Shown here piece after piece: positions 1-64,000 of a DNA stretch of 64,000 bases; position 1 is the first letter of the stretch, and each line of letters begins with the position of its first letter. A model generated the notes under the pieces. It was not told where the DNA came from, did no database searches, and was given only the letters and a program-made list of their open reading frames with translations. Source of the DNA: Rosistilla carotiformis (GTDB lineage: Bacteria; Planctomycetota; Planctomycetia; Pirellulales; Pirellulaceae); contig NZ_CP036348.1 of assembly GCF_007753095.1 (NCBI RefSeq), positions 1,550,001 through 1,614,000 on the forward strand, in the 5' to 3' direction. The translations under genes and the position numbers were made by a program.

Positions 1-1
1 C

Positions 2-235
2 TGGTCCAATGCGATGAGTGTGATGTTTGCCGGTGGTGGAACGCCCGGTGGCCAAGTGATCGGCGCGACCGATCGCCAGGGCTATTCCGCAGTCGACCGC
101 GTCCTCGCCCCGGAGAACTTCGTTTCGACGGTCTATCGCAAATTGGGAATCGATCCCGACAAGATCGTCCACACTCCCGAAGGGCGGCCGATGACGTACG
201 TCTCCAATCCCGAACCGATCTCCGAATTGATGTAG
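2..235 (+). CDS. DUF1501 family protein, C-terminal fragment
   Basis: This is the 3' end of a gene that begins before the window; the frame is open from the first bases and stops at 233-235. The visible tail contains the W-S-N-A-M-S-V-M-F-A-G-G-G stretch followed by G-A-T-D-R, which I recognise as the C-terminal part of planctomycete DUF1501 proteins (alkaline-phosphatase/sulfatase fold, normally about 450-480 residues, exported through Tat). The catalytic part is outside the window, so activity cannot be judged. The next gene starts 28 bases downstream on the same strand and encodes a PPC-domain exoprotein, a common partner in Pirellulaceae, so the two are probably cotranscribed. Confidence 0.8.
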   Translation, partial: WSNAMSVMFAGGGTPGGQVIGATDRQGYSAVDRVLAPENFVSTVYRKLGIDPDKIVHTPEGRPMTYVSNPEPISELM

Positions 236-263
236 CCCGACCGTCGTCGAAAGTCCCCACCGC

Positions 264-1862
264 ATGCGAACTCTTGCCCTGATCCTCGCCGCCAGCCAAT
301 CCCTCTCCGCCCTCGCGGCCCCACCGAAAATAGACCACCTGTTTCCGGCGGGCGTTGGTCGCGAGGCGGCCCGAACCGTCACTGCTGCCGGTTCGTTTTC
401 GACCTGGCCCCCGCAGGTCTGGGTCGACCGCGAAGGATTGACGGTGACGCCGGCGAAGGACAAAGGGAAGCTGGAGATCGCCGCGGGCGCCGATGCAGCT
501 GGCGTCTATTTCATCCGACTGTTCGACGCCGAAGGAGCTTCGGTCGTGCGACCGTTCCTTGTCGATTCGCTGCCGGCAGTCGATGAAGTCGAACCCAACA
601 ACTCGCCCGAACAAGCGCAGCCGATCGATGGCAACGCCGTCGTCGATGGCGTGCTGCACAAATCGGGCGAGGTCGATCGATTTGCGGTCCCGATGAAAAA
701 AGGGCAAACGCTCGTCGCATCGCTACAGGCCCACAGCCGTCTCGGTTCGCCGATGGATGCCGTGCTGCAAGTCGCCGATCCGCGTGGATTTGTCGTCGCC
801 CAAAACGATGACAACGTCGGCAACGATCCTCAGATCGCGTTCGAAGCGCCCGCCGACGGAACCTACAGCGTCGGCCTGTTCGCCTTTCCAGCGACTCCCA
901 ACAGCACGATCAATTTCTCGGGCAGCAGTTCCTACATCTATCGACTGACCCTAACGACCGCCGGTTTCGTCGACCACTGCAGCCCGATGGCGATCGACAC
1001 GGAAACCGATAACGCGATCCAACTGCATGGTTGGAATATCGCCGAGACCGCAGCCAGCGTCACGCCATCGGCGATCCCCGGCGAGCGGCAATATATTTCG
1101 CATCCCGAACTCGCCTCGTTTGTCGAAGTCGTCCGATCGAGCATCCCCGTCTTCGATCCGACCAGGCACAGCGAAGGCGATCCGATCGCCTGGCCCGTAG
1201 TTATCTCGGATCAAATCTCGGCGGCGGGCGAAGTTGACAAGTTCGCCTTCGACGCCAAGAAGGGACAGACGTTGCGATGCCGCGTCGAATCCGATTCGCT
1301 GGGCTATCTGTTGGATCCGGTGCTCACGCTGTTGGATGAAAAAGGCAAACAGCTGGCGGAGGTCGACGATTCGAGCGGACGCCGCGATTCGGAACTGAAG
1401 CAGACGATTCCCGCCGACGGACGCTATGAACTGACAGTCCGCGATCTCTATGGAAATGGAGGCCCACGGTTCGCCTACCGAATGACGATCGACGATTCAC
1501 CCCCCAGCTTCGCCCTGACCGTCGCCGCCGATTCGTTTGTGATCAAAGGGAAAGAGAAACTGACTCTCCCGATCGCCGTCGCTCGCGAGCGGGGTTGTAG
1601 CGACGAGATCGCGATCTCGATCGAAGGGCTACCCGAAACGCTGACCGCCACGACGGGAACGTCCGCGGCCAAAGGGGAGACCGCAAAAGAAGTGAAGCTG
1701 GAGATCAGCGTCAGCGGAGAAGAGAGCGTCGCGTTTTCCGGCCCGATCCGAATCATCGGGCGAATCGCTGGCGAGCGTCCGCGGGAACAAGCGGCGACCT
1801 TCACGGTCGCCGGAACCGAGCAAACGCTCGACCAGATCTGGCTGACCGCGGTCAAGCCATAG
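264..1862 (+). CDS. Secreted PPC-domain protein
   Basis: A 532-residue exported protein. Residues 1-18 form a signal peptide ending in A-L-A-A. A first beta-rich domain covers about 20-105. Two pre-peptidase C-terminal (PPC) domains follow, at about 110-230 (E-V-E-P-N-N-S followed by G-E-V-D-R-F and D-G-T-Y) and about 310-405 (G-E-V-D-K-F and D-G-R-Y-E-L). An Ig-like beta domain lies at about 415-520. No peptidase motif is visible, so this is probably a surface or periplasmic binding/scaffold protein and not an enzyme. Start at ATG 264 gives the clean signal peptide. It lies 28 bases after a DUF1501 gene; together they resemble the paired exoproteins that planctomycetes carry in many copies. 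The substrate is unknown. Confidence 0.8.
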   Translation: MRTLALILAASQSLSALAAPPKIDHLFPAGVGREAARTVTAAGSFSTWPPQVWVDREGLTVTPAKDKGKLEIAAGADAAGVYFIRLFDAEGASVVRPFLVDSLPAVDEVEPNNSPEQAQPIDGNAVVDGVLHKSGEVDRFAVPMKKGQTLVASLQAHSRLGSPMDAVLQVADPRGFVVAQNDDNVGNDPQIAFEAPADGTYSVGLFAFPATPNSTINFSGSSSYIYRLTLTTAGFVDHCSPMAIDTETDNAIQLHGWNIAETAASVTPSAIPGERQYISHPELASFVEVVRSSIPVFDPTRHSEGDPIAWPVVISDQISAAGEVDKFAFDAKKGQTLRCRVESDSLGYLLDPVLTLLDEKGKQLAEVDDSSGRRDSELKQTIPADGRYELTVRDLYGNGGPRFAYRMTIDDSPPSFALTVAADSFVIKGKEKLTLPIAVARERGCSDEIAISIEGLPETLTATTGTSAAKGETAKEVKLEISVSGEESVAFSGPIRIIGRIAGERPREQAATFTVAGTEQTLDQIWLTAVKP

Positions 1863-1879
1863 TTCCCATCAAACGAAGT

Positions 1880-1891
1880 GCGACGCGTCGC
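1880..1891. terminator. Palindrome between convergent genes
   Basis: GCGACGCGTCGC is a perfect 12-base palindrome flanked by AAGT on the left and TACTT on the right. It lies between the stop of the PPC gene (1862) and the stop of the facing lipoprotein gene (1891). It could act as a bidirectional terminator, but there is no T-run on either side. Confidence 0.35.
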
Positions 1892-2316
1892 TACTTGCCT
1901 TCGAGATCAAAATCGAACGTGTTGTCTCCAGCGGCCACGTCGACCTGTAGCTCGCTCGCCTCGTTGTATTTGGCTGGCAACAACTCGGGGCGCGCTTCGA
2001 TCGAAGGCCCGTCCCCTTCGGAAACGACACCCTCCCGCGCGGTGGTAATGCGGACCGTGTGTTTGCCTACCAATGCGCCGTCGGCATCGTAGGTGAACAT
2101 CATGTTGTAGTTCCCACTGGTATCGGTCTCGCCAACCGAAGGGCGTCCATTTTCGGGAATGAATTCGATGCTGGCACCTTCGACCGGTTGACCGTCGATC
2201 GTGACGGTGCCATGAACGGTTCCCAAGGGAGGCAGCCCCGAAGGGCCGCAGCCGAATGTCGCAAGAATCAACATTGCCAACAGTCCGGTCGCCACGATTT
2301 TTTTACAGTTCTTCAT
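1891..2316 (-). CDS. Lipoprotein with carboxypeptidase-regulatory-like domain
   Basis: A 141-residue lipoprotein. The signal peptide ends in the lipobox A-T-F-G-C (Cys 23). The mature part is a single transthyretin/carboxypeptidase-regulatory-like beta-sandwich: G-T-V-H-G-T-V-T-I-D-G-Q-P-V-E-G-A near residue 35, then S-G-N-Y-N and V-G-K-H-T-V-R-I. This small lipoprotein type is abundant in planctomycetes and typically accompanies DUF1559 genes, as it does here (the DUF1559 gene lies immediately upstream on the same strand). The biochemical role is unknown. An intrinsic terminator separates the two genes, so expression of this one may depend on read-through or its own promoter. Confidence 0.8.
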   Translation of the reverse strand: MKNCKKIVATGLLAMLILATFGCGPSGLPPLGTVHGTVTIDGQPVEGASIEFIPENGRPSVGETDTSGNYNMMFTYDADGALVGKHTVRITTAREGVVSEGDGPSIEARPELLPAKYNEASELQVDVAAGDNTFDFDLEGK

Positions 2317-2350
2317 CGTTCAAATCTTTCAGTCAATCCAAGTATCTAAG

Positions 2351-2393
2351 AAAAAAGTGCCCGCCCTGCGACAACGCCACAAGACGGGCACTT
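2351..2393 (-). terminator. Intrinsic terminator of the DUF1559 gene
   Basis: AAGTGCCCG (2355-2363) and CGGGCACTT (2385-2393) form a perfect 9-base stem. On the minus strand the stem is followed by a T-rich run (the A-run at 2351-2356 read in reverse). It lies 29 bases past the DUF1559 stop codon, the expected place for a rho-independent terminator. Confidence 0.85.
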
Positions 2394-2421
2394 CAATAAT
2401 GAAAGCGAGCAAGCAACCGGA

Positions 2422-3444
2422 CTACAGCGAAGCGGGGACGCCGTCCTGCATGCCGATCAGCGCTTCCATCACGCTGTCGACAGTCCAACCACCGCCGTTG
2501 TTGCCGTTGCTCAATTCGACCGTGTCGGAAATGAACTTGACCGAACCATCGGCCGCCGCAAACTGGGCTCCCCCTGGATGCAAGCTACTGAAAGCCATCT
2601 TCTTCGTCGAACTGACGTTTTCGCTTGGTGTCATCACGACGTTGATCGGATAGCGAGCGCTACCCGCAAGTGACATAACGCCTTGATTGGTTGCCGTATT
2701 GCCTGGGTTGTCGCGAGCTGTGGGGCCGAGCGAGAGATTGTCACGCGCCACCAACATCATTCCCCCCGACATCCGAATTCCTCCTGCACGGCTGTGAAAA
2801 CGTTCTCCAATCATCAGCGTGTTGGAGGTGCCGTCGAGGATGTCCCGGAGGCCCGCTGTCGGCTCGCCCTTAATGCCGCGGGAGAAGATCCCAATCGCTC
2901 CGGTCAGTCCATCGATCATGTTCGAGGCCCGTTTCATACGCAGATCCGCGATATTCGAAGCGACGACATAATTCGTGACCGCCACTCCGGTATTCGTATC
3001 GTTGATATCATCGATACAGTATCCTGCGTCGACCCCCGGTTCATGAACGGCTGGTCCAGTCGACGATGGGCAGCGATAGCCGTCGATCGGATTTTGAAAC
3101 AACTCCGGATTTGTGGTGATCTTTGCACGTGCCTTGGCGGTTCCCACTTCCAACGCGTCATAACGTGGTTGTTGCTCGATAAACGGCAACAGGAACGCGG
3201 ACCACGCCCAGTGCCCACCATCGTCGGTGACATTGGTGTCGTGGATGTACATTGGCGGCAACACCTTGTACACGTCGTGATAATTGTGCATCGCCAGAGC
3301 TTGCTGCTTCAGATTATTACTGCACTGCATCCGGCGAGCCGCTTCGCGTGCTGCCTGAACGGCCGGCAACAGCAATCCCACCAAGATTCCAATGATGGCG
3401 ATCACCACCAACAACTCCACTAAGGTGAATCCTTTGCGTTTCAT
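2422..3444 (-). CDS. DUF1559 protein with prepilin-type leader
   Basis: A 340-residue protein starting M-K-R-K-G-F-T-L-V-E-L-L-V-V-I-A-I-I-G, the class III (type IV prepilin) cleavage and methylation signal with the conserved Glu five residues after the cleavage site. The frame runs 63 bases further upstream, but the ATG at 3444 places the prepilin motif at the N-terminus, as in the family. After the leader come A-A-R-E-A-A-R-R-M-Q-C-S-N-N-L-K-Q, the DUF1559 (SBP_bac_10) body and the C-terminal H-P-G-G-A-Q-F-A-A-A-D-G-S-V motif. The family is hugely expanded in planctomycetes; these are pseudopilin-like surface or periplasmic proteins of undefined function. A strong terminator follows. Confidence 0.92.
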   Translation of the reverse strand: MKRKGFTLVELLVVIAIIGILVGLLLPAVQAAREAARRMQCSNNLKQQALAMHNYHDVYKVLPPMYIHDTNVTDDGGHWAWSAFLLPFIEQQPRYDALEVGTAKARAKITTNPELFQNPIDGYRCPSSTGPAVHEPGVDAGYCIDDINDTNTGVAVTNYVVASNIADLRMKRASNMIDGLTGAIGIFSRGIKGEPTAGLRDILDGTSNTLMIGERFHSRAGGIRMSGGMMLVARDNLSLGPTARDNPGNTATNQGVMSLAGSARYPINVVMTPSENVSSTKKMAFSSLHPGGAQFAAADGSVKFISDTVELSNGNNGGGWTVDSVMEALIGMQDGVPASL

Positions 3445-3663
3445 AGATTTAAATTCCGATGAAAGGAGAGAAACATAGAATCGCGGGAAAAAAATGATGT
3501 CAGACATAATATGGCCACCCGCGAGCAGGGTATAACGCTACCATTACAGTCGTTCAAGGGCAAGATAAACCCCGTAAATGGTCAATTCGGCTGGAGATTA
3601 AAACCACAGGGGTGGCTTGGTTCCCCTCGCGTCATCGCGCGGTATTCCGCCCAAGGCTGACCC

Positions 3664-3669
3664 TATAAT
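3664..3669 (+). promoter_or_regulatory. Possible -10 box for the zinc-ribbon gene
   Basis: A perfect TATAAT lies 66 bases upstream of the ATG at 3735. No good -35 box is visible 17 bases upstream, so this is only a candidate promoter. Confidence 0.3.
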
Positions 3670-3734
3670 TGAGAAAGTGGCCAAGATTCGGGCGTTATCA
3701 GCGAATTCGTGGTACACACCTACCGGAGAAAACC

Positions 3735-4268
3735 ATGTCGGACGAAGAGCGAATCAATCCTGGTCATCTGAAAACGCGGCAGCTGTTACGCAAGATCGGC
3801 CCTTTAATCTTTGGCGTCGGCGCGTTGTTCACGATCGTCGGCATGGCCAGCTTCTTTATGTCGTTTGGCAGCTTTGGCCCGCCACGATTCTTCTGGTGCT
3901 GCTTTGTCGGGATGCCCCTGATGTTCGTCGGCAGCACGATGAGCGGATATGGGTTCATGGGTGCGATCACGCGATACCAAGCGGGGGAGATCGCGCCGGT
4001 CGGCAAAGACACCTTCAACTACATGGCCGAAGAGACCCGTGGTGGTGTGCAAGCTGTCGCCTCGGCGATCGGCGCGGGACTGAACCAGTCCGCCCGTCAG
4101 TCGTCCGTGGCATGTCCCAGTTGTGGAACCGCAAACGATCACGACGCCAAGTTCTGCGATTCGTGTGGGACCGCGATGTTGGCGACCTGCGGATCGTGTG
4201 GCGCCGTCAACGACAGCGAAGCCAAATTCTGCGACCGCTGCGGGACTCCGCTCTCACAAAACCGCTAA
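3735..4268 (+). CDS. Membrane protein with two C-terminal zinc ribbons
   Basis: A 177-residue protein. ATG 3735 was chosen because GGAGAA sits 5-10 bases upstream and because the 22 upstream codons look non-coding. The N-terminal 25 residues are charged; two membrane segments lie at about 27-47 and 52-75, with an F-G-S-F-G turn between them. After a linker come two double-cysteine ribbons: C-P-S-C-G with C-D-S-C-G, then C-G-S-C-G with C-D-R-C-G. This matches DZANK/zinc-ribbon_2-type proteins. The ribbons probably bind structural zinc on the cytosolic side; the partner is unknown. The gene converges on the coiled-coil gene and their stop codons overlap by 4 bases (4265-4268). Confidence 0.8.
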   Translation: MSDEERINPGHLKTRQLLRKIGPLIFGVGALFTIVGMASFFMSFGSFGPPRFFWCCFVGMPLMFVGSTMSGYGFMGAITRYQAGEIAPVGKDTFNYMAEETRGGVQAVASAIGAGLNQSARQSSVACPSCGTANDHDAKFCDSCGTAMLATCGSCGAVNDSEAKFCDRCGTPLSQNR

Positions 4269-7200
4269 GGCGACCAACGACGAGCTCCGATCCCGTCCCC
4301 CTCTTTGTCGGCTGCGGGTGCGGGAGCTTGGTCCAATAGCGATTGAAATTGATCGCGGAGCTTTTGCTGCCGCTGAGCCAATTGGCGGATCGCCTGCTGT
4401 TTGTAGTTTCGCTGAGCCTCGTCGACCGGATCGATCGCTTCGACCGCTGCGGTTCGATCCAACAACCATTGCTGCAGCCCCAACAACAGCCGCAAACTGG
4501 CCATCGACGGCTGCTCATTTTCATGGTCGTCCGGTCCATCCTGTGGCTGTTGCGGATCTTGCTGCGACGGATCGATCGGTTCGTTTCCAGGGGGCTGACG
4601 CATCTGCTGCATCACCGCTTCGAGCACTTGTTCCAATCTCGCGAGCGCTCCTTGCGCCGCATCGATCACCGCCGGTGATCGATCGTCCCGTGCAAGCATC
4701 GCCGCAGCGCGGTTCATGTCGTCGGTGGCACCGGACATGACAAAGTCGAACCCGGCCAGTTCGGATACCATCGGCGAGATCGCTTGCACGCGCTGAGCCA
4801 ATTGCTTTTCGGTCGCGGCCAGATCGCCGAGCCCTCCCGATTGGGCCGCTTCGATCCGAGCGATCAATATCCGCTGGTCGGCCAAGATCCCTTCCAACTG
4901 TTCGATGAACGCCCACATCTTTTTCCGCTGCTGGTCGGCGTCGACTTGCTTCTGCAGCTGCGCCAGTTGCTCGCGGGCATCGTCCAATTGCTGCTGAGCG
5001 GTCTGCGACGATCGTTGTGCCGATTCCCGATCGCCCGCCTGCAATTGCTGTTGGCCTTGCGATTGAGCTTCCAACGCCTGGTCGATCCGATCGGTCGCCT
5101 GCTCGGCACCCAATCGCTCTACTTGCGAACGCAACCGCTGAGTCTGATCGGCCAGCTGCTTCCAATCGTCGGCCAACTCGGCAGCTTCCTCCTGCGGATC
5201 ATCCAAGCGCCGACCGATCTGCTGCTGCTGATCGGCTGCGTCTTCCAAGTCCTTGGCCGCGGCCTGGATCGCGTCGGACATCGATTCTTCGCGACTGCGA
5301 TCGCTTCCTTCCAATGCCGCACGAGTCGACTGCAACGCCTGCTGGATCTGCGATTGCTTTTCCATCGACTGCCCCAGCCGTCCCGACTTCAAATCCTCGG
5401 CGCTCGACCGCATCTGACCGACCACTTGATCTTCATCCAATCGCTCGGCCGCCCGCTGCAATCGATCGGCAAACGGAGCCTGTTCGTCGGGGAGATCCGT
5501 TGCGGTTTCGGCGATCTCCGCCGCCAAGCGTGCAGCTCGCCGCGACAGTTCCTGTTGCGAATTGCCAAGCGTCTGCTGGCGCGAGTCCTTTGCCGAATCA
5601 TCGGCCGCATCGAGATCGGCGGTTTCGTTCTGCAATCGCTGCTGATCCGATAACAAATCGTCCAACTGACGCGACAGATCGCGGACGGCATCGCGTTTGA
5701 CAAGCTCTCCAGCCAACGACTCCAACCGATCGACAACCTCCTGCTGTTGTTGGCCGATCCGATCCAGTTGCTGTTTCAGTTTCGCAGTCGCCGCTGCGTC
5801 GCGTGCTTCGGATTCCATCGCAGCGGCGGCGCTGGCGATCGCATCGACGATCTCGGTGGAGTCACGGTCCGCCAGCTCCGACAGCGCGTCCAGCAAATCG
5901 CTCAAGCGTTGCGAATCCGCGTCCAGCAGACTGTTGCTCTCCAGCAGTTCGACGGCTTGCCTAGCCAGATCGATCGCGCCGCCGGTCTCTTGCAACGTAC
6001 GGCGCGATTGCTGTTGAGTGGTCTCTGCAAAGTCGACGCGCTGGGCTGCGGTGGCGCGGTCCTGATCCGGCTTCAACTCCGCCGCGGCGGCGAGAACTTG
6101 ATCGCGAGCGGATCGTTGTTCGGCGGTGGCATCGCGCAGCTTCTCTACGATCGTGTTTTCATTTTCGGCGACCTGCTGTCGAATCACCGCTTCGGAAACG
6201 ATCGCCAACGATAGCGTCGGGCTGACACCTCGCTGCCCCTGCTGGTCGATCGCCCACGCGGCTAGCTCGATCGTCTCGCCCGCTTGCAGCTTCCAATCGG
6301 ACGGCTTGAACATCGCCTTGCCGTCGGTCGTCCGCTCGATCTCCGCTAACGTTTGCACGGCAAAGTCGGAAGCTTCCGCCGCGTCCTCCGCAGCGGACCG
6401 GCCGGGTCGATTCCAGCGGCCCCCGGTTTCGGTGAGCCCAAAGTCATCTTCCGCGGTCCAGTTCAACGCGACCTCTCCGTCGGGCATAACCATCGAAACG
6501 CGGGGCGCTTCGGACCAATCGACTTGCGGAGGCGAATCGGCAACGACACGAATCGTCCACTCTTGGGCAAAGCTCCCCGGCAGACCGTCGACGTCGGTCC
6601 ATTCGATCTGAAACTGGCGATCCTCGGTCAATTCCAACGGCTCGAAGAGGACGGTCAGCCCATCGGTCGACAGCTTTCCTTCGCTTGCGACATTCGAATT
6701 GGACGAGTTGCTGGTCGACTGACTCAGTCTTGCTTCGGCGATCGGTTTAGAGAGGCTCAGTTCCAACCCAGCCCGCGTTCCACTGACGACATCAAACCGC
6801 AGGGCTTCGATCGCCCGTTGGGGCTTGCCGGTATATTCGGGCGCGGTGAGCGTCCACTGATGGCGCCTTATTTCGGGAGACTGGACCACGTCGACCGCTT
6901 GCCAGTCGAGCGTGTCGTCGTCGCCTCCGGTCGCGCGGATCTCCAACCGGGTCTGCACGTTCTCGATTCGGGCGACTCCGCTGTGCCCAGCCTGCTGCAG
7001 CGGAAGCCTCTGCGTCCCGGCGGGCGTTCGCACCAACACGACCGCATCGGATGGAAGATCGGATTGCGGGTCGCGGACGACAACTTCCAAACTGTCTCTC
7101 TGATGGACCACTTTGGGCAACGGATCGATTTGCAAATGATGGCGACGCGGCCAATCGAGTTGTCGCCAGGGCTGAGCCAGTCGGGCGGCGGCGTGCGAGA

Positions 7201-7735
7201 CCGTCGCGGAATCCTGGAACCACAGGCCGCTCAAAACCGCAGCGATCACCGCCGCGGCGGTCAACGCGCCGAGGGTTGGCCGGAGGTTGAGTGCCGTTGC
7301 AAACGATAAACCTTGCACATCCTGAGTCGTGCGATCGATGACGGCGGCTTCGAGGTGGCTTTTCGAAGGACGTGGCGACTCGAGAAAGTCGATGCTACTG
7401 CTGAGCCGATCGCCGAGGGCGGGAAAGACAGCTTCGATCTGCCGGGCGACATCGGTCCCTCGCAGCCGCAGCCGGATCGCGGGGACCAGCCAACGCCAGG
7501 CGAGCCCCATCGCAGCGGCGACCAGCAAGCCAGTCGAGAGCCAACGCCACCCCAAGCTACGGGAACGGACTAGCCAATCGATTGTGCCAAGCCCGATCGC
7601 CAACAGGATCAACGACGCCGCGACGATCGCGATCGCACGAACCAATAGTAAACCGTGGGCCTGCCAGGAGAGCCCTCGGACGCGACGCAGCAGCGGATGG
7701 GCGGTGGATGGGTGATGCGATGGAGTGGTCGACAT
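4265..7735 (-). CDS. Giant coiled-coil membrane protein (DUF4175-like)
   Basis: A 1156-residue protein with three membrane segments near the N-terminus (about 28-51, 65-86 and 154-173). An extracytoplasmic beta-rich region follows at about 180-525, including P-E-Y-T-G-K-P near residue 300. Then there is a very long Gln/Ala/Asp/Glu/Arg-rich helical region at about 530-1060 with heptad-like spacing, and a Pro/Gln-rich tail. The composition and layout match the DUF4175-type proteins found in planctomycetes and some proteobacteria; I cannot assign an activity. Start is ATG 7735. The sulfotransferase gene is divergent, with about 170 bases between them. The gene is large for a single-gene unit, and the 3' end overlaps the facing gene by 4 bases. 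Confidence 0.75.
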   Translation of the reverse strand: MSTTPSHHPSTAHPLLRRVRGLSWQAHGLLLVRAIAIVAASLILLAIGLGTIDWLVRSRSLGWRWLSTGLLVAAAMGLAWRWLVPAIRLRLRGTDVARQIEAVFPALGDRLSSSIDFLESPRPSKSHLEAAVIDRTTQDVQGLSFATALNLRPTLGALTAAAVIAAVLSGLWFQDSATVSHAAARLAQPWRQLDWPRRHHLQIDPLPKVVHQRDSLEVVVRDPQSDLPSDAVVLVRTPAGTQRLPLQQAGHSGVARIENVQTRLEIRATGGDDDTLDWQAVDVVQSPEIRRHQWTLTAPEYTGKPQRAIEALRFDVVSGTRAGLELSLSKPIAEARLSQSTSNSSNSNVASEGKLSTDGLTVLFEPLELTEDRQFQIEWTDVDGLPGSFAQEWTIRVVADSPPQVDWSEAPRVSMVMPDGEVALNWTAEDDFGLTETGGRWNRPGRSAAEDAAEASDFAVQTLAEIERTTDGKAMFKPSDWKLQAGETIELAAWAIDQQGQRGVSPTLSLAIVSEAVIRQQVAENENTIVEKLRDATAEQRSARDQVLAAAAELKPDQDRATAAQRVDFAETTQQQSRRTLQETGGAIDLARQAVELLESNSLLDADSQRLSDLLDALSELADRDSTEIVDAIASAAAAMESEARDAAATAKLKQQLDRIGQQQQEVVDRLESLAGELVKRDAVRDLSRQLDDLLSDQQRLQNETADLDAADDSAKDSRQQTLGNSQQELSRRAARLAAEIAETATDLPDEQAPFADRLQRAAERLDEDQVVGQMRSSAEDLKSGRLGQSMEKQSQIQQALQSTRAALEGSDRSREESMSDAIQAAAKDLEDAADQQQQIGRRLDDPQEEAAELADDWKQLADQTQRLRSQVERLGAEQATDRIDQALEAQSQGQQQLQAGDRESAQRSSQTAQQQLDDAREQLAQLQKQVDADQQRKKMWAFIEQLEGILADQRILIARIEAAQSGGLGDLAATEKQLAQRVQAISPMVSELAGFDFVMSGATDDMNRAAAMLARDDRSPAVIDAAQGALARLEQVLEAVMQQMRQPPGNEPIDPSQQDPQQPQDGPDDHENEQPSMASLRLLLGLQQWLLDRTAAVEAIDPVDEAQRNYKQQAIRQLAQRQQKLRDQFQSLLDQAPAPAADKEGDGIGARRWSP

Positions 7736-7903
7736 CCAACGGGCCTCGAGGGTTGGGAGTTCACGTTTTCAGTATACTGCAAGTCGCCCGGAGCCCGATC
7801 CCCGGGGGAAGTGAAAACCAAGCTCGCCTAGCAAATCCGCTGGGCGACAACTACGATCAGATTTTGGCCCGCCGTCTCCCCCTGCAACCCGCATTCAATC
7901 ATT

Positions 7904-9064
7904 TTGAGCGAACACGCACCCGCTGCTGCAAAATCGTCCGCGTCGCCGAAGCCCGACGATTTTCACCCGTACCCGTTCTACACGCCCAGGTTCTGGCATG
8001 GGATGCGAACCGCTCCCTACTGGAAACTGCTCCGCGACGGGCACTTCAAAATCCAGCCCTCTCGGCTGGCGATGGCGGCGATCATTTCGGGGATCGCGCC
8101 GATCAACGACCTGATGGCGGCGGGGCATCGGTTGGTCCACGGTCGGCGAATCGATAACACCGAACTGGCCGGACCGCCCGTTTTTATCGTCGGTCATTGG
8201 CGCAGCGGCACGACGCTGCTGCATGAGTTGATGGTCCTGGACAACCAATGGACGTTTCCGACATCGTTCCAGTGCTTCGCACCGCACCATTTCCTGTTCA
8301 CCGAATGGCAGTTCAACATGTTTGGCAGCTGGTTGCTGCCGAGTAAACGCCCGATGGACAACATGTCGGCCGGCTGGCGTTTGCCACAGGAGGACGAATT
8401 CGCGCTGCTGGTCCTCGGCCTGCCATCGCCCTACCGGCGGATGGCCTTCCCCGGCGAAGCTCCGCCCGACATGAACTATCTCGATTGGACAAACATCTCT
8501 CCCGAGGAACATCGCACTTGGGTGAACGGTCTGCGTGGGTTCCTCAAAGCGTTGACCTACAAAAATCCGAAACCATTGGTTTTGAAGAGCCCCACCCACA
8601 CCGGGCGGATCGCCGTCTTGGCGGAGGCTTTTCCCGACGCCAAGTTCATCCACATCACGCGCGACCCACGCAACATCTTCCCATCGACGTGTCGCCTGTG
8701 GAAATCGTTAGATGTCTCGCAATGTTTCCAACGGCCCAACTATGACCACTTGGAAGAATATGTCCTCGAGTGTCACGAGCGGATGTATCGCGCCTTCCAC
8801 GCGGGCCGGTCGGCGGTCGCCGAGGATCAGATCATCGACATCCGATATGAAGACCTCGTCGCCGATCCCGTCGCTCAATTAGGCCACGTCTACGAAAAGC
8901 TGAACCTCGGCGATTTCGACGGCAATCTCAAGCCCCAACTGCAGGACTGGGTCGAAAGCCAACACCGCAGCTACCGCACCAACCAACACTCCCTGCCACC
9001 GGAGCAGGAGGCGGTGCTGAAGGAACGTTGGAGCGAATATTTCGAGCGGTATGGATACTTGTAG
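7904..9064 (+). CDS. Sulfotransferase family protein
   Basis: A PAPS-dependent sulfotransferase of 386 residues. The 5'-phosphosulfate-binding loop is F-I-V-G-H-W-R-S-G-T-T-L-L at about 94-106 and the 3'-phosphate-binding region is R-D-P-R-N-I-F-P-S-T-C-R at about 253-264; R-Y-E-D-L follows at about 315. The family transfers sulfate to carbohydrates or other hydroxyl compounds. The frame has no ATG before residue 34; TTG 7904 is taken as the start because the sequence from residue 20 (F-H-P-Y-P-F-Y-T-P-R-F-W-H-G) looks like the conserved family N-terminus. It is followed by two sulfatase genes, a pairing that suggests turnover of sulfated glycans, although each gene may have its own promoter. 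Confidence 0.88.
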   Translation: MSEHAPAAAKSSASPKPDDFHPYPFYTPRFWHGMRTAPYWKLLRDGHFKIQPSRLAMAAIISGIAPINDLMAAGHRLVHGRRIDNTELAGPPVFIVGHWRSGTTLLHELMVLDNQWTFPTSFQCFAPHHFLFTEWQFNMFGSWLLPSKRPMDNMSAGWRLPQEDEFALLVLGLPSPYRRMAFPGEAPPDMNYLDWTNISPEEHRTWVNGLRGFLKALTYKNPKPLVLKSPTHTGRIAVLAEAFPDAKFIHITRDPRNIFPSTCRLWKSLDVSQCFQRPNYDHLEEYVLECHERMYRAFHAGRSAVAEDQIIDIRYEDLVADPVAQLGHVYEKLNLGDFDGNLKPQLQDWVESQHRSYRTNQHSLPPEQEAVLKERWSEYFERYGYL

Positions 9065-9073
9065 GAGAGACAC

Positions 9074-9138
9074 CGCTGGAGTCGAGCCTTCAGGCGACGC
9101 CCCCCAGCATTCATTCGGCTGAAGCCTCGACTCCAGCG
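9074..9138. repeat. Long imperfect inverted repeat, dispersed family A
   Basis: Two 24-base arms (9074-9097 and 9115-9138) are complementary at 22 of 24 positions and enclose a 17-base loop. The arm core GGAGTCGAGGCTTC recurs in a third copy at 31627-31640. The element starts 10 bases after the sulfotransferase stop codon, so it may serve as a terminator or mRNA-stabilising hairpin. The rest of the gap to the sulfatase start (9139-9357) shows nothing I can name. Confidence 0.7.
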
Positions 9139-9357
9139 CCTGTTTTCGCGCATCCTTCTCTCCCCCCATTTCTTGGCTCCTTTTGTCGATCCGACCGCAC
9201 CGTCGGCTCGCTATCTTGGATAGAATCGATCGTACGCTGAAGGCCTCAACGGCTATCGACCGACCCGTGACCGGCCGTCAACGGTTAGATCGTGAGCACA
9301 GTCTGGGCCCCGGCGACATTCCTCTTCTCTCATTCTTTTCCAGGATTCCACGCATCG

Positions 9358-10788
9358 ATGTCTACGCGATTCATGCTGCTGTTGCTACTCGCTATGTCTC
9401 AGACCACCCTTTGGTCTGAAGAGCCAACTGAGCCAAACATCATCCTCGTGATGGCGGATGATCTCGGTTGGGGTGACGTCGGCTTCAACGGGAACACCGT
9501 CATCCAGACGCCTCATCTGGACGCGATGGCGAAGAACGGAATGCGGCTGACGCGGTTTTATACCGCTTCGCCGTTGTGTTCGCCGACGCGTGGCAGCTGT
9601 CTGACCGGACGTCATCCGTGGCGTTTTGGTGTGTTAGCGGCTCACACTGGCGGAATGCGACGGGGCGAGATGACGGTGGCCGAAGTCGCTCATCTTAAAA
9701 AATACCAGACGGGGTTCTTTGGCAAATGGCATCTGGGCTGGGTGAAGCCGGAGGAACAGCTGCCGCGCGGCTATTATTCGCCGCCGTGGCATCACGGTTT
9801 TGACGAAACCTTCGCGACGACCAGCGCGGTGCCGACCTGGAACCCAACGAAGACGCCGCCGGACAAATCGAGCGGTAAGAAGAGTGGTAAGAAGGATTCA
9901 TCCAAAGAGCCCGAGCCGTGGAAGGGGGGCAAACCGTACGTCCACAACGGCGTGGAAGTCGCGGACAACATGGAAGGAGATGACAGCCGGGTGATCATGG
10001 ACCGAGTGCTTCCGTTCATCCGCGGTGCCGCACAGAATCAGCAACCGGTCCTGGCGTGCGTCTGGTTTCACACGCCTCATGAACCTGTCATCGCCGGACC
10101 GGAATACCGCAAACTCTATCCGAACAACGGCACGGCAAAGCAGAACTATTTTGGCGCGATCACGGCGATGGACGACCAGATCGGACGGCTCCGCGACGAA
10201 CTCCGCCAGCTCGGCATTGAAAAGAACACCATCCTGTTCTTCACCAGCGACAACGGCCCTTCGGATTCGTTGGCGAAGAAGGGAGTCGCTTCAGCCGGCC
10301 CGTTCCGCGGCCACAAACACACGATGTACGAGGGAGGGTTGCGGGTGCCTTCGGTTGTCGAATGGCCGGGGCAGATCGCGGCGGGGACCACCAGCGACAC
10401 GGTTTGCGCGACCGTCGATTACTTCCCGACCGTGGTCGAATTGACCGGCGCGTCGCTCGGAAAAAAGGCCGATCGCCCGATCGACGGCCAGTCGTTGATG
10501 GGCGTGCTGAAAGGAACCGCCACGCAGCGGTCGACGCCATTATTCTTCGGCTACCGGCGACTCTATAAAGACATCGACGGACAGGCGTTGGTCGAGAATC
10601 GCTACAAGCTGCTGAAGCGGGCCGTGGCCGGCGGCGAATATGAACTGTACGACCTCGCCGAAGATCCGGGCGAGGAACACGACCTCGCGGCGACCGAGCC
10701 GGAGATTTTGGCGAGGATGAAAGCGCGGATGGCCGAATACGACGAATCGTGTCGGCTCAGCCGCGACGGAGCCGACTACCAGTTCTAA
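9358..10788 (+). CDS. Sulfatase (arylsulfatase family)
   Basis: A 476-residue exported sulfatase. ATG 9358 gives a short signal peptide (M-S-T-R-F-M-L-L-L-L-L-A, cleaved near S-E-E); the GTG 66 bases upstream would bury it. The metal-binding start is M-A-D-D-L-G-W (Asp 34/35). Residues 74-78 are C-S-P-T-R, the formylglycine signature in which the Cys is oxidised by a maturase. Lys/His active-site positions are seen in F-G-K-W-H-L-G, and F-T-S-D-N-G-P supplies the C-terminal metal ligands. The gene is followed 49 bases later by a second sulfatase and preceded by a sulfotransferase. The substrate is probably a sulfated polysaccharide; it cannot be told from the sequence. Confidence 0.93.
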   Translation: MSTRFMLLLLLAMSQTTLWSEEPTEPNIILVMADDLGWGDVGFNGNTVIQTPHLDAMAKNGMRLTRFYTASPLCSPTRGSCLTGRHPWRFGVLAAHTGGMRRGEMTVAEVAHLKKYQTGFFGKWHLGWVKPEEQLPRGYYSPPWHHGFDETFATTSAVPTWNPTKTPPDKSSGKKSGKKDSSKEPEPWKGGKPYVHNGVEVADNMEGDDSRVIMDRVLPFIRGAAQNQQPVLACVWFHTPHEPVIAGPEYRKLYPNNGTAKQNYFGAITAMDDQIGRLRDELRQLGIEKNTILFFTSDNGPSDSLAKKGVASAGPFRGHKHTMYEGGLRVPSVVEWPGQIAAGTTSDTVCATVDYFPTVVELTGASLGKKADRPIDGQSLMGVLKGTATQRSTPLFFGYRRLYKDIDGQALVENRYKLLKRAVAGGEYELYDLAEDPGEEHDLAATEPEILARMKARMAEYDESCRLSRDGADYQF

Positions 10789-10837
10789 ATCCAAATTCAA
10801 TCCGTAGAAACCGACTTCCACATTCCGTTGAATTCCC

Positions 10838-12283
10838 ATGAAACAGATCTTACTCGCTCCGCTCTTGCTGCTTGCCCCTGCTGCCGTGTTGTACGCCGCA
10901 GAGACTCGATCGCCCCAAGCTCCTCCCAACATCGTCATCATCATGGCCGACGACTTGGGTTACGGAGACGTCAGCTGTTATGGGGCGACAAAAATCAAAA
11001 CGCCAAACATCGACCGACTGGCTCGCCAAGGGAAGCAGTTCACCGACGCGCACACAGCCGCATCGGTCTGCTCGCCATCGCGTTACGGGTTGATGACGGG
11101 ACGCTTGCCTTGGCGACTGCACAAGAAAGGCAATAACTACCGACTCGAATCGGGGCGGATGACGCTGGCTTCGCTGGTCCAGCCCCAAGGCTATCGTTCC
11201 GCTGCGATCGGCAAGTGGCACCTGGGTTACAGCAAGGATTGGAACAAACTGCCGATCACGGGGCCGTTGGAAGTCGGTTTTGACTATCACTTTGGCGTGC
11301 CGCAGAACCACAACGACTCCTACCGGGTCTTCATCGAAAACCACGACATCGTCGGCCGCAAGCCAGGCGAAGCCTTTCGAGTCGTGAAAGGTCGCGACTT
11401 TCCCGAAGGTGTCGCTCATCCGCGGATCGAAGATCAAGTCGATACGACGTTAACGGCCAAAGCGACCGAGTTCATTCGCGAGAATGCCGAGCGTCCTTTT
11501 TTTCTCTACTTCACCCCCTGCGCGCCTCACACTCACGTCACGCCAGCCGCCACGTTCCGCGGCACCAGCCAGGCGGGACTGCTGGGGGATCACATCCAGG
11601 AACTCGACGCCCATGTCGGCGAGATTCTCGCCACGCTCGATGCACTGCAACTGACCGATCAAACGCTGGTGATCTTCACCAGCGACAACGGCGCCTCTCC
11701 GAAGGACTTCAAAGGGACGCAGAACACGAACCTTCATCTCGCCAGCGAAGCGGGGGAGGTGCGGGGGAAATTCAAGTCTGCCAAAGCGGATGCCAGAGCT
11801 TTGGGGCACGTCACCAATGGCAAGTGGCACGACGGCAAGGGATCGCCCTTTGAAGGGGGCCATCGCGTCCCCTTCATCGCGCGGTGGCCGGGGCAGATCG
11901 AAGCCGGTTCAACGTCGGACCTGACCTTCTGTCTGACCGACCTGCTCGCCACATTCGCCGACCTATTGCAAGTCGACCTCCCCGACGATGCCGGTGAAGA
12001 CTCGATCAGCATCCTGCCTGCACTCCTTGGCAATCCGACGACGCCCCGTCGCGAGGCCATCTTTGTTCAAGGTGACACGAAAGACAACGCGATCGCCGTT
12101 TGCTCGGGCCGATGGAAGATGATCGAGACATCCGGCGGCAAAGACCGCAAGGTCCACCAGCTCTACGATCTTGCTAACGATCCCGGAGAGACGACCGACG
12201 TCGCCGCGGCGCATCGCGATATCGTGAAGCGTCTGGCCGCAGCCCTCGACAAGGCGCGGACAGACGGACGGACTCGCCAATAA
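10838..12283 (+). CDS. Sulfatase (arylsulfatase family), second copy
   Basis: A 481-residue exported sulfatase with a signal peptide (residues 1-21, ending A-V-L-Y-A-A). Metal ligands are M-A-D-D-L-G-Y (Asp 38/39). The formylglycine motif is V-C-S-P-S-R with Cys 78, then G-K-W-H-L-G and F-T-S-D-N-G-A. It is only moderately similar to the gene just upstream (different spacing, S-P-S-R instead of S-P-T-R), so the two probably act on different linkages of the same kind of substrate. The 49-base spacing suggests one transcript. Confidence 0.93.
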   Translation: MKQILLAPLLLLAPAAVLYAAETRSPQAPPNIVIIMADDLGYGDVSCYGATKIKTPNIDRLARQGKQFTDAHTAASVCSPSRYGLMTGRLPWRLHKKGNNYRLESGRMTLASLVQPQGYRSAAIGKWHLGYSKDWNKLPITGPLEVGFDYHFGVPQNHNDSYRVFIENHDIVGRKPGEAFRVVKGRDFPEGVAHPRIEDQVDTTLTAKATEFIRENAERPFFLYFTPCAPHTHVTPAATFRGTSQAGLLGDHIQELDAHVGEILATLDALQLTDQTLVIFTSDNGASPKDFKGTQNTNLHLASEAGEVRGKFKSAKADARALGHVTNGKWHDGKGSPFEGGHRVPFIARWPGQIEAGSTSDLTFCLTDLLATFADLLQVDLPDDAGEDSISILPALLGNPTTPRREAIFVQGDTKDNAIAVCSGRWKMIETSGGKDRKVHQLYDLANDPGETTDVAAAHRDIVKRLAAALDKARTDGRTRQ

Positions 12284-12355
12284 CAGCCCCAGGGCGTGGC
12301 CTGGGGGGTTCGTTGCGATGAAGCGGCGCGATGGCCGAACTGCCAGCCGGACCGG

Positions 12356-13405
12356 CTACTTCGCTGTCCGGCGTTCTTTGGCGGCGGTGGCCAAGCGATC
12401 CAACAGAGTGACGGTATCGTCCCAGCCGATGCAGGCGTCGGTGATGCTTTGCCCGCGTTGTTCCGGCTTGCTCTGTTTGCCTTCGACCAGATTGCTCTCG
12501 ATCATCACGCCGATGATCCGCCGGTCTCCTTCGCTGATCTGATGGCAGATGTCGCGACAGACGTAAGCTTGGCGTTCGTGCCGCTTTCGCGAGTTGGCGT
12601 GACTGCAATCGATCATGATCCGCGGATCGAGCCCCGCTTTCTCCAACAACGCCGCGGCGTCGTCGACGCTGGCGGCGTCGTAATTGGTGTGCGTGTTGCC
12701 GCCGCGCAAGATCAGGTGGCAGTCTTCGTTGCCGGTGGTCTGGAAAATTGTCGATCGACCATCTTTGGCGACCGATAGGAAATGGTGCGAGTTGCGGGCG
12801 GCACCGATCGCGTCGACGGCGATCTGCACGCTGCCAGCGGTTCCGTTTTTGAAACCGACAGGGCAGGAGAGGCCTGAGGCGAGTTCGCGGTGCCCCTGGC
12901 TCTCGGTGGTCCGCGCCCCGATCGCTCCCCAACCGACGAGATCGGCGATGTATTGAGGGCTGATCAGATCGAGGTATTCGACGCCGGCGGGGACGCCGAC
13001 TTCATTGATGTCCAGCAGCAACTTCCGGGCGGTCTGCAGTCCCTGATTGATCTCGAAGCTGCCGTCGATGCGAGGATCGTTGATCAGCCCCTTCCAGCCG
13101 ACAGTGGTCCGCGGTTTTTCGAAGTAGACCCGCATGATGACCAACAGATCGTCGCTCAAACGCTGCTGGACCTTTTGCAACTTGGCAGCGTATTCGATCG
13201 CCGCTTCGGGATCGTGGATCGAACAGGGGCCCACGACGACAGCGATCCGATCGTCGGTCCCCTCCAACGCCTGATGAAATTGCTGCCGGGCTTGGTAGAC
13301 CGTGTTGGCAGCAGTTTCGCTGACAGGAATTTCTGCGATCAGGTCGGCGGGGGAGCGGAGCGATTTTTGGTCGCGGATTCGGAGGTCGTCGGTCGTCTGG
13401 GTCAT
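12356..13405 (-). CDS. aroG: 3-deoxy-7-phosphoheptulonate synthase (class I)
   Basis: Catalyses condensation of phosphoenolpyruvate and erythrose 4-phosphate to DAHP, the first step of the shikimate pathway. The 349-residue length equals that of the AroF/G/H class. Visible motifs: V-G-P-C-S-I-H-D-P (about 59-67), F-E-K-P-R-T-T-V-G-W-K-G (PEP site), I-G-A-R-T-T-E-S-Q, G-F-K-N-G-T and I-D-C-S-H-A-N-S-R. Start is ATG 13405. Which aromatic amino acid, if any, inhibits it cannot be told by eye, so the gene letter is by family only. It is a single gene divergent from the lipoprotein gene at 13723. Confidence 0.93.
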   Translation of the reverse strand: MTQTTDDLRIRDQKSLRSPADLIAEIPVSETAANTVYQARQQFHQALEGTDDRIAVVVGPCSIHDPEAAIEYAAKLQKVQQRLSDDLLVIMRVYFEKPRTTVGWKGLINDPRIDGSFEINQGLQTARKLLLDINEVGVPAGVEYLDLISPQYIADLVGWGAIGARTTESQGHRELASGLSCPVGFKNGTAGSVQIAVDAIGAARNSHHFLSVAKDGRSTIFQTTGNEDCHLILRGGNTHTNYDAASVDDAAALLEKAGLDPRIMIDCSHANSRKRHERQAYVCRDICHQISEGDRRIIGVMIESNLVEGKQSKPEQRGQSITDACIGWDDTVTLLDRLATAAKERRTAK

Positions 13406-13722
13406 CGGGATTTTTGCATTCGTTTATCAAGCAACCAAAAAAACGATCTGCACCAAACAGCGGGCAGACCGGGGGAGGGGGGAGCCGAGCGTCGCTCTAA
13501 ACTCCCCTGCAGTGTTGGTTTAAGCGTAATCGGGGCCTTTGGTCAATGGCGGGCTGTCGACCAAGAGCGATCTTTCATCAGAAGGACACAAACCAAGCGG
13601 TTTTGGTGAGCGGGGGAAAAATATTTTGAATCTATCTTGATGGAAACCGGCGGATTTCCTTACGCTCTCCCAAAGCCCCATCTTCGGGGTCCCTACCCAA
13701 TCCATCAACGCACGAGGCAAGG
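13406..13722. other. Divergent intergenic region
   Basis: 317 bases between divergent genes and presumably holding both promoters. Short hairpins are visible (for example ACCAA/TTGGT near 13595 and GGAAA/TTTCC near 13640), but I recognise no known element and no open frame with coding character. Confidence 0.5.
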
Positions 13723-15183
13723 ATGCACGGCGTTACGCTCCGAATGACCCTTTGTTCGGTTACATTATATACTTTGATTGTTGCGACCGGTTGCCGAACC
13801 GCCGTCCCGGATCGCTCGTTGCAGGCCGAGCTTCAACCGCCGGCGGAGCCCAGCGGAGGGCTGTTTTCGACGATTGCCAAGCAATTTCAGGCATCGCCGA
13901 ACCAACAAACACGTCCTTCGACTTCGAATGCGGCCAATGCGCGAAAGCGGCAAGCCCCCCCAGCAGCGCCGAAGGACAACGAGATGGCTTCGATGGGTGG
14001 CAACACCGCCGACGACGAAGCCGATGGGTTGATCGAAGCGTTCAGCAATGCAAGTCCCGAGGTTCAGGCCGCGGCCCGCCAACAATTGGCGGCGATGCGC
14101 AACATGCAGCGTCAACAAGCGACGACTTCGGAGGGGTCCAGCGCCGCGAATCCTACTCCGGCCAAGGAGATGAGTTTGCCTAAACCGACCCAAAGCCAAC
14201 CGGTCGCGCACGCCCTTGCGACCGCTTCGGAACAACCGTCGGCAACTCCCAACGCGATTCAACAATCCACGGCCACCGCAACCGATAAAGAATTGCAAGC
14301 ATCCGTCGCATTTGCGTCCCAACCGGTTGCCGAAACGGCACCTACCGCTGCGGTCGAACAAGTCGCGGCAACCACGCCTGCTGCGAAGCCGGCTGAACCT
14401 GAGACCAAGACGATCCAATTGGAAGCCGAAGTGCCCGCGGCGGCCCCCGTCGCGAAGAGCATGACCAACCGAGAACATCTCGACGCCTTGATCACGCATT
14501 ACGAGGCGCAAGATTTCGCATTGGACACGCCCGAGGGGCTGACCCAATTGGCCAAACTGCGGATGCTTTATCTGTTGGCCGATAAGCCCGACCAAGCGAT
14601 GCAGAAGGTCGACGAATTGACCGCCGCCGAACAGGATTATCTGCGTTATCAGATGATGACGATGTGGAACTTGGTCGACCCCGACGGATCCCCGTCTCGG
14701 GCACGACGTTGGGAGAAGTCGCTGGAAAATCTTCGGCTCGCTTCGGGGCACCTCGCTGCCGCGACCGAATCGTTGAACGTTAGCAGCATTGCCTTCTGCA
14801 CCGAAGTCGAAAGCTACGGTCGGATCACGCCGTTCAAAGACTACAAAATGGAACCTGGCCAACAGGTGATCCTGTACTGCGAGATCGACAACTTCGCCTC
14901 CGAACGGCTGAGCGATGGCTACGAAACGCATTTCCAAGGCAGCTACGACCTGTTTAACGCCGACGGAGTCCGCGTTGCCGAACAAGTGCTGCCGGCCGAC
15001 AAACAGACCTGCAACAACTATCGCCGCGACTACTTTATCGCGTACCGTCTGTATCTGCCCAAACAATTGGCTCCCGGACCCCATCGCATCCAGCTAACGA
15101 TCGAGGACCTCAAGGGAAAGAAGTTTGGCCAATCGACGCTCGACTTTGAGGTCGTTGCCAAAGCTGCTGCTCCAGCGGAATAG
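13723..15183 (+). CDS. Ala/Gln-rich lipoprotein of unknown function
   Basis: A 486-residue lipoprotein. The signal sequence ends in V-A-T-G-C, with the lipidated Cys at residue 24; an alternative ATG at 13744 would keep it. Residues 25-240 are low-complexity, rich in Ala, Gln, Pro, Ser and Thr, and look disordered. The C-terminal half (about 245-480) is folded: a helical part around H-L-D-A-L-I-T-H-Y-E-A-Q and a beta-rich end with Y-C-E-I-D-N-F and A-P-G-P-H-R-I-Q-L-T. I do not recognise the domain; similar tethered lipoproteins occur in other planctomycetes. It is followed closely by a convergent ABC exporter operon. Confidence 0.75.
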   Translation: MHGVTLRMTLCSVTLYTLIVATGCRTAVPDRSLQAELQPPAEPSGGLFSTIAKQFQASPNQQTRPSTSNAANARKRQAPPAAPKDNEMASMGGNTADDEADGLIEAFSNASPEVQAAARQQLAAMRNMQRQQATTSEGSSAANPTPAKEMSLPKPTQSQPVAHALATASEQPSATPNAIQQSTATATDKELQASVAFASQPVAETAPTAAVEQVAATTPAAKPAEPETKTIQLEAEVPAAAPVAKSMTNREHLDALITHYEAQDFALDTPEGLTQLAKLRMLYLLADKPDQAMQKVDELTAAEQDYLRYQMMTMWNLVDPDGSPSRARRWEKSLENLRLASGHLAAATESLNVSSIAFCTEVESYGRITPFKDYKMEPGQQVILYCEIDNFASERLSDGYETHFQGSYDLFNADGVRVAEQVLPADKQTCNNYRRDYFIAYRLYLPKQLAPGPHRIQLTIEDLKGKKFGQSTLDFEVVAKAAAPAE

Positions 15184-15208
15184 AAGCCCTCGTGCCAGCA
15201 AAATTGGC

Positions 15209-16906
15209 TTAGGCTGCGGGCGTGTCGACCGACAGGTCAAAGCGCCGCAGCGCGGTCGCCGTCGCCCACAGCGATGCCGCCGCGGCGGACCACAAAATCG
15301 CCAGCCCACCGGTCCGGTAGACGATCGATTGATAATCGTCGCTGACCCAACGACGTATCGACATCGTCCAAGCCATCAGGACCGCGACCCCCAGCACGAA
15401 CAGTAGGCCTTTGAACGTAAAGACCAGTGTCGTGCGGATCAGGACTTCAATTCCCTCCTGACCAGTTCGCTGCGGGAAGGTCAAGAAGATTGCGTTCTCC
15501 AACGCGAAGGTAAAGACCGTCGCGGGGATTAGCACCAGTATCGACATGCCAAGTTTGGTTGCATCGGGAGTTCGCGTGATCGCGGTCACCGCCAGCACCA
15601 CCAACTGAAACGCCAAACAGGCGGCGATCGGTAGCGCCAATTGACCGATTGTGATCCGGAATTCGGAGATCGGCAGTTGTCGCAGCGAGAGGATCCGGTC
15701 GAGGTCGCGGCGGAAATCGATCTTCAGTGCCGGCGGGCCCAACAGCAGCGTGTAGAAGATCAACGAACCGACGACGTGAATCAAGATCGGCTGGTCCGCA
15801 GGGACCACCCATATTGGAAACGTCGAAAATGCGGCGGGGACAAACAACGTGGCCAACACGGTTAGCCAGTACCCGCGCAACGTCACCGCGTGTCGCGCAA
15901 CCAACGGTCCAACGCCAGCGAACGATAGCGCACCAGACAGGCGACGGCGACGCTGGAAGGCTTCGAGATTCTGTTGGGCCAGTGGCGCTTCAACGACCTG
16001 CTGCGATTCCAGCGAAGCGTATTCGACGCGATGCTGGCGCAATTGCGATGCGGCCAATGCCCGCTCCACCCAGAAGATGATCGCGACCAGGGCCGCGATC
16101 TCCAACGTCCCCGCGATCAGTCCGATCACGACGGCAAGGTTCCAATGGCTGGCGATGGCGATGTCCGCAAGGTAACGCATCGGATACCCCATCGTCCGTG
16201 CGACTTCTCCTTGGCTGAGTTCGACCAAACCGCCGAGCATCAGATTCGGTAACTGGATCGCTGGCATTCCGAATTCGGGATTCCAATGCGTCCAGACACT
16301 CACGCCAACCGACGCAGCGATCGCCATGGCGATCGCCGCGACGCCGATGCGGAGCCGCAGCAGCGCGGGCTTGGACATGCCCGAACAACCGATCTCGACG
16401 ATCATCCGCGACAGTTCCAAGATCCCCAACGCCATCAGTAAACCGAGAAACGTCAGTTCGATACGCGACGAATCGGGCAGTAGCACGACAGTCAAGAGAG
16501 CCGCTTTGAGGCATGCCGGGGCGAAGCTGCCCGCCAAGCGATATCCGATCAATTGAGCCCGGGAGAGCGGGGCGGTCCAGAGCAATTCACGCTCGGGACG
16601 CGACCACGGAATCCCCACCCGCTCGCTATTCCAAGCGGTCCGCAGCAGATGCCAATACGCATACATGACTAGACCGCTGGTGATCCATAACTGCAACCGC
16701 TGTGGGTCGGCCGCTGGCCGCAGCAGGATGCCAAGCAGCGTCTGCCCCGCCCAAAAAGCTGCTAACAGGAGCGCGATCGCCGTCAAGACGATGCGTCGGG
16801 GAGCGAAAATTCGGCGTTTCAAACGGGCCATCTTGGCCACGGTTCGCATCTGTAACAGCTGCCGCAAACCCACGGGAAAACACGCTTCCAACGAGAACGC
16901 ATTCAT
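15209..16906 (-). CDS. ABC-2-type transporter permease
   Basis: A 565-residue integral membrane protein with about ten to twelve hydrophobic segments, for example about 39-60, 127-160, 190-212 and 255-280. It is the membrane half of an ABC exporter: the ATPase gene lies directly upstream and overlaps the permease start by 4 bases (16903-16906, ATGA), implying translational coupling. Residues such as R-P-E-R-E-L-L-W-T-A-P-L-S near 85-97 resemble the ABC-2-type permeases of planctomycetes. No substrate can be inferred. Confidence 0.82.
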   Translation of the reverse strand: MNAFSLEACFPVGLRQLLQMRTVAKMARLKRRIFAPRRIVLTAIALLLAAFWAGQTLLGILLRPAADPQRLQLWITSGLVMYAYWHLLRTAWNSERVGIPWSRPERELLWTAPLSRAQLIGYRLAGSFAPACLKAALLTVVLLPDSSRIELTFLGLLMALGILELSRMIVEIGCSGMSKPALLRLRIGVAAIAMAIAASVGVSVWTHWNPEFGMPAIQLPNLMLGGLVELSQGEVARTMGYPMRYLADIAIASHWNLAVVIGLIAGTLEIAALVAIIFWVERALAASQLRQHRVEYASLESQQVVEAPLAQQNLEAFQRRRRLSGALSFAGVGPLVARHAVTLRGYWLTVLATLFVPAAFSTFPIWVVPADQPILIHVVGSLIFYTLLLGPPALKIDFRRDLDRILSLRQLPISEFRITIGQLALPIAACLAFQLVVLAVTAITRTPDATKLGMSILVLIPATVFTFALENAIFLTFPQRTGQEGIEVLIRTTLVFTFKGLLFVLGVAVLMAWTMSIRRWVSDDYQSIVYRTGGLAILWSAAAASLWATATALRRFDLSVDTPAA

Positions 16907-17649
16907 AACGAGGCTCCCGCCGAAAGCTCTCCCGACGTCGCGGCAAAGAAGGCCTGTTCTAGCGACGCGGGGGCACCAGCCGATTCAAACTGCGATTTGA
17001 ACGTATCGATCGGGCCGCAAAATTTCGAACGGCCACGATCCAGAACCAAGACATGGGTGCAGACCGATTCGATCATCGCCAACAGATGCGAACTGATCAT
17101 GATCGCCGCTCCGTCGGCCGCTCGCTGACGTACCGATTCCAACAGGTTACGAATTCCCGGCGGGTCCAAACCGGTCATCGGTTCGTCCAACAAGATCGCT
17201 TGGGGAGAGTACAGGTAGCCGCAACAGACGGCCAACTTCTGTCGCATCCCTCGACTCAAGGCATTGGCTCGCTGGTCGACTTTTTCGATCAAGTCGAAGG
17301 TCTGCAGCAGTTGATGGGTTTTGGTTTCGGCATCGGCGACGCGGTAGACCGAAGCGAAGAAGTCCATGTGTTGGCCGACGGTCAGGTCGTCGAACAATTG
17401 TGGATCGTCGGGGACATACGCCGTCTGTTGCTTGATGGCGATCGGATGTTGTTCAACATCCAGGCCCGCGATTTCCAACCGGCCGCGCGTTGCCGGTACG
17501 AGGCCGCTCAAGGCCCGCAGCGTCGTCGTCTTCCCGGCGCCGTTGGGCCCAACGAGCCCAAAGACTTGGCCGGGAAGAACTGCGAAGGACAAACCGGCCA
17601 CCGCCACGGTGGATTCATAGGCTTTGTGAAAATCGATCGCGCGGATCAT
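16903..17649 (-). CDS. ABC transporter ATP-binding protein
   Basis: A 248-residue ATPase. Walker A is G-P-N-G-A-G-K-T-T-T (about 36-45), the signature is L-S-R-G-M-R-Q-K-L-A (about 136-145), Walker B is A-I-L-L-D-E-P-M-T-G-L-D, and the switch His is in I-S-S-H-L-L. ATG 17649 was chosen over an upstream start 150 bases earlier because the sequence M-I-R-A-I-D-F-H-K-A-Y begins the canonical first strand, and the upstream residues look like read-through. The stop overlaps the permease start by 4 bases. Together they form a two-gene ABC-2 exporter. Confidence 0.92.
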   Translation of the reverse strand: MIRAIDFHKAYESTVAVAGLSFAVLPGQVFGLVGPNGAGKTTTLRALSGLVPATRGRLEIAGLDVEQHPIAIKQQTAYVPDDPQLFDDLTVGQHMDFFASVYRVADAETKTHQLLQTFDLIEKVDQRANALSRGMRQKLAVCCGYLYSPQAILLDEPMTGLDPPGIRNLLESVRQRAADGAAIMISSHLLAMIESVCTHVLVLDRGRSKFCGPIDTFKSQFESAGAPASLEQAFFAATSGELSAGASL

Positions 17650-17826
17650 AGGGCGTCGCTGGGCTGTTTGGCTGTGGGCATGAAGGGACGTTTGCAGGTC
17701 CAGCCCAAGCGGATCGACGTGGAGTTGTCGATTCGTCCGATCAGCAGCGTGATCGCTACCGCGCGTGGCTGTCCAACGAAGATCTACCTTGCAAACCAAG
17801 GGGCCCGCCGGGCAACGGCCAGATAA

Positions 17827-17860
17827 CCGAGGCAGCCTCTACTGTAGAGGCTGCTCTCGG
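17827..17860 (-). terminator. Strong hairpin downstream of the Gfo/Idh/MocA gene
   Basis: GCAGCCTCTA (17832-17841) pairs with TAGAGGCTGC (17845-17854) around a 3-base loop. The stem continues as CCGAG/CTCGG with one bulged base, giving 15 pairs. It lies about 90 bases past the stop of the oxidoreductase gene (17949). There is no long T-run, so termination is likely but unproven. Confidence 0.55.
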
Positions 17861-17948
17861 GTCGGATTGCGACACCTGTAACGATGTTGGCGGCCACCAA
17901 GCGGATGGGGCGATGAGAGTGGTTACAGGTTGGAGAGTCAGGGAATGT

Positions 17949-19232
17949 TTAGATCTTGGTGACGTCGGCTTCCCAAGCCGGGTTGTACTCGCGTCCCCAC
18001 ATCTCATTCTGTTCCTGCGGTCCTTGAACGTGGCCGTTGGTCGGATCGGAGATGACAGGTTGGCCGGTGCGATACGCGATCACGCCCAAGTGGCACATCA
18101 TCGTGCTGCAGTGTCCGCCAGCGATCGGTTGATTCAAGGTGGAAGCATCGCCGCTGCGAACCGCGTCGACGAAGTTGGTCAGGTGCGCCAGTTGGCCGTT
18201 GTTCGTTCCCTTGACCTCTTCGACCATCTTGTTGGCTCGATTGAACAACTTGAAGCCGCCGTTGCTGTCGACTTCCATCGAACCCTCGGTTCCGTAGAAC
18301 GAAACAAATGGGTTGACGTTGTGCTTGTTGCACGAAGTGCCTTGCCAAGTGATCTGGCTGCCATCGCCAAATTCAAACGCAACAACTTGCGTGTCGGGAG
18401 TGATCTGATCGTCGTCGTAGCAGTAGCGGCCGCCGGAGATCGTGGTGCGCGTCGGATAATCGACTCCCATTCCCCAACGACAGATGTCCAGGGTGTGGAC
18501 GCCGTTGTTGGCCAACTCGCCGCCCCCCCAGTGCCAGTTCCAGTGCCAGTTGTAAGGAACGACGTTCGATTTGTATTCGCGGTGAGGGGCGGGGCCTTCC
18601 CAAAGCGCGTAATCGAGATTCTCTGGCGGTGCACTCGGTTCTACCTTTCCGATCGAACCGCGTTGGTTGACATAATAACCGCGCGACAGGAAGACCTTGC
18701 CGATCGCTCCGGCTTGCAGTTTTTCCATCGCTTGGATCATTTCAGGAGCGCTGCGGCGCTGCGTGCCGACCTGAACGACGCGGTTGTATTTTTCAGCCGC
18801 CTCGATCATCCATTCGCCTTCTTGAGCGTTATGGCTGGCGGGCTTTTCAACGTAGACGTGCTTGCCCGCTTTGCAGGCCATGATCGTCGCCGGGCCGTGC
18901 CAATGGTTGGGAGCGGCGCAGACCAACGCGTCGACTTCTTTGTCGTCCAAGATCTGGCGGAAATCGGTGATCGCTTCTGGAGACGTGCCAGCGATCTTGC
19001 CCAGCTTTTCAGCGCCCGAAGCGAGCCGAGTGCTGTCGACGTCGCAGATGTATTTGACTTCGACACCGTCCATCTTGGCCAGATCGGTGGCAAGCGACAT
19101 ACCGCGTGAAAGGCCCATCACGCCAACCTTGACCGTCTTTTCGGACTCGGCGGCGGAGACTTGAGAGTGAAGGGCGGTGGTTGCGACGGTGGTCGCAACC
19201 GAAGAGGCAATAAATTGACGTCGATCGAACAT
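17949..19232 (-). CDS. Tat-exported Gfo/Idh/MocA-family oxidoreductase
   Basis: A 427-residue NAD(P)-dependent oxidoreductase. The N-terminus M-F-D-R-R-Q-F-I-A-S-S is a twin-arginine signal, cleaved after A-L-H-S-Q-V-S-A-A. The Rossmann start is K-V-G-V-M-G-L-S-R-G (slightly altered from the usual G-x-G-x-x-G), followed by the family's Y-V-E-K-P-A-S-H (E-K-P motif). W-H-W-N-W-H-W-G-G-G occurs in the C-terminal half. ATG 19232 was preferred to the TTG 18 bases upstream because GAAGGA is 10 bases in front of it. Exported paralogues of this family are typical of planctomycetes; the sugar or inositol-type substrate is unknown. Confidence 0.9.
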   Translation of the reverse strand: MFDRRQFIASSVATTVATTALHSQVSAAESEKTVKVGVMGLSRGMSLATDLAKMDGVEVKYICDVDSTRLASGAEKLGKIAGTSPEAITDFRQILDDKEVDALVCAAPNHWHGPATIMACKAGKHVYVEKPASHNAQEGEWMIEAAEKYNRVVQVGTQRRSAPEMIQAMEKLQAGAIGKVFLSRGYYVNQRGSIGKVEPSAPPENLDYALWEGPAPHREYKSNVVPYNWHWNWHWGGGELANNGVHTLDICRWGMGVDYPTRTTISGGRYCYDDDQITPDTQVVAFEFGDGSQITWQGTSCNKHNVNPFVSFYGTEGSMEVDSNGGFKLFNRANKMVEEVKGTNNGQLAHLTNFVDAVRSGDASTLNQPIAGGHCSTMMCHLGVIAYRTGQPVISDPTNGHVQGPQEQNEMWGREYNPAWEADVTKI

Positions 19233-19591
19233 CAGGAGGGATTCCTTCAAGAGAGAGAATTTGGTGGGATAGCACCGGTGGGAAGACGAACTGTCTGCTC
19301 ATAAGATAACGGATCGACAAGGGGTTTGCTCCCCTTTTTTGGCAACCTCGGCCAAGCTTTCCCCGCCAGACTCCGGCCTTGACCCTTTGAATCGGTGCGG
19401 TGTACTTTGACAGCCCTTGAAAATGTTGGGGTCGCTGCGCAATGACCGCTTCAATTGCTAGCAGGACACCGGTTTGGCGGCTGTCGTCGGCCCGGCATAA
19501 GATATAGGTTTCGCTTCGCCTTGATCGGTGGCATCGGTTGCCCGCCGGAGAGGTTCGTTTTAAAAGCTCCAGTCACGAAAGTAGCACCATT

Positions 19592-22147
19592 ATGGCAGGC
19601 CCTCTGTCGATTTTTCGTAGTAATCAAAAGATAATGGTCGCGGCCTTGGCCGGATTGGCCATGATTGCGTTTGTCGTCCTTCCGGCGCTTCAGGTTTACT
19701 TGGATTCCAGTCGTGGCGGTGGCGGACAGAGCGAAGCTGTCGCAACCATTGGTGGCGAAAAAGTCGATATGGCGAAGATGAATCGCTATCTTCGCAACCA
19801 CCAGCTGACCACGCGTTTCCTTGCCGATGTGGCGAAGAAGGTGATGGACAAGGGAGGACGTCCCCAAGTTCCTGGGTTTGCCGTCGACCAACAGGGGAAC
19901 GTCCAACGCGTTGGCATCTCCAACCAAATGTCGCTGGACAACGCGCTGCGAACCTATCTGTTGTCGCGGAAAGCGAAGGAGATGGGCTTCGATCTCGATG
20001 ACGGTGCGATCGATCAATGGCTGCGTTTGTATGCCAACGACAAAGTCACCGAAGGCGAGATGGACGCGATCCTGTCGACATCTTCGGATAACCAAATCGG
20101 TCGCTACCAATTGGCCAGCGTGCTCAAAACCGAACTGCTAGCCAACGCGGTCGAACGCGTCGGACAGACGGGGATTGCTGCCGGAGCCCAGCCGCTGACA
20201 TCGCCCGGCGAGAGCTGGGAGCTGTTCAAGCAGATGAACCAACAAGCGACGATCGATGCCTATCCGGTTGTCGTGGCCAGCTTCACCGATCAGGTTCCCG
20301 ACGACAAACTGCCCGAAGCCGAAGTCAAAGCACTGTACGAAAAGCACAAAGATGACTTCCCCAATCCCGATTCCGCGACCCCCGGCTTCCGCCGCAATTA
20401 TTCGGCGAACGTCGAATATTTGACCGCATCGTTCGACAGTTTCCTGGAAGCGGAAAAGAAGACGATCAGCGAAGAGGACCTCCGCGCAGAATACGATCGT
20501 TTAGTCGCTCAAGGTCGTTTCAAGGAATTTGTCCTCGACGAGAAGCCTGCGGACGAGAAGCCTGCAGATGAGAAGCCTGCAGACGAGAAGCCTGCAGACG
20601 AGAAGCCTGCGGACGAGAAGCCTGCGGACGAGAAGCCTGCGGACGAAAAGCCTGCAGATAAAAAGCCTGCGGATGAAAAGCCTGCGGATGAAAAGCCTGC
20701 GGATGAAAAGCCTGCGGATGAAAAGCCTGCGGATGAAAAGCCTGCAGACGAAAAGCCTGCGGAGGAACCCAAGGGGGACGCTGGCGACGATGCCAAAGAA
20801 GAGGCGGGGGCTGCGGATCAGTCTTCGACCAGCCAACGTTCGATGTTTCGCCTCGCTGCATTCCGTCCGCAGGACGATGAAAAAGCCGAAGAAGAGCCAC
20901 CGGTAGAAGAAGAAAAACCAGCGGACGCACCGAAGGCCGAAGAGAAGAAGGACGAACCAGCCAAGGCGGATGAGAAGCCAAAGGCTGAGGAAAAACCTGC
21001 GGACGAGAAGCCAGCCGATTCGAAGCCGGAAATGAAGGCTGACGAAGCCAAGCCTGCGGAAGAGAAGAAAGACGAACCAGCCAAGACGGAAGAAAAGCCA
21101 AAGGCTGAGGAAAAACCAGCCGACGAAAAGCCCGCCGATGCGACGCCGGAAATGAAGACTGACGCAGCGGCAGAAGAATCGCCCGCTGAAGGACTGACGC
21201 CTCCCGAAGCTCCGAAAACGCGTGTTCAGACGTTTGAAGAAGTGAAGGATCAAGTCGCCAGCGAACTCGCGTTGCCAGCGGCTCGGGCTGCCATGCAGAA
21301 GGCGATGGGGCAAGCTGAAAGCGAAATGAAGCGTTACTTCGGTGCCCGCATGCTGTGGCAAGGTGACAAGGACCAAGGTAAGAAAGTGGGCGAAGCTCCC
21401 GAATTCAGTCTGAAGGACTTGGGTGCGGCTTTAGGCCTGCAATACGGCGTCACCGGCATGCAGGACCCGTTGTCGGTCGCCGACCAACCGATCGCGAGCT
21501 CGCAAACTCAAGGGATGGGGTTTGGCGGTGGCGATTCGTTTGCTAGCCTGATCTACAACGACCAATTCCCGCTCTATACCCCCAAGCGAACCGACAGCAA
21601 CCCACCGGGATCGGCTTTCGTATTCTGGAAGACCGAACAGCGTGAACCGTTCACTCCCGAGTTTGAGGAGATCGAAGCGGAAGTCAAAGATGCGTTGCGA
21701 TTGATAAAAGCACGTGAATTGGCAAAGACCGAAGCCGAAGCGTTGGCGAAGAAGTTGAACAACGCCAATGCGGAAACGATTGCGGCGGAGATCCCTGAAG
21801 CGAAACAGACCTTGGTGATCGGCGACGTGGGACCTTTCACGGCGATGCAAGGCTTCGGTTTGAGTGTTCCGGATCTGGATCGCGTTGGCCCCGATTTCAT
21901 GAAAGCCGTCTTCTCCACTTCCGAGAAAGCCTTCGGCAGCGCAGCGAATCAACCGCAGAACACGTTCTACGTGTTCCAGGTGAAGTCAACGTCGCCGGAC
22001 CTGGAAAAGCTTCGCGAGGATTTCATGCAGCCCGCTCAACGGATGCGACTGCGACAATTCGCGAACTTCCAAGCCGGTCAATTGTTCCGCGACTGGTATG
22101 CTTCACTGGAAAGCGAAATGGGCGTGACTTGGGAAAACCAAGAGTAG
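19592..22147 (+). CDS. Membrane-anchored PpiD/SurA-like protein with DEKPA repeat
   Basis: An 851-residue protein starting M-A-G-P-L-S-I-F-R-S-N-Q-K. One membrane segment lies at about 16-38, followed by a periplasmic helical SurA_N/PpiD-like domain (A-T-I-G-G-E-K-V-D-M-A-K-M near 55, continuing to about 315). Residues 316-390 are 15 tandem D-E-K-P-A pentapeptides, and a degenerate Lys/Glu/Ala/Pro-rich stretch continues to about 545. The C-terminal part resumes the PpiD pattern (Q-T-F-E-E-V-K-D-Q-V-A-S-E-L) and ends near G-V-T-W-E. It is probably a chaperone for exported proteins; a functional PPIase active site is not obvious. ATG 19592 is preferred to the frame start 54 bases upstream because it begins the membrane anchor. 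Confidence 0.75.
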   Translation: MAGPLSIFRSNQKIMVAALAGLAMIAFVVLPALQVYLDSSRGGGGQSEAVATIGGEKVDMAKMNRYLRNHQLTTRFLADVAKKVMDKGGRPQVPGFAVDQQGNVQRVGISNQMSLDNALRTYLLSRKAKEMGFDLDDGAIDQWLRLYANDKVTEGEMDAILSTSSDNQIGRYQLASVLKTELLANAVERVGQTGIAAGAQPLTSPGESWELFKQMNQQATIDAYPVVVASFTDQVPDDKLPEAEVKALYEKHKDDFPNPDSATPGFRRNYSANVEYLTASFDSFLEAEKKTISEEDLRAEYDRLVAQGRFKEFVLDEKPADEKPADEKPADEKPADEKPADEKPADEKPADEKPADKKPADEKPADEKPADEKPADEKPADEKPADEKPAEEPKGDAGDDAKEEAGAADQSSTSQRSMFRLAAFRPQDDEKAEEEPPVEEEKPADAPKAEEKKDEPAKADEKPKAEEKPADEKPADSKPEMKADEAKPAEEKKDEPAKTEEKPKAEEKPADEKPADATPEMKTDAAAEESPAEGLTPPEAPKTRVQTFEEVKDQVASELALPAARAAMQKAMGQAESEMKRYFGARMLWQGDKDQGKKVGEAPEFSLKDLGAALGLQYGVTGMQDPLSVADQPIASSQTQGMGFGGGDSFASLIYNDQFPLYTPKRTDSNPPGSAFVFWKTEQREPFTPEFEEIEAEVKDALRLIKARELAKTEAEALAKKLNNANAETIAAEIPEAKQTLVIGDVGPFTAMQGFGLSVPDLDRVGPDFMKAVFSTSEKAFGSAANQPQNTFYVFQVKSTSPDLEKLREDFMQPAQRMRLRQFANFQAGQLFRDWYASLESEMGVTWENQE
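20537..20761 (+). repeat. In-frame 15-base tandem repeat (15 copies of D-E-K-P-A)
   Basis: Fifteen uninterrupted 15-base units, with silent variation at a few positions (GAC/GAT, GAG/GAA, GCG/GCA) and one amino-acid change (D-K-K-P-A in unit 9). The first half mainly uses GAG and the second half mainly GAA, suggesting growth by two block duplications. It lies inside the PpiD-like gene and keeps the frame. Confidence 0.97.
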
Positions 22148-22177
22148 ACGAACCCATCGCCCTCGGCGTCATCCATT

Positions 22178-22205
22178 GAGCACGTGTCGCTTGCGACACG
22201 TGCTC
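22178..22205. repeat. Perfect 13-base inverted repeat
   Basis: GAGCACGTGTCGC (22178-22190) and its exact reverse complement (22193-22205) are separated by two bases. It starts 31 bases after the PpiD-like stop codon. No T-run follows. It may be a terminator hairpin or the left border of the unusual non-coding stretch that follows. Confidence 0.8.
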
Positions 22206-22849
22206 CGCAGGACGGAATCATCGGTCCGAAGCGTCGCAAAGCGACCCGATGCGCCTGCCAATGCTTCGCCATTCGATGGCAGACTTTCCATCCACGCCCT
22301 CGGGTTGAACTCGCAGCCCTTGGCCCGACGCAAAGTGGTGCGTCCTGGAACCGATCTTCAGCGTCTCGGCATGCCGAGCGGTATCGCGGCCACCGCACGG
22401 ACAGGGGAACGCTTCGCTGGCGTTCGGAGAGAGGGGCGATCCCGCGATCGATCTCAGAACGTCGAACGGGTGCATGATACGCTGGTTTCCGAGCCCGCCG
22501 TGCCGTGGGATCGATCCGTCTCGCAGGCCCTCAGCGGTCCGCAGTACGCACCAGAATCGCGAGGCGAAGAACACACCTTTGCAATCTTTCGCCGACGTGC
22601 GGTTGTCGTAGCGTTTTGAGCGCGCCAGGCTGTGGCGAGGAACCGTATGGCCATCCGCTTGCGCTCGGTTTGCCACCATCTCGCTAGCTGCCGCAGTCTG
22701 CCAGGAGTGAAACCGTTCGAAATCCCCCTGCTCCGAATCTGCGGTGGCTTCGTTCGGACGGCGGCGAACCCTAGGGGCCACGGAACGTCGAAGAGCAACC
22801 GTTCTGGAATATTGAATCACCCGAATCCAGCATCGGAAGGGGGCAGGCG

Positions 22850-22904
22850 GTTCCAGTGCTCCACGGTCTTCCCACTTAACGGCTGGAACGTGGGAAGCTG
22901 GAGC
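22850..22904. other. Candidate H-type pseudoknot
   Basis: GTTCCAG (22850-22856) can pair with CTGGAAC (22883-22889). The latter sits in the loop of a second helix formed by TTCCCAC (22869-22875) with GTGGGAA (22890-22896), extended by GCTCCA (22858-22863) with TGGAGC (22899-22904). The order of the arms is exactly that of an H-type pseudoknot. It was seen by eye only; no folding energy was computed. Confidence 0.4.
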
Positions 22905-23429
22905 GCGATTGCGTCTCACCGCCCTCATGTCTCGTGCAGTGAGAGGGGCCGTTTCGAGCCACGTCGAGCCACGTCGAGCCATCGCTACTGCTCAGCCTAC
23001 GTTCCATGGCACAGCCTGCCATTGGCGTGATGCGAACCTCGACAAATGGAGACGTTTGCTTTCGAAGCACGCAAAGGGTGAATCAGGCACCTCTCACCGT
23101 CGCTTTGCTATCGGGCCAAAGTGCAACGTGAATGGCGAGCTCCGGCCCTGGGGTCGGATTCCGCTCGGCTCGAACCGGCCAAACGGTGGGACCGGCTGGC
23201 AGTCGTTGTACTGCTTCGATTGTTACTTATGTCCGCGAGCATCTGGCGAACCAGGTCTCTGGTTCTTTCACGCGCGTTCGACCTCCCCAACGAAGCTGCG
23301 TCAGAGAAAGGGGAAGTCGCTCGTTGGCAACGACCAGTCTTCACCCCCCAGCGGGCTGGGAGGATCGGGGAAAGAGCGTTTCACGATGCTTTCCGGGGAG
23401 CTCGGCTTGGCGGTTCCAAGCGGAGGTCG

Positions 23430-26400
23430 CTAGTTCTTTTCCAAGATTCCAGCACCGAAGGTGACTCCGCCACCGTAGGCACACATACCGAATCGCTCGC
23501 CCGATTTCATCTTCGGCAAGACTTCGCTCAGACATAGCGGGATGCTGGTCGACGACGTATTGCCGTGCTCGCGGATGTTGCTGAAGACCGACGACGAAAC
23601 GCGACTCTGGATCGCATCGATGATCCGTTGGTTCGCTTGGTGCGGGACGATCAGGTCGAGGTTATCGACGCCGTAGCCCTGCTGATCGCAAACACGCGTC
23701 AGGCTGCCGATCATCGCGCGAACCGCTTCGGCAAACACTTTACGGCCCTTCATTTTGATGAAGCCATTGTTTTGCGACGGTACTGACAGCGTGCTGCCAT
23801 CGTCGGCTCGAGCCGAGAGTTCGGGACGGTGCAGCCGCGCCTTGGATCGGCCGAAGTGATCTTCGCCGTACAACACGGTCGCGCTGCTAGCATCGCCAAA
23901 CAGGATTGCGGTGTCCAGGTCGCCCAGGTCCAACAGTGGCGAAAGGACTTCCGCGGTCACGATCAACACGCGAGCATGAGGCTTGCTTTGCAAGAAGTCG
24001 TAACCGGCTTGCAATGCGTATAGATAGCCCGAGCAGGCGGCACTGATGTCGTAGGCTTGGATCATCGCTTCGCTGGCACCGCCCGTCAATTGATGCAGCA
24101 CTTGGCATGCCATCGACGGCGTGACGAAGCTTGGCGAGGTCGTTGCACAGATCACCAGGTCGATGTCGTCGACGATCAAACCCTCGCGGTCCAGGATCTC
24201 CCAGCACGCTTGGCTGGCCATGCTCTGTGCTGTCTCGCTTCCTTGAACCCAATGACGGAACTGGATTCCGGTGCGACGCATGATGTCTTCGGGAGACATC
24301 GATTTGCCTTCGACCAGTTCTTCGTTCGTGATCAATCGGCTGCCTTGAACCGTTGCGACACCCGAGATGCCGACATCAAACGGACGTCGCTCGATCGTTT
24401 GGCGAGGAACCAACAAGCGGTTGGGATCGGTCACACGGCGACGCAGGACGGGTGTGCCTGGGTTTTCGGTGGTCACCGGTTTCGGACGCTTGTTATCGGT
24501 CGCACAACGGACGCTGGCAATCACATCGCCCACGGGAACCGTATCCCCTTCGGCCACAAAGATCTCTTCGATCGTGCCGTCGATTTGACTTGTCAGATCG
24601 AAGACGCTTTTGGTGGCTTCCAGCGATGCGACGACGTCTCCACGCGACACCTGTTGGCCCGGCTTGATATTCAGTTCGACCAGCAGAACGTTTTCGTCCG
24701 ATGGGCCCGAACCGATCGCTTCGATCTCCGCCATGCCGACTTCCAGTTCCTTCGGCGCAATCCATTCGAGGTCCATGTTCAACAGCTCGGCCGCGGTCGA
24801 CAGAACCCGTTTGAACGATGGCAGAACTTCGATTTGGTTGGCGAAGTTGCAAGGAATCAGGGTGTCGGCGCGTGTCACGCGGCGCATCGCCACGGGAACT
24901 CGAGTTTTTTCGGCGATCGTCGCAACGACTTCGCCACCGATTCCGCAGGTGTGATTGTCTTCGTGAACGACGATCAGGCGGGCTGTTTTTTCAGCCGACG
25001 CCAGGACGGTCGCTTCGTCCCAAGGGGAGAGCGAACGCAGGTCGATCACTTCGGCTTCGATCCCTGCTTGTTCCAAAGCGGTTGCCGATTTTTCGCACAG
25101 AGAAACGGTGTTTCCCCAGCCAACCAAAGTGATGTCGCGGCCGGCTCGCACTTTGCGTGCGACACCAATCGGCGTGAACTGTTTCGCCGTGTCGGGGCTT
25201 GTCGATTGGCTCGGATCGTTCAGCAATGCCTTCGGATAGAAGAAGACGCTGGGACGACCCGATTCAAACGCCGCGTTCAACATTCCTGCCGCATCGCCGG
25301 CAGTGCTGGGCATGTAGACGTCGACGCCGGGAATGTGGGCACAGACGGATTCGAACGAGTGGGAGTGGAAAGGGCCCAAGCCGGGGCGATAGCCGCCGCA
25401 GGGAACCATCACGATCACGGGCGATTCCCAAGTGCCATTGGTCCGCCAGTACATGCTGCCCAGTTCGCTGGTCAATTGGTTGTATGCCAGCGGCAGAAAG
25501 TCGGCGAACTGAATGAAGGCAACCGGACGTTGTCCCACCAGGGCGCGGCCAATCGAGTTTCCCAGGATGGTCGATTCCGACAGCGGCGCGTTGCAGACGC
25601 GTCCCGGGTAAGCGGTGCTGAGCCCACGTGTGACGCCAAAGACGTCTCCCTTGGGATCTTCGATGTCCTGGCCGTACAGGAAGACGCGGTCGTCGGTGGC
25701 CAGGCGATCTCGCAGGACCGAACGCATCGCGTCTTTCATCGTCAATTGGCCGTCCGCTTCCCGATCGCCGCGGTGTTCGCGCGACGGATGGGTCAGTTCG
25801 ACCTGCAACGGTTTCTTGGCTTCGTGGGTCGCGGAAGGTTGGGCGGCGTAGATTGCGTCGTTTTCATCGGCAGCCACTTCGGCGACGACGGTCTCGCGAA
25901 TCGCAGCGAGTTCCGCTTCGGTGATCCCACGTTCGAGCAGTTGTTGCTCAAAACGGACCAGCGGATCACGCTCGTTCTGCGCCGCTCGGATATCTTCGGT
26001 CGGTCGATAGATCGATTGATCGTCGGCGTTGGTATGGTTGCTCAGACGTTCGGTTTGCAGCAGCACCAGGGCTGGGCCGCGCGACTCACGCATCTGTTGA
26101 ACCAAGTCACCCAAGGCGGCGTCGGATGCGACGATATCGCGGCCATCGACGCGGTGGATCGGCAGGCCATAGAAGGAATCGGCATCGCCGTCGGGAAGCG
26201 AGAAGAAGGTTTGCCCACGCGTCTCGGTCGAGATTGCCCATTGGTTGTCTTGGATGACGATCAGCAGCGGAACTTGCAAGCGAACCGCCTCGGCGACCCC
26301 TTCCAAGAACTCGCCCTCTTGAGTCGATCCGTCGCCGATGCAGTAGATCGTGATGGGGGTGTGCTTTTTCTCTTTGGTCGCCGCAGCAACGCCAACCGCT

Positions 26401-26753
26401 TGCAGGGCAGCGTTTCCGACGGGCCCGCCGAGGCTAAGGATATGCAGGTCGGCATCGCTCATCTGGGCGCACATCTGGCGGCCGCGCGAGTGCGAAGTGT
26501 CGTTGCACAGCGACGCATCGAAGAATTTACGCGGCGTCACACCGCGCGCAATCATCAACGCCTTGTCGCGGTAATGCAAATGCAACCAATCGTGTTTGGT
26601 CAGATGACGCGCCAAGACTGCCGGCGCTTCGTGCCCGGCCCCCGAAACGTGAAAGAAGGACTCTCCGCGGCGGGTGAGTTCCTGCTCAACACGATCAACT
26701 TCGCGGGCCGTGAACATCGACTTGTAAAGCGACAGCAGTTGATTTCGATCCAT
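23430..26753 (-). CDS. Fusion: 2-oxoacid dehydrogenase E1-alpha/E1-beta, lipoyl domain, ketoacyl synthase III
   Basis: A 1107-residue protein with four recognisable parts. Residues 1-300: E1-alpha, with H-Y-R-D-K-A near 60 and the thiamine-diphosphate motif G-D-G-S-T-Q-E-G (140-147) to Q-D-N (170). Residues 335-660: E1-beta, with L-Y-G-Q-D-I, P-L-S-E-S and G-P-F-H-S-H-S. Residues 667-750: a lipoyl domain with the attachment turn E-A-T-K-S (Lys 715). Residues 790-1107: a FabH-like synthase, with R-T-G-I-Q-F-R-H and an intact triad Cys 907 (A-A-C-S-G), His 1038 (V-P-H-Q-A-N) and Asn 1065 (H-G-N-T-S-S). No E2 acyltransferase or E3 domain is present or nearby. Inference: a 2-oxoacid is decarboxylated, the acyl group is loaded on the lipoyl arm and passed to the synthase for condensation with malonyl-ACP. 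It stands alone between long intergenic gaps. Confidence 0.92.
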   Translation of the reverse strand: MDRNQLLSLYKSMFTAREVDRVEQELTRRGESFFHVSGAGHEAPAVLARHLTKHDWLHLHYRDKALMIARGVTPRKFFDASLCNDTSHSRGRQMCAQMSDADLHILSLGGPVGNAALQAVGVAAATKEKKHTPITIYCIGDGSTQEGEFLEGVAEAVRLQVPLLIVIQDNQWAISTETRGQTFFSLPDGDADSFYGLPIHRVDGRDIVASDAALGDLVQQMRESRGPALVLLQTERLSNHTNADDQSIYRPTEDIRAAQNERDPLVRFEQQLLERGITEAELAAIRETVVAEVAADENDAIYAAQPSATHEAKKPLQVELTHPSREHRGDREADGQLTMKDAMRSVLRDRLATDDRVFLYGQDIEDPKGDVFGVTRGLSTAYPGRVCNAPLSESTILGNSIGRALVGQRPVAFIQFADFLPLAYNQLTSELGSMYWRTNGTWESPVIVMVPCGGYRPGLGPFHSHSFESVCAHIPGVDVYMPSTAGDAAGMLNAAFESGRPSVFFYPKALLNDPSQSTSPDTAKQFTPIGVARKVRAGRDITLVGWGNTVSLCEKSATALEQAGIEAEVIDLRSLSPWDEATVLASAEKTARLIVVHEDNHTCGIGGEVVATIAEKTRVPVAMRRVTRADTLIPCNFANQIEVLPSFKRVLSTAAELLNMDLEWIAPKELEVGMAEIEAIGSGPSDENVLLVELNIKPGQQVSRGDVVASLEATKSVFDLTSQIDGTIEEIFVAEGDTVPVGDVIASVRCATDNKRPKPVTTENPGTPVLRRRVTDPNRLLVPRQTIERRPFDVGISGVATVQGSRLITNEELVEGKSMSPEDIMRRTGIQFRHWVQGSETAQSMASQACWEILDREGLIVDDIDLVICATTSPSFVTPSMACQVLHQLTGGASEAMIQAYDISAACSGYLYALQAGYDFLQSKPHARVLIVTAEVLSPLLDLGDLDTAILFGDASSATVLYGEDHFGRSKARLHRPELSARADDGSTLSVPSQNNGFIKMKGRKVFAEAVRAMIGSLTRVCDQQGYGVDNLDLIVPHQANQRIIDAIQSRVSSSVFSNIREHGNTSSTSIPLCLSEVLPKMKSGERFGMCAYGGGVTFGAGILEKN

Positions 26754-27339
26754 CGAAATATTCCGGTCGAGAGGACTGAGCTATATCGATTGTCGCGGCA
26801 AGACTCCTCCGATATTGCTATCAAAGTCGTTCAGGACGGGGCAATCAGCGGGACTGGCGATGCGGGGAAGCGGTCGCCTATAAATTTGTATCGGTTCTCG
26901 CACGCCGAACGATCATTCCTCATGAATGGATTCTCCGAGTTGCAGCGAGCCAAGCGAATGGTCGGACAAATCGGTAATTAATGCAATACAAACCTTGCCA
27001 GTTTTCAACGACATCCTGTCGCGAGCTGCCCCATACAAACGGTTCTGGGCGGTTTGCACGGCAGTGGGTCGCCAATTGCCTGCTTTTTTGTCTCTTTCCC
27101 AACCGTAGATGATTTTTTCTCGCGTCCCTACAGAAGCGATTGCTAGCACGACGGTGCTGCTTCGATTGCAAAGATACCTTATGTTCCATATCATTTGCCA
27201 AACTCACCGTCGTGCGCAACCGAAAAAGATCGCGTAGGCGGGAAGAGTGCGTACATGGTTCGCTATCAATCAGGACTCTGATATCGCAGCCCCGCTTGCT
27301 TGCTCGTTTTTTACCCTTTACCGCTGCGCGAGATGATCG
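26754..27339. other. Divergent intergenic region, no gene seen
   Basis: 586 bases between the divergent fusion gene and glycosyltransferase gene. It is more A/T-rich than its surroundings. A TATAAATT stretch at 26879-26886 lies inside the likely upstream region of the fusion gene. Short frames on both strands lack recognisable features. Both promoters should lie here. Confidence 0.45.
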
Positions 27340-28311
27340 ATGGAGACTGGAAAGCGAGCCGTTCGCATCGTCGCTCGCCAAAACGGTGTCGGCTTAGAAC
27401 GGGATGTTCAACTGTTGCAAAGCGCCCTTCCGCCGGGGACGCTCGTTGAAAACCACTCGGTCCGCTCGCTCGCTTCGATTGCCGACCGTTTCAAATCACT
27501 TTGCTGTCCCCCCGCGCCTGGGACAGAACCACTCAATGTGATGATCGAACGGGTTCCTTGGTGCTGGGTCAAGAACCAAGGCCAAAGCGTTTTGCTGCCC
27601 AACCAGGAACGCTTCCCCGAACGCCTGCTTCATCGGTTGAGCGATATCGACATCGTTTTGTGCAAGTCGCGGCATGCCGAAGAAATCTTCAGCCGTCATG
27701 CCAAAGAAGCCCGCTTCATCGGCTTCACCTCGTTGGATCGTCGACTGCCCGAGGTCGCTCCCGATTACGGCAAGTTTTTCCACTTGGCAGGCAGCAGCAC
27801 GCTCAAGGGGACACAAATGCTGCTGGAACTGTGGAGCCAGAATCCGCAGTGGCCAACGCTAACGATCGTCCAACATCCTCGCCACGCTCCCGAAACGGTT
27901 CCGGCAAACGTCGTGCTGTTCAAAGAGTATCTGACCGATGCGGTCCTGCAGCGGATGCAAAACGAACACGGGATCCATCTGTGCCCGTCGCGATCCGAAG
28001 GCTGGGGACACTACATCGTCGAAGCGATGTCGTGCGCCGCGGTTGTCGTCACCACCGACGCTCCGCCGATGAACGAGCTTGTCGATGAATCGCGTGGCTT
28101 CCTCGTTCCTTGGAACCATTCTCAGCCACGGCAGTTGGGAACCGACTTTTTTGTCGACCCCGTCGAATTGCAACGCGTCATCAACGAGATTTTGGCGACC
28201 GATACCGCTTCGCTCGAGCAACGGGGCCAAGCCGCTCGCGCTTGGTTCGAGACCAACGAGGTCGAATTCCAAACCCGCGCTCGCGAGCTGTTCCTCGAAC
28301 TGTTGCAGTAG
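27340..28311 (+). CDS. Glycosyltransferase (GT-B fold, GT1/GT4-like)
   Basis: A 323-residue soluble protein. The C-terminal half carries the retaining GT-B pattern: H-L-A-G-S-S-T-L-K-G-T near 147, then C-P-S-R-S-E-G-W-G-H-Y-I-V-E-A-M near 215-230 (the E-x7-E motif) and D-A-P-P-M-N-E-L. The N-terminal Rossmann half is short and lacks the usual glycine loop, so the protein is smaller than typical GT4 enzymes (350-400). It transfers a sugar from a nucleotide-activated donor to an unknown acceptor. Start is ATG 27340; no strong ribosome-binding site is visible. There is no operon partner; the next gene is on the other strand. Confidence 0.8.
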   Translation: METGKRAVRIVARQNGVGLERDVQLLQSALPPGTLVENHSVRSLASIADRFKSLCCPPAPGTEPLNVMIERVPWCWVKNQGQSVLLPNQERFPERLLHRLSDIDIVLCKSRHAEEIFSRHAKEARFIGFTSLDRRLPEVAPDYGKFFHLAGSSTLKGTQMLLELWSQNPQWPTLTIVQHPRHAPETVPANVVLFKEYLTDAVLQRMQNEHGIHLCPSRSEGWGHYIVEAMSCAAVVVTTDAPPMNELVDESRGFLVPWNHSQPRQLGTDFFVDPVELQRVINEILATDTASLEQRGQAARAWFETNEVEFQTRARELFLELLQ

Positions 28312-28385
28312 TCACCGCTGCCGTTGCGGCTGGCAGTATTCGCACGTCCCCAGCTAGCATTTCGCTCGCAGTCCACCCCGGCCGA

Positions 28386-30122
28386 TCAATTGATCTCGGG
28401 ATCTTTGTCTTTGCTGCCATCGGCGTGCAAGAAACGGAAGTCGCAGCCGAGGTTGGCCTGCGTCGTCTGTTCGAAGTACAGTTTTCCGTAACCGCGAGTG
28501 AACTTGTTCTCCGGCTGCGTCCAACCGCTGCGGCGACTGGCGAGTTCCTCGTCGCTGATCTCTAGTTCGATCTGCCGTCCGGCGACGTCCAAACGAATCA
28601 TGTCGCCATCTTGGACAAACGCTAGCGGCCCGCCGACAAATGATTCCGGTGCCACGTGCAGCACGCACGCGCCGTAACTGGTGCCGCTCATCCGCGCGTC
28701 GGAGATCCGGACCATATCGGTCACGCCCTGTTCCAGCAGATATTTTGGAATCGGCAGCATGCCCCATTCGGGAATCCCCGGAGCGCCCAAGGGACCTGCG
28801 TTTTGCAAGACGATCACATGGTTAGCGGTCAGTCCCATGGCGGGATCATGGATCCGAGCCTTCAGATCGGGGTAGTTCTTGAAGACGGCTGCCGGCCCGC
28901 GATGCTGCAACAAATGCTTCTCAGCCGCTGGCGGTTTGATCACGCAACCGTCGGGAGCGAGGTTGCCGCGAAGAACGGCTAGGCTGCTCGATTCGCTCAA
29001 CGGATTCGAACGCGGACGAATCACATCCTCGTCGTACACCTCCGCTCCTTCGATCGCTTCGCCCAGCGTCGTCCCGGCGACATTGGGGCAATCGAGATTC
29101 AGCAGGTCGCCGATCCGATGCAGCAGCCCCTGCAGCCCGCCGGCATCAAACAGATCGGCCATCACGTATTTTCCAGCGGGCCGCAAGTTGCCGACGACTG
29201 GCGTCTTCTGCGAGATCTCGTCGAAGCGTTCCAGCGTCAACGGCACCTCGGCTCGTCCAGCCAAAGCCATCAAGTGAACGATCGCGTTGGTCGATCCGCC
29301 GATCGCCATCAACGCGGTGATCGCATTGTCGAACGATTCGGGAGTCATGAACTCCGACGGTTTGATGTCCAACCAAGCGAGTTCGACGGCGCGGGATCCG
29401 GTGGCCGATGCCATCCGCGAGTGAGACGAATGTGTCGCGGGAACCGACGAGGAGCCGGGCAGACACAGCCCCATCGTTTCGGCGATCGCCGTCATCGTCG
29501 ATGCGGTTCCCATCGTCATGCAGTGGCCGGGCGATGCGGCGATGTGGTCTTCCAGTTCGCACCAGGCTTCGCACGACAGACGCCCCGCGCCGCGTTGATC
29601 CCAATATTTCCAAACGTCGCTACCGCTCCCCAGCGGTTCGCCGCGCCAACTGGTCCGCGACATCGGCCCGCCCGGCATGAAGATGCTGGGGATATCGACG
29701 CTGCGAGCTCCCATCAACATCGCCGGCGTCGTCTTGTCGCAGCCTCCCATCAAGATCACCGCGTCCAGCGGATAGGTCCGCAGCGTCTCTTCGGTCTCCA
29801 TCGCCAACAGATTGCGATAGTACATCGACGTCGGCTTCATGAACGTTTCGCTGAGTCCCATCACGGGAATCTCGACCGGAAATCCACCCGCCTGCCAAAC
29901 GCCTCGCTTGACGTCTTCGGCCCGCTGGCGGAAGTGGGCGTGGCACGAAATCAGATCGTTCCAGGTGTTCAAGATCCCGATCACCGGCTTGTCTTTAAAC
30001 TCCTCGGTTGCAAACCCGGCTTGCTTCTGACGCGACCGATGCCCGAAGGAACGCAGGTCGTCGGGGCCGAAGTAGCGGTAGCTGCGGAGTTGTTCGGGCG
30101 TCTTGCGTGGTCGCTCACTCAT
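28386..30122 (-). CDS. IlvD/Edd-family dehydratase, probably sugar-acid type
   Basis: A 578-residue dehydratase. The three Fe-S ligand cysteines are visible: Cys 60 (L-I-S-C-H), Cys 128 (G-G-C-D-K-T-T-P-A) and Cys 201 (G-H-C-M-T-M-G-T-A). The N-terminus (R-S-Y-R-Y-F-G-P-D-D-L-R-S-F-G-H-R-S-R) matches the branch that contains L-arabinonate and related aldonate dehydratases more than true dihydroxy-acid dehydratase of branched-chain amino acid synthesis. The likely reaction is dehydration of a sugar acid to a 2-keto-3-deoxy acid. No other sugar-acid catabolism genes flank it. Confidence 0.82.
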   Translation of the reverse strand: MSERPRKTPEQLRSYRYFGPDDLRSFGHRSRQKQAGFATEEFKDKPVIGILNTWNDLISCHAHFRQRAEDVKRGVWQAGGFPVEIPVMGLSETFMKPTSMYYRNLLAMETEETLRTYPLDAVILMGGCDKTTPAMLMGARSVDIPSIFMPGGPMSRTSWRGEPLGSGSDVWKYWDQRGAGRLSCEAWCELEDHIAASPGHCMTMGTASTMTAIAETMGLCLPGSSSVPATHSSHSRMASATGSRAVELAWLDIKPSEFMTPESFDNAITALMAIGGSTNAIVHLMALAGRAEVPLTLERFDEISQKTPVVGNLRPAGKYVMADLFDAGGLQGLLHRIGDLLNLDCPNVAGTTLGEAIEGAEVYDEDVIRPRSNPLSESSSLAVLRGNLAPDGCVIKPPAAEKHLLQHRGPAAVFKNYPDLKARIHDPAMGLTANHVIVLQNAGPLGAPGIPEWGMLPIPKYLLEQGVTDMVRISDARMSGTSYGACVLHVAPESFVGGPLAFVQDGDMIRLDVAGRQIELEISDEELASRRSGWTQPENKFTRGYGKLYFEQTTQANLGCDFRFLHADGSKDKDPEIN

Positions 30123-30185
30123 GATCGGTTGCTTGGTTGGAGGCGGAAGAAATGCAGCTATAAATGGCTACTCAAACGCTGCGGA

Positions 30186-30752
30186 TCAGTCCATAAAAGC
30201 GTAGCGGAAATTGGCTGCGAACAGCACCTGCCACTCCAGCCAAGCCAGCTGCTGACACTGCGACTGCAAATCGCCGCCGCTGCGAACCGCTCGCTGGCAC
30301 AGGTCGACCATCGCATAGGGATCCCAGCGGTCGTCGGCGATCAGCGACGCGGTCTGATCGGTCACCAGCGGCGTCGCAGCCTCGGCCAAGGTCTCGAACG
30401 CTGGATGGGTTCCGACATTGCGGAACCAATATTTTGCGTTGCCAAAATCGTGCTCGCGGCGATGCATGATGCCATGCCAAAAGCTGCCGTCGGCGGTGTG
30501 GATATCCTGGCTGATCGAGTGCGATCGATCGAGATCGCCCGCCAGCAACCACAACCCGCTGTCGCAGCAGGCGGCCGCGTCGCGGTCGTGTGGTTTTCCT
30601 TGAGGATCCTGCAGCCGATTGCCGCTGATCCAATCGACGATCGCCGGATTGGCGGGGCCATCGCCAAGGCCTGGCAATTGCGACGCAGCGATCGCATCGA
30701 CGAGTTTCTGCGGCAGCGGCAGCGAACAAAAATCTTCGGTCATGGAAATCAT
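30186..30752 (-). CDS. Unknown protein linked to the SMUG1-type glycosylase
   Basis: A 188-residue soluble protein with no motif I recognise. It has a conserved look with H-G-I-M-H-R-R-E-H-D-F-G-N-A-K-Y-W-F-R near residue 95 (possible metal or catalytic residues His/His/Glu/His), and W-D-P-Y-A-M-V near 145. It starts 4 bases after the stop of the SMUG1 gene (ATG 30752; a second ATG at 30743 is possible), so it is almost certainly translated from the same mRNA. I assign no function. Confidence 0.72.
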   Translation of the reverse strand: MISMTEDFCSLPLPQKLVDAIAASQLPGLGDGPANPAIVDWISGNRLQDPQGKPHDRDAAACCDSGLWLLAGDLDRSHSISQDIHTADGSFWHGIMHRREHDFGNAKYWFRNVGTHPAFETLAEAATPLVTDQTASLIADDRWDPYAMVDLCQRAVRSGGDLQSQCQQLAWLEWQVLFAANFRYAFMD

Positions 30753-30756
30753 CGGT

Positions 30757-31479
30757 TCACCAAATCTGGAGGTCTTCGAGTTGCTTGGTCGCGGCTTCGG
30801 CCCAGCCTCGGTTGGCAGCGGGGCTGGCGGGGCTGGGGTGTAAGATTTTCGCCAATTTGCGATCTCCCGTCAGCACGCGGCCGGCACATTTTTCAGCAAA
30901 CGCACCGACTCCCACAACCCAAGTCGGATCGAGAGCCTCGATCACTTCAGCCAAATGGGCGTCGCAGACCCGTTCCAATCCCTCGCGTTCGGCTTTCGAC
31001 AATTTATCGGGAGTCACGTTCCGCGCCGACGCTTCCATGAAGACCAGCGGGCAATAGTTGGCCACGAAGTGCGCTTTGAAAAAATCTTTGGGGTCGGGGA
31101 AACGTTCGGCAAACAGCCCCCACAGCCGCCGTCCGGAGACCTCGCTGCGTTGGCAAGCAAACCCTTCGATCGGCCGCTTCGGATGTTCCGGATCCGGCTT
31201 GTCGACGTCGGTCTCGATCTTCATCCAGTTCCGCACCGCATCGATCTCGCCAAACGGAACGCCGGTCTGCGACATCCCCCACGGCCCGGGATTCATTCCC
31301 AACAGCAGAACCTTGCAGGTCGGTTTGGCGTATCGCGACAGATACATCCGATGCGCCGCGGCGGCATACCGCAGCGGGTTGTAGACGTGAGTCACCGGAT
31401 CGGCGAACGACAATCGGTCGACTTCATCGGCCAGATTCGCGGCAGCTTCGATCAATCGAGTAGCGGTTTTATTGGGCAT
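30757..31479 (-). CDS. SMUG1-family uracil-DNA glycosylase
   Basis: A 240-residue member of the single-strand-selective uracil-DNA glycosylase (SMUG1) branch of the UDG superfamily, which excises uracil and oxidised pyrimidines from DNA. Motif 1 is G-M-N-P-G-P-W-G-M-S-Q-T-G-V-P-F-G near residues 60-76, with the catalytic Asn. Motif 2 is H-P-S-P-A-S-P-A-A-N-R-G-W near 215, with the His. Both are nearly identical to vertebrate SMUG1. The start is uncertain: ATG 31479 or ATG 31506 (nine residues longer). The gene heads a two-gene unit with an unknown partner. SMUG1 is mainly an animal enzyme, with scattered bacterial examples that include planctomycetes. Confidence 0.9.
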   Translation of the reverse strand: MPNKTATRLIEAAANLADEVDRLSFADPVTHVYNPLRYAAAAHRMYLSRYAKPTCKVLLLGMNPGPWGMSQTGVPFGEIDAVRNWMKIETDVDKPDPEHPKRPIEGFACQRSEVSGRRLWGLFAERFPDPKDFFKAHFVANYCPLVFMEASARNVTPDKLSKAEREGLERVCDAHLAEVIEALDPTWVVGVGAFAEKCAGRVLTGDRKLAKILHPSPASPAANRGWAEAATKQLEDLQIW

Positions 31480-31626
31480 ATTGATGTCGGCCCAACGTCT
31501 CGCCATGCAGCGACGCAATCGCTGCGGAACACGATCGAAGGGATCGATCCTTCAGTAGGATGGTTTCAGGGTTTTTGCGGCACCAGGAGGCAGCTTAGTT
31601 TAACCGCGTGCCCAACGGGCCGCGTG

Positions 31627-31640
31627 TTGGAGTCGAGGCT
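31627..31640 (+). repeat. Third copy of dispersed family A arm
   Basis: GGAGTCGAGGCTTC followed by CGCCGA matches the arms of the inverted repeat at 9074-9138. Here only one arm is present, in the gap between the SMUG1 and WecG genes. Confidence 0.6.
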
Positions 31641-31699
31641 TCCGCCGACCGACGCGCGGGGCGTTGCCGCCGCGGTTAAACGATCTAGCACGCGATTTT

Positions 31700-31723
31700 A
31701 CTCGCTTACGCTTCGTGCTCGTA
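31700..31723. repeat. Dispersed repeat family B, single copy
   Basis: The stretch ACTCGCTTACGCTTCGTGCT with its flank CGTA resembles two oppositely oriented copies at 37554-37579 and 37607-37631. It lies just upstream of the WecG stop codon, outside any gene. Confidence 0.55.
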
Positions 31724-31751
31724 TGGTCGTGATCAAACGAGCACATGCCGT

Positions 31752-32558
31752 TCACCCAAACAATACCTCTTGCTGGGGCGGAGTGCCGTCGTCGGTTCGG
31801 CCTTTGAAGATACCCAGCCGTTGCAAGGCCAACAAGCTTAGGTACATCGGATTGAGGTACAGATAACGACGCCACAGTCGCGTCGGCTCTTTGACCAGAC
31901 GAAACAGCCACTCCAGCCCGGCGCGTTGCATCCATGAAGGTGCCTGCGGCAACAGGTTGGCATGAAACGCAAACGCAGCTCCCACAGCGATCAGCGGCAT
32001 CGAGATCCGATCGCGCATTTCAAACGCAAACGTTTCCTGCCGTGGGCATCCGATCCCGACGAAACACAAACTGGCACCGCTGGCGTTGATCTCGTCGGCC
32101 AGTTCGGAACACTCCTCGGGGGAGAGCGTCCGAAAACGAGAGGCTCGTGCGCCGGCGACTTTCAGTCCGGGAAACTTCTCGGCCAGCTTGTCGATCAAGA
32201 CCGCGTTCATCTCGTCGGTCCCACCGAACAGGAAGATCGATTGCTGTTGTTCGACGCACGCCTGGCACAACCGCAGCGTCAATTCGGGCCCGTAGACGCG
32301 GTCGGTGAGCCCACAGCCGTGCAACAGGTTTAGCGCCCAACGGACTGGTTGCCCATCGGGACAGACGAGATCGAATCGATTCAGTCGATAGTTCTGTTCG
32401 CGATCCAAATAGCCGGTCATCACGCCATGCACCGCCAGCGCAGTGACCGACATCGATTGCCGCTCGACCGCCGCATGCATGATCTTGGCGACGGCGGCTT
32501 CATAGTCGACCGCGTCGACATTGACGCCGATCACACTGTGTTTTCCCGAATCAATCAT
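31752..32558 (-). CDS. WecG/TagA/CpsF-family glycosyltransferase
   Basis: A 268-residue transferase of the GT26 family, which adds a (typically ManNAc-type) sugar to a polyprenyl-linked intermediate in surface polysaccharide assembly. Motifs: D-L-V-C-P-D-G-Q-P-V (about 83-92), I-F-L-F-G-G-T near 127, V-G-I-G-C-P-R-Q-E near 185 and P-S-W-M-Q-R-A-G-L-E-W-L-F-R-L near 222. Start is ATG 32558, overlapping the stop of the upstream GT4 gene by 8 bases. It is the last gene of a flippase, GT4, GT26 operon. Confidence 0.92.
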   Translation of the reverse strand: MIDSGKHSVIGVNVDAVDYEAAVAKIMHAAVERQSMSVTALAVHGVMTGYLDREQNYRLNRFDLVCPDGQPVRWALNLLHGCGLTDRVYGPELTLRLCQACVEQQQSIFLFGGTDEMNAVLIDKLAEKFPGLKVAGARASRFRTLSPEECSELADEINASGASLCFVGIGCPRQETFAFEMRDRISMPLIAVGAAFAFHANLLPQAPSWMQRAGLEWLFRLVKEPTRLWRRYLYLNPMYLSLLALQRLGIFKGRTDDGTPPQQEVLFG

Positions 32559-33765
32559 CGCATCGATCGTTTGTTGAATGGCCCATTACAAATTGGCAGG
32601 CGTCGATCAAACCGGAGGCTGCAAACGCGGGAGTTCGATCGCGAACCGAATCGCGGCAGGCCTGAGCCATAGACCCGCGAGTCGCCGCGTCGCAAGCGAG
32701 CCAGCGGTCCAAACAGCCAGCCAAACCGCTGTCGTCTCGAGGATCGTAAAGCCAGCCGTTGCGATCGTCTTGCAAAAGCGTGGTGCTCGCCTGTGCCAAC
32801 AGACTGCCGATCACTGGCAGCCCCGAATGCAAAGCTTCATTGACGACCAAGCCCCACTCGTCGGCTAGCGTTGGAAAGATCAAAAGATCGTGCGCCGGCA
32901 TCAGCGTCGGCAGTTGTTCGCTGGGCAAGTTCCCGGTGAATTCGATTCCCAAATTCGCTGGCGTCGCGACAGCACTCAACGACTCACGCAACGGTCCCTC
33001 TCCCACCATCGTCAACTGGAACGTTTGCTCCGCGTGCTGCTGCGCATAACGGACGACTTGCTCGACCATCGCCTCCACTCCTTTCCGCTGCGTCATCTGG
33101 CCGATGTACAACATCCGCGTGACGCTTGGCGAACCCGAGGACTGCCGCGGGCCGGTGTAGATGCTGTCGGGGTTGGCCGCGTAAGGAAAGTGGAACAGTC
33201 GTTTGGGATCGGCGCCGAGATCGCTTAGCACATCGAAGCAACTGGGGCCGTTGTAAGTGATCGCGTCGGCGCGGCCGATCAGCCATCGCCGAGCGGCGGC
33301 CCGCATCATCCCCCGTCCCTGTTCGGTATGCTGCGACATATACGTACACAGAATCAGCTTACTGCGCCGGTGCAAGATCCGATGCAGAGAACTGGCTAAC
33401 GAGCGAAACCCAAGCTCTAAACTGAGCACGATGTCGGGCTGCAGTCGCCGTAACTGGCGGCCGGTATCGTAGGGGACGTGAACATATAAGGTGTCGTCAA
33501 AACCGGCCGAATGTCGCCAACGGCGTTGCAGCGTAAGCGTCTTCTGCAGCGTCACGTCCAGCCCTTCCCAACGCGGCTGGAAGTGCCGGTTCGGTTCGAC
33601 ATCGGTCGACAACAGCACGTGGAAGTCGCGGATCTGTCGCGACAGCTCTCGATAGATCGGCAACTGGTAGATCGGAATGTAATGCGTCAACAAAACCACC
33701 CGCGCATCGACGACCGGAGCGTCGCAGCGCGTTGGTTTCGGATGCGATTGCAATTCCGTATTCAT
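32551..33765 (-). CDS. Glycosyltransferase family 4
   Basis: A 404-residue GT-B glycosyltransferase. Donor-site features: R-M-L-Y-I-G-Q-M-T-Q-R-K-G near 230 and F-P-T-L-A-D-E-W-G-L-V-V-N-E-A near 317 (E-x7-E). The N-terminal half has T-H-Y-I-P-I-Y-Q-L-P-I-Y, typical of the acceptor domain. It probably adds a sugar during exopolysaccharide or O-antigen-like repeat-unit synthesis. It lies 42 bases downstream of the flippase gene and overlaps the WecG gene by 8 bases, so the three are one operon. Confidence 0.9.
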   Translation of the reverse strand: MNTELQSHPKPTRCDAPVVDARVVLLTHYIPIYQLPIYRELSRQIRDFHVLLSTDVEPNRHFQPRWEGLDVTLQKTLTLQRRWRHSAGFDDTLYVHVPYDTGRQLRRLQPDIVLSLELGFRSLASSLHRILHRRSKLILCTYMSQHTEQGRGMMRAAARRWLIGRADAITYNGPSCFDVLSDLGADPKRLFHFPYAANPDSIYTGPRQSSGSPSVTRMLYIGQMTQRKGVEAMVEQVVRYAQQHAEQTFQLTMVGEGPLRESLSAVATPANLGIEFTGNLPSEQLPTLMPAHDLLIFPTLADEWGLVVNEALHSGLPVIGSLLAQASTTLLQDDRNGWLYDPRDDSGLAGCLDRWLACDAATRGSMAQACRDSVRDRTPAFAASGLIDACQFVMGHSTNDRCDD

Positions 33766-33807
33766 GATCGAAACGTCTTTCCTCTACGTTGCACCTGCAC
33801 GTTCTCC

Positions 33808-35121
33808 CTAGACCTTGTTCTGCGAATTCGCTTGCGTTTGGCGGTACATCGCGAAGAAGACGATCACCAAGCAGACGAATTGCCCGGCGGCAAGCGCCAC
33901 GGGGATGCTCCAGATTCCCATCCGCGGTTGCAATGCAAACGTCAACCCGATCAGAATCACCAACGCCACGATTCGCCCGGTGATTCCCGGCGTGGACATG
34001 CCGCGGCCGCGAAGGTACCCATCGGCTGTCATCAGCATTCCTCGCAGGCCTCCCGAAGGCAACAGATACCAGGCGAACATCACGGTGCCGGTAAACGCTT
34101 GTGAGTAAAGGATTGGCACGGCGTAAGGGATCACGAACGCCAATAGGCATCCTGTCGCGATCTGCCCCGCAAACATCAACGCGATAAAACGGGTCACTCC
34201 CGCCGCGGTCAACGGAGTGTTGGGATCGGCACCGTGCCGGAAGGAGAAGAGCGCCAACGCATTGGGGACGATGATCATCGTGCTGGCGATCGGGATCGCG
34301 CTGGTGTAGAAGCCTTGGTCGGTCAATGTTCCGAGAAACATAATTAGGAACAAGTCGGCGCGATCCAGTAGTTCGGCGGAGATTTGCGAAATCGCCAGCC
34401 CGCGATTTTCGCTCAGCGATTCGAGCACCGATTGCTGCGTCGGCCCGAACCAACTGCCTCGCATCCCGACTTGGCACAATAAAAGGCCAGCGACGCAAGA
34501 TCCGACAAAAGCCCAGGTCACGTCGCGCAGATCGTTCCATTCGACCAGCCACATGCCCAACAGAAGCAGGGGGAAAAACGCGGCCGCGGCGGCTCGCAAC
34601 GAACTGAGACGGTAGAAGTAGCCGCGTCCATGATCGACGCCTTGAACCGCCAGGCGGATGTGCTGCAGCGGAAGGGGCAATGCGACCAAGGATGCCAACG
34701 GGGCGAGGTAGCGTTTATCGACGGGCAACGCAAACCAGGCCAATAGAACACAGACCGCCGCGGTGACGATTCCTGTCGTGAGACCGTAACGCATCGCAGC
34801 ACGCCTGGCCGCGGCGTCGTCCGCCGAGGCTGGCAACTTGGCTGCCAAGCGAGCAAAGATATCAGCCGATCCCAGCAAGCCCATGTACAAAAACATTTGT
34901 GGGTAGGCAACGATCGTCGCATAAGCTCCGCGTCCCTCGGGTCCCAGCAGGCGCGCGAGCAGGATCCCTTGGATCGCGAAGAATCCAAAAGTTCCGAACG
35001 CTGCGGCGATCGCGCTGGCGAGCGAGCGAATACGCCGCTTCGAAAGAACGCTCCCATCGGGCGTCGTCGCTTCCGATTCGGGAGATTCGATCGAAGAACT
35101 GGCGGAGATATCGGACGAAAT
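33808..35121 (-). CDS. Wzx-like polysaccharide flippase, non-ATG start likely
   Basis: A polytopic membrane protein of the oligosaccharide flippase (MATE/Wzx) type with about 12 hydrophobic segments. The first ATG in frame is at 34896, but the frame upstream encodes the family's first helix and its hallmark (I-Q-G-I-L-L-A-R-L-L-G-P-E-G-R-G-A-Y), so the true start is further up. No ATG, GTG or TTG exists in that stretch. ATT at 35119-35121 with AGGAA 8 bases before it is the best candidate and gives 437 residues, the usual family length. The alternative is a sequencing error near the 5' end. It is followed by two glycosyltransferase genes. Confidence 0.75.
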   Translation of the reverse strand: MSSDISASSSIESPESEATTPDGSVLSKRRIRSLASAIAAAFGTFGFFAIQGILLARLLGPEGRGAYATIVAYPQMFLYMGLLGSADIFARLAAKLPASADDAAARRAAMRYGLTTGIVTAAVCVLLAWFALPVDKRYLAPLASLVALPLPLQHIRLAVQGVDHGRGYFYRLSSLRAAAAAFFPLLLLGMWLVEWNDLRDVTWAFVGSCVAGLLLCQVGMRGSWFGPTQQSVLESLSENRGLAISQISAELLDRADLFLIMFLGTLTDQGFYTSAIPIASTMIIVPNALALFSFRHGADPNTPLTAAGVTRFIALMFAGQIATGCLLAFVIPYAVPILYSQAFTGTVMFAWYLLPSGGLRGMLMTADGYLRGRGMSTPGITGRIVALVILIGLTFALQPRMGIWSIPVALAAGQFVCLVIVFFAMYRQTQANSQNKV

Positions 35122-35546
35122 AACGAGTGTTCCTATTCTGACGATAAAGCCGAACTATTGGGCTGGGCACTAGCTGCTGTGAGTTTACCCATAGATTGAA
35201 CCGAGAACATGGCCATAGCAACGCTAAACAGACGGTCTAACGCAGAAAAAACGGACCGCGGGCCGGGTTATTGCGGCCACTACAGCGAACGTGAGCTAGC
35301 TAACAATTTTCGCTGGGGAACATCTGGGGGGCAGGTTGCTTGTCACCCCGCCGCAGAGACTTATTGGCGACTCTCGCAGCCGCCGAGCAGTAAATTTCCA
35401 GTCCTTTCCGCTGCGTGACCTAAGTTGTCCCTACCGGTCGCGATGATTAGTGGTGTCGAGGGGAACGAAACAGTTCACCTTGGCAAACGATTCTCCTGTT
35501 CGACCGGATGGCAACATCCAATCCACCTTTCAAGGATGACACTGCG
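35122..35546. other. Divergent intergenic region, no gene seen
   Basis: 425 bases between the flippase operon and the small-protein gene. It presumably holds both promoters. I see no named element and no coding-like frame. Confidence 0.4.
35130..35134 (-). promoter_or_regulatory. Candidate ribosome-binding site for the flippase ATT start
   Basis: AGGAA on the minus strand, 8 bases upstream of the ATT codon at 35121. It is the only reasonable Shine-Dalgarno sequence in the N-terminal open stretch. Confidence 0.4.
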
Positions 35547-35924
35547 ATGGCAAAGTTCTACGTAAGCTGCGGATCTCAAGCTCTCATCATCTCGGCTCCT
35601 ACCGCAGAATTCGCTGCGATGCGATTGATGGACGAAGCGATGGCAGCTCACGCTTGGATCTACGACGACGCGGATCTCAGCGAACAAGACCGTCGCGATC
35701 ATCTGTGCCTCGAAGCGTTGTTGCACTTGAACGCGACCGTTCAAGTCAGCGAATGTGGGCTCGGCCGCAACGACGCCGGAGAGTTCGAAGTGCCAATCCT
35801 GCTGGATCAATGGCACCGCTTGATGACCGGCGTCAGCCGATTGTTTGTCGCTGCTGGGCTTGAACCGCGTCGCGTCTTGCCAGCCAACCTCGAGAACGTT
35901 TTGTATCCCAAATCGCCTCGCTAA
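35547..35924 (+). CDS. Conserved small protein of unknown function
   Basis: A 125-residue soluble acidic protein starting M-A-K-F-Y-V-S-C-G-S-Q. ATG 35547 was chosen because AAGGA lies 10 bases upstream and the 13 upstream codons look unrelated. The N-terminal half (I-S-A-P-T-A-E-F-A-A-M-R-L-M-D-E-A) suggests a small alpha/beta fold, and the C-terminal half contains W-H-R-L-M-T-G. I recognise it only as a planctomycete-type hypothetical protein. It lies between two polysaccharide operons but shows no link to them. Confidence 0.7.
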   Translation: MAKFYVSCGSQALIISAPTAEFAAMRLMDEAMAAHAWIYDDADLSEQDRRDHLCLEALLHLNATVQVSECGLGRNDAGEFEVPILLDQWHRLMTGVSRLFVAAGLEPRRVLPANLENVLYPKSPR

Positions 35925-36137
35925 TCGCTGAAGGACGCCCGCTCCCCCATTCGAGATCGAGCCGTTTGTCAGCGGACCTGCCAACACTGCGACCCAGGTG
36001 TTGGAACCGCATCGTGGCGGCTCAGTTTTTCTTGGTGGAAGCTCGGTTTTGACCTAGAGTTTCGTGTTTCGCTGGCCACCGACGTGTGAGTGGTCGGCCG
36101 CGACTTCGCAAACCTTCCGTCATTATCGATCCGATCC

Positions 36138-37544
36138 ATGCAATCGCTAACTCCCATTCGTCCCCGCCAGCGATCCATTGAATTTTTGCGATTGATCGTC
36201 GATGGGGGTGCCATCATCGGCACGCTGGCCATCGTCAAAGGTCTTTCGCCCGGCTGGTTTGACAACCAAGCGATCGTGGCTGGTCTGACAGCAATCCTGG
36301 CCTTCCTGTTGCTCGGGCATGTCACCGGTCTGTATCGCGCTGGCCTGGACATGACGGCGAATCAAGAAGTCGTTCGCGTGACGACGACGTGGGTACTGAC
36401 CATGGCGGTGATCGCCGGGTTGGCGTTTTTTGCTCGCTACGGCCAGCACTTCGCTCGTTCGGTCGTTCTCGGATGGTGCGTCATGGCACCGGTGCTGATC
36501 TGCCTGATTCGGATGGTTTGGCGAGTCGTCCAGCGGATGCTTTTGAAACAAGGGATCGGCACCCGACGCGTTGCCATCGCCGGATTGAACGATCTTGGGC
36601 TTCAGGTCTCGCGGAACATCGAACAGTCCCCCGGCCTTGGCTTTCAGTTGACGGGATTTTATGACGATCGCGATCCCGAGCGTCGTTCGGACCTTGGCCC
36701 CAACGATCCCAAGCTGTTAGGCAAGATCGACGATCTGATCGTCGCAGCTCAAAACAACGAATTCGATATCGTGATGATTTCGCTGCCGATGCGAGCGGAG
36801 GATCGAATCAAGTTCATCTTGGAAAAACTGAGCGATTCGACCGCGTCGGTCTACATCGTTCCCGACTTCTTCGTCTTCGAATTGATGCATTCGCAATGGA
36901 CCAACATGGGCGGAATCCCTGCGGTCAGCGTGTTCGAATCGCCACTGTACGGCGTCGATGGCGTCTCGAAACGGCTGGTTGATATCGCGGTCACCATCTC
37001 GGCTCTTGTCGCTGCGGCGATCCCGATGTTGATGATCGCCGCTGCGATCAAACTGACCTCCCCTGGTCCGGTCTTCTTCCGGCAACGACGTTATGGCGTC
37101 GATGGCCGCGAAATCCTGGTTTGGAAATTCCGCTCGATGACGACCTGCGACAATGGATCGGTCGTCCGCCAAGCGACCAAGGGAGATGCTCGGATCACGC
37201 CGCTCGGAGCGATCCTCCGCAAAACGTCGCTGGACGAACTGCCTCAGTTGTTCAACGTCCTCGAAGGTTCGATGTCGCTGGTCGGCCCACGGCCTCACGC
37301 ATCGGCGCACAACGAACATTATCGCGGCCAGATTCGCGGCTACATGCTGCGTCATAAGATCAAACCGGGAATCACCGGTCTGGCCCAAGTGGAAGGCTGT
37401 CGCGGCGAGACCGACACTTTGGACAAGATGCAACGCCGCGTCGACTTCGACCATCGCTACATCCGCGACTGGTCGCTGTGGCTCGATATCCGCATCCTCT
37501 TCAAGACGCTGCTGGTCGCCTGGCGACAACCCGAAGCCTATTAG
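36138..37544 (+). CDS. Polyprenyl-phosphate sugar-1-phosphate transferase (WcaJ-like)
   Basis: A 468-residue initiating transferase for exopolysaccharide repeat units. There are four to five membrane segments in the first 140 residues, a CoA-binding-like Rossmann region at about 140-265, then a re-entrant membrane helix (V-D-I-A-V-T-I-S-A-L-V) and the catalytic part: S-P-G-P-V-F-F-R-Q-R-R-Y-G, W-K-F-R-S-M, T-S-L-D-E-L-P-Q-L-F-N-V, M-S-L-V-G-P-R-P and K-P-G-I-T-G-L-A-Q-V. It attaches the first sugar phosphate to the lipid carrier. ATG 36138 was preferred over the GTG 48 bases upstream. It probably works with the flippase, GT4 and GT26 genes upstream. Confidence 0.93.
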   Translation: MQSLTPIRPRQRSIEFLRLIVDGGAIIGTLAIVKGLSPGWFDNQAIVAGLTAILAFLLLGHVTGLYRAGLDMTANQEVVRVTTTWVLTMAVIAGLAFFARYGQHFARSVVLGWCVMAPVLICLIRMVWRVVQRMLLKQGIGTRRVAIAGLNDLGLQVSRNIEQSPGLGFQLTGFYDDRDPERRSDLGPNDPKLLGKIDDLIVAAQNNEFDIVMISLPMRAEDRIKFILEKLSDSTASVYIVPDFFVFELMHSQWTNMGGIPAVSVFESPLYGVDGVSKRLVDIAVTISALVAAAIPMLMIAAAIKLTSPGPVFFRQRRYGVDGREILVWKFRSMTTCDNGSVVRQATKGDARITPLGAILRKTSLDELPQLFNVLEGSMSLVGPRPHASAHNEHYRGQIRGYMLRHKIKPGITGLAQVEGCRGETDTLDKMQRRVDFDHRYIRDWSLWLDIRILFKTLLVAWRQPEAY

Positions 37545-37553
37545 CCGTCGCCG

Positions 37554-37631
37554 TTACGAGCACGAAGCGCTGGTGAGTGACATTGCAGGCGTCGAACCGA
37601 GAATAAATTCGCTTATGCTTCGTGCTGGTAT
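37554..37631. repeat. Dispersed repeat family B, inverted pair
   Basis: TTACGAGCACGAAGCGCTGG (37554-37573) and ATTCGCTTATGCTTCGTGCT (37607-37626) form imperfect inverted arms sharing the core AGCACGAAGC. They are related to the single copy at 31700-31723. The pair lies just past the WcaJ-like stop codon. Confidence 0.6.
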
Positions 37632-37687
37632 TGCTGTCGGGGAAACGTTTGGTCTGGACCAGTCTGCGGGACCGCCAACAATGGCAC

Positions 37688-38119
37688 TTACCCCTCGCGA
37701 AAATCGTTGAACTGATTCGGCAACAGCTCGCCCAATGAAATCCGCTGGGTAATTTGGCGAGTCGACGCTTCGACCATCACGATCTCCAACGCCGGTCCGA
37801 ATTCGATCAGAAACTGTCGGCAGGCGCCACACGGCGAGACGCTGCCGGTTGTGACCAGCACCAAGGTTTTGAATGCACGCTCTCCCGCGGCGACCGCTGC
37901 ACTGGCGGCGGTTCGCTCGGCGCAGAGAGTTAGTCCAAACGAAACGTTTTCGACGTTACAACCTCGGTAGATCGCTCCCGATTCGGCCAGCAGAGCCGCA
38001 CCGACTTGGAAGTTGCTGTACGGTGCATACGCTTGTTGGCGGACGTCGCAAGCGACGTCGATCAACGGAGTCAGCAGATCGGAATCTTCGGCGGAAGCGT
38101 TGATGTCGTCGGGATTCAT
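37688..38119 (-). CDS. cdd: Cytidine deaminase
   Basis: Hydrolytic deamination of cytidine and deoxycytidine to uridine and deoxyuridine. The 143-residue size fits the homotetrameric class. Zinc site: C-A-E-R-T-A (Cys plus catalytic Glu) and P-C-G-A-C-R-Q (two Cys). The substrate loop is Y-A-P-Y-S-N-F-Q-V-G-A-A near 32, and N-V-E-N is near 55. The start ATG overlaps the stop of the thymidine phosphorylase gene by 4 bases (38116-38119), so the two are translationally coupled in a pyrimidine salvage operon. Confidence 0.95.
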   Translation of the reverse strand: MNPDDINASAEDSDLLTPLIDVACDVRQQAYAPYSNFQVGAALLAESGAIYRGCNVENVSFGLTLCAERTAASAAVAAGERAFKTLVLVTTGSVSPCGACRQFLIEFGPALEIVMVEASTRQITQRISLGELLPNQFNDFREG

Positions 38120-39411
38120 GTTTTCTTCGACTCGATGCGTTGAATGATCAATGGCCGCGGCGCGACCGGTTCGTCGTCGATGATAAAGGATCGCTGCAGT
38201 TCCTTCGTCCAGCGTTCGGCTTGGTCATCCCTGCAGAAGACGAAGCCGAGTGGTTGCCCCGATTCGATCCGTTCGCCGATCGCGACATCGACTTGCAGCC
38301 CCACCGCCGGATCGATCGTGTCGCCGGCGCTGCGACGTCCGCCTCCCAGATCGACCACACATTGGCCGATCGTCGAGCACTCGATCAAGTGGACGAATCC
38401 CGCCCGCTGCGCCACGATCGGGTGCTTTGCTGCGACCGGCAGCTGGCCGGAGATCCGGGCACCTTGGGCAGCGATCATCTTTTCAAATCGCTCCATCGCC
38501 GAACCATCATCCCAAACGCGCTGCAGACGCAACAGGGCCTGGTCACGCGATGTGCAGACTTTCGCCGCGAGCAAGGCTTCCGCGGACAACTGCAGCGTCA
38601 GTTCGCGAACTTCCCCCGGCCCCTGACCACGCAATAGATCGAGGACTTCGTTCACCTCCAACGCATTGCCGACAGCGCGTCCCAACGGCTGATCCATATC
38701 GGTCATCAACGCCGACACAGGCAGCTGCATCTCGGTTCCCGTCTCGACCAACGCATTCGCCAATTGCAGCGCGTCGGAGTGCGATTTCATAAACGCCCCC
38801 GAACCGACTTTCACATCCATCACCAACGCGTCCAGCGACGCTGCCAGCTTCTTGCTCAAGATGCTGGCCGTGATTAGCGACACCGATTCGACGGTCCCCG
38901 TGACATCGCGGAGGCTGTAGAGTCGGCGATCGGCCGGCGCCAACCGCTCGCTGGCACTGACGATATGACAGCCGACGGCTTTCAGAAGCTGGGCAGATTG
39001 ATCGAGATCAAAGTCGCAGCGGAAGCCGGGGATCGATTCGAGTTTATCCAACGTGCCGCCGGTCAGTCCCAGCCCGCGGCCGCTGATCATCGGAACCTGC
39101 ACGTCGCAGCAGGCCAACAACGGCGCAAGGATCAAGGAAACCTTGTCTCCCAAGCCGCCGGTGCTGTGCTTGTCGACTCGCGGAACCGAAGAGGTGTCGC
39201 GCGGCAAGGATTCGCCACTGGCCAGCATCGCGGCGGTCAACGCCGAGATTTCCTGCGGCGTCATGCCGCGCAAACAGATCGCCATCGCCATCGCCGACAT
39301 CTGCGGATCGGAGACCTCACCGCGCGTAAAGGCCTCGATGAACCAAGCGATCTCGGCGTCGTTCAACGGATGTCCATCGCGTTTCTTCGCGATCAATACT
39401 GCGGGGATCAA
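38116..39411 (-). CDS. deoA: Thymidine phosphorylase
   Basis: Phosphorolysis of thymidine/deoxyuridine to base and deoxyribose 1-phosphate. Motifs: V-D-K-H-S-T-G-G-L-G-D-K-V-S (phosphate-binding), I-S-G-R-G-L-G-L-T-G-G-T-L-D-K-L-E and D-V-K-V-G-S-G-A-F. The frame opens at 39612, but the first 67 residues do not resemble the family. TTG 39411 is preceded by a perfect GGAGG 7 bases upstream and begins exactly at the family N-terminus (I-P-A-V-L-I-A-K-K-R-D-G), giving 431 residues, the normal length. G-L-G-L replaces the commoner G-L-G-H. The pyrimidine nucleoside phosphorylase alternative cannot be fully excluded. Confidence 0.9.
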   Translation of the reverse strand: MIPAVLIAKKRDGHPLNDAEIAWFIEAFTRGEVSDPQMSAMAMAICLRGMTPQEISALTAAMLASGESLPRDTSSVPRVDKHSTGGLGDKVSLILAPLLACCDVQVPMISGRGLGLTGGTLDKLESIPGFRCDFDLDQSAQLLKAVGCHIVSASERLAPADRRLYSLRDVTGTVESVSLITASILSKKLAASLDALVMDVKVGSGAFMKSHSDALQLANALVETGTEMQLPVSALMTDMDQPLGRAVGNALEVNEVLDLLRGQGPGEVRELTLQLSAEALLAAKVCTSRDQALLRLQRVWDDGSAMERFEKMIAAQGARISGQLPVAAKHPIVAQRAGFVHLIECSTIGQCVVDLGGGRRSAGDTIDPAVGLQVDVAIGERIESGQPLGFVFCRDDQAERWTKELQRSFIIDDEPVAPRPLIIQRIESKKT

Positions 39412-39418
39412 TCCATTG

Positions 39419-39423
39419 CCTCC
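39419..39423 (-). promoter_or_regulatory. Ribosome-binding site that fixes the deoA start
   Basis: GGAGG on the minus strand, spaced 7 bases from the TTG start at 39411. It decides for the TTG start over upstream ATG codons. Confidence 0.75.
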
Positions 39424-39614
39424 ATCGTAAAATCGACTCGATTCTGCAGCCTGTCCAGCCTCCGTTATACCACGCTTTGTACTCGTTTCGCACGTGGAGA
39501 GACGGCGCAATGACGCGTCGCCGGAACCCAAAAACATTGTCCTCCACATCGCAAGGGGCATAAAATGCACTCCAGGGATCGTGTCTTCTCGAAAACCGAA
39601 AGGCTGGTACAACG

Positions 39615-41321
39615 ATGTTAAAAGCGGAGTCCAATCACAACGGAGCGGCGGAGTCGCGTCGTCCGATGGCTAACCTGTCGATCGGGGAATACCTGATCCG
39701 GCGGCTTAGCGATTACGGAATCGAGCATCTCTTTGGGATCCCCGGCGACTACGTCCTGTCGTTCTACAGCATGCTGGAACAGAGTCGCTTGAAGGTGATC
39801 GGCTGCACGCGAGAGGACTGCGCCGGATACGCCGCCGATGCGTACGCGCGACTTCACGGGATGGGCGCTGTCTGCGTCACCTATTCGGTCGGCGGGCTGA
39901 GCGTCTGCAACAGTATCGCCGGTGCGTATGCGGAAAAGTCGCCGGTCGTTGTGATCTCCGGCGCGCCGGGGATGAACGAGCGGAAGAACAATCCGCTGCT
40001 GCACCACAAGGTCCGCGACTTCCGCACCCAATTGGAAGTCTTCCAAAAGGTGACGATCGATGCGGTGGAGTTGACCGATCCGCTAACCGCCTTTGCCGAT
40101 ATCGATCGGGCGCTCGATGCCGCCGACCGATTCAAGCGTCCGGTCTATATCGAACTGCCGCGCGACATGGTCCACGCCGTCCCGCCGATCACGCATTCGT
40201 TCCGCCAGCCGACGTGGGAGCCCGACGTCAAAGCGATCGACGAAGCCGCCGCCGAAACGGCGCAGCGGATCGCTGCCGCGGAGCGTCCCGTGATCGTCGC
40301 CGGTGTCGAACTGCATCGCTTCGGATTGCAGAACCAATTGGTCGAGTTGGCGGAAAGGACTCAGATCCCGATCGCCACGACGATCCTTGGCAAAAGTGTG
40401 ATCAGCGAACACCATCCGTTGTTTGTCGGATTGTACGAAGGGGCAATCGGCCGCAACGAAGTGACCGAGTTTGTCGAACAGAGCGATCTGATCCTGCTGT
40501 TGGGCACCTTCATGACCGACATCAATCTTGGCATCTACACCGCCAATCTCGATCTCGACAAATGTGTCTACGCGACCAGCGAAGCGTTGCAGATCTCGCA
40601 TCACCATTTTCATAACGTCGCGTTGGGCGAGTTCCTCGACCGGCTGAACTCCTTGGACCTGAAGCCGACGACGCGAACGATTCCCGATGCGATCACCTTC
40701 CATCGAGACCGCGAACCGTTTGAGATCGAACCAACGGCACCGCTGCGGATCAGCCGGTTGATGTCGCGGCTGAACACCTGCTTGGATCTCGATACCGTTG
40801 TGATCGCCGACGTCGGAGACGCACTTTTTGCGGCGACCGAATTGGTGACTCACGATCGCGGCGAATTCCTCAGTCCCGCCTATTACACCTCGATGGGCTT
40901 CAGCGTTCCGGCGGCAGTCGGTGCCGCGGCGGCGAGGCCCGACCATCGCGTGGTCGTATTGGTTGGCGACGGCGCGTTTCAGATGACCGGATGCGAATTG
41001 TCGACCTTGGTCCGCAATGGGTGCAGCCCGATCGTGATCGTCCTGGACAACCACGGTTATGGGACCGAACGCTATCTGCAAGCGGGCGACTGGGAATATA
41101 ACGAGATCCAGCCATGGGCTTATCACAAGATGCCCGAGCTTCTCGGTGGCGGAAAGGGATTTTTAGTCGACACCGAAGCGGAATTCGACGCCGCACTTTC
41201 GTCGGCGTGGGACGACCGGTCTCAGCCGACGATCATCCAAGCTCGGCTAGTGGAAAACGACGCCAGCGAAACGCTGAAACGTTTGGGCGAGCGGATGGGC
41301 GAGAAGGTCGCTGGCCGCTGA
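39615..41321 (+). CDS. ThDP-dependent 2-oxoacid decarboxylase (pyruvate/indolepyruvate type)
   Basis: A 568-residue non-oxidative decarboxylase. The catalytic Glu is in T-R-E-D-C-A-G-Y-A-A-D (Glu 67), and the His-His pair characteristic of pyruvate, indolepyruvate and phenylpyruvate decarboxylases is at L-L-H-H-K-V-R-D (130-131). The ThDP/Mg motif runs from V-G-D-G-A-F-Q-M to L-D-N-H-G-Y near 455-485. It converts a 2-oxoacid to an aldehyde and CO2; the substrate cannot be read from the sequence. Two starts are possible, ATG 39615 (used) or 39666. It is divergent from the deoA-cdd operon with a roughly 200-base shared upstream region. Confidence 0.88.
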   Translation: MLKAESNHNGAAESRRPMANLSIGEYLIRRLSDYGIEHLFGIPGDYVLSFYSMLEQSRLKVIGCTREDCAGYAADAYARLHGMGAVCVTYSVGGLSVCNSIAGAYAEKSPVVVISGAPGMNERKNNPLLHHKVRDFRTQLEVFQKVTIDAVELTDPLTAFADIDRALDAADRFKRPVYIELPRDMVHAVPPITHSFRQPTWEPDVKAIDEAAAETAQRIAAAERPVIVAGVELHRFGLQNQLVELAERTQIPIATTILGKSVISEHHPLFVGLYEGAIGRNEVTEFVEQSDLILLLGTFMTDINLGIYTANLDLDKCVYATSEALQISHHHFHNVALGEFLDRLNSLDLKPTTRTIPDAITFHRDREPFEIEPTAPLRISRLMSRLNTCLDLDTVVIADVGDALFAATELVTHDRGEFLSPAYYTSMGFSVPAAVGAAAARPDHRVVVLVGDGAFQMTGCELSTLVRNGCSPIVIVLDNHGYGTERYLQAGDWEYNEIQPWAYHKMPELLGGGKGFLVDTEAEFDAALSSAWDDRSQPTIIQARLVENDASETLKRLGERMGEKVAGR

Positions 41322-41614
41322 GACTTCTTATAGGCGAGATCTCCCCCTAAGGTCGATCGTTGGCGTCGGCTCGCCGCCGCAGTAGCGACCCCATGGCGTC
41401 ATCCTAACGTGGCCTTCAATATTAAATCTCCGCCGCGCTGGGCTCGCGGGGTTTTCGGGCGGTTTGTTTGTCCGGTACATTATGCCGACCGCTGTGGTTG
41501 GAAGACGCCGCGACCTCGCTCCGGGTCCCAACCGCGATCGTCCCGCTTGCCGATCGAAGCTGCGGAAAGAGAGCTTGCGCTGTTCGTGATCCTATCCATA
41601 CACAAGGTGCTTCC

Positions 41615-42043
41615 ATGGACGAACTGATTCAACAATTGACCGACCGCCTGGGAATCGATCCCTCCACCGCTCAAGGCGTCGCGGGCAAAGCGATGGAGAT
41701 CATCAAGGCAAACGTCGACGAATCCACCTTTAAAAGCTTGGCCTCTGCGATCCCTGGGCTCGATTCGATCATCATGGCTAGCGCAACGCACGACAGTGGC
41801 GAATCTGGCGGTGGTCTGCTCGGTAAACTTGCCGGGATGGCCAGTGGAATGTTGGGTGGATCGGCTGGCAACGCGTTGGAGATGGGCGCCGCATTGACTG
41901 AAAAAGGCTTGCCGACAGATAAGCTGGGCGAGTTTGTGACGATGCTGATCGGATTCATTAAGAGCAAAGCGGGCGATGATGTGCTGGACCAGGTGTTCGC
42001 CAAATTCCCAATGCTTAAGAGCTTGGTCGACGGCCAAGGTTAA
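41615..42043 (+). CDS. DUF2780-like small protein
   Basis: A 142-residue protein starting M-D-E-L-I-Q-Q-L-T-D-R-L-G-I at ATG 41615. The N-terminus (about 1-60) is a helical domain. A Gly/Ala/Ser-rich stretch (G-G-G-L-L-G-K-L-A-G-M-A-S-G-M-L-G-G) lies near 65-85, and the C-terminal helical part ends in F-P-M-L-K-S-L-V. The layout fits the DUF2780 (VcgC/VcgE) family of unknown function. The 49 in-frame codons upstream look non-coding. The gap to the previous gene (41322-41614) shows nothing recognisable. Confidence 0.72.
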   Translation: MDELIQQLTDRLGIDPSTAQGVAGKAMEIIKANVDESTFKSLASAIPGLDSIIMASATHDSGESGGGLLGKLAGMASGMLGGSAGNALEMGAALTEKGLPTDKLGEFVTMLIGFIKSKAGDDVLDQVFAKFPMLKSLVDGQG

Positions 42044-42201
42044 CCGCGGCGTCAATTACGGCCCCAGGCGGTTCTTCTTCGCGGCGCGATTTGCGGCGCG
42101 GTCGAAACGGAATCTTGTTTCGATATGTTAGGTGCGGTGCGTTCCGGGCCTGTTTCCTCTTTTTCTCAGTGTCAACGGGCTCTGCTCAAAGGACAACAAC
42201 G

Positions 42202-43023
42202 ATGGCAGAATTTCGATACGGCATCTGCAATGAAACGTTTCAAGACTGGCCTCTGGACAAGTCGCTCGAACTGGCTCGACAGCTCGGTTACACCGGCTGG
42301 GAGGTCGCGCCGTTCATGCTGGCAAACGACGCTCGGGCGATTTCGGCGCAACAGCGAAGCGATTATCGACGCCAGGTGGAAGCGGCGGGATTTGAAGTCA
42401 TCGGCTTGCATTGGTTGTTGGCGAAGACAGAAGGCTTCTATCTGACCACCGACAACGCCGAAGTTCGGAAGGCGACGACCGACTACTTTTGCGAACTTGC
42501 CAGCCTGTGCAAAGATCTCGGCGGCAAGGTGATGGTTTTAGGGTCGCCGCAGCAGCGGAACGTTCCCGAAGGGGCGTCGATGGAGCAGGCCTACGAATTT
42601 GCCGCCGACGTGCTGCGTGGAGTCGTGCCTGCCCTGGAAGCGAACGACGTGCGAATCGCCCTAGAGCCGTTGGGGCATGAAGAGGGGAACTTCATGAACA
42701 CCCAAGCCCAAGGTCGGCAATTGCGAGAGATGATCGGTTCGGAACACATCGGGCTGCACTTGGATGTGAAGGCGATGAGCGACGAAACCGAGGATATTGC
42801 CGGGTTGATTCGCCAAAACGCCGATCTGATGCTCCACTTCCACGCCAACGACCCAAATCGTCAGGGGCCGGGGATGGGGGCGATCGATTTCGCCCCGATT
42901 TTCGAAGCGCTTGCTGACGTCGATTACCAGGGGTGGGTCTCGGTCGAAGTCTTTGATTATTCGCCTGGCGTTGAGACGCTGGTGAGCGAAAGCATGAAGA
43001 ATATGCTAGCTGCCCAAAGCTGA
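42202..43023 (+). CDS. Sugar phosphate isomerase/epimerase-like TIM-barrel protein
   Basis: A 273-residue xylose-isomerase-like (AP endonuclease family 2) TIM barrel. Features: Y-T-G-W-E-V-A-P near 27, V-I-G-L-H-W-L near 58, A-L-E-P-L-G-H-E-E-G-N near 153 (metal-binding Glu), H-L-D-V-K-A-M near 184 and H-F-H-A-N-D near 212, W-V-S-V-E-V-F-D near 240. Such proteins isomerise or epimerise sugars or cyclitols such as inosose. ATG 42202 was chosen because AAAGGA is 8 bases upstream; the longer frame to 42091 lacks support. Confidence 0.88.
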   Translation: MAEFRYGICNETFQDWPLDKSLELARQLGYTGWEVAPFMLANDARAISAQQRSDYRRQVEAAGFEVIGLHWLLAKTEGFYLTTDNAEVRKATTDYFCELASLCKDLGGKVMVLGSPQQRNVPEGASMEQAYEFAADVLRGVVPALEANDVRIALEPLGHEEGNFMNTQAQGRQLREMIGSEHIGLHLDVKAMSDETEDIAGLIRQNADLMLHFHANDPNRQGPGMGAIDFAPIFEALADVDYQGWVSVEVFDYSPGVETLVSESMKNMLAAQS

Positions 43024-43043
43024 TCACCCTTCTGGATTGGAAG

Positions 43044-43095
43044 CCCCCCGCCGCATCGGGATAACGGAATGCCAGCATTCTTAACTGGCGGGGGA
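43044..43095 (+). terminator. Nested hairpin after the isomerase-like gene
   Basis: CCCCCGCC (43045-43052) pairs with GGCGGGGG (43087-43094) and encloses a smaller GAATG/CATTC hairpin. It lies about 20 bases past the stop codon. There is no T-run, so it is a likely but unproven terminator or 3' stabiliser. Confidence 0.5.
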
Positions 43096-43325
43096 GGGCT
43101 AACCACCACCATGAAGCCGCATTGATACTAAGAAATAGCTACATTTCCTAGGAATCAGGGGGTATGCGGGTGAACATGGTTCGAGTATACAATACGAGAT
43201 TGGACGTTCGTGGAAACGTAGCCGGATCACCTGGCCCCGCAAGTATCGTTCGTACCACTCGATGGATCTCCCGAGAGATCTGATTCTATTACAGCCCAGA
43301 AAGTTAGACGGCTGGTTGTCCATCC
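43096..43325 (+). other. 5' region of the RRM gene
   Basis: About 230 bases without a gene, A/T-richer than the surroundings, with a GATCTC/GAGATC hairpin (43265-43280) some 45-60 bases before the start. It probably holds the promoter and a structured leader of the RNA-binding protein gene. Confidence 0.4.
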
Positions 43326-43775
43326 ATGCATGGGAGTTTTGTGTTGGGAAGGAAACTGTATTGTGGAAACTTGAGCTTTGGTGTCTCAAGCTCCGATTTG
43401 GAACAATTGTTCGCTCAGTTCGGTACGGTCGAAAGTGCTCAGGTCATCACAGATCGCGACACTGGCCGAAGCAAAGGCTTCGGATTCGTTGAAATGGGAA
43501 GCGACGCGGAAGCGCAAGCGGCCATTACGGGCCTCAATGAACAAGAACACGACGGTCGCTCGTTGACCGTTAATGAAGCCCGTCCACGTGAAGATCGTGG
43601 CGGCGGCGGTGGCGGTGGTTACCGTGGCGGCGGCGGCGGCGGTGGTCGCAGCGGTGGCGGTGGCGGCGGCGGCTACGGCGGCGGTGGTGGCGGCGGCTAC
43701 GGTGGCGGCGGTGGTCGCAGCGGTGGCGGCGGCGGTGGTGGTGGACGCGGCGGACGCCGTGACGATCGCTACTAA
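43326..43775 (+). CDS. Glycine-rich RNA-binding protein (RRM)
   Basis: A 149-residue RNA chaperone-type protein. A single RRM lies at about 9-88: RNP2 is L-Y-C-G-N-L and RNP1 is K-G-F-G-F-V-E-M. After P-R-E-D-R comes a tail of about 60 residues made almost only of Gly with Tyr, Arg and Ser (runs of G-G-G-Y and R-S-G-G-G), then R-R-D-D-R-Y. The architecture equals the cyanobacterial and plant glycine-rich RBPs, which help RNA folding in the cold. ATG 43326 is used; a TTG at 43344 with GGGAG 7 bases upstream would start one residue before G-R-K-L-Y and fits the family start equally well. Confidence 0.9.
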   Translation: MHGSFVLGRKLYCGNLSFGVSSSDLEQLFAQFGTVESAQVITDRDTGRSKGFGFVEMGSDAEAQAAITGLNEQEHDGRSLTVNEARPREDRGGGGGGGYRGGGGGGGRSGGGGGGGYGGGGGGGYGGGGGRSGGGGGGGGRGGRRDDRY

Positions 43776-43856
43776 GACACGAATAGCCCTGAAAACATGA
43801 AATTTCAGTCGCTCGCCGATATTTGATTGGCGATGCGGCTGACAATCTCTGATTGC

Positions 43857-43896
43857 CTAGCGTGGCCCGGATGCCTAGCTAGGTTTCTTTTTTTAT
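43857..43896 (+). terminator. Intrinsic terminator of the RRM gene
   Basis: CCTAGC (43857-43862) and GCTAGG (43879-43884) form a 6-base stem, followed directly by the T-rich run TTTCTTTTTTTA. It lies about 80 bases past the RRM stop codon. Confidence 0.6.
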
Positions 43897-43938
43897 ATAA
43901 GCAACTTTCCGCCCTGCCTCGCAGCGGACGTCCGACTC

Positions 43939-45474
43939 TCAATCGACCGTCGCCTGTTGTAAACGTTCGTCCCAGAACGAACGGGCTGCACGAATGAATG
44001 GTGCTACGCTGCGAATGTATTCGGGCGACTTCTTTTGCAGCATCTGCTCACGCTGCTGCAGCCAGTCGATAAAAAATTCGGCCGCTGAACGGCTGATCCT
44101 TGGCTGATCGGGGAATACGATGTACCACGGGGCCGAGACCGCGGCGCGGTAGTGCTTTTCGTATCCGGTCACGACGCGGGCGACGACCCATCCGCTGCGA
44201 TCAAAAGTGAATGCAGGGATGATCCCCTTGTTGTCTTTGAATTCTTCCAGCCGCGCCGAGTAGATCACCTTGCCGTTGTAGACGACCTCCAGATAGTCGA
44301 CCGGATCGCGCGTGCCCAGTTGCAAGTCCATCTGCAGTTCTAGCGGTTCGTTCCCATAGCTGGTAAAGACGTAGCCGGGATACTGCGCGTCCAGCCTTGG
44401 TCTCAGCAGCGGTCCGTTGGTCACGACCGATCGGCCCGTCCACAAGCCGCTCCAAAACGCTTCGGGAGAGACCTGTTCACCGCATTGAACATAGACACGG
44501 TTGTATCCCAGCGGGTTCTTGATCGTTCGATACCCGCTTCCGCTGCCAGCGACGGGCGGGATCCGGAACCCTGCCTCTAGCAGTTGGTGGTAGATGTCAT
44601 CGGCCCAGAAACCAAGCCCCAAGGGGTTGTTGTATTCAGGTTTTGTTGCCGGACGTCCGTTGGAGACCCGAGTGACCGAGCGGTCCAGTTGCAGGAAGTC
44701 ACCCATCAGCGCGAAGCCGTTGACCTTGCCGCTGGCCAACCAAATCGGCAGATCCCAAGCAAAAGGATTTTCGACGACGAACCGAGCCCCAGGGGCATCA
44801 CGGGCGTTGCGAAACAATAGGCTGCTGGGGGCGTCGGCATCGACAGGCTGGATCGCCGGATCGGCGTCCACAATCAACAAGCCACTTCCTTCACGGCGAT
44901 CCCGCATATTGTCAGTGGCGATGTCCATTGTTTCGCTGTTGGCATCGGCGGCCCGCGTTGTTTCACTGCCCTGCGCGATCGGTTGCCCGTCGCCATCTCG
45001 ATTCGCAACGGCCACAATGTCCAGGTCCTCGGCGCGCATCAAAAGCGGCAGGTCGCGCAGGTTGCGATCGACGAACAGGTCACCGCAGAGCCAACCCTCA
45101 GCTTGCGTGTCGACAAACCGTTCCAGTGTGATCGTATGCGAATCCTCCGCGGTGCGGTCGATCTGGAAATTTCCCGTCATGATTCGATATTCGGGGCCCC
45201 GGGTCAGGTGGAACTGAAAATCGCCCGAGGGGACCTCCAGATCGATCTGCCCGTCGATCGCCCAGCCGACTCCAGCTTCGGTGGCGCGTCGGACGGGAAC
45301 TTCACGGCCTCGGGGGCCGATCATCACCACCCGCGCCGCAACGGGTTCGTCGGTTTGGCGGTCCTTAATTTGGAGCTTTAGAACCCCGGCGGCGTCGGAG
45401 AAGCGTAAGGGGGCAATGGCGCATAGCAGCACCGCAATGGCGAGCGAACGTCTCGGGAAGGTTGCTAAATGCAT
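43939..45474 (-). CDS. Exported CehA/McbA-like protein with altered metal site
   Basis: A 511-residue exported protein; ATG 45474 gives the signal peptide ending near F-S-D-A-A. Residues about 30-130 are a beta-sandwich with R-V-V-M-I-G-P-R-G. Then W-L-C-G-D-L-F-V-D-R-N followed by L-L-M-R-A-E-D-L-D-I-V-A-V-A aligns with the G-D-L-H-V-H and R-A-E-D-L start of CehA/McbA-type PHP metallohydrolases. Here the His-x-His metal ligands are Phe and Asp, so hydrolase activity is doubtful. The middle part contains W-A-D-D-I-Y-H-Q-L-L-E-A-G and R-I-P-P-V-A-G-S-G-S-G, again family-like. Divergent from the DnaJ gene. Confidence 0.72.
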   Translation of the reverse strand: MHLATFPRRSLAIAVLLCAIAPLRFSDAAGVLKLQIKDRQTDEPVAARVVMIGPRGREVPVRRATEAGVGWAIDGQIDLEVPSGDFQFHLTRGPEYRIMTGNFQIDRTAEDSHTITLERFVDTQAEGWLCGDLFVDRNLRDLPLLMRAEDLDIVAVANRDGDGQPIAQGSETTRAADANSETMDIATDNMRDRREGSGLLIVDADPAIQPVDADAPSSLLFRNARDAPGARFVVENPFAWDLPIWLASGKVNGFALMGDFLQLDRSVTRVSNGRPATKPEYNNPLGLGFWADDIYHQLLEAGFRIPPVAGSGSGYRTIKNPLGYNRVYVQCGEQVSPEAFWSGLWTGRSVVTNGPLLRPRLDAQYPGYVFTSYGNEPLELQMDLQLGTRDPVDYLEVVYNGKVIYSARLEEFKDNKGIIPAFTFDRSGWVVARVVTGYEKHYRAAVSAPWYIVFPDQPRISRSAAEFFIDWLQQREQMLQKKSPEYIRSVAPFIRAARSFWDERLQQATVD

Positions 45475-45618
45475 TGTCTGCAACGATTTACGATGGGTCA
45501 GGGGAGGCCGATTCCGCGACGTCGGCTTTCGTTCACGAGGGGCTTTCTTATAAGATTACAATGCGATTGCTCGTGGCGTCGTGCGTTGGAACAATTTCAG
45601 GAAGACAGACGGCAAGGC

Positions 45619-46566
45619 ATGGCTGAAGATCTCTATCAAGTACTGGGTGTGAATAAGACGGCTGAAAAGGACGAAATCCAAAAGGCCTATCGCAAGCTCG
45701 CGCGCAAACACCACCCCGATTTGAATCCTGGCGACAAATCCGCTCAGGAAAAATTTAAGCGCATTCAAGAGGCTTACGACGTCCTGAGCGACTCGGAAAA
45801 ACGCGGTGCTTACGATCGCTACGGCAGCGATTTCGAGCGCGTCCGCGCTGGCGGTGGCGCTTGGGATGGCGGCGGCTTTGAAGGAGTCGACGTCGAACAG
45901 ATCTTTGGCGGCCGCGGTGGCGGAGGTGGCGGATTCCAGGGAGGGTTTGGCGACTTCTTCGAACAGGTTTTTGGCGGGCACCCAGGGGCGGGGCGAGGCG
46001 CACCGCGGCAGCCGAGGCAAACGCGTGGTAGCGACGTTCGCCAAGAGGTGCCGATTCCGTTCAACACTGCCGTGTTGGGCGGCAAGTCGGAAATCCGGAT
46101 CAGCAAGCCGACGGGGCCTGAAAGTGTTTCGGTGACGATACCGGCGGGCGTGGAAACGGGGTCGAAGATTCGCTTGCGCGGCCAAGGTCAAGCGTCCCCC
46201 AATGGCGGACCGACTGGCGACTTGATCTTGCAGTTAAACGTCACTCCACATCCCTATTTTCAACGCCGCGGAAAGCACTTGGACCTGAAACTGCCGCTGA
46301 CAATCGGCGAAGCGGTACTCGGCGCGAAGGTCGATGTACCGACTCCCGGCGGAACGATTTCGCTGACCATTCCACCGGGCAGCAGCGATGGCAAGCGGTT
46401 GCGAATCAAGGGACAAGGCGTCCGCGATCCCAAGGGGGATTCGGGCGACCTGTATGTTGAAGTGCGTGTCCAGTTGCCCACCGAAATCGACGAACAGAGC
46501 GAAGAATGGATTCGCAAGTTCGAAGAACGCAATCCGATACAGCCGCGTCGGTCGTTGATTTGGTGA
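45619..46566 (+). CDS. CbpA-type DnaJ co-chaperone
   Basis: A 315-residue J-protein of the DnaJ type II/CbpA class: J domain at 3-70 with Y-R-K-L-A-R-K-H-H-P-D-L-N (HPD intact), a Gly/Phe-rich linker at about 77-130, then two substrate-binding beta domains (V-T-I-P-A-G-V-E-T-G-S-K-I-R and L-T-I-P-P-G-S-S-D-G). It lacks the cysteine-rich zinc domain. It stimulates DnaK ATPase and may bind DNA. ATG 45619 begins the J domain; the frame is open another 150 bases upstream without support. The stop codon overlaps the rnpA start (GTGA). Confidence 0.92.
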   Translation: MAEDLYQVLGVNKTAEKDEIQKAYRKLARKHHPDLNPGDKSAQEKFKRIQEAYDVLSDSEKRGAYDRYGSDFERVRAGGGAWDGGGFEGVDVEQIFGGRGGGGGGFQGGFGDFFEQVFGGHPGAGRGAPRQPRQTRGSDVRQEVPIPFNTAVLGGKSEIRISKPTGPESVSVTIPAGVETGSKIRLRGQGQASPNGGPTGDLILQLNVTPHPYFQRRGKHLDLKLPLTIGEAVLGAKVDVPTPGGTISLTIPPGSSDGKRLRIKGQGVRDPKGDSGDLYVEVRVQLPTEIDEQSEEWIRKFEERNPIQPRRSLIW

Positions 46567-46931
46567 TAGATCAACGATTCCCCAAAACCCTGCGGCTGAA
46601 AACGCCCGAGCAATTCGGCAGGATCATTCGTCGGGGCCGCGTCGCGACCGACAACACGCTGGTCTTAAATACGCTTCCTAACGATTTGGGTTTCAGCCGG
46701 ATTGGGATCACGATTCCTAAGAAGGCGGGCAACGCCGTCGTCCGCAACCGCTGGAAACGTTTTATTCGCGAAGCGTTTCGGACGCAGCGGGACCAGTTGC
46801 CGCAAGGCTTTGATTTTGTCGTCCGGCCGCGCCGCGGTGCGGTTGCCGAGCATGCGGCGATTCGCAAATCATTGCTTGGCGTCGCCTGGCGGGCGACGCG
46901 GCAGCGGCCTAGCGGTGACGTGAAATCTTAA
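46563..46931 (+). CDS. rnpA: Ribonuclease P protein component
   Basis: The protein subunit of RNase P, which matures tRNA 5' ends. Start GTG 46563 overlaps the DnaJ stop by 4 bases (GTGA) and gives 122 residues, the family norm; an ATG at 46506 would add 19 residues inside the DnaJ frame. Typical motifs: R-L-K-T-P-E-Q-F-G-R-I-I-R-R-G near 11, I-G-I-T-I-P-K-K-A-G-N-A-V-V-R-N-R-W-K-R near 55 (the RNR signature) and R-E-A-F-R. yidD follows 38 bases downstream, the conserved bacterial order, but rpmH is not in front: a dnaJ-like gene is. Confidence 0.95.
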   Translation: MIDQRFPKTLRLKTPEQFGRIIRRGRVATDNTLVLNTLPNDLGFSRIGITIPKKAGNAVVRNRWKRFIREAFRTQRDQLPQGFDFVVRPRRGAVAEHAAIRKSLLGVAWRATRQRPSGDVKS

Positions 46932-46969
46932 ACTGATTCGAATCCTTTGACGGGGTCCAACCGAAAGCG

Positions 46970-47176
46970 ATGCGTTGGCTGTTTATCCTTCCGATCCGCT
47001 TCTATCAACGTTGGATCAGTCCAATGTTGGGGCCGAATTGCCGGTTCAGTCCGACATGCAGCCAATACACGATCGAAGCGATCGGCAAATACGGCGTGCT
47101 GCGTGGAATCTGCAAAGGCGTTTGGCGAATCGCTCGCTGCCATCCCTGGAATCCCGGCGGTTACGATCCGCCGTGA
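46970..47176 (+). CDS. yidD: Membrane protein insertion efficiency factor
   Basis: A 68-residue inner-membrane-associated protein that assists YidC-mediated insertion. Motifs: [11 protein letters not shown] near 8, [10 protein letters not shown] near 24 with conserved cysteines, and [12 protein letters not shown] at the C-terminus. Start is ATG 46970. It follows rnpA, its usual neighbour; yidC is not present downstream. Confidence 0.95.
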
Positions 47177-47287
47177 TTGTCTTATAATGCCGGGCGATCG
47201 GCGGCTGGCAGCGTTGCTTGCTGGGCCCCGTGAAAGACTCCCTCCTCTCTCCCGCTGAACCCTCTTACGTTGAAAGATAGATCTTAA

Positions 47288-48337
47288 ATGTCGATCGGAT
47301 TTGGAATCATTGGCTGTGGAATGATCGCGAACTTTCATGCCAAGGCATTGAACGATGCGCCGGGTGTGGAATTGGTCGCCTGTTGTGCTCGCGATCTGGA
47401 AAAAGCCAAAGCCTTCGGCGAACCTCTGGGAATCGCTTGTTACGGATCGGTCGAAGAGATGTTGGCCGATCCGAAGGTCGCTGCGGTGAGCATCGCGACG
47501 CCTAGCGGAGCGCACATGGAGCCGGCGCTGCTAGCGGCCGAAGCGGGCAAGCACGTTGTCGTCGAAAAGCCATTGGAAGTCACCCTGGAACGATGCGACA
47601 AGATCATCGATGCCTGCGATAAGGCGGGAGTCAAGTTGGGGGTCACGCTGCAGAGCCGGTTCCACAAGAGTTCCCAGTTGATCAAGCAAGCGGTCGACGG
47701 TGGTCGCTTTGGCACCATCACGATGGGCGACGCCTACGTGAAATGGTTCCGCACGCAAGAGTATTACGACAGCGGCGCGTGGCGGGGCACTTGGGAATTG
47801 GATGGTGGCGGTGCGTTGATGAATCAGGCGATTCACACCGTCGATCTGCTGACCTGGATGATGGGGCCTGTCACCGAGGTTACCGCTTGCACCGGGACGC
47901 TGGCGCACGAGCGGATCGAAGTCGAAGACGTCGCCGTTGCGACGGTTCGCTTCGAAAGTGGCGCGTTGGGAGTGATCGAGGCATCGACGGCTGCCTTTCC
48001 TGGCAGTCTGAAGCGGATCGAAATCTCGGGTACGATTGGGACCGCCGTTTTGGAAGAAGAGGATATCAAGACCTGGGAATTCGCCGAAATGACGGATGAA
48101 GACCGCCGGGTGCAGGAGGAGATGATCGGTAAAAATAAGACCGGTGGAGGAGCTGCCGACCCCGCAGCGATCGGCCATCATGGGCATACTGCCGTATTCA
48201 CCGACGTGGCTCAAGCAATCGAGTCGGGCGAAACTCCGCTTGTCGATGGTCGCGAGGGGCGGCGTTCGGTTGAGATTATTCTGGCGATCTACAAAGCTTC
48301 CCAAGAAAAACGAAGTGTGTCGCTGCCATTGGGCTAA
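47288..48337 (+). CDS. Gfo/Idh/MocA-family oxidoreductase (cytosolic)
   Basis: A 349-residue NAD(P)-dependent dehydrogenase without signal peptide. The Rossmann motif is G-I-I-G-C-G-M-I-A-N near 6-15; V-V-E-K-P-L-E-V-T near 92 is the E-K-P catalytic Lys motif. The C-terminal domain contains D-G-G-G-A-L-M-N-Q-A-I-H-T-V-D-L, where the His is the usual catalytic residue. Substrate is probably a sugar, inositol or nucleotide sugar. It is unlike the Tat-exported paralogue at 17949-19232 in having the intact G-x-G-x-x-A/G loop. Confidence 0.92.
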   Translation: MSIGFGIIGCGMIANFHAKALNDAPGVELVACCARDLEKAKAFGEPLGIACYGSVEEMLADPKVAAVSIATPSGAHMEPALLAAEAGKHVVVEKPLEVTLERCDKIIDACDKAGVKLGVTLQSRFHKSSQLIKQAVDGGRFGTITMGDAYVKWFRTQEYYDSGAWRGTWELDGGGALMNQAIHTVDLLTWMMGPVTEVTACTGTLAHERIEVEDVAVATVRFESGALGVIEASTAAFPGSLKRIEISGTIGTAVLEEEDIKTWEFAEMTDEDRRVQEEMIGKNKTGGGAADPAAIGHHGHTAVFTDVAQAIESGETPLVDGREGRRSVEIILAIYKASQEKRSVSLPLG

Positions 48338-48791
48338 CCTGCTGCGACTCCTTTGCAGCGACCAACGGGGGCTCCTGCTTCCTGATCTCGTCGGGCGGTG
48401 GCTTGCCGCCCGATCTCTTGCCTGTGCTTTGGCTGCTACTCCGACGGGGGGGCCACGGGGGTTGAGATTTTGGGGGATTTCTATAACATAAGGTTGCCAG
48501 TAGTGGGGGGGCGCTCCGTCTTATATCTGTTTCGTCGGTTTCCAAGCAGTAGGGCGCGAAATGACGGATGAGTAAAGTGTGTCGTTGAATCGACGTCGGG
48601 GCGGGGGCGAGATTCAATTGATAAGCACTCGTTCGTGCTGTTGCATGCAGCACGCGATCATCGCGCAACCTGGCGAGACTCCTCTAGTTGGAACACGACT
48701 TGAAACCGACATGAAGTTGGGGGCTCCGCGTGGAGCGTGCTGGGATTCGGTAAGGCCAAGACTCATATCAAAGCAGGGAAGGGGAAGTTGC
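48338..48791 (+). other. Upstream region of the ECF sigma gene
   Basis: 454 bases without a convincing gene. It holds the hairpin above, a CGTGCTG/CAGCACG hairpin at 48634-48654 and a GCTCC/GGAGC hairpin at 48723-48736, so the sigma-factor mRNA may have a structured leader. GGGGAAG about 6-12 bases before ATG 48792 is its ribosome-binding site. Confidence 0.45.
48391..48413 (+). terminator. Hairpin after the oxidoreductase gene
   Basis: TCGGGCGG (48391-48398) and CCGCCCGA (48406-48413) form an 8-base stem with a 7-base loop. It lies about 55 bases past the stop codon, with only a weak pyrimidine run after it. Confidence 0.5.
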
Positions 48792-49355
48792 ATGTCCGAT
48801 GTTACTGCTATCCTGCATAAATTAGAGTCCGGAGATGCTGCGGCGGCGGACGAACTGTTGCCGTTGGTCTATGCCGAATTGCGAAATCTCGCCACTCGAA
48901 GGCTCACGCAGGAAAAGGCGGGGCAAACACTTCAGGCGACAGCGCTCGTTCACGAAGCTTATCTGCGGTTGGTCGATATCGAGAAACCGCAGACCTGGGA
49001 GGGGCGTGGTCACTTCTTTGCCGCAGCCGCCGAAGCGATGCGTCGGATCTTGGTCGAGAATGCTCGAAGCAAGCAATGTGTGAAACGCGGTGGCGGTATG
49101 CAGCGTCATGACATCGACCAAGTTCCATTGCAGGCGGGCGAAGTCAACGAAGACATTCTGGCCTTGGATGAGGCATTGGAGCGTCTGGGGGCGATCGATG
49201 CCGAAGCGGTAAAATTGGTAAATTTGCGGTATTTCGCAGGGCTGACGAATGTCCAGGCCGCCAACGCGATGGATATTTCTCCGCGGACCGCAGATCGGAT
49301 TTGGGCTTTTGCGAGGGCTTGGCTGCAGCAAACGCTCGACGGGCACGTCTCCTAG
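48792..49355 (+). CDS. ECF RNA polymerase sigma factor (TIGR02999 type)
   Basis: A 187-residue ECF sigma factor. Region 2 contains E-L-L-P-L-V-Y-A-E-L-R-N-L-A (about 20-33), then A-L-V-H-E-A-Y-L-R-L-V-D and F-F-A-A-A-A-E-A-M-R-R-I-L-V-E-N-A-R, the hallmark of the planctomycete-expanded TIGR02999 group. Region 4 has a helix-turn-helix (L-T-N-V-Q-A-A-N-A-M-D-I-S-P-R-T-A) near 150-170. These factors have no classic anti-sigma and are usually encoded next to Ser/Thr kinases, as here: a receptor kinase starts 94 bases downstream. Kinase-dependent control is a plausible inference. Confidence 0.93.
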   Translation: MSDVTAILHKLESGDAAAADELLPLVYAELRNLATRRLTQEKAGQTLQATALVHEAYLRLVDIEKPQTWEGRGHFFAAAAEAMRRILVENARSKQCVKRGGGMQRHDIDQVPLQAGEVNEDILALDEALERLGAIDAEAVKLVNLRYFAGLTNVQAANAMDISPRTADRIWAFARAWLQQTLDGHVS

Positions 49356-49361
49356 AGGAGC

Positions 49362-49449
49362 AAAAAACAATTTTGTGGCGTAGTTTGCTCTCAAACCTCG
49401 CATTGTTTGACGATGGATTGTTGTCTCTCGTCCTTATGGTCTCCAGTTT
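49362..49449 (+). promoter_or_regulatory. Conserved leader of kinase 1
   Basis: This 88-base block is clearly similar to 52404-52489 in front of kinase 2. It contains A-rich start, ATTTTG-GGCGTA-like core, TCAAACCTCGCATT (identical in both) and GTCTCGTCCT before the ATG. It may hold a promoter, possibly read by the sigma factor encoded just upstream, or a translation-control element. Confidence 0.55.
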
Positions 49450-51969
49450 ATGTGCTGCTCTGAACGCGACCTGTTTGTCTCCGCTCTGGATATCGATGCT
49501 CCCGAAGCGAGACGAGCACTTTTAGAGCGACTTTGCCCTGACAATCACCAGTTGCGCGCCCGCGTCGAGTCGCTGCTGGCGACACATGAGCGCGGTGGGC
49601 AGTTTCTGCAGATGCCAGCCCTCGAGCAAATCGCTACGTGGGGAAGCGGATCGACGGAACGGGCGATACTCTACGGCAGTGACTCGACGCGGCGAGAAGA
49701 ATGGGAGGAAGGGGGAGCGGCGTGTCGCTCGAGGGGCAGGGAGCCGCTCGACGATTTGCTGTTGAACTATCTGGGGCCTGCCAAGAACGCCGATTCGCTC
49801 GGGCGACTGTCTCACTACGAACTACTGGAGATCGTCGGGCGGGGGGGCTTCGGTACCGTCTTCAGAGCCTTTGACGAGAAACTGGAACGTGTGGTGGCGA
49901 TCAAGATCATCGCGATCGATATGGCTGTCGTCCCGGCGGCTCGAAAGCGATTCTTGCGAGAAACGCAAAATGCTGCGGCAATTCGGCATGAAAACGTCGT
50001 TGCGATTCATGCTGTCGAAGAAGACCCGGTTCCCTATCTTGTGATGGAGTACATCTCTGGTGTAACATTGCAACAACGGATTGAACAACAGGGACCAATG
50101 GAGTTGGCCGACGTGCTGAAGTTTGGCAAGCAGATTGCCGATGGATTGGCCGCGGCGCATGCGGAGCAATTGGTGCATCGCGATGTGAAGCCGAGCAACA
50201 TCCTGCTGGAAAGCGGGCCAAGCGGGCGAGTCAAGTTGACTGATTTCGGCCTTGCGCGAGCCATCGATGATGCAAGTATCACACGCAGCGGAATGATCGC
50301 GGGGACACCGATGTATATGGCACCGGAGCAGGCTTTTGGGAAAAAGCTGGACCACCGCGCCGACCTTTTCTGTTTGGGGAGCGTGCTCTACAAGATGCTC
50401 GCGGGTTGTCCACCGTTTCGTGCGCCGACGATGCTGGCGGTGATGAAGCGGGTAGCCGACGACACTCCGCAACCGCTGGATCAGATCGTTCCAGGGACGC
50501 CAAGCTGGATGCAAGCGATTGTCGAACGGTTGCACGCGAAAAACCCTGACGATCGCTTTGCTACCGCTACCGAAGTCAGCGAATTGCTCGATTCTTGTGA
50601 AAAGCAATGGCAGCAAGGCTTGATTCCCGAGGTGCCGCGGTACAAGCCGACGCCGGCAAAACGCCGCTTTCTGGCGGAGTCGCTTGGCGCCGGGAAGTTA
50701 TCGTTTCTCGCTGCTGTCGCCATGTTCTTGATTTTTGGATTTGTGTTCGTCGAATGGACTGGCGGCTCGCGATTGGTGCAGTCCACCACCACTTGGTTCC
50801 GTGGTACGGGGATGCTCGCCGTGCAATCCAACGATCCGGGGCTGTCGGTCTATTTAGATGGCAAGCTGGGCCACGCACCGGGAGACGCATTCGAGGCAAA
50901 GGAGGTCGCGGTTGGGGAGCACCAGGTGTCGGCTTTTTTTGCCGGAAAGCAGATCGCCAGCAAAACCGTCTTGGTTACTCGCGGCGGACGCGTCGTGGTC
51001 GAGTTCGACCCGGCCGCAGTCGATTTGCCAGCGACCTCACCATCCGAATCGTCCCCCTATGGCGAACCTGTTTCGACAATTGCCGCCCAGTTGGTCGAGC
51101 GTTTGACATCCCCCGATTATCACTGGACCGAACCGGTTAATTTAGGCTCTGGGATCAATAGCCGTGGCGAAGATTCCCAACCGACACTCACGGCGGATGG
51201 ACTGTGCATGGTGTTCTACTCCAGTCGCAAGGGGATCGCGGATCTTTGGGAGGCAACGCGCGATGACGTCAGTGCACCTTTCACTTCCGCGCGCCTCGCC
51301 GATTATCAACATGCGACGGGAGCATTCATCATCAATGGAGCGGGGATCAGTTCCGATGGATTGACGGTCGTCGGTGCGGCGCGGCCCGTGAAAGAGTTGG
51401 ATTTGTACACAATGCATCGCGCCGCGCGCGACCAGCCCTGGGAGCCCCCAACATCTTTAGGCCCGGAGATCAATGAACCACGTAAGCTTGATCTATATGC
51501 CCGGCTCTCCCCAAGCAGTCTCTCCCTGATTTTCACGACGGCACGTCGCCACCACCAACTGGGAGGGTACGAGATTTGGATGGCGCACCGAGATCGAATC
51601 GACGCCCCATGGCAAGCGCCGCAGCACATGGGGGATCAGGTCAATTCAAATCGCATCGAAGCAAGTCCTCAGTTGCTTGACGATGGACAAACCCTCTTGT
51701 TCACCCGTGGAGGTAAGGAGGAGGGGCGGGAGCGGCAGGTGTTCCGACTGCATCTCGCGGTGCTGAACAGTCACGGAGACTACGACGTCTACCCGATCGA
51801 TTCGCCGGTCGAAAATGCTTTCTGGTTGCTTGCCGATGGTGAGACGATGATCTTCAGCGCCGAGCGCGACGGGGGGGTAGGCGACTTGGATCTTTGGCAG
51901 ACGAGGCGGGTGTTGAAGAATGCAAGCACGAGTAATGTTGGTTTGAATACTGGTAGGGGAAGCGACTGA
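49450..51969 (+). CDS. Receptor Ser/Thr protein kinase with C-terminal beta-propeller (kinase 1)
   Basis: An 839-residue kinase. Residues 1-60 are the planctomycete N-terminal tag (L-L-E-R-L-C-P-D-N near 24 and L-L-A-T-H-E-R-G-G-Q-F-L). The Hanks-type catalytic domain is at about 123-385: G-R-G-G-F-G (130-135), Lys 152 in A-I-K, H-R-D-V-K-P-S-N (243-250), D-F-G (265-267), and G-T-P-M-Y-M-A-P-E-Q. One membrane helix lies at 418-436. The extracytoplasmic part starts with a PEGA-like domain (about 450-520), then PD40/WD40-like blades (S-E-D-S-Q-type repeats S-R-G-E-D-S-Q-P-T-L-T-A-D-G). It follows the ECF sigma gene and precedes its own paralogue. Confidence 0.93.
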   Translation: MCCSERDLFVSALDIDAPEARRALLERLCPDNHQLRARVESLLATHERGGQFLQMPALEQIATWGSGSTERAILYGSDSTRREEWEEGGAACRSRGREPLDDLLLNYLGPAKNADSLGRLSHYELLEIVGRGGFGTVFRAFDEKLERVVAIKIIAIDMAVVPAARKRFLRETQNAAAIRHENVVAIHAVEEDPVPYLVMEYISGVTLQQRIEQQGPMELADVLKFGKQIADGLAAAHAEQLVHRDVKPSNILLESGPSGRVKLTDFGLARAIDDASITRSGMIAGTPMYMAPEQAFGKKLDHRADLFCLGSVLYKMLAGCPPFRAPTMLAVMKRVADDTPQPLDQIVPGTPSWMQAIVERLHAKNPDDRFATATEVSELLDSCEKQWQQGLIPEVPRYKPTPAKRRFLAESLGAGKLSFLAAVAMFLIFGFVFVEWTGGSRLVQSTTTWFRGTGMLAVQSNDPGLSVYLDGKLGHAPGDAFEAKEVAVGEHQVSAFFAGKQIASKTVLVTRGGRVVVEFDPAAVDLPATSPSESSPYGEPVSTIAAQLVERLTSPDYHWTEPVNLGSGINSRGEDSQPTLTADGLCMVFYSSRKGIADLWEATRDDVSAPFTSARLADYQHATGAFIINGAGISSDGLTVVGAARPVKELDLYTMHRAARDQPWEPPTSLGPEINEPRKLDLYARLSPSSLSLIFTTARRHHQLGGYEIWMAHRDRIDAPWQAPQHMGDQVNSNRIEASPQLLDDGQTLLFTRGGKEEGRERQVFRLHLAVLNSHGDYDVYPIDSPVENAFWLLADGETMIFSAERDGGVGDLDLWQTRRVLKNASTSNVGLNTGRGSD

Positions 51970-52403
51970 GAAACAAGAGACGGAGCACAGGGCAAACCGG
52001 TCCGCCTTTGCGTTCCGCCGCTTGAATTGTCCGGTAAACGCTCACGATGCATTCGTCAATGTAAAGATGCTATCGCGACGGGGCGACTCGATTGGATGGA
52101 ACAAAGCTGCGCGATCTTGCCGATCAAGTGGCTTCGCCGAGGCAACGGGAGCTGCGTTCGTATCGAAAGATGGAGGGCATTGATCGAATTGGAGAAGGGA
52201 GATTGGTGACGTCCTGTCCGCACTGAGTGAAGGTCTTGAAAGTTTCGCCGCAATGGAGGCTAAGTCGCCACGGCGCTGCAGCATGCAGGGAATACAAGCG
52301 ACAGTTTGCGGAGTGGCGGTGGCGGTATTTGAACGGCGATTCGAAATTCGCCCGTTGCATAAAACTGGGAGAATGCCGCACGTGCTGGAAATGGAAGCAA
52401 ATA
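51970..52403. other. Gap between the tandem kinases, no intact gene
   Basis: About 430 bases. Frames are short and show no recognisable domain. It occupies the place that the sigma-factor gene has in front of kinase 1, but I see no remnant of a sigma gene. A CTGCA/TGCAG hairpin is present near 52278. Confidence 0.4.
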
Positions 52404-52489
52404 CAAAAAAAGATTTTGAGGCGTAAACTGGGTTCAAACCTCGCATTAGATATCGATGGATCGATTTGTCTCGTCCTAATGGCCATGTT
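52404..52489 (+). promoter_or_regulatory. Conserved leader of kinase 2
   Basis: Counterpart of 49362-49449: A-rich start, ATTTTGAGGCGTAAAC, TCAAACCTCGCATT, a GATGGAT stretch and GTCTCGTCCT before ATG 52490. The similarity shows that the duplication copied the upstream control region together with the kinase, and that it has been kept. Confidence 0.55.
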
Positions 52490-55018
52490 ATGAGCAGCAC
52501 CGAACGCGAACTATTCATCTCTGTACTCGAAGTCGAGTCACCGATTGCGCGCCGGTCCCTATTGAAGCGATTGTGTCCGGAAGATCACGCGTTGCGGACC
52601 CGCGTCGAGACGTTGCTGGAAACACATGAACGCGGCAGTCAATTTCTTGTCATGCCAGCCATCGAGCAACTGATGCCGTCGACAACTGGAGCGATGGGGC
52701 CGTTGTTTGGCAAACTGACGCGGCTTGAAGAGACTGCAAGCGATTCGCAAACGGGGGGCACCGATGCTGAGTTCGGCGACACGCGAATCTTGGAGTATTT
52801 GGAATCATCGACCCGTGCCGATTCGTTGGGACGATTGGCGCATTACGATCTCTTGGAAATCGTTGGGCAAGGCGCCTTCGGGACAGTCTTCAAGGCGTTG
52901 GACGAAAAGTTGCAGCGGACGGTCGCGATCAAAATGCTTTCGGTCGACTACGCGGCGACTTCGCCAGCCCGGAAACGCTTCCTACGCGAGGCGCGGATGG
53001 CGGCGGCGATTCGTCACGAGAACGTCGTCGCGATCTACGCTGTGGAAGAGTCGCCGATTCCCTACATCGTGATGGAGTATGTCTCGGGGCTGACCTTGCA
53101 ACAACATCTCTTGCAAACCGGGCCTTTGGATTTCGTCGATGTGCTTCGTCTAGGCAAGCAGATCGCCGACGGGCTGGCTGCGGCCCACGCACAACAAGTG
53201 ATTCATCGGGACGTCAAGCCAAGCAATATTCTCTTGGGGCACAAGGCCGAAGCACGAGCCAAACTGACCGATTTTGGGCTCGCTCGAACCAGCGATGATG
53301 CAAGCATCACGCACAGCGGGTTGATTGCAGGAACGCCGCTCTACATGGCTCCGGAACAAGTGTTGGGGCATCGCTTGGATCACCGCGCCGATCTTTTCAG
53401 TTTCGGAAGCGTGCTCTACGAAATGCTCCGCGGACGTCCGCCGTTTCGCGCACCAACAATGCACGCGGTGATGAAGCGTGTGGCCGAGGAGACTCCACGG
53501 GCGCTGGACGAAGTCATTCCCGAGACTCCGACGTGGATGATTGCGATCGTCTCCAAGCTGCATGCGAAAGATCCCGCGGACCGCTACGGATCGGCGACGG
53601 AAGTTAGCGAACTATTGGCGCGGTGTCTGACGGACCTGGAACAGGGCTGCGTTCCTCGCCTGCCAACAGCGTCTGCGAGCAACTCGTCTCGATTCTCCGC
53701 GATGCCATCTCGACTCACCCGCCTGTATTCGGGCGTCGGAAATCAATGCGTCTCCATCGCGGCAGGTTTGCTGCTAACGCTGATTATCGGCGTTGGCGTT
53801 TCCGATGCGACCGGGGTTACTCAATTGGTCTCGACTGTGGTTCGATTGACCACCGGCGCTGGAACGTTGGTCCTGGAAACCGATGATCCCAATACAAAAG
53901 TTTTGATTGACGGCGAAGAAGTCGTCGTCCGCGGCGCAGGTATCGCCGAACTCACGCTTCGTCCAGGCCAGCATCAAGTCGCCGTCATGAAAGATGGAGT
54001 TCTGGCCAAACGAGAATTGGTCTCCATCGAACGCAACGGTCGTTCCGTGTTGCAGGTCCGCTTGGAGCCAGATGATCGGCGATCGCATTCCGAGACGCCG
54101 GCAGCGACCGAAGTGCGATCCCCAAGCACGCTGGCTTCGAATGTGGCGGTGGAAGGGGTCGTTGGGATGTTGCTTTCGGCCGATTGCGAGTGGAGCGAAC
54201 CGATCAACCTGGGGACCGAGATCAACAGCGAATCGGAGGATTCACAGACAACGCTATCGGCGGACGGTTGCCGCATGATGTTCTTTTCCAGACGCAATGG
54301 AACACATGGAATCTACGAATGTCGTCGCGACAGCATCGATCAATCTTTTGGAGCGCCCGTCCGAGTCCCTCCAGAGGATCTCAACGATTCGCGTTTCCAA
54401 TTCAGTCCAGGACTTTCGTCCGATGGGCTCAGCATGGTTTTCTCTTGCCGCGACAAACAACTTGATTTGTTCATCTCGCATCGTGAGTCGCGCGATGAGC
54501 CTTGGCAGCGTGCAAAGGAACTCAACAGCGAATTGAAGTTGGAACGCAACGCGATGCACGCCAGTTTTTCTCCCAGTGGACTGACACTCGCTTTCAGCTC
54601 CTCGCGACCTGTTGGGAAGGCCGGTGCAATGGACATTTGGATCGCTCATCGTCGTTCCTTGAATTCGCCGTGGACGCCAGCGAAAGCTTTGGGCAACGCC
54701 ATCAATACGGACCGCTTCGAAGGACATCCTCAATTGCTCGATGATAATCAGACGTTGTTGTTTGTTCGCAGCTATGACGTCGGTCATTCGGGGCACCCCT
54801 TGATGCGACAATACCTTGCCCAACGCAATAACCAAGGCGAAATCGAAGTGCAGCACCTCAATTCGCCGGTATCGCATTCATTCTTTTTGTTACCCGATGG
54901 GAAGTCGATGTATTTCAGTCGTTGTGGTCCTCCGGGCCGTGGCGCACCGCAGGGGCTTTGGTTAACCCAACGCGTGCCCAAAAGGACCGTGGCCGAAGGT
55001 GACAAGGTGAAGCTGTGA
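52490..55018 (+). CDS. Receptor Ser/Thr protein kinase with C-terminal beta-propeller (kinase 2)
   Basis: An 842-residue paralogue of kinase 1 with the same order of parts: N-terminal tag (L-L-K-R-L-C-P-E-D and L-L-E-T-H-E-R-G-S-Q-F-L), Hanks kinase with G-Q-G-A-F-G, A-I-K-M-L-S, H-R-D-V-K-P-S-N, D-F-G-L-A-R and G-T-P-L-Y-M-A-P-E-Q, one membrane helix (A-A-G-L-L-L-T-L-I-I-G-V-G-V), a PEGA-like domain, and PD40-like blades (S-E-D-S-Q-T-T-L-S-A-D-G). The kinase core is much better conserved between the two copies than the sensor blades. ATG 52490 aligns with the start of kinase 1; TTG 52466 in frame upstream is rejected. Confidence 0.93.
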   Translation: MSSTERELFISVLEVESPIARRSLLKRLCPEDHALRTRVETLLETHERGSQFLVMPAIEQLMPSTTGAMGPLFGKLTRLEETASDSQTGGTDAEFGDTRILEYLESSTRADSLGRLAHYDLLEIVGQGAFGTVFKALDEKLQRTVAIKMLSVDYAATSPARKRFLREARMAAAIRHENVVAIYAVEESPIPYIVMEYVSGLTLQQHLLQTGPLDFVDVLRLGKQIADGLAAAHAQQVIHRDVKPSNILLGHKAEARAKLTDFGLARTSDDASITHSGLIAGTPLYMAPEQVLGHRLDHRADLFSFGSVLYEMLRGRPPFRAPTMHAVMKRVAEETPRALDEVIPETPTWMIAIVSKLHAKDPADRYGSATEVSELLARCLTDLEQGCVPRLPTASASNSSRFSAMPSRLTRLYSGVGNQCVSIAAGLLLTLIIGVGVSDATGVTQLVSTVVRLTTGAGTLVLETDDPNTKVLIDGEEVVVRGAGIAELTLRPGQHQVAVMKDGVLAKRELVSIERNGRSVLQVRLEPDDRRSHSETPAATEVRSPSTLASNVAVEGVVGMLLSADCEWSEPINLGTEINSESEDSQTTLSADGCRMMFFSRRNGTHGIYECRRDSIDQSFGAPVRVPPEDLNDSRFQFSPGLSSDGLSMVFSCRDKQLDLFISHRESRDEPWQRAKELNSELKLERNAMHASFSPSGLTLAFSSSRPVGKAGAMDIWIAHRRSLNSPWTPAKALGNAINTDRFEGHPQLLDDNQTLLFVRSYDVGHSGHPLMRQYLAQRNNQGEIEVQHLNSPVSHSFFLLPDGKSMYFSRCGPPGRGAPQGLWLTQRVPKRTVAEGDKVKL

Positions 55019-55106
55019 TCAAAATCGATTTGCGACACATGACTTAATTTTGCGAGCACCTCTTCGGCGAACCGACGCATCGAAACGAAACCAGTGAAAT
55101 ATTCAA

Positions 55107-56501
55107 ATGTCAGATAGATCCATGAACTTATTGCTCGTCGACGACGACGCCGTCTTTCGCGACGCGTTTGTGCGCTGGATGCATTTTAAAGGGCATCACG
55201 TGACCGCGGTTTCCAGTGGGGCCGAAGCGATCAGCCAATGTGAAAAGCATGACTTTGATATTGCCGTCTTCGACCTGAACATGCCGGGCATGTCGGGACT
55301 GGAGCTGCTGCAACGTGTGCGGTCGCTCAGTACCATTGAAGTCGTAATCCTGACCGGACAAGGAACAATCGAATCTGCCGTATCGGCAATGAAGTTAGGA
55401 GCTTTCGGCTATCTAACCAAACCATGTGCGATGGGAGACCTTGAGGAACGTTGTTTGGCGGCGTTGGAGCATCGTCAACTGCAACTCGATCGCAAAGCTC
55501 CCAAGCCCGTTCCCCTTCGGCGACGTCCGGCGCTGACGATGATTGGGAATTCTCCCTCGATGCGCGAAGTGGTTCGATTGATTCATCGTATCGCCCCCAC
55601 GGACAAGCCTGTCTTAATTCAAGGCGCCAGCGGGACAGGCAAGGAAGTGGTGGCCCGCGCGGTTCAACAAAACAGCGACCTGAGCGACCAACCGTTCGTG
55701 ACAATTAATTGTGCGGCGTTACCGGATCTGCTGGTGGAAAGCGAGCTGTTCGGCCATCAAAAGGGAGCATTTACCGGAGCCACGACGGATAAACCAGGCC
55801 TGTTCGAAATCGCCGATGGAGGCACGCTGTTCATCGACGAAATCGGCGAGCTCCCACTCGCCTTACAGCCCAAATTGCTTCGTGTTCTTGAGGATGGGTC
55901 GATGCGGCGCATCGGCGGTCACCAGGAACGGATCGTCCGCGTGCGGATCATTGTTGCGACCAATCGTGATCTTGCGGCAGAGGTGCAAGCGGGTAACTTC
56001 CGCGAGGATCTGTATTACCGGATTAATGTCCTGTCGATCCATCTGCCTCCGCTGTGCCAGCGAACGGGGGACATCGATCGATTGGTCGATCATTTTCTGC
56101 CCCATCCATGGACGATCGAAGCGTCGGCTCGCGAGGCACTGAACCGTTTCGATTGGCCTGGAAACGTGCGCCAGCTGAGTAATGTTCTGCAACGCGCGAC
56201 GGTGTTGGCGGACGCCAATATGATCACGCTTGACGATTTGCCTGCCGAGATCGCCGGTCGCGCTTCTGCCGTCCGATCGGAGGTTCACGAAACGGCACGT
56301 CCCCGGTTCAACATCAACGATCAAGATAACGAATCGATCGCCCTGGATGATATTTCCAAAGCCCACGTTTTGGATGTTCTTGCCAAGGAGAATGGCAACA
56401 AAGCGAGTGCCGCTCGGAAGCTAGGGATTCATCGTCGCAAGCTTTATCGCTTGTTGGAACGGTACCAATCGAATGACAATTCGGCTCAGATGACTTCTTG
56501 A
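55107..56501 (+). CDS. Sigma-54-dependent response regulator (NtrC family)
   Basis: A 464-residue regulator. Receiver domain at 5-120 with acidic pair D-D-D (12-14), phospho-acceptor Asp 56 (V-F-D-L-N-M-P) and Lys 105. AAA+ domain at about 145-370 with Walker A G-A-S-G-T-G-K-E, the sigma-54 contact loop G-A-F-T-G-A, and Walker B T-L-F-I-D-E-I. Fis-type helix-turn-helix at about 420-458 ([16 protein letters not shown]). It activates sigma-54 promoters; no histidine kinase is adjacent. It starts 89 bases after kinase 2 on the same strand, so it may be cotranscribed with the kinases. Confidence 0.95.
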
Positions 56502-56558
56502 GCCGATCGGATCCGCGAACCGATGGCACACGGCAGGTCGCGGTATCGGCGGCTCATC

Positions 56559-58124
56559 CTATTCGAATAAATTCGAATACACCGTCCAGATGCCCGTCAC
56601 GTACATCGCGAAGACCGATAGCCACAAGCAATGATCCCACAGCAGGCCTGGTTCGAGGCCGACAATACTGCGTCGATATCGGAAGTACAGCGCAGCACCG
56701 CCCAACATCGGCAGCATCAACCCCTGCATTAATCCGCTCAGCAAAACCAAGTGAACCGGATTGGGATACAGCAGATACAAGACAAGACACAGCATCGGGA
56801 ACAAGCCACTGAGTCCTCGGACCCAACGCCGTTGGGTCGCTTCGTCGCTTCGGATAAAACCCATCACGCGGATCGCATCGGAAAACGTCCGAGCGTGGCT
56901 AGCGTTGGCGACAAAGTACGTTGAATAAAGTACGGCAAACGCGCCGAACAGGAACAGGATCGATGCCCAGTTCCCGAACACCGGATGAAACATTGCTGCC
57001 AGCGTGCGCACCATGTGATCCTTGCTTGGGTTGAGATCAGCGCGATGCAACGTTGCCGCTCCCAACAGGTAAAAGACCATCGTTGAAAACGTGTAAACGA
57101 TCATCGAACCCCAGGCATCCAATCGCAGTACCTTCATCCATCCCTTTGCCCGTGCATGCCATTGCGGCGTGTCTTCGCGTGGTCCGGTGAAGCGGCCGTA
57201 ACCCTTTTCCAGACACCAATAGGGATAAACGATCAGCTCTGCGGCACCGACACCGATGATGCCAAACGTCGCCAACGCCGTGACTAACGGCGAAACGTCC
57301 GCTGATTTTGGAGGCAAGCTGAAGCGTAGACCGGATAAGAATTCCGTCGATTTAACACTCCAATCGGGCTGCGCCTGCAACTTGAAAAGATTGTAAATCG
57401 TCAGCAGGGTGAAGCCGGTAACCAGCGTGATCGACAGTGACTGGATCATCCGATAGCGGCCGACGACTAATAAACCACAAGTGATTATTGCCACGATCGC
57501 GGCCCAGATTTTGGCGTCCGGCGGCGGGTTCAATTTCGCTTCATTCCCCACTTGCGTGGCACCATATTGTTCTGCGTATTCGGCGCTCAACGCCTCGGCC
57601 TGAGCGGCTTCGTGGGCGGTCTCGGCTCCCTCTTGTGCGTTTTCAATCGAACGGACTCGCATCAATCGTTGGCTGATCCGCGCATCCTCCGCTTCGTTGT
57701 AAAGCGTTCCCTGGGACGTCAACGGCACGCTGATCGCCAGCGATTGGCCCACGCCGCCAACGATGCCTCCCAGTTGCCCGATCGATGCGAACCACATCGC
57801 GAACCAAAACCAAACCAACCAATTCCCACGACCTACAATGCGTGGACCGGGGACTTCCGACAGGGCATCGAGCGTCGTCTTGCCGCTGGAGAGCGCGTAG
57901 CGGCCGAACTCTACCTGGGCAAAGACCTTGACCACACATCCCAGCAGGATCAACCACAGCAGTAGAAAACCCGCCTCTGCCCCCGTCTTGGTCGTCGCAA
58001 TCAATTCGCCCGAGCCCACGATCGATCCGGCCACGATCATTCCCGGGCCAGCAAAGCGTAACATGCCAAGCCGATGGGTTGGCGGATCGAGCGTCTCAGG
58101 CAGTTTGTCGGTCACAAGTGGCAC
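56559..58124 (-). CDS. Nramp-like membrane transporter, atypical site
   Basis: A 521-residue protein with about 11-12 membrane helices and the general fold signature of Nramp/SLC11 carriers (F-A-G-P-G-M-I-V-A-G-S-I near 24-35). The helix-1 metal-binding motif D-P-G-N is replaced by G-S-G-E (37-40), and the helix-6 M-P-H motif is absent; the corresponding region reads A-E-L-I-V-Y-P-Y-W-C-L-E-K-G-Y-G near 295-310. A long hydrophilic insertion is present near 150-205. It is therefore a divergent member whose substrate is probably not the usual Mn/Fe. The start is GTG 58124; no clear ribosome-binding site. Confidence 0.78.
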   Translation of the reverse strand: MPLVTDKLPETLDPPTHRLGMLRFAGPGMIVAGSIVGSGELIATTKTGAEAGFLLLWLILLGCVVKVFAQVEFGRYALSSGKTTLDALSEVPGPRIVGRGNWLVWFWFAMWFASIGQLGGIVGGVGQSLAISVPLTSQGTLYNEAEDARISQRLMRVRSIENAQEGAETAHEAAQAEALSAEYAEQYGATQVGNEAKLNPPPDAKIWAAIVAIITCGLLVVGRYRMIQSLSITLVTGFTLLTIYNLFKLQAQPDWSVKSTEFLSGLRFSLPPKSADVSPLVTALATFGIIGVGAAELIVYPYWCLEKGYGRFTGPREDTPQWHARAKGWMKVLRLDAWGSMIVYTFSTMVFYLLGAATLHRADLNPSKDHMVRTLAAMFHPVFGNWASILFLFGAFAVLYSTYFVANASHARTFSDAIRVMGFIRSDEATQRRWVRGLSGLFPMLCLVLYLLYPNPVHLVLLSGLMQGLMLPMLGGAALYFRYRRSIVGLEPGLLWDHCLWLSVFAMYVTGIWTVYSNLFE

Positions 58125-58304
58125 CTCAGGGGGAAACGAAACCGCATAGGTTAATGTTTCCCCAGGGCCGATGGAACACCGCAGCGGTCCACTATTTTTC
58201 CGTGGTTACTCTGCTCTTCCGAAGCATTCCATAAAACCGCCGTCCGCTGCGAACCGGAGCCTTGGCTGTTTGAAGATCAACCGACAGCCTGTCGACGCAG
58301 CCAG

Positions 58305-59090
58305 CTAAGGCCAGTTTGGCTCACGCTTTTCGATGAACGCCGCCAATCCCTCGGCCGCAGCCTCCGTGGTGCAAGCGGTCGCTCCCATCGCGGCCCCCAC
58401 CGACATCTGCATCAGCAGCGTTTCTCCGACAGTTTCATTTAACAGACGCTTGCTCAATTGAATCGCCTCAGCCGGTGCGGCGGCGCATTCGCCCACGAGT
58501 TCGTTGGCGCGAACCCAAATGGCGTCGGGATCGACGATCTCGTCGATTAGGTTCAGACGTAGCGCTTCCTGGGCATCGATCTGCTGTGCGGTCAACATCA
58601 TTCGAGCCGCAGTCTTGCCGCCGCTGCGGAAACACAACAGGGGTGAAACAACCCCGCTAATCAGTCCGCGGCGGACCGCAGGTACTCCGAATCGAGCGTT
58701 TGGCGAGGCGACAATTAAATCAGCGGCCAACGCGAGCCCCAGGCCGGCTCCCAACACCGTCCCATCGACCGCGGCAATGATCGGTTTGGGAAACCGTAGC
58801 ATCGTCTCCAGCAAATCCCGCAACTGGGTCCAGTCGTCGTGCCATGCATCAAGCGCATCTTTGGGATCACCGCTGGCGGTCTGGTGCATCTGCTTCAAAT
58901 CCAGGCCGGCACAAAAATGGCTACCACGGGCAGTCAAGATGACGCCACGAACCTTTTTTTCTTGATGCAGATCAAAAAACGCTTGCGAAATCGCTTCGAT
59001 GGCTGATCGATCCAACGCATTCCGTTGATCGGGACGCGTCAACAGAATTGTGCCGCTGGGAGGGTTAACCTGAACAGTAATAGCGGACAC
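58305..59090 (-). CDS. Enoyl-CoA hydratase/isomerase-fold protein, altered active site
   Basis: A 261-residue crotonase-fold protein starting at GTG 59090. The first oxyanion-hole motif is G-S-H-F-C-A-G-L-D-L near 57 and the second A-V-D-G-T-V-L-G-A-G-L-G-L-A-L near 107. The two glutamates used by true enoyl-CoA hydratases are both replaced: the first position (normally G-C-E-L-A) reads G-L-G-L-A, and the second (normally P-E) reads P-A in F-G-V-P-A-V. It may be an isomerase, thioesterase-like or decarboxylase member. It starts 31 bases after the stop of the DUF1573 gene on the same strand. Confidence 0.82.
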   Translation of the reverse strand: MSAITVQVNPPSGTILLTRPDQRNALDRSAIEAISQAFFDLHQEKKVRGVILTARGSHFCAGLDLKQMHQTASGDPKDALDAWHDDWTQLRDLLETMLRFPKPIIAAVDGTVLGAGLGLALAADLIVASPNARFGVPAVRRGLISGVVSPLLCFRSGGKTAARMMLTAQQIDAQEALRLNLIDEIVDPDAIWVRANELVGECAAAPAEAIQLSKRLLNETVGETLLMQMSVGAAMGATACTTEAAAEGLAAFIEKREPNWP

Positions 59091-59121
59091 GGCTCAACGC
59101 CTCCTGACAGAGCGGGAACGA

Positions 59122-60117
59122 CTACATGACTTCGCCCGAAACCGGGCAGGTGGCGCTGTTGCCACCGTTGAGATCGGTCTGAATCTCAATGGATTCAAAG
59201 ATTTTTCCAGGAACTTGGCCCGACGAAAACTGCACATTGACAAAATGCAATGCTTTCTTCCCTTCGGGCTTGGTGAACTGGAACCGCAGATCTTTGCACT
59301 TGATGTCTTTGACTTCAAACGCTTCGGGGCCACGCAAAACCAATCGTTTGCTGACCATGCCCCCCTTGGGCACCGATCCAAGGTTCAAGGAAGCCGGCGT
59401 CAGGATCAAATCGGGTTCGACCCGACCGATCACATCCAATGCGATCGTGGGATTCTTTTCCTCATTAGTGATCAGGGTCATCCGTTCGCGGAATTCTCCA
59501 ACCGGAGAGTCCTTCTTCAGTCCAACTTTCATTTCATACGAAATCCCACGTCCGGTGTTCTCGCGGCGTTGTAGCGACACTTGCAATTGGCTGAACTGAC
59601 TGCGTACGTCTTGGATCTGCCACGCGCCACTTCCGGTATATGAAATCTTGAGCGTGACGGGTTTCGCATCGCCATCGCGGAACGAGCCGAAATTGACCTC
59701 CGCAGGTTCGACCACGACATCCGTACGGATAAAGCCGGAAACGTTCAATTGAACTTCCGCCTGCTGCGGTTCGGCGAAGACCACGGTCACCACCGCTGAT
59801 TTCTGTCCGGTGAAAGACGTTGTGTTGAACTTCGCCACGACCGTCCCCGATTCTCCGGGAGCGATTCGGCCTTTGGCGATCGAAGGTTGCGTGCAGCCAC
59901 AACTGGTTTGCAGCTTTGTGATCAATAGGTCTTTGTCGAGCGTGTTTTTAAAGTCGAAGTGAAACTCCGCCATCGATCCGCGACTGACCGCCCCAAAGTC
60001 GTGTTGGGTTTCGACAAATAACTCTTTCGCCCAGTTTTGTTGTGCCGACGCCCCGTCGCATTGCAGGACCAAAAAACCAACAGCTAGCAAAATGGAAAGA
60101 TATGCTTGTCGATACAT
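59122..60117 (-). CDS. Exported DUF1573 protein
   Basis: A 331-residue exported protein with a signal peptide (M-Y-R-Q-A-Y-L-S-I-L-L-A, cleaved near G-A-S-A-Q). ATG 60117 was preferred over the TTG two codons upstream. DUF1573 domain near 30-120 with G-x-V-S-R-G and T-S-C-G-C-T-Q-P (a conserved Cys pair), followed by two further Ig-like/ASH-type beta domains to the C-terminus, each with D-V-I-G-R or S-L-N-L-G-S-V type strands. Probably a periplasmic binding or scaffold protein; no activity is known. It precedes the crotonase-fold gene, possibly in one transcript. Confidence 0.88.
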   Translation of the reverse strand: MYRQAYLSILLAVGFLVLQCDGASAQQNWAKELFVETQHDFGAVSRGSMAEFHFDFKNTLDKDLLITKLQTSCGCTQPSIAKGRIAPGESGTVVAKFNTTSFTGQKSAVVTVVFAEPQQAEVQLNVSGFIRTDVVVEPAEVNFGSFRDGDAKPVTLKISYTGSGAWQIQDVRSQFSQLQVSLQRRENTGRGISYEMKVGLKKDSPVGEFRERMTLITNEEKNPTIALDVIGRVEPDLILTPASLNLGSVPKGGMVSKRLVLRGPEAFEVKDIKCKDLRFQFTKPEGKKALHFVNVQFSSGQVPGKIFESIEIQTDLNGGNSATCPVSGEVM

Positions 60118-60240
60118 CGGCAAATTTGGAGGGTTTAGGTTAACGAAGCGGTTTCGGCCTAGTTCGGTCGATCCATCTTACACCGTGCTGCGGAGCGATT
60201 ACCACACCGATTTCGCGGCAACTCACGTGCGGGCACTCAC

Positions 60241-60879
60241 TTAGGGGGCCAGGCGGTTGCGATCCCAGCCCCCTCGGCCGTCGCTACGAAATTCAATTCG
60301 GTCGTGCAAACGCCCTGGGCCCCCTTGCCAAAACTCGAGACGAGTCGGGGCAATCCGGTAGCCTCCCCAGAAGCTCGGCAACGGTATCTCTCCCTTGCCA
60401 AAGCGCGCCTTCATCTCCTGCAGCTTCGCCTCCAACAACTGGCGATGCGAGACGACTTCGCTCTGGCGCGACACCCACGCCCCCAGTTGGCTTTCCCGCG
60501 GCCGCTTCAGAAAATATTTTAACGACTCCGCCGAGGAGACCTTCGTCGCGACGCCTTCTACCTCGACTTGTCGGTGTAGTGGCAGCCATTGGAACAGGAG
60601 CGAGACGTGCGCGTTGGCGGCGATCTGTTGCGCCTTGCGGCTGCCGTAGTTGGTGAAGAAGACGAACCCCGATTCGTCAAAATACTTCAACAACACGGTC
60701 CGTTGGCTCGGACGCCCGTTGGCATCGACAGTCGCCAGAACCATCGCGTTGGGTTCCAACAGTTCAGCCGTCGACGCCTGGTCGAACCAAGCGGTGAACT
60801 GTTGGAAGGGATTCGGGTCGACCGAATCGACATCCAATGGTTGCCCGGCATACTCTTGTCGAAGCTCTGAAAGATCCAC
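60241..60879 (-). CDS. pdxH: Pyridoxine/pyridoxamine 5'-phosphate oxidase
   Basis: FMN-dependent oxidation of pyridoxine or pyridoxamine 5'-phosphate to pyridoxal 5'-phosphate, the last step of vitamin B6 synthesis and salvage. Motifs: F-x-x-W-F-D near 28, R-T-V-L-L-K-Y-F near 58 and F-F-T-N-Y-G-S-R-K-A (FMN site), then W-G-G-Y-R-I-A-P and E-F-W-Q-G-G-P-G-R-L-H-D-R at the C-terminus, the PLP-binding tail. GTG 60879 with AGGAA 6 bases upstream gives 212 residues, the usual length; the frame opens at 60918 but only with TTG. It lies 48 bases downstream of the GT87-like gene. Confidence 0.94.
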   Translation of the reverse strand: MDLSELRQEYAGQPLDVDSVDPNPFQQFTAWFDQASTAELLEPNAMVLATVDANGRPSQRTVLLKYFDESGFVFFTNYGSRKAQQIAANAHVSLLFQWLPLHRQVEVEGVATKVSSAESLKYFLKRPRESQLGAWVSRQSEVVSHRQLLEAKLQEMKARFGKGEIPLPSFWGGYRIAPTRLEFWQGGPGRLHDRIEFRSDGRGGWDRNRLAP

Positions 60880-60885
60880 GCGTCG

Positions 60886-60890
60886 TTCCT
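60886..60890 (-). promoter_or_regulatory. Ribosome-binding site that fixes the pdxH start
   Basis: AGGAA on the minus strand, 6 bases before GTG 60879. It supports GTG as the start of pdxH. Confidence 0.6.
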
Positions 60891-60927
60891 GGAATAAAAG
60901 GGCGTTAAATGAATGCAAAAGGTCAGC

Positions 60928-62196
60928 CTAGCGTCCCGCCGGACAGCCAGCAACTAGCGTCATCGGCGGCCGGCCGTACCACGCCAGCATCGCCAACAAG
61001 ACGACGGGCGTTGGCGGAAAGCCGAGGGTTTGGACGATCGAATCGTTGATCGCGGTCGCGACAAAACAGGCGACGATCCACGGCATCGCTTCGCTCAACC
61101 GCCCCTGACACGCGATCGCGATCGGCAGCAAGCCGAGCAGTGTCAGGTCGTAGGCAAAGTAGTGAGGGCTTAACAGGATCGTCCCCAACACCGTCGCGAT
61201 CCAAAAACGGTCGTCCAACGGGGAAACGCTCTGTGGCGAATCGGTTTGCGGTTCTCCAATTCGCGCGGCGCGTCCCATCAGCACGATCACGATCGCCGCG
61301 CCGGCGGCAAACAAGCCCCAGTAGACGGCTCGGTGGGGACCGGTTGCTGTCATCAACAACGCTCCCAGATTCTGAGCCAGATCGGTCGAGTAGCCTGCCG
61401 TTTGATGATACGTTCCCACGCCGGCGACAACGCCGACGTAGTCGCTCCAGCTGCTGACCGGTACAAACAACAACGACGCCGCTGCGATCGTCGCAGCCGA
61501 TCCGGCGGCTGCAAGAACAAAGGACCACCGTCGTCGGGCGATCATCATTCCGATCAACACCGGCACCAAGATCGGCTTCATCAACATCAAACCAAACAAC
61601 GTCCCAGCCCAGCCCTCGCGGCCGCTGCGACACAATGCGAACACTCCGACCCAAACGCCCAGCCACAGTAGACTCTTCTGTCCCATCACCAGGCTCTGCA
61701 TCGCCGGAGGAAAGAGGACCAAGCCGATCACGATCGCAACCACCTGCCCCGTTCTTAACTGTAAACCTCGCGACATCAGCCAAGCGAGTGCCGGCAAACT
61801 GGCTGCCAACAGTGCCAGCCAAACGTAACACGCGCTCGGGTATTCGATCCGCGACAACGGACTGATCGCCGCGTACCAAGCGGGCGGATAGACCATCGGA
61901 TAATACTCCGACTCGGGCCACTCGAATCCCACCAACGCGGCGTCGTGCTGCATTGGATCGGTCGTTGCCGGATCGTAGAGAAGTTCGGCATCGCCGCGAG
62001 CGACCAGCCGTCCACCGATCCATTCCTGCAGAAAATCTCCTCCCAACGCACTCTTCCGCGGCGCTGTTTCGCGGCGGAAGTTGTTGGCTGTCGTCGCGAT
62101 CAAACAAACGACCACGATCGCCAACAACGTCGCAGCACCAACCGCTCGCCTGGTCGACGGGGCTCGATTGGCGGCGGGTTGCGTCGGGGCGGTCAT
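60928..62196 (-). CDS. GT87-like polytopic membrane glycosyltransferase
   Basis: A 422-residue protein with about nine membrane helices and an early G-G-D-F-L-Q-E-W-I-G-G-R (about 48-59). The acidic residue after the first helix, D-x-x-Q/E-W followed by Y-P-P, is typical of GT87 (DUF2029) mannosyltransferases, which use polyprenyl-linked sugar donors. Y-Y-P-M-V-Y-P-P-A-W occurs near 95-104. ATG 62196 was chosen because the 69 upstream residues are Arg/Pro-rich and look non-coding. pdxH follows 48 bases downstream without an obvious functional relation. Confidence 0.8.
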   Translation of the reverse strand: MTAPTQPAANRAPSTRRAVGAATLLAIVVVCLIATTANNFRRETAPRKSALGGDFLQEWIGGRLVARGDAELLYDPATTDPMQHDAALVGFEWPESEYYPMVYPPAWYAAISPLSRIEYPSACYVWLALLAASLPALAWLMSRGLQLRTGQVVAIVIGLVLFPPAMQSLVMGQKSLLWLGVWVGVFALCRSGREGWAGTLFGLMLMKPILVPVLIGMMIARRRWSFVLAAAGSAATIAAASLLFVPVSSWSDYVGVVAGVGTYHQTAGYSTDLAQNLGALLMTATGPHRAVYWGLFAAGAAIVIVLMGRAARIGEPQTDSPQSVSPLDDRFWIATVLGTILLSPHYFAYDLTLLGLLPIAIACQGRLSEAMPWIVACFVATAINDSIVQTLGFPPTPVVLLAMLAWYGRPPMTLVAGCPAGR

Positions 62197-62519
62197 GGGT
62201 TGGATCGCGGGATGGAGTGGTGCTGCAGCGAGCGGCTGCAGCGGTTCGCCGGCTCTCGCCTCACCGTCCACGGGGAATCGGCGCGATGTCGCGCCGCGTG
62301 GGGCAAGGTGTTCCGGGATCGTTGACGTTATCGGAATTACGCGTTCCCTCACCGCATCGAATGCTCGAATCGGTTGGCACGGTTTTGCGGTGTCGTGTCG
62401 CAATCGTCATAATCCGAATCCTCGACCATCGATCCGTTTTACAAACGCGATTTGCCAAGCTAAAAAAAGCTGCACGCCCACCGGTTCCCGTCCTCCCACT
62501 GCAACGAAAGTTCCCCCTC

Positions 62520-63833
62520 ATGTCATCGACCGTGAAAAACGCGTCGTCGGATAGCTTGATGAGTCGCCTGCCGGGTTCCCAGCCGCCGAAGACGCCAGCG
62601 GCTCCCGTGGCTGCCGCTTCTTCCAGACGCCTCGTCTCGCTGGACGCCTATCGCGGCTTCATCATGTTGCTGTTGGCCGCCAACGGTTTTGGGATCGCTC
62701 GCTTGGCATCGTTGCCCGAATCGGCACCGATCTGGAACATCTTGGACCGCGGCATCTGGACCAACCTCGGCTGGTACTTTCATCATCCCGAATGGATCAG
62801 CCAGTTCCATCGCTATGGCGTCTCGCCTTGGGATCTGATCCAACCCGCCTTCATGTTTATGGTCGGCGTCGCGATGCCCTTCTCGTTCGCTCGCCGCGAG
62901 AGTTCGGGGCAATCCGATTTTTCCCGCCACATGCATGCCTTGATCCGAGCGGTGGTGTTGGTCTTGTTAGGCGTCTTCTTGCAGTCGGCCAGCCGCGATG
63001 CGACGAACTGGACCTTCGTTAACGTGCTGTCGCAGATCGGCCTGGGCTACTTCTTTGTCTACCTGATGCTGCCGCTGCGATGGGGCTGGCAAGTCGTTGC
63101 GATCGGATTGATCCTGATCGGCTACGGGCTGTTCTTCAAAGTCTACGACCTTCCGGCGAACTACGATTTCGAAGCCGTCGCGGCGACGCCGGATACCGTC
63201 TTTCAGGGAGCTTGGAAGCCATGGTCCAAAAACGCCAACATCGCGCATCAAGTCGATCTGCGGTTACTCAACGCACTGCCTCGCGATGACGAGTTTCTAT
63301 TTAACCAAGGAGGCTACGTGACCCTGAACTTCATCCCATCGATGGCCACGATGCTGTTGGGAGTCTTGTGCGGCCGGCTGTTGATCGGGCCAACCTCGCC
63401 GTGGCGCAAGTTTGGCATCTTGTTGTTGATGGCCGCGGTCACCTATGGGCTGGGGATCGCAGCGGGCGAAACGATCTGCCCGATCGTCAAACGGATCTGG
63501 ACGCCGTCCTGGACTCTCTTCAGCGGCGGCTATGTGATCGCGATGCTCGCGCTGTTTTATCTGCTGTTCGATCTACTGCCACTGCGGAAGCTCGCCTTCC
63601 CGCTGGTTGTGATCGGCGTCAATTCGCTGCTGATGTATATGATGGGCCAGTTGATTCGCGGCTGGACCGCTGGCCGAGTCGAAGCCCACTTCGGCGGTCT
63701 GTTCGAACGTGTCCTGCCGGGCGCATTCGACAGTCAAATGTGGGGCGCGTTGGTCGCTCCCATCAGTGCAATGATCGTCTTCTGGCTGATCGCCTATTGG
63801 CTGTATCGTCAGCGGATCTTCTTAAGAGTCTAA
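62520..63833 (+). CDS. DUF5009/HGSNAT-like membrane acyltransferase
   Basis: A 437-residue protein with about 11 membrane helices. It begins with a soluble stretch, then R-L-V-S-L-D-A-Y-R-G-F-I-M (about 36-48), the family hallmark in which a conserved Asp-Arg pair lies at the first membrane helix. Related proteins acetylate amino sugars across a membrane (heparan-alpha-glucosaminide N-acetyltransferase catalytic domain). ATG 62520 is used; the 189-codon frame further upstream overlaps the neighbouring gene and is rejected. Divergent from the GT87-like gene. Inference: cell-envelope glycan acetylation. Confidence 0.85.
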   Translation: MSSTVKNASSDSLMSRLPGSQPPKTPAAPVAAASSRRLVSLDAYRGFIMLLLAANGFGIARLASLPESAPIWNILDRGIWTNLGWYFHHPEWISQFHRYGVSPWDLIQPAFMFMVGVAMPFSFARRESSGQSDFSRHMHALIRAVVLVLLGVFLQSASRDATNWTFVNVLSQIGLGYFFVYLMLPLRWGWQVVAIGLILIGYGLFFKVYDLPANYDFEAVAATPDTVFQGAWKPWSKNANIAHQVDLRLLNALPRDDEFLFNQGGYVTLNFIPSMATMLLGVLCGRLLIGPTSPWRKFGILLLMAAVTYGLGIAAGETICPIVKRIWTPSWTLFSGGYVIAMLALFYLLFDLLPLRKLAFPLVVIGVNSLLMYMMGQLIRGWTAGRVEAHFGGLFERVLPGAFDSQMWGALVAPISAMIVFWLIAYWLYRQRIFLRV

Positions 63834-63926
63834 GCGAATTGGCAATGTTATCTCCGCCTGCCTGCGGCCTGTTTGGTGACTCGTCGCCGTTGCGGCGGCG
63901 GGTGCTTCCAGCGGTGCGATACCGTT

Positions 63927-63998
63927 TTACGCGGTGGCGTTGGCGTCCGGCGACGCGGCGGCGCTTGGGTGTTGTTGGTCGATGTGCAGCAGTTCGCG
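63927..63998 (-). CDS. Possible C-terminus of a gene beyond the window end
   Basis: On the minus strand the frame from the window end reads R-E-L-L-H-I-D-Q-Q-H-P-S-A-A-A-S-P-D-A-N and stops at 63927-63929. Third codon positions are almost all G or C, as in the neighbouring genes. It is too short to identify, and it converges on the DUF5009 gene. Confidence 0.4.
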   Translation of the reverse strand, partial: RELLHIDQQHPSAAASPDANATA

Positions 63999-64000
63999 AT

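Follow-up and report, generated by a model that had tools for sequence, protein, structure and literature searches.

Within the window, i.e., the whole 64,000-nucleotide stretch of Rosistilla carotiformis DNA that was analysed, one gene on the minus strand (23430..26753) encodes a fusion protein of 1107 aa, with an ATG start and a stop codon within these coordinates. The first-pass annotation had read four parts, E1-alpha, E1-beta, lipoyl and ketoacyl synthase III (KAS III), in one 1107-residue frame without naming the strand, and the ORF list of the window confirmed this frame as unbroken. The domain search that it had called for returned E1_dh, Transket_pyr, Transketolase_C, Biotin_lipoyl and ACP_syn_III in the predicted order, with all six Pfam matches of the window protein above the gathering score. 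From the N-terminus, and all on the minus strand, the protein comprises a ThDP-binding E1-alpha domain (25857..26726; PF00676, E1_dh, residues 10-299) with the ThDP motif GDG(140-142)...N170 (26244..26336, from the alignment of 106 fusions), the pyrimidine-binding part of E1-beta with Glu393 and His463 (25218..25745; PF02779, Transket_pyr, residues 337-512), the E1-beta C-terminal domain (24846..25166; PF02780, Transketolase_C, residues 530-636), a lipoyl domain (24513..24701; PF00364, Biotin_lipoyl, residues 685-747; Lys715 codon at 24609-24611), a linker (24375..24512; residues 748-793) whose model confidence falls below 50 at residues 778-788, and a KAS III domain (23439..24374; residues 794-1105; ACP_syn_III 901-965, ACP_syn_III_C 1022-1105) with the triad codons at 24033-24035 (Cys907), 23640-23642 (His1038) and 23559-23561 (Asn1065). 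The first half thus combines E1_dh, Transket_pyr, Transketolase_C and the ThDP motif, as an alpha/beta-type E1 does, the lipoyl domain carries a conserved Lys as in a 2-oxo acid dehydrogenase complex, and the last part has the thiolase-fold ACP_syn_III domains and the Cys-His-Asn triad of a KAS III. Identical six Pfam families were present in 22/22 members of alignment A1. The 14 Pfam families detected across these 22 members included neither the E2 acyltransferase domain (PF00198) nor an E3-binding (peripheral-subunit-binding) domain. The fusion gene looks like a single-gene unit, since the ORFs tested in the ~0.6 kb upstream and ~1.3 kb downstream of it were without a Pfam match; a 974-aa plus-strand ORF (24057-26981) overlaps the gene.

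Intact frames 96% identical to the window protein were found in two further genomes of the same genus, and a search of 199 genomes of the family recovered the fusion at full length in 42 and partial or in pieces in six. In one of these (G406) the fusion consists of two overlapping frames, and the break between them, around residue 620-635 in the E1-beta part, resembles a frameshift; in two others (G503 and G475) its pieces lie on two contigs each. The search for the same architecture in other genomes, also proposed in the first-pass annotation, yielded 106 loci including the window (92 distinct proteins, some genes having been drawn from two collections). As the 80 named loci among our data span eight phyla, the architecture is not specific to planctomycetes, as had been supposed. 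The 106 aligned fusions were picked as single frames, and hence permit no test of the split frame that had been put forward as a refutation. In the order of Pontiellaceae B12219, 37 of 43 genomes carry the fusion (32 at full length). The 33 fusions sampled for an E1 tree fell on one side of a branch with an SH-aLRT of 100, i.e., they form one E1 lineage; their domain distances correlate with r 0.55-0.76 (permutation maximum 0.20), which shows co-inheritance of the domains. Although 246 plasmid records match the window protein, none covers 80% of it in one place. The fusion was not found described in the open-licence literature, with subscription journals and preprints outside the scope of that search.

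The ThDP motif, the lipoyl Lys715 and the Cys907/His1038/Asn1065 triad, all noted at first pass, are conserved across the 106 fusions. Lys715, Cys907 and His1038 are identical in every row and Asn1065 in 105, the remaining row being gapped there. Glu393 and His463 of E1-beta, which we take to be catalytic positions of the family, are likewise invariant (106/106), as is His240, and G140, G142 and N170 of the ThDP motif occur in 105/106 (one row gapped), with residue 141 being D in 99, E in six and a gap in one. The lipoyl motif reads EATKS in the window protein and EADKA in many relatives; the biotin motif has Met before its Lys, and Met precedes the Lys in none of the fusions. Lys715 is a putative lipoylation site. 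One could regard the protein as an ordinary branched-chain or pyruvate E1 to which an inactive or unrelated KAS III was fused by accident, its lipoyl arm being served by a separate E2/E3; this would be compatible with the two E2 genes that the genome of the window carries separately, and with an E2 in 30/30 fusion-bearing genomes tested. We consider it very improbable, given a KAS III triad that is intact in all rows but the one gapped at Asn, the presence of the fusion in eight phyla, and the correlated evolution of E1-beta and KAS III (r 0.73).

The best PDB sequence match of E1-alpha was the T. thermophilus E1 alpha chain 1um9, whose entry is titled branched-chain, and E1-alpha scored higher against branched-chain E1 (144 and 105 bits) than against pyruvate E1 (89 and 62 bits), whereas E1-beta (188 and 184 vs. 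188 and 181 bits) did not separate the two types. With the E1 of the branched-chain complex (T. thermophilus 1um9, human 1dtw) the fusion shares E1-alpha/E1-beta sequence, fold, ThDP motif and the conserved Glu and His; it differs in having alpha and beta joined, the lipoyl domain on the same chain, and neither E2 acyltransferase nor E3-binding domain. Three planctomycete proteins of f50 (L012, L014 and L016) have the same E1-lipoyl chassis in a single frame, 41-43% identical across E1, but continue with an E2 acyltransferase (2-oxoacid_dh) domain, from which it follows that the KAS III of the fusion sits at the E2 catalytic position. A precedent for two complex steps in one chain is the actinobacterial two-in-one 2-oxoglutarate dehydrogenase OdhA, which, according to the accessible part of its report, performs decarboxylation and succinyl transfer, no ketosynthase being mentioned there (PMC10415282). 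A Streptomyces system, comprising an E1-alpha/beta gene and a megasynthase with lipoyl, E2-like and ketosynthase domains (L178, L179), shares part of the logic proposed here for the fusion: judging from the series of lipoyl, E2-like and PP-binding (444-507) domains in L178, a carrier protein apparently receives 2-oxo acid carbon from the lipoyl arm with no free acyl-CoA in between. This system uses separate proteins in a multimodular assembly line and retains the E2-like transferase.

The KAS III part shares with FabH (TIGR00747, PRK09352; E. coli, S. aureus and A. aeolicus structures) the fold, the Cys-His-Asn triad and the Asn247/Arg249 positions, and scored 259.8 against PRK09352 ("beta-ketoacyl-ACP synthase 3"; cut-off 249). 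It differs from FabH in its place behind a lipoyl domain, in a score of 223.6 bits against the NCBIfam fabH model TIGR00747, under the cut-off of 292.1, and in the CoA site. In the available passages of PMC4606726, Thr28, Trp32 and Arg151 of FabH are described as holding the CoA adenine; their counterparts in the window KAS III are Met819, Asp823 and Leu946. We compared the fusions with 31 standalone FabHs, made up of the E. coli enzyme and a single sequence per genome from 30 carriers of the fusion: Thr28, Trp32 and Arg151 occurred in 23, 31 and 25 of the FabHs, respectively, and in none of the 106 fusions, nor in any of the 61 left after thinning at 80% identity. The position of Thr28 holds Trp in 38/106 fusions (24/61 thinned), spirochaete and Kiritimatiellota rows included, and this Trp, one helical turn from position 32, might stack on the adenine instead. 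The Asn247 and Arg249 positions are kept in 106/106 and Arg36 in 96/106, Arg249 presumably being the ACP-docking residue of FabH. Asn210, a second pantetheine contact, is absent from all 106, yet it is found in only 1/31 standalone FabHs. At the Phe87 position 101/106 fusions have Thr, whereas standalone FabHs have Phe in 15/31 and Thr in 5/31. Since another KAS III-like protein of the same genome (L003) also lacks Trp32 by eye, the loss of Trp32 marks a non-FabH site and does not by itself indicate a lipoyl donor.

The fusion probably represents a 2-oxo acid dehydrogenase with a decarboxylating ketoacyl synthase in place of the acyl-CoA-forming step of E2; the acyl group would pass directly from the lipoyl arm to the KAS cysteine and be condensed with malonyl-ACP. 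The first-pass annotation had proposed that beta-ketoacyl-ACP is made from a 2-oxo acid and malonyl-ACP, and this logic is supported by the E2/KAS swap on an E1 chassis, the lost CoA-adenine contacts and the kept Arg249 position, while planctomycete specificity and, among the 80 loci and the window, a general polyketide or signal link were not supported. In the first step, the E1 half with ThDP would decarboxylate a 2-oxo acid, a branched acid such as 2-oxoisovalerate being the likeliest candidate, and then reductively acylate the lipoyl arm on Lys715. The arm would swing to the fused KAS III, where the acyl group would pass from dihydrolipoamide to Cys907 without CoA; malonyl-ACP would dock, be decarboxylated with His1038 and Asn1065, and attack, giving a 3-oxoacyl-ACP for type II fatty acid synthesis, and a separate lipoamide dehydrogenase would re-oxidise the dihydrolipoyl arm. 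The net reaction would be 2-oxo acid + malonyl-ACP + NAD+ -> 3-oxoacyl-ACP + 2 CO2 + NADH. Of these points, the transfer from lipoyl straight to Cys is inferred, as are the substrate, the product and what the product is used for. FabH-type enzymes have weak transacylase activity, and the fused KAS III could instead be an acyltransferase that loads the lipoyl-borne acyl onto ACP (or CoA) without condensation; the Streptomyces domain series would represent such a lipoyl-to-carrier transfer, and the Trp at position 28 could still serve CoA. His and Asn of KAS III are needed for malonyl decarboxylation, however, and if the domain only transferred acyl groups, one would expect some lineages to have lost them, which makes this reading quite unlikely.

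A standalone FabH was present in 30/30 fusion-bearing genomes tested, so that the fusion is unnecessary for ordinary initiation, and a role as FabH replacement was rejected. Lipoamide dehydrogenase (30/30, above cut-off) and lipoyl synthase (30/30, 28 above cut-off) are common genes and therefore only compatible with the proposed mechanism. In a hand tally of the 199 family genomes, 48 had the fusion, 36 another E1-alpha/beta match and two both (8.7 expected; hypergeometric 0.0018, kinship uncorrected, and with separate-gene E1s possibly missed); we give this tally no weight as a sign that the fusion replaces an ordinary alpha/beta E1.

Neighbouring ORFs were clustered over the 80 loci and the window, with flanks of at most 10 kb that were often shortened by contig ends. 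No biosynthetic neighbour family common across phyla was found in this set, and the polyketide or signal-molecule role suggested at first pass received no general support from these neighbourhoods. A conserved operon partner was likewise rejected, neighbours being shared only lineage-wise apart from a spirochaete SDR: a same-strand SDR reductase lies 3-997 bp downstream in 9/17 spirochaete loci with at least 800 bp downstream (21 loci in total). The best models of the three SDRs scanned were mycolate reductase and 3-hydroxybutyrate dehydrogenase, then various SDR, with FabG lower and all far under cut-off; L129 has an SDR match too, but this is weak, lies upstream on the opposite strand and was left out of the count. 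A divergent aconitase lies upstream of the fusion in 17/21 spirochaete loci, and a PtsP-like gene beside it in 12 Kiritimatiellota/Verrucomicrobiota loci. In the window, an upstream dehydratase was rejected as supplier of 2-oxoisovalerate (L-arabinonate dehydratase 887.4, cut-off 882; ilvD 446.9, cut-off 618.15), and only one distant relative of it was found beside the other fusions (L142, 29% identity); for a TPP enzyme at 39615-41321 the nearest model was indolepyruvate/phenylpyruvate decarboxylase, whose cut-off it did not reach. One locus, L123, where the fusion adjoins an AMP-binding ligase, a PP-binding protein, an E2-like protein and an LPG_synthase_C protein, is the single one pointing to a biosynthetic context, and is suggestive. 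Together with the standalone FabHs, it would suit a dedicated acceptor in place of the malonyl-ACP of bulk fatty acid synthesis, be it malonyl-CoA, a different ACP or a nucleophile of the amine or oxygen type, with a specialised lipid or metabolite as product, as would the different acceptor that the KAS III relative PqsBC uses according to the accessible text of PMC4807248, and the straight-chain major acids of a Pirellulaceae member discussed below. The lack of a dedicated neighbour family common across phyla in the 80 loci and the window, and the Arg249 position kept throughout, speak against a dedicated acceptor, which we regard as unlikely.

Branched 2-oxo acids are plausible E1 substrates. 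From what is available of PMC7356697, the major acids of Pontiella include i-C12:0, i-C14:0 and i-C18:0, and in one species i-C16:0, with straight C18:0 the most abundant; these even iso-fatty acids, together with the fusion-rich order of Pontiellaceae B12219, favour branched substrates. Three further genera, which may or may not carry the fusion, were considered: Oceanispirochaeta has iso-C13:0 and iso-C15:0 (PMC11129491), Gimesia, of another family, straight-chain acids and one unresolved component (PMC7716864), and Stieleria, a relative within Pirellulaceae, straight-chain major acids (PMC12254169). This single Pirellulaceae report lends no support to branched 2-oxo acids.

In the textbook route, branched fatty acids begin with an acyl-CoA from the three-enzyme dehydrogenase complex that is taken up by FabH. 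The fusion welds the dehydrogenase and FabH-type machines together where CoA normally stands between them. We put at somewhat better than even the chance that it provides a CoA-free start of fatty acid synthesis, in which one polypeptide, inherited as a unit across eight or more bacterial phyla, makes 3-oxoacyl-ACP from malonyl-ACP and a 2-oxo acid whose acyl group goes straight from lipoamide to the ketosynthase cysteine. If so, type II fatty acid synthesis would have a second way in that does not depend on CoA, and valine, leucine and isoleucine metabolism would be tied directly to membrane lipids; the fusion could also account for the even iso-fatty acids seen in Kiritimatiellota, and would offer engineers a single-gene starter-unit module.

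The first-pass annotation had described a four-part polypeptide at 23430-26753, and domain searches confirmed this reading, with a single minus-strand frame of 1107 aa carrying six Pfam domains in the predicted order, all above cut-off (E1_dh, Transket_pyr, Transketolase_C, Biotin_lipoyl, ACP_syn_III and ACP_syn_III_C). The architecture of E1-alpha, E1-beta, lipoyl domain and KAS III is certain. The gene is single-copy in its own genome (7.44 Mb, one contig), which also encodes a standalone FabH and three further E1_dh matches, namely a 987-aa frame that is SucA-like by eye and two weak matches, one scoring 28.3 bits and the other 20.3, each in a ~690-aa frame. Both E2 genes of this genome lie away from the fusion gene, and one adjoins a 913-aa frame that is AceE-like by eye. 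The ORFs tested in the flanking gaps (22.2-23.4 kb and 26.9-27.4 kb) gave no Pfam match. Elsewhere in the window we found a plus-strand 869-aa protein (19538-22147) with a SurA-like N-terminus above cut-off and a PPIase-like end and extensin-like stretch below it, polysaccharide-type genes (31752-37544; WecG/TagA transferase, group 1 glycosyltransferase and Bac_transf sugar transferase), and a plus-strand ThDP enzyme (39615-41321) nearest to indolepyruvate/phenylpyruvate decarboxylase, below cut-off. A minus-strand dehydratase of the IlvD/EDD family (28386-30122) was rejected as ilvD and passed the cut-off for L-arabinonate dehydratase instead.

The fusion frame is not an artefact. By hand tally it is present in 48 of 199 same-family genomes, at full length in 42. 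An even draw of 392 genomes from the phylum gave 50 matches at 1e-100, with the full architecture only in the own genome and four genomes of another, distant family (f67), and the remaining 45 reaching residue 765 at most; in the class of f67, six of 397 genomes matched at 1e-140, every one from f67. The earlier suggestion of a planctomycete-specific protein did not hold, since the best 80 of 587 relatives kept in the genome_contigs scan, which is no census, place the fusion in eight phyla (Planctomycetota 34, Spirochaetota 21, Kiritimatiellota 11, Verrucomicrobiota 6, Lentisphaerota 3, Pseudomonadota 3, all Devosia, Cyanobacteriota 1, Sumerlaeota 1). Most of these 80 loci are metagenome bins, and the lone Xenococcus and Sumerlaeota matches could be mis-binned; records without a MAG mark include Devosia insulae DS-56, Planctomycetales bacterium 10988 and Pontiellaceae B12219. 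In the order of the last, 37 of 43 genomes were positive (32 full length, 5 partial), and 12 of 392 genomes matched at 1e-200 in the phylum of one spirochaete member. One genome (G406) carries the gene as two overlapping frames broken inside E1-beta (L175:861-4330), through either a frameshift or an assembly error.

The E1-lipoyl chassis also occurs with a different end. In the planctomycete family f50 it runs on into an E2 acyltransferase domain within one frame (three of three proteins domain-tested, out of seven), whereas the fusion ends in KAS III. These three proteins (L012, L014 and L016; 1121-1194 aa) have the domain order of an all-in-one E1-E2 dehydrogenase. Domain search found neither an E2 catalytic domain nor an E3-binding domain in the 22 fusions of alignment A1, and because f50 carries E2 at this position, KAS III occupies the place of the enzyme by which lipoamide normally gives up its acyl group to CoA. 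In a 45-row E1 tree, built by a quick method without bootstrap, all 33 sampled fusions fell on one side of a branch (SH-aLRT 100), apart from E1-E2 (5) and E1-only (7) proteins. Since, in addition, distances of the four parts correlate across 61 fusions (r 0.55-0.76; permutation maximum 0.20), the parts have largely been inherited together. Lipoamide dehydrogenase and lipoyl synthase were detected in 30/30 fusion-bearing genomes tested (the latter below cut-off in two), which, for such common genes, is compatible with a lipoyl route and no more.

Catalytic positions are kept over the 106 aligned fusions, except that Asn1065 and the ThDP motif are each gapped in one row, and Asp141 of the ThDP motif is Glu in six. 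In E. coli FabH, Thr28 holds the CoA adenine, which lies sandwiched between Trp32 and Arg151, while Arg36 and two Asn bind pantetheine (PMC4606726). All three adenine contacts are altered in 106/106 fusions; these sequences are related and not independent, but the contacts are likewise altered in 61/61 after thinning at 80% identity. Among 31 standalone FabHs (E. coli and 30 genomes that carry the fusion), Trp32 is present in all 31, Arg151 in 25 and Thr28 in 23. Asn247 and Arg249, the latter the ACP-docking residue, are common to E. coli FabH and all 106 fusions, and Arg36 is retained in 96; Asn210 is retained in none, yet also in only 1/31 standalone FabHs. This pattern fits a site that would no longer need CoA and would still accept carrier-bound pantetheine. 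The argument is limited by L003, a KAS III-like protein of the own genome that by eye also lacks Trp32, and by Trp at position 28 in 38/106 fusions (24/61 thinned), spirochaete and Kiritimatiellota rows among them, which might take over adenine stacking. Trp in these groups (e.g. L102, L133) and mostly Met in Pirellulaceae would represent two acyl-donor entrance types.

AlphaFold2 on the 61 thinned sequences gave a mean pLDDT of 91.2 and pTM of 0.71, falling below 50 only at 778-788, the linker before KAS III, and the top 50 Foldseek hits in the PDB include E1-beta, branched-chain E1 chains, SucA-type enzymes, transketolase and FabH. Because E1 (alpha2beta2) and FabH (dimer) are each twofold symmetric, a homodimer could satisfy both halves.

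As to substrate, E1-alpha bit scores were highest for the Thermus branched-chain E1 (144), followed by human BCKDH (105) and pyruvate E1 of bacterial (89) and human (62) origin; E1-beta comparison did not distinguish branched-chain from pyruvate E1. The position of Phe87, which lines the acyl pocket of FabH, is Thr in 101/106 fusions, compatible with a bulkier acyl group. An isobutyryl start, i.e., from 2-oxoisovalerate, gives even iso acids. PMC7356697 lists i-C12:0, i-C14:0 and i-C18:0 among the major acids of Pontiella (also i-C16:0 in one species), with straight C18:0 the most abundant, and i-C14:0 and i-C18:0 for Kiritimatiella. What may count against a branched substrate is that the Pirellulaceae genus Stieleria is reported to have straight-chain major acids (PMC12254169), and the product in the window's own family may be minor or unbranched. 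We place branched 2-oxo acids as substrate at roughly a coin's toss.

In spirochaetes, 17 fusion loci extend 800 bp or more beyond the gene's 3' end, and 9 of them have a same-strand SDR reductase within 1 kb downstream. This enzyme could be a 3-oxoacyl reductase, although in the three SDRs scanned every best-matching family model scored far below cut-off. At L123:3981-13366 the fusion adjoins a TauD dioxygenase, an AMP-binding ligase, a PP-binding protein, an E2-like acyltransferase without lipoyl match and an LPG_synthase_C protein, possibly a special-lipid or aminoacyl-lipid cluster. On two Streptomyces linear plasmids (L178:8929-20407, NZ_CP109590.1; L179:8929-20196, NZ_CP061282.1), an E1-alpha/beta gene directly precedes a megasynthase starting with lipoyl and E2-like domains (then PP-binding and ketosynthase in L178), which looks like a loading module supplied by a 2-oxo acid.

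Literature searches for the fusion, run in an open-licence library, turned up no description. The best-supported reading of the fusion, and in our judgement a reasonably probable one, is a direct route in which the acyl group would pass from the lipoyl domain to Cys907 of KAS III and then be condensed with malonyl-ACP. What is new in the fusion is that two known machines are joined, by which free acyl-CoA would be bypassed.
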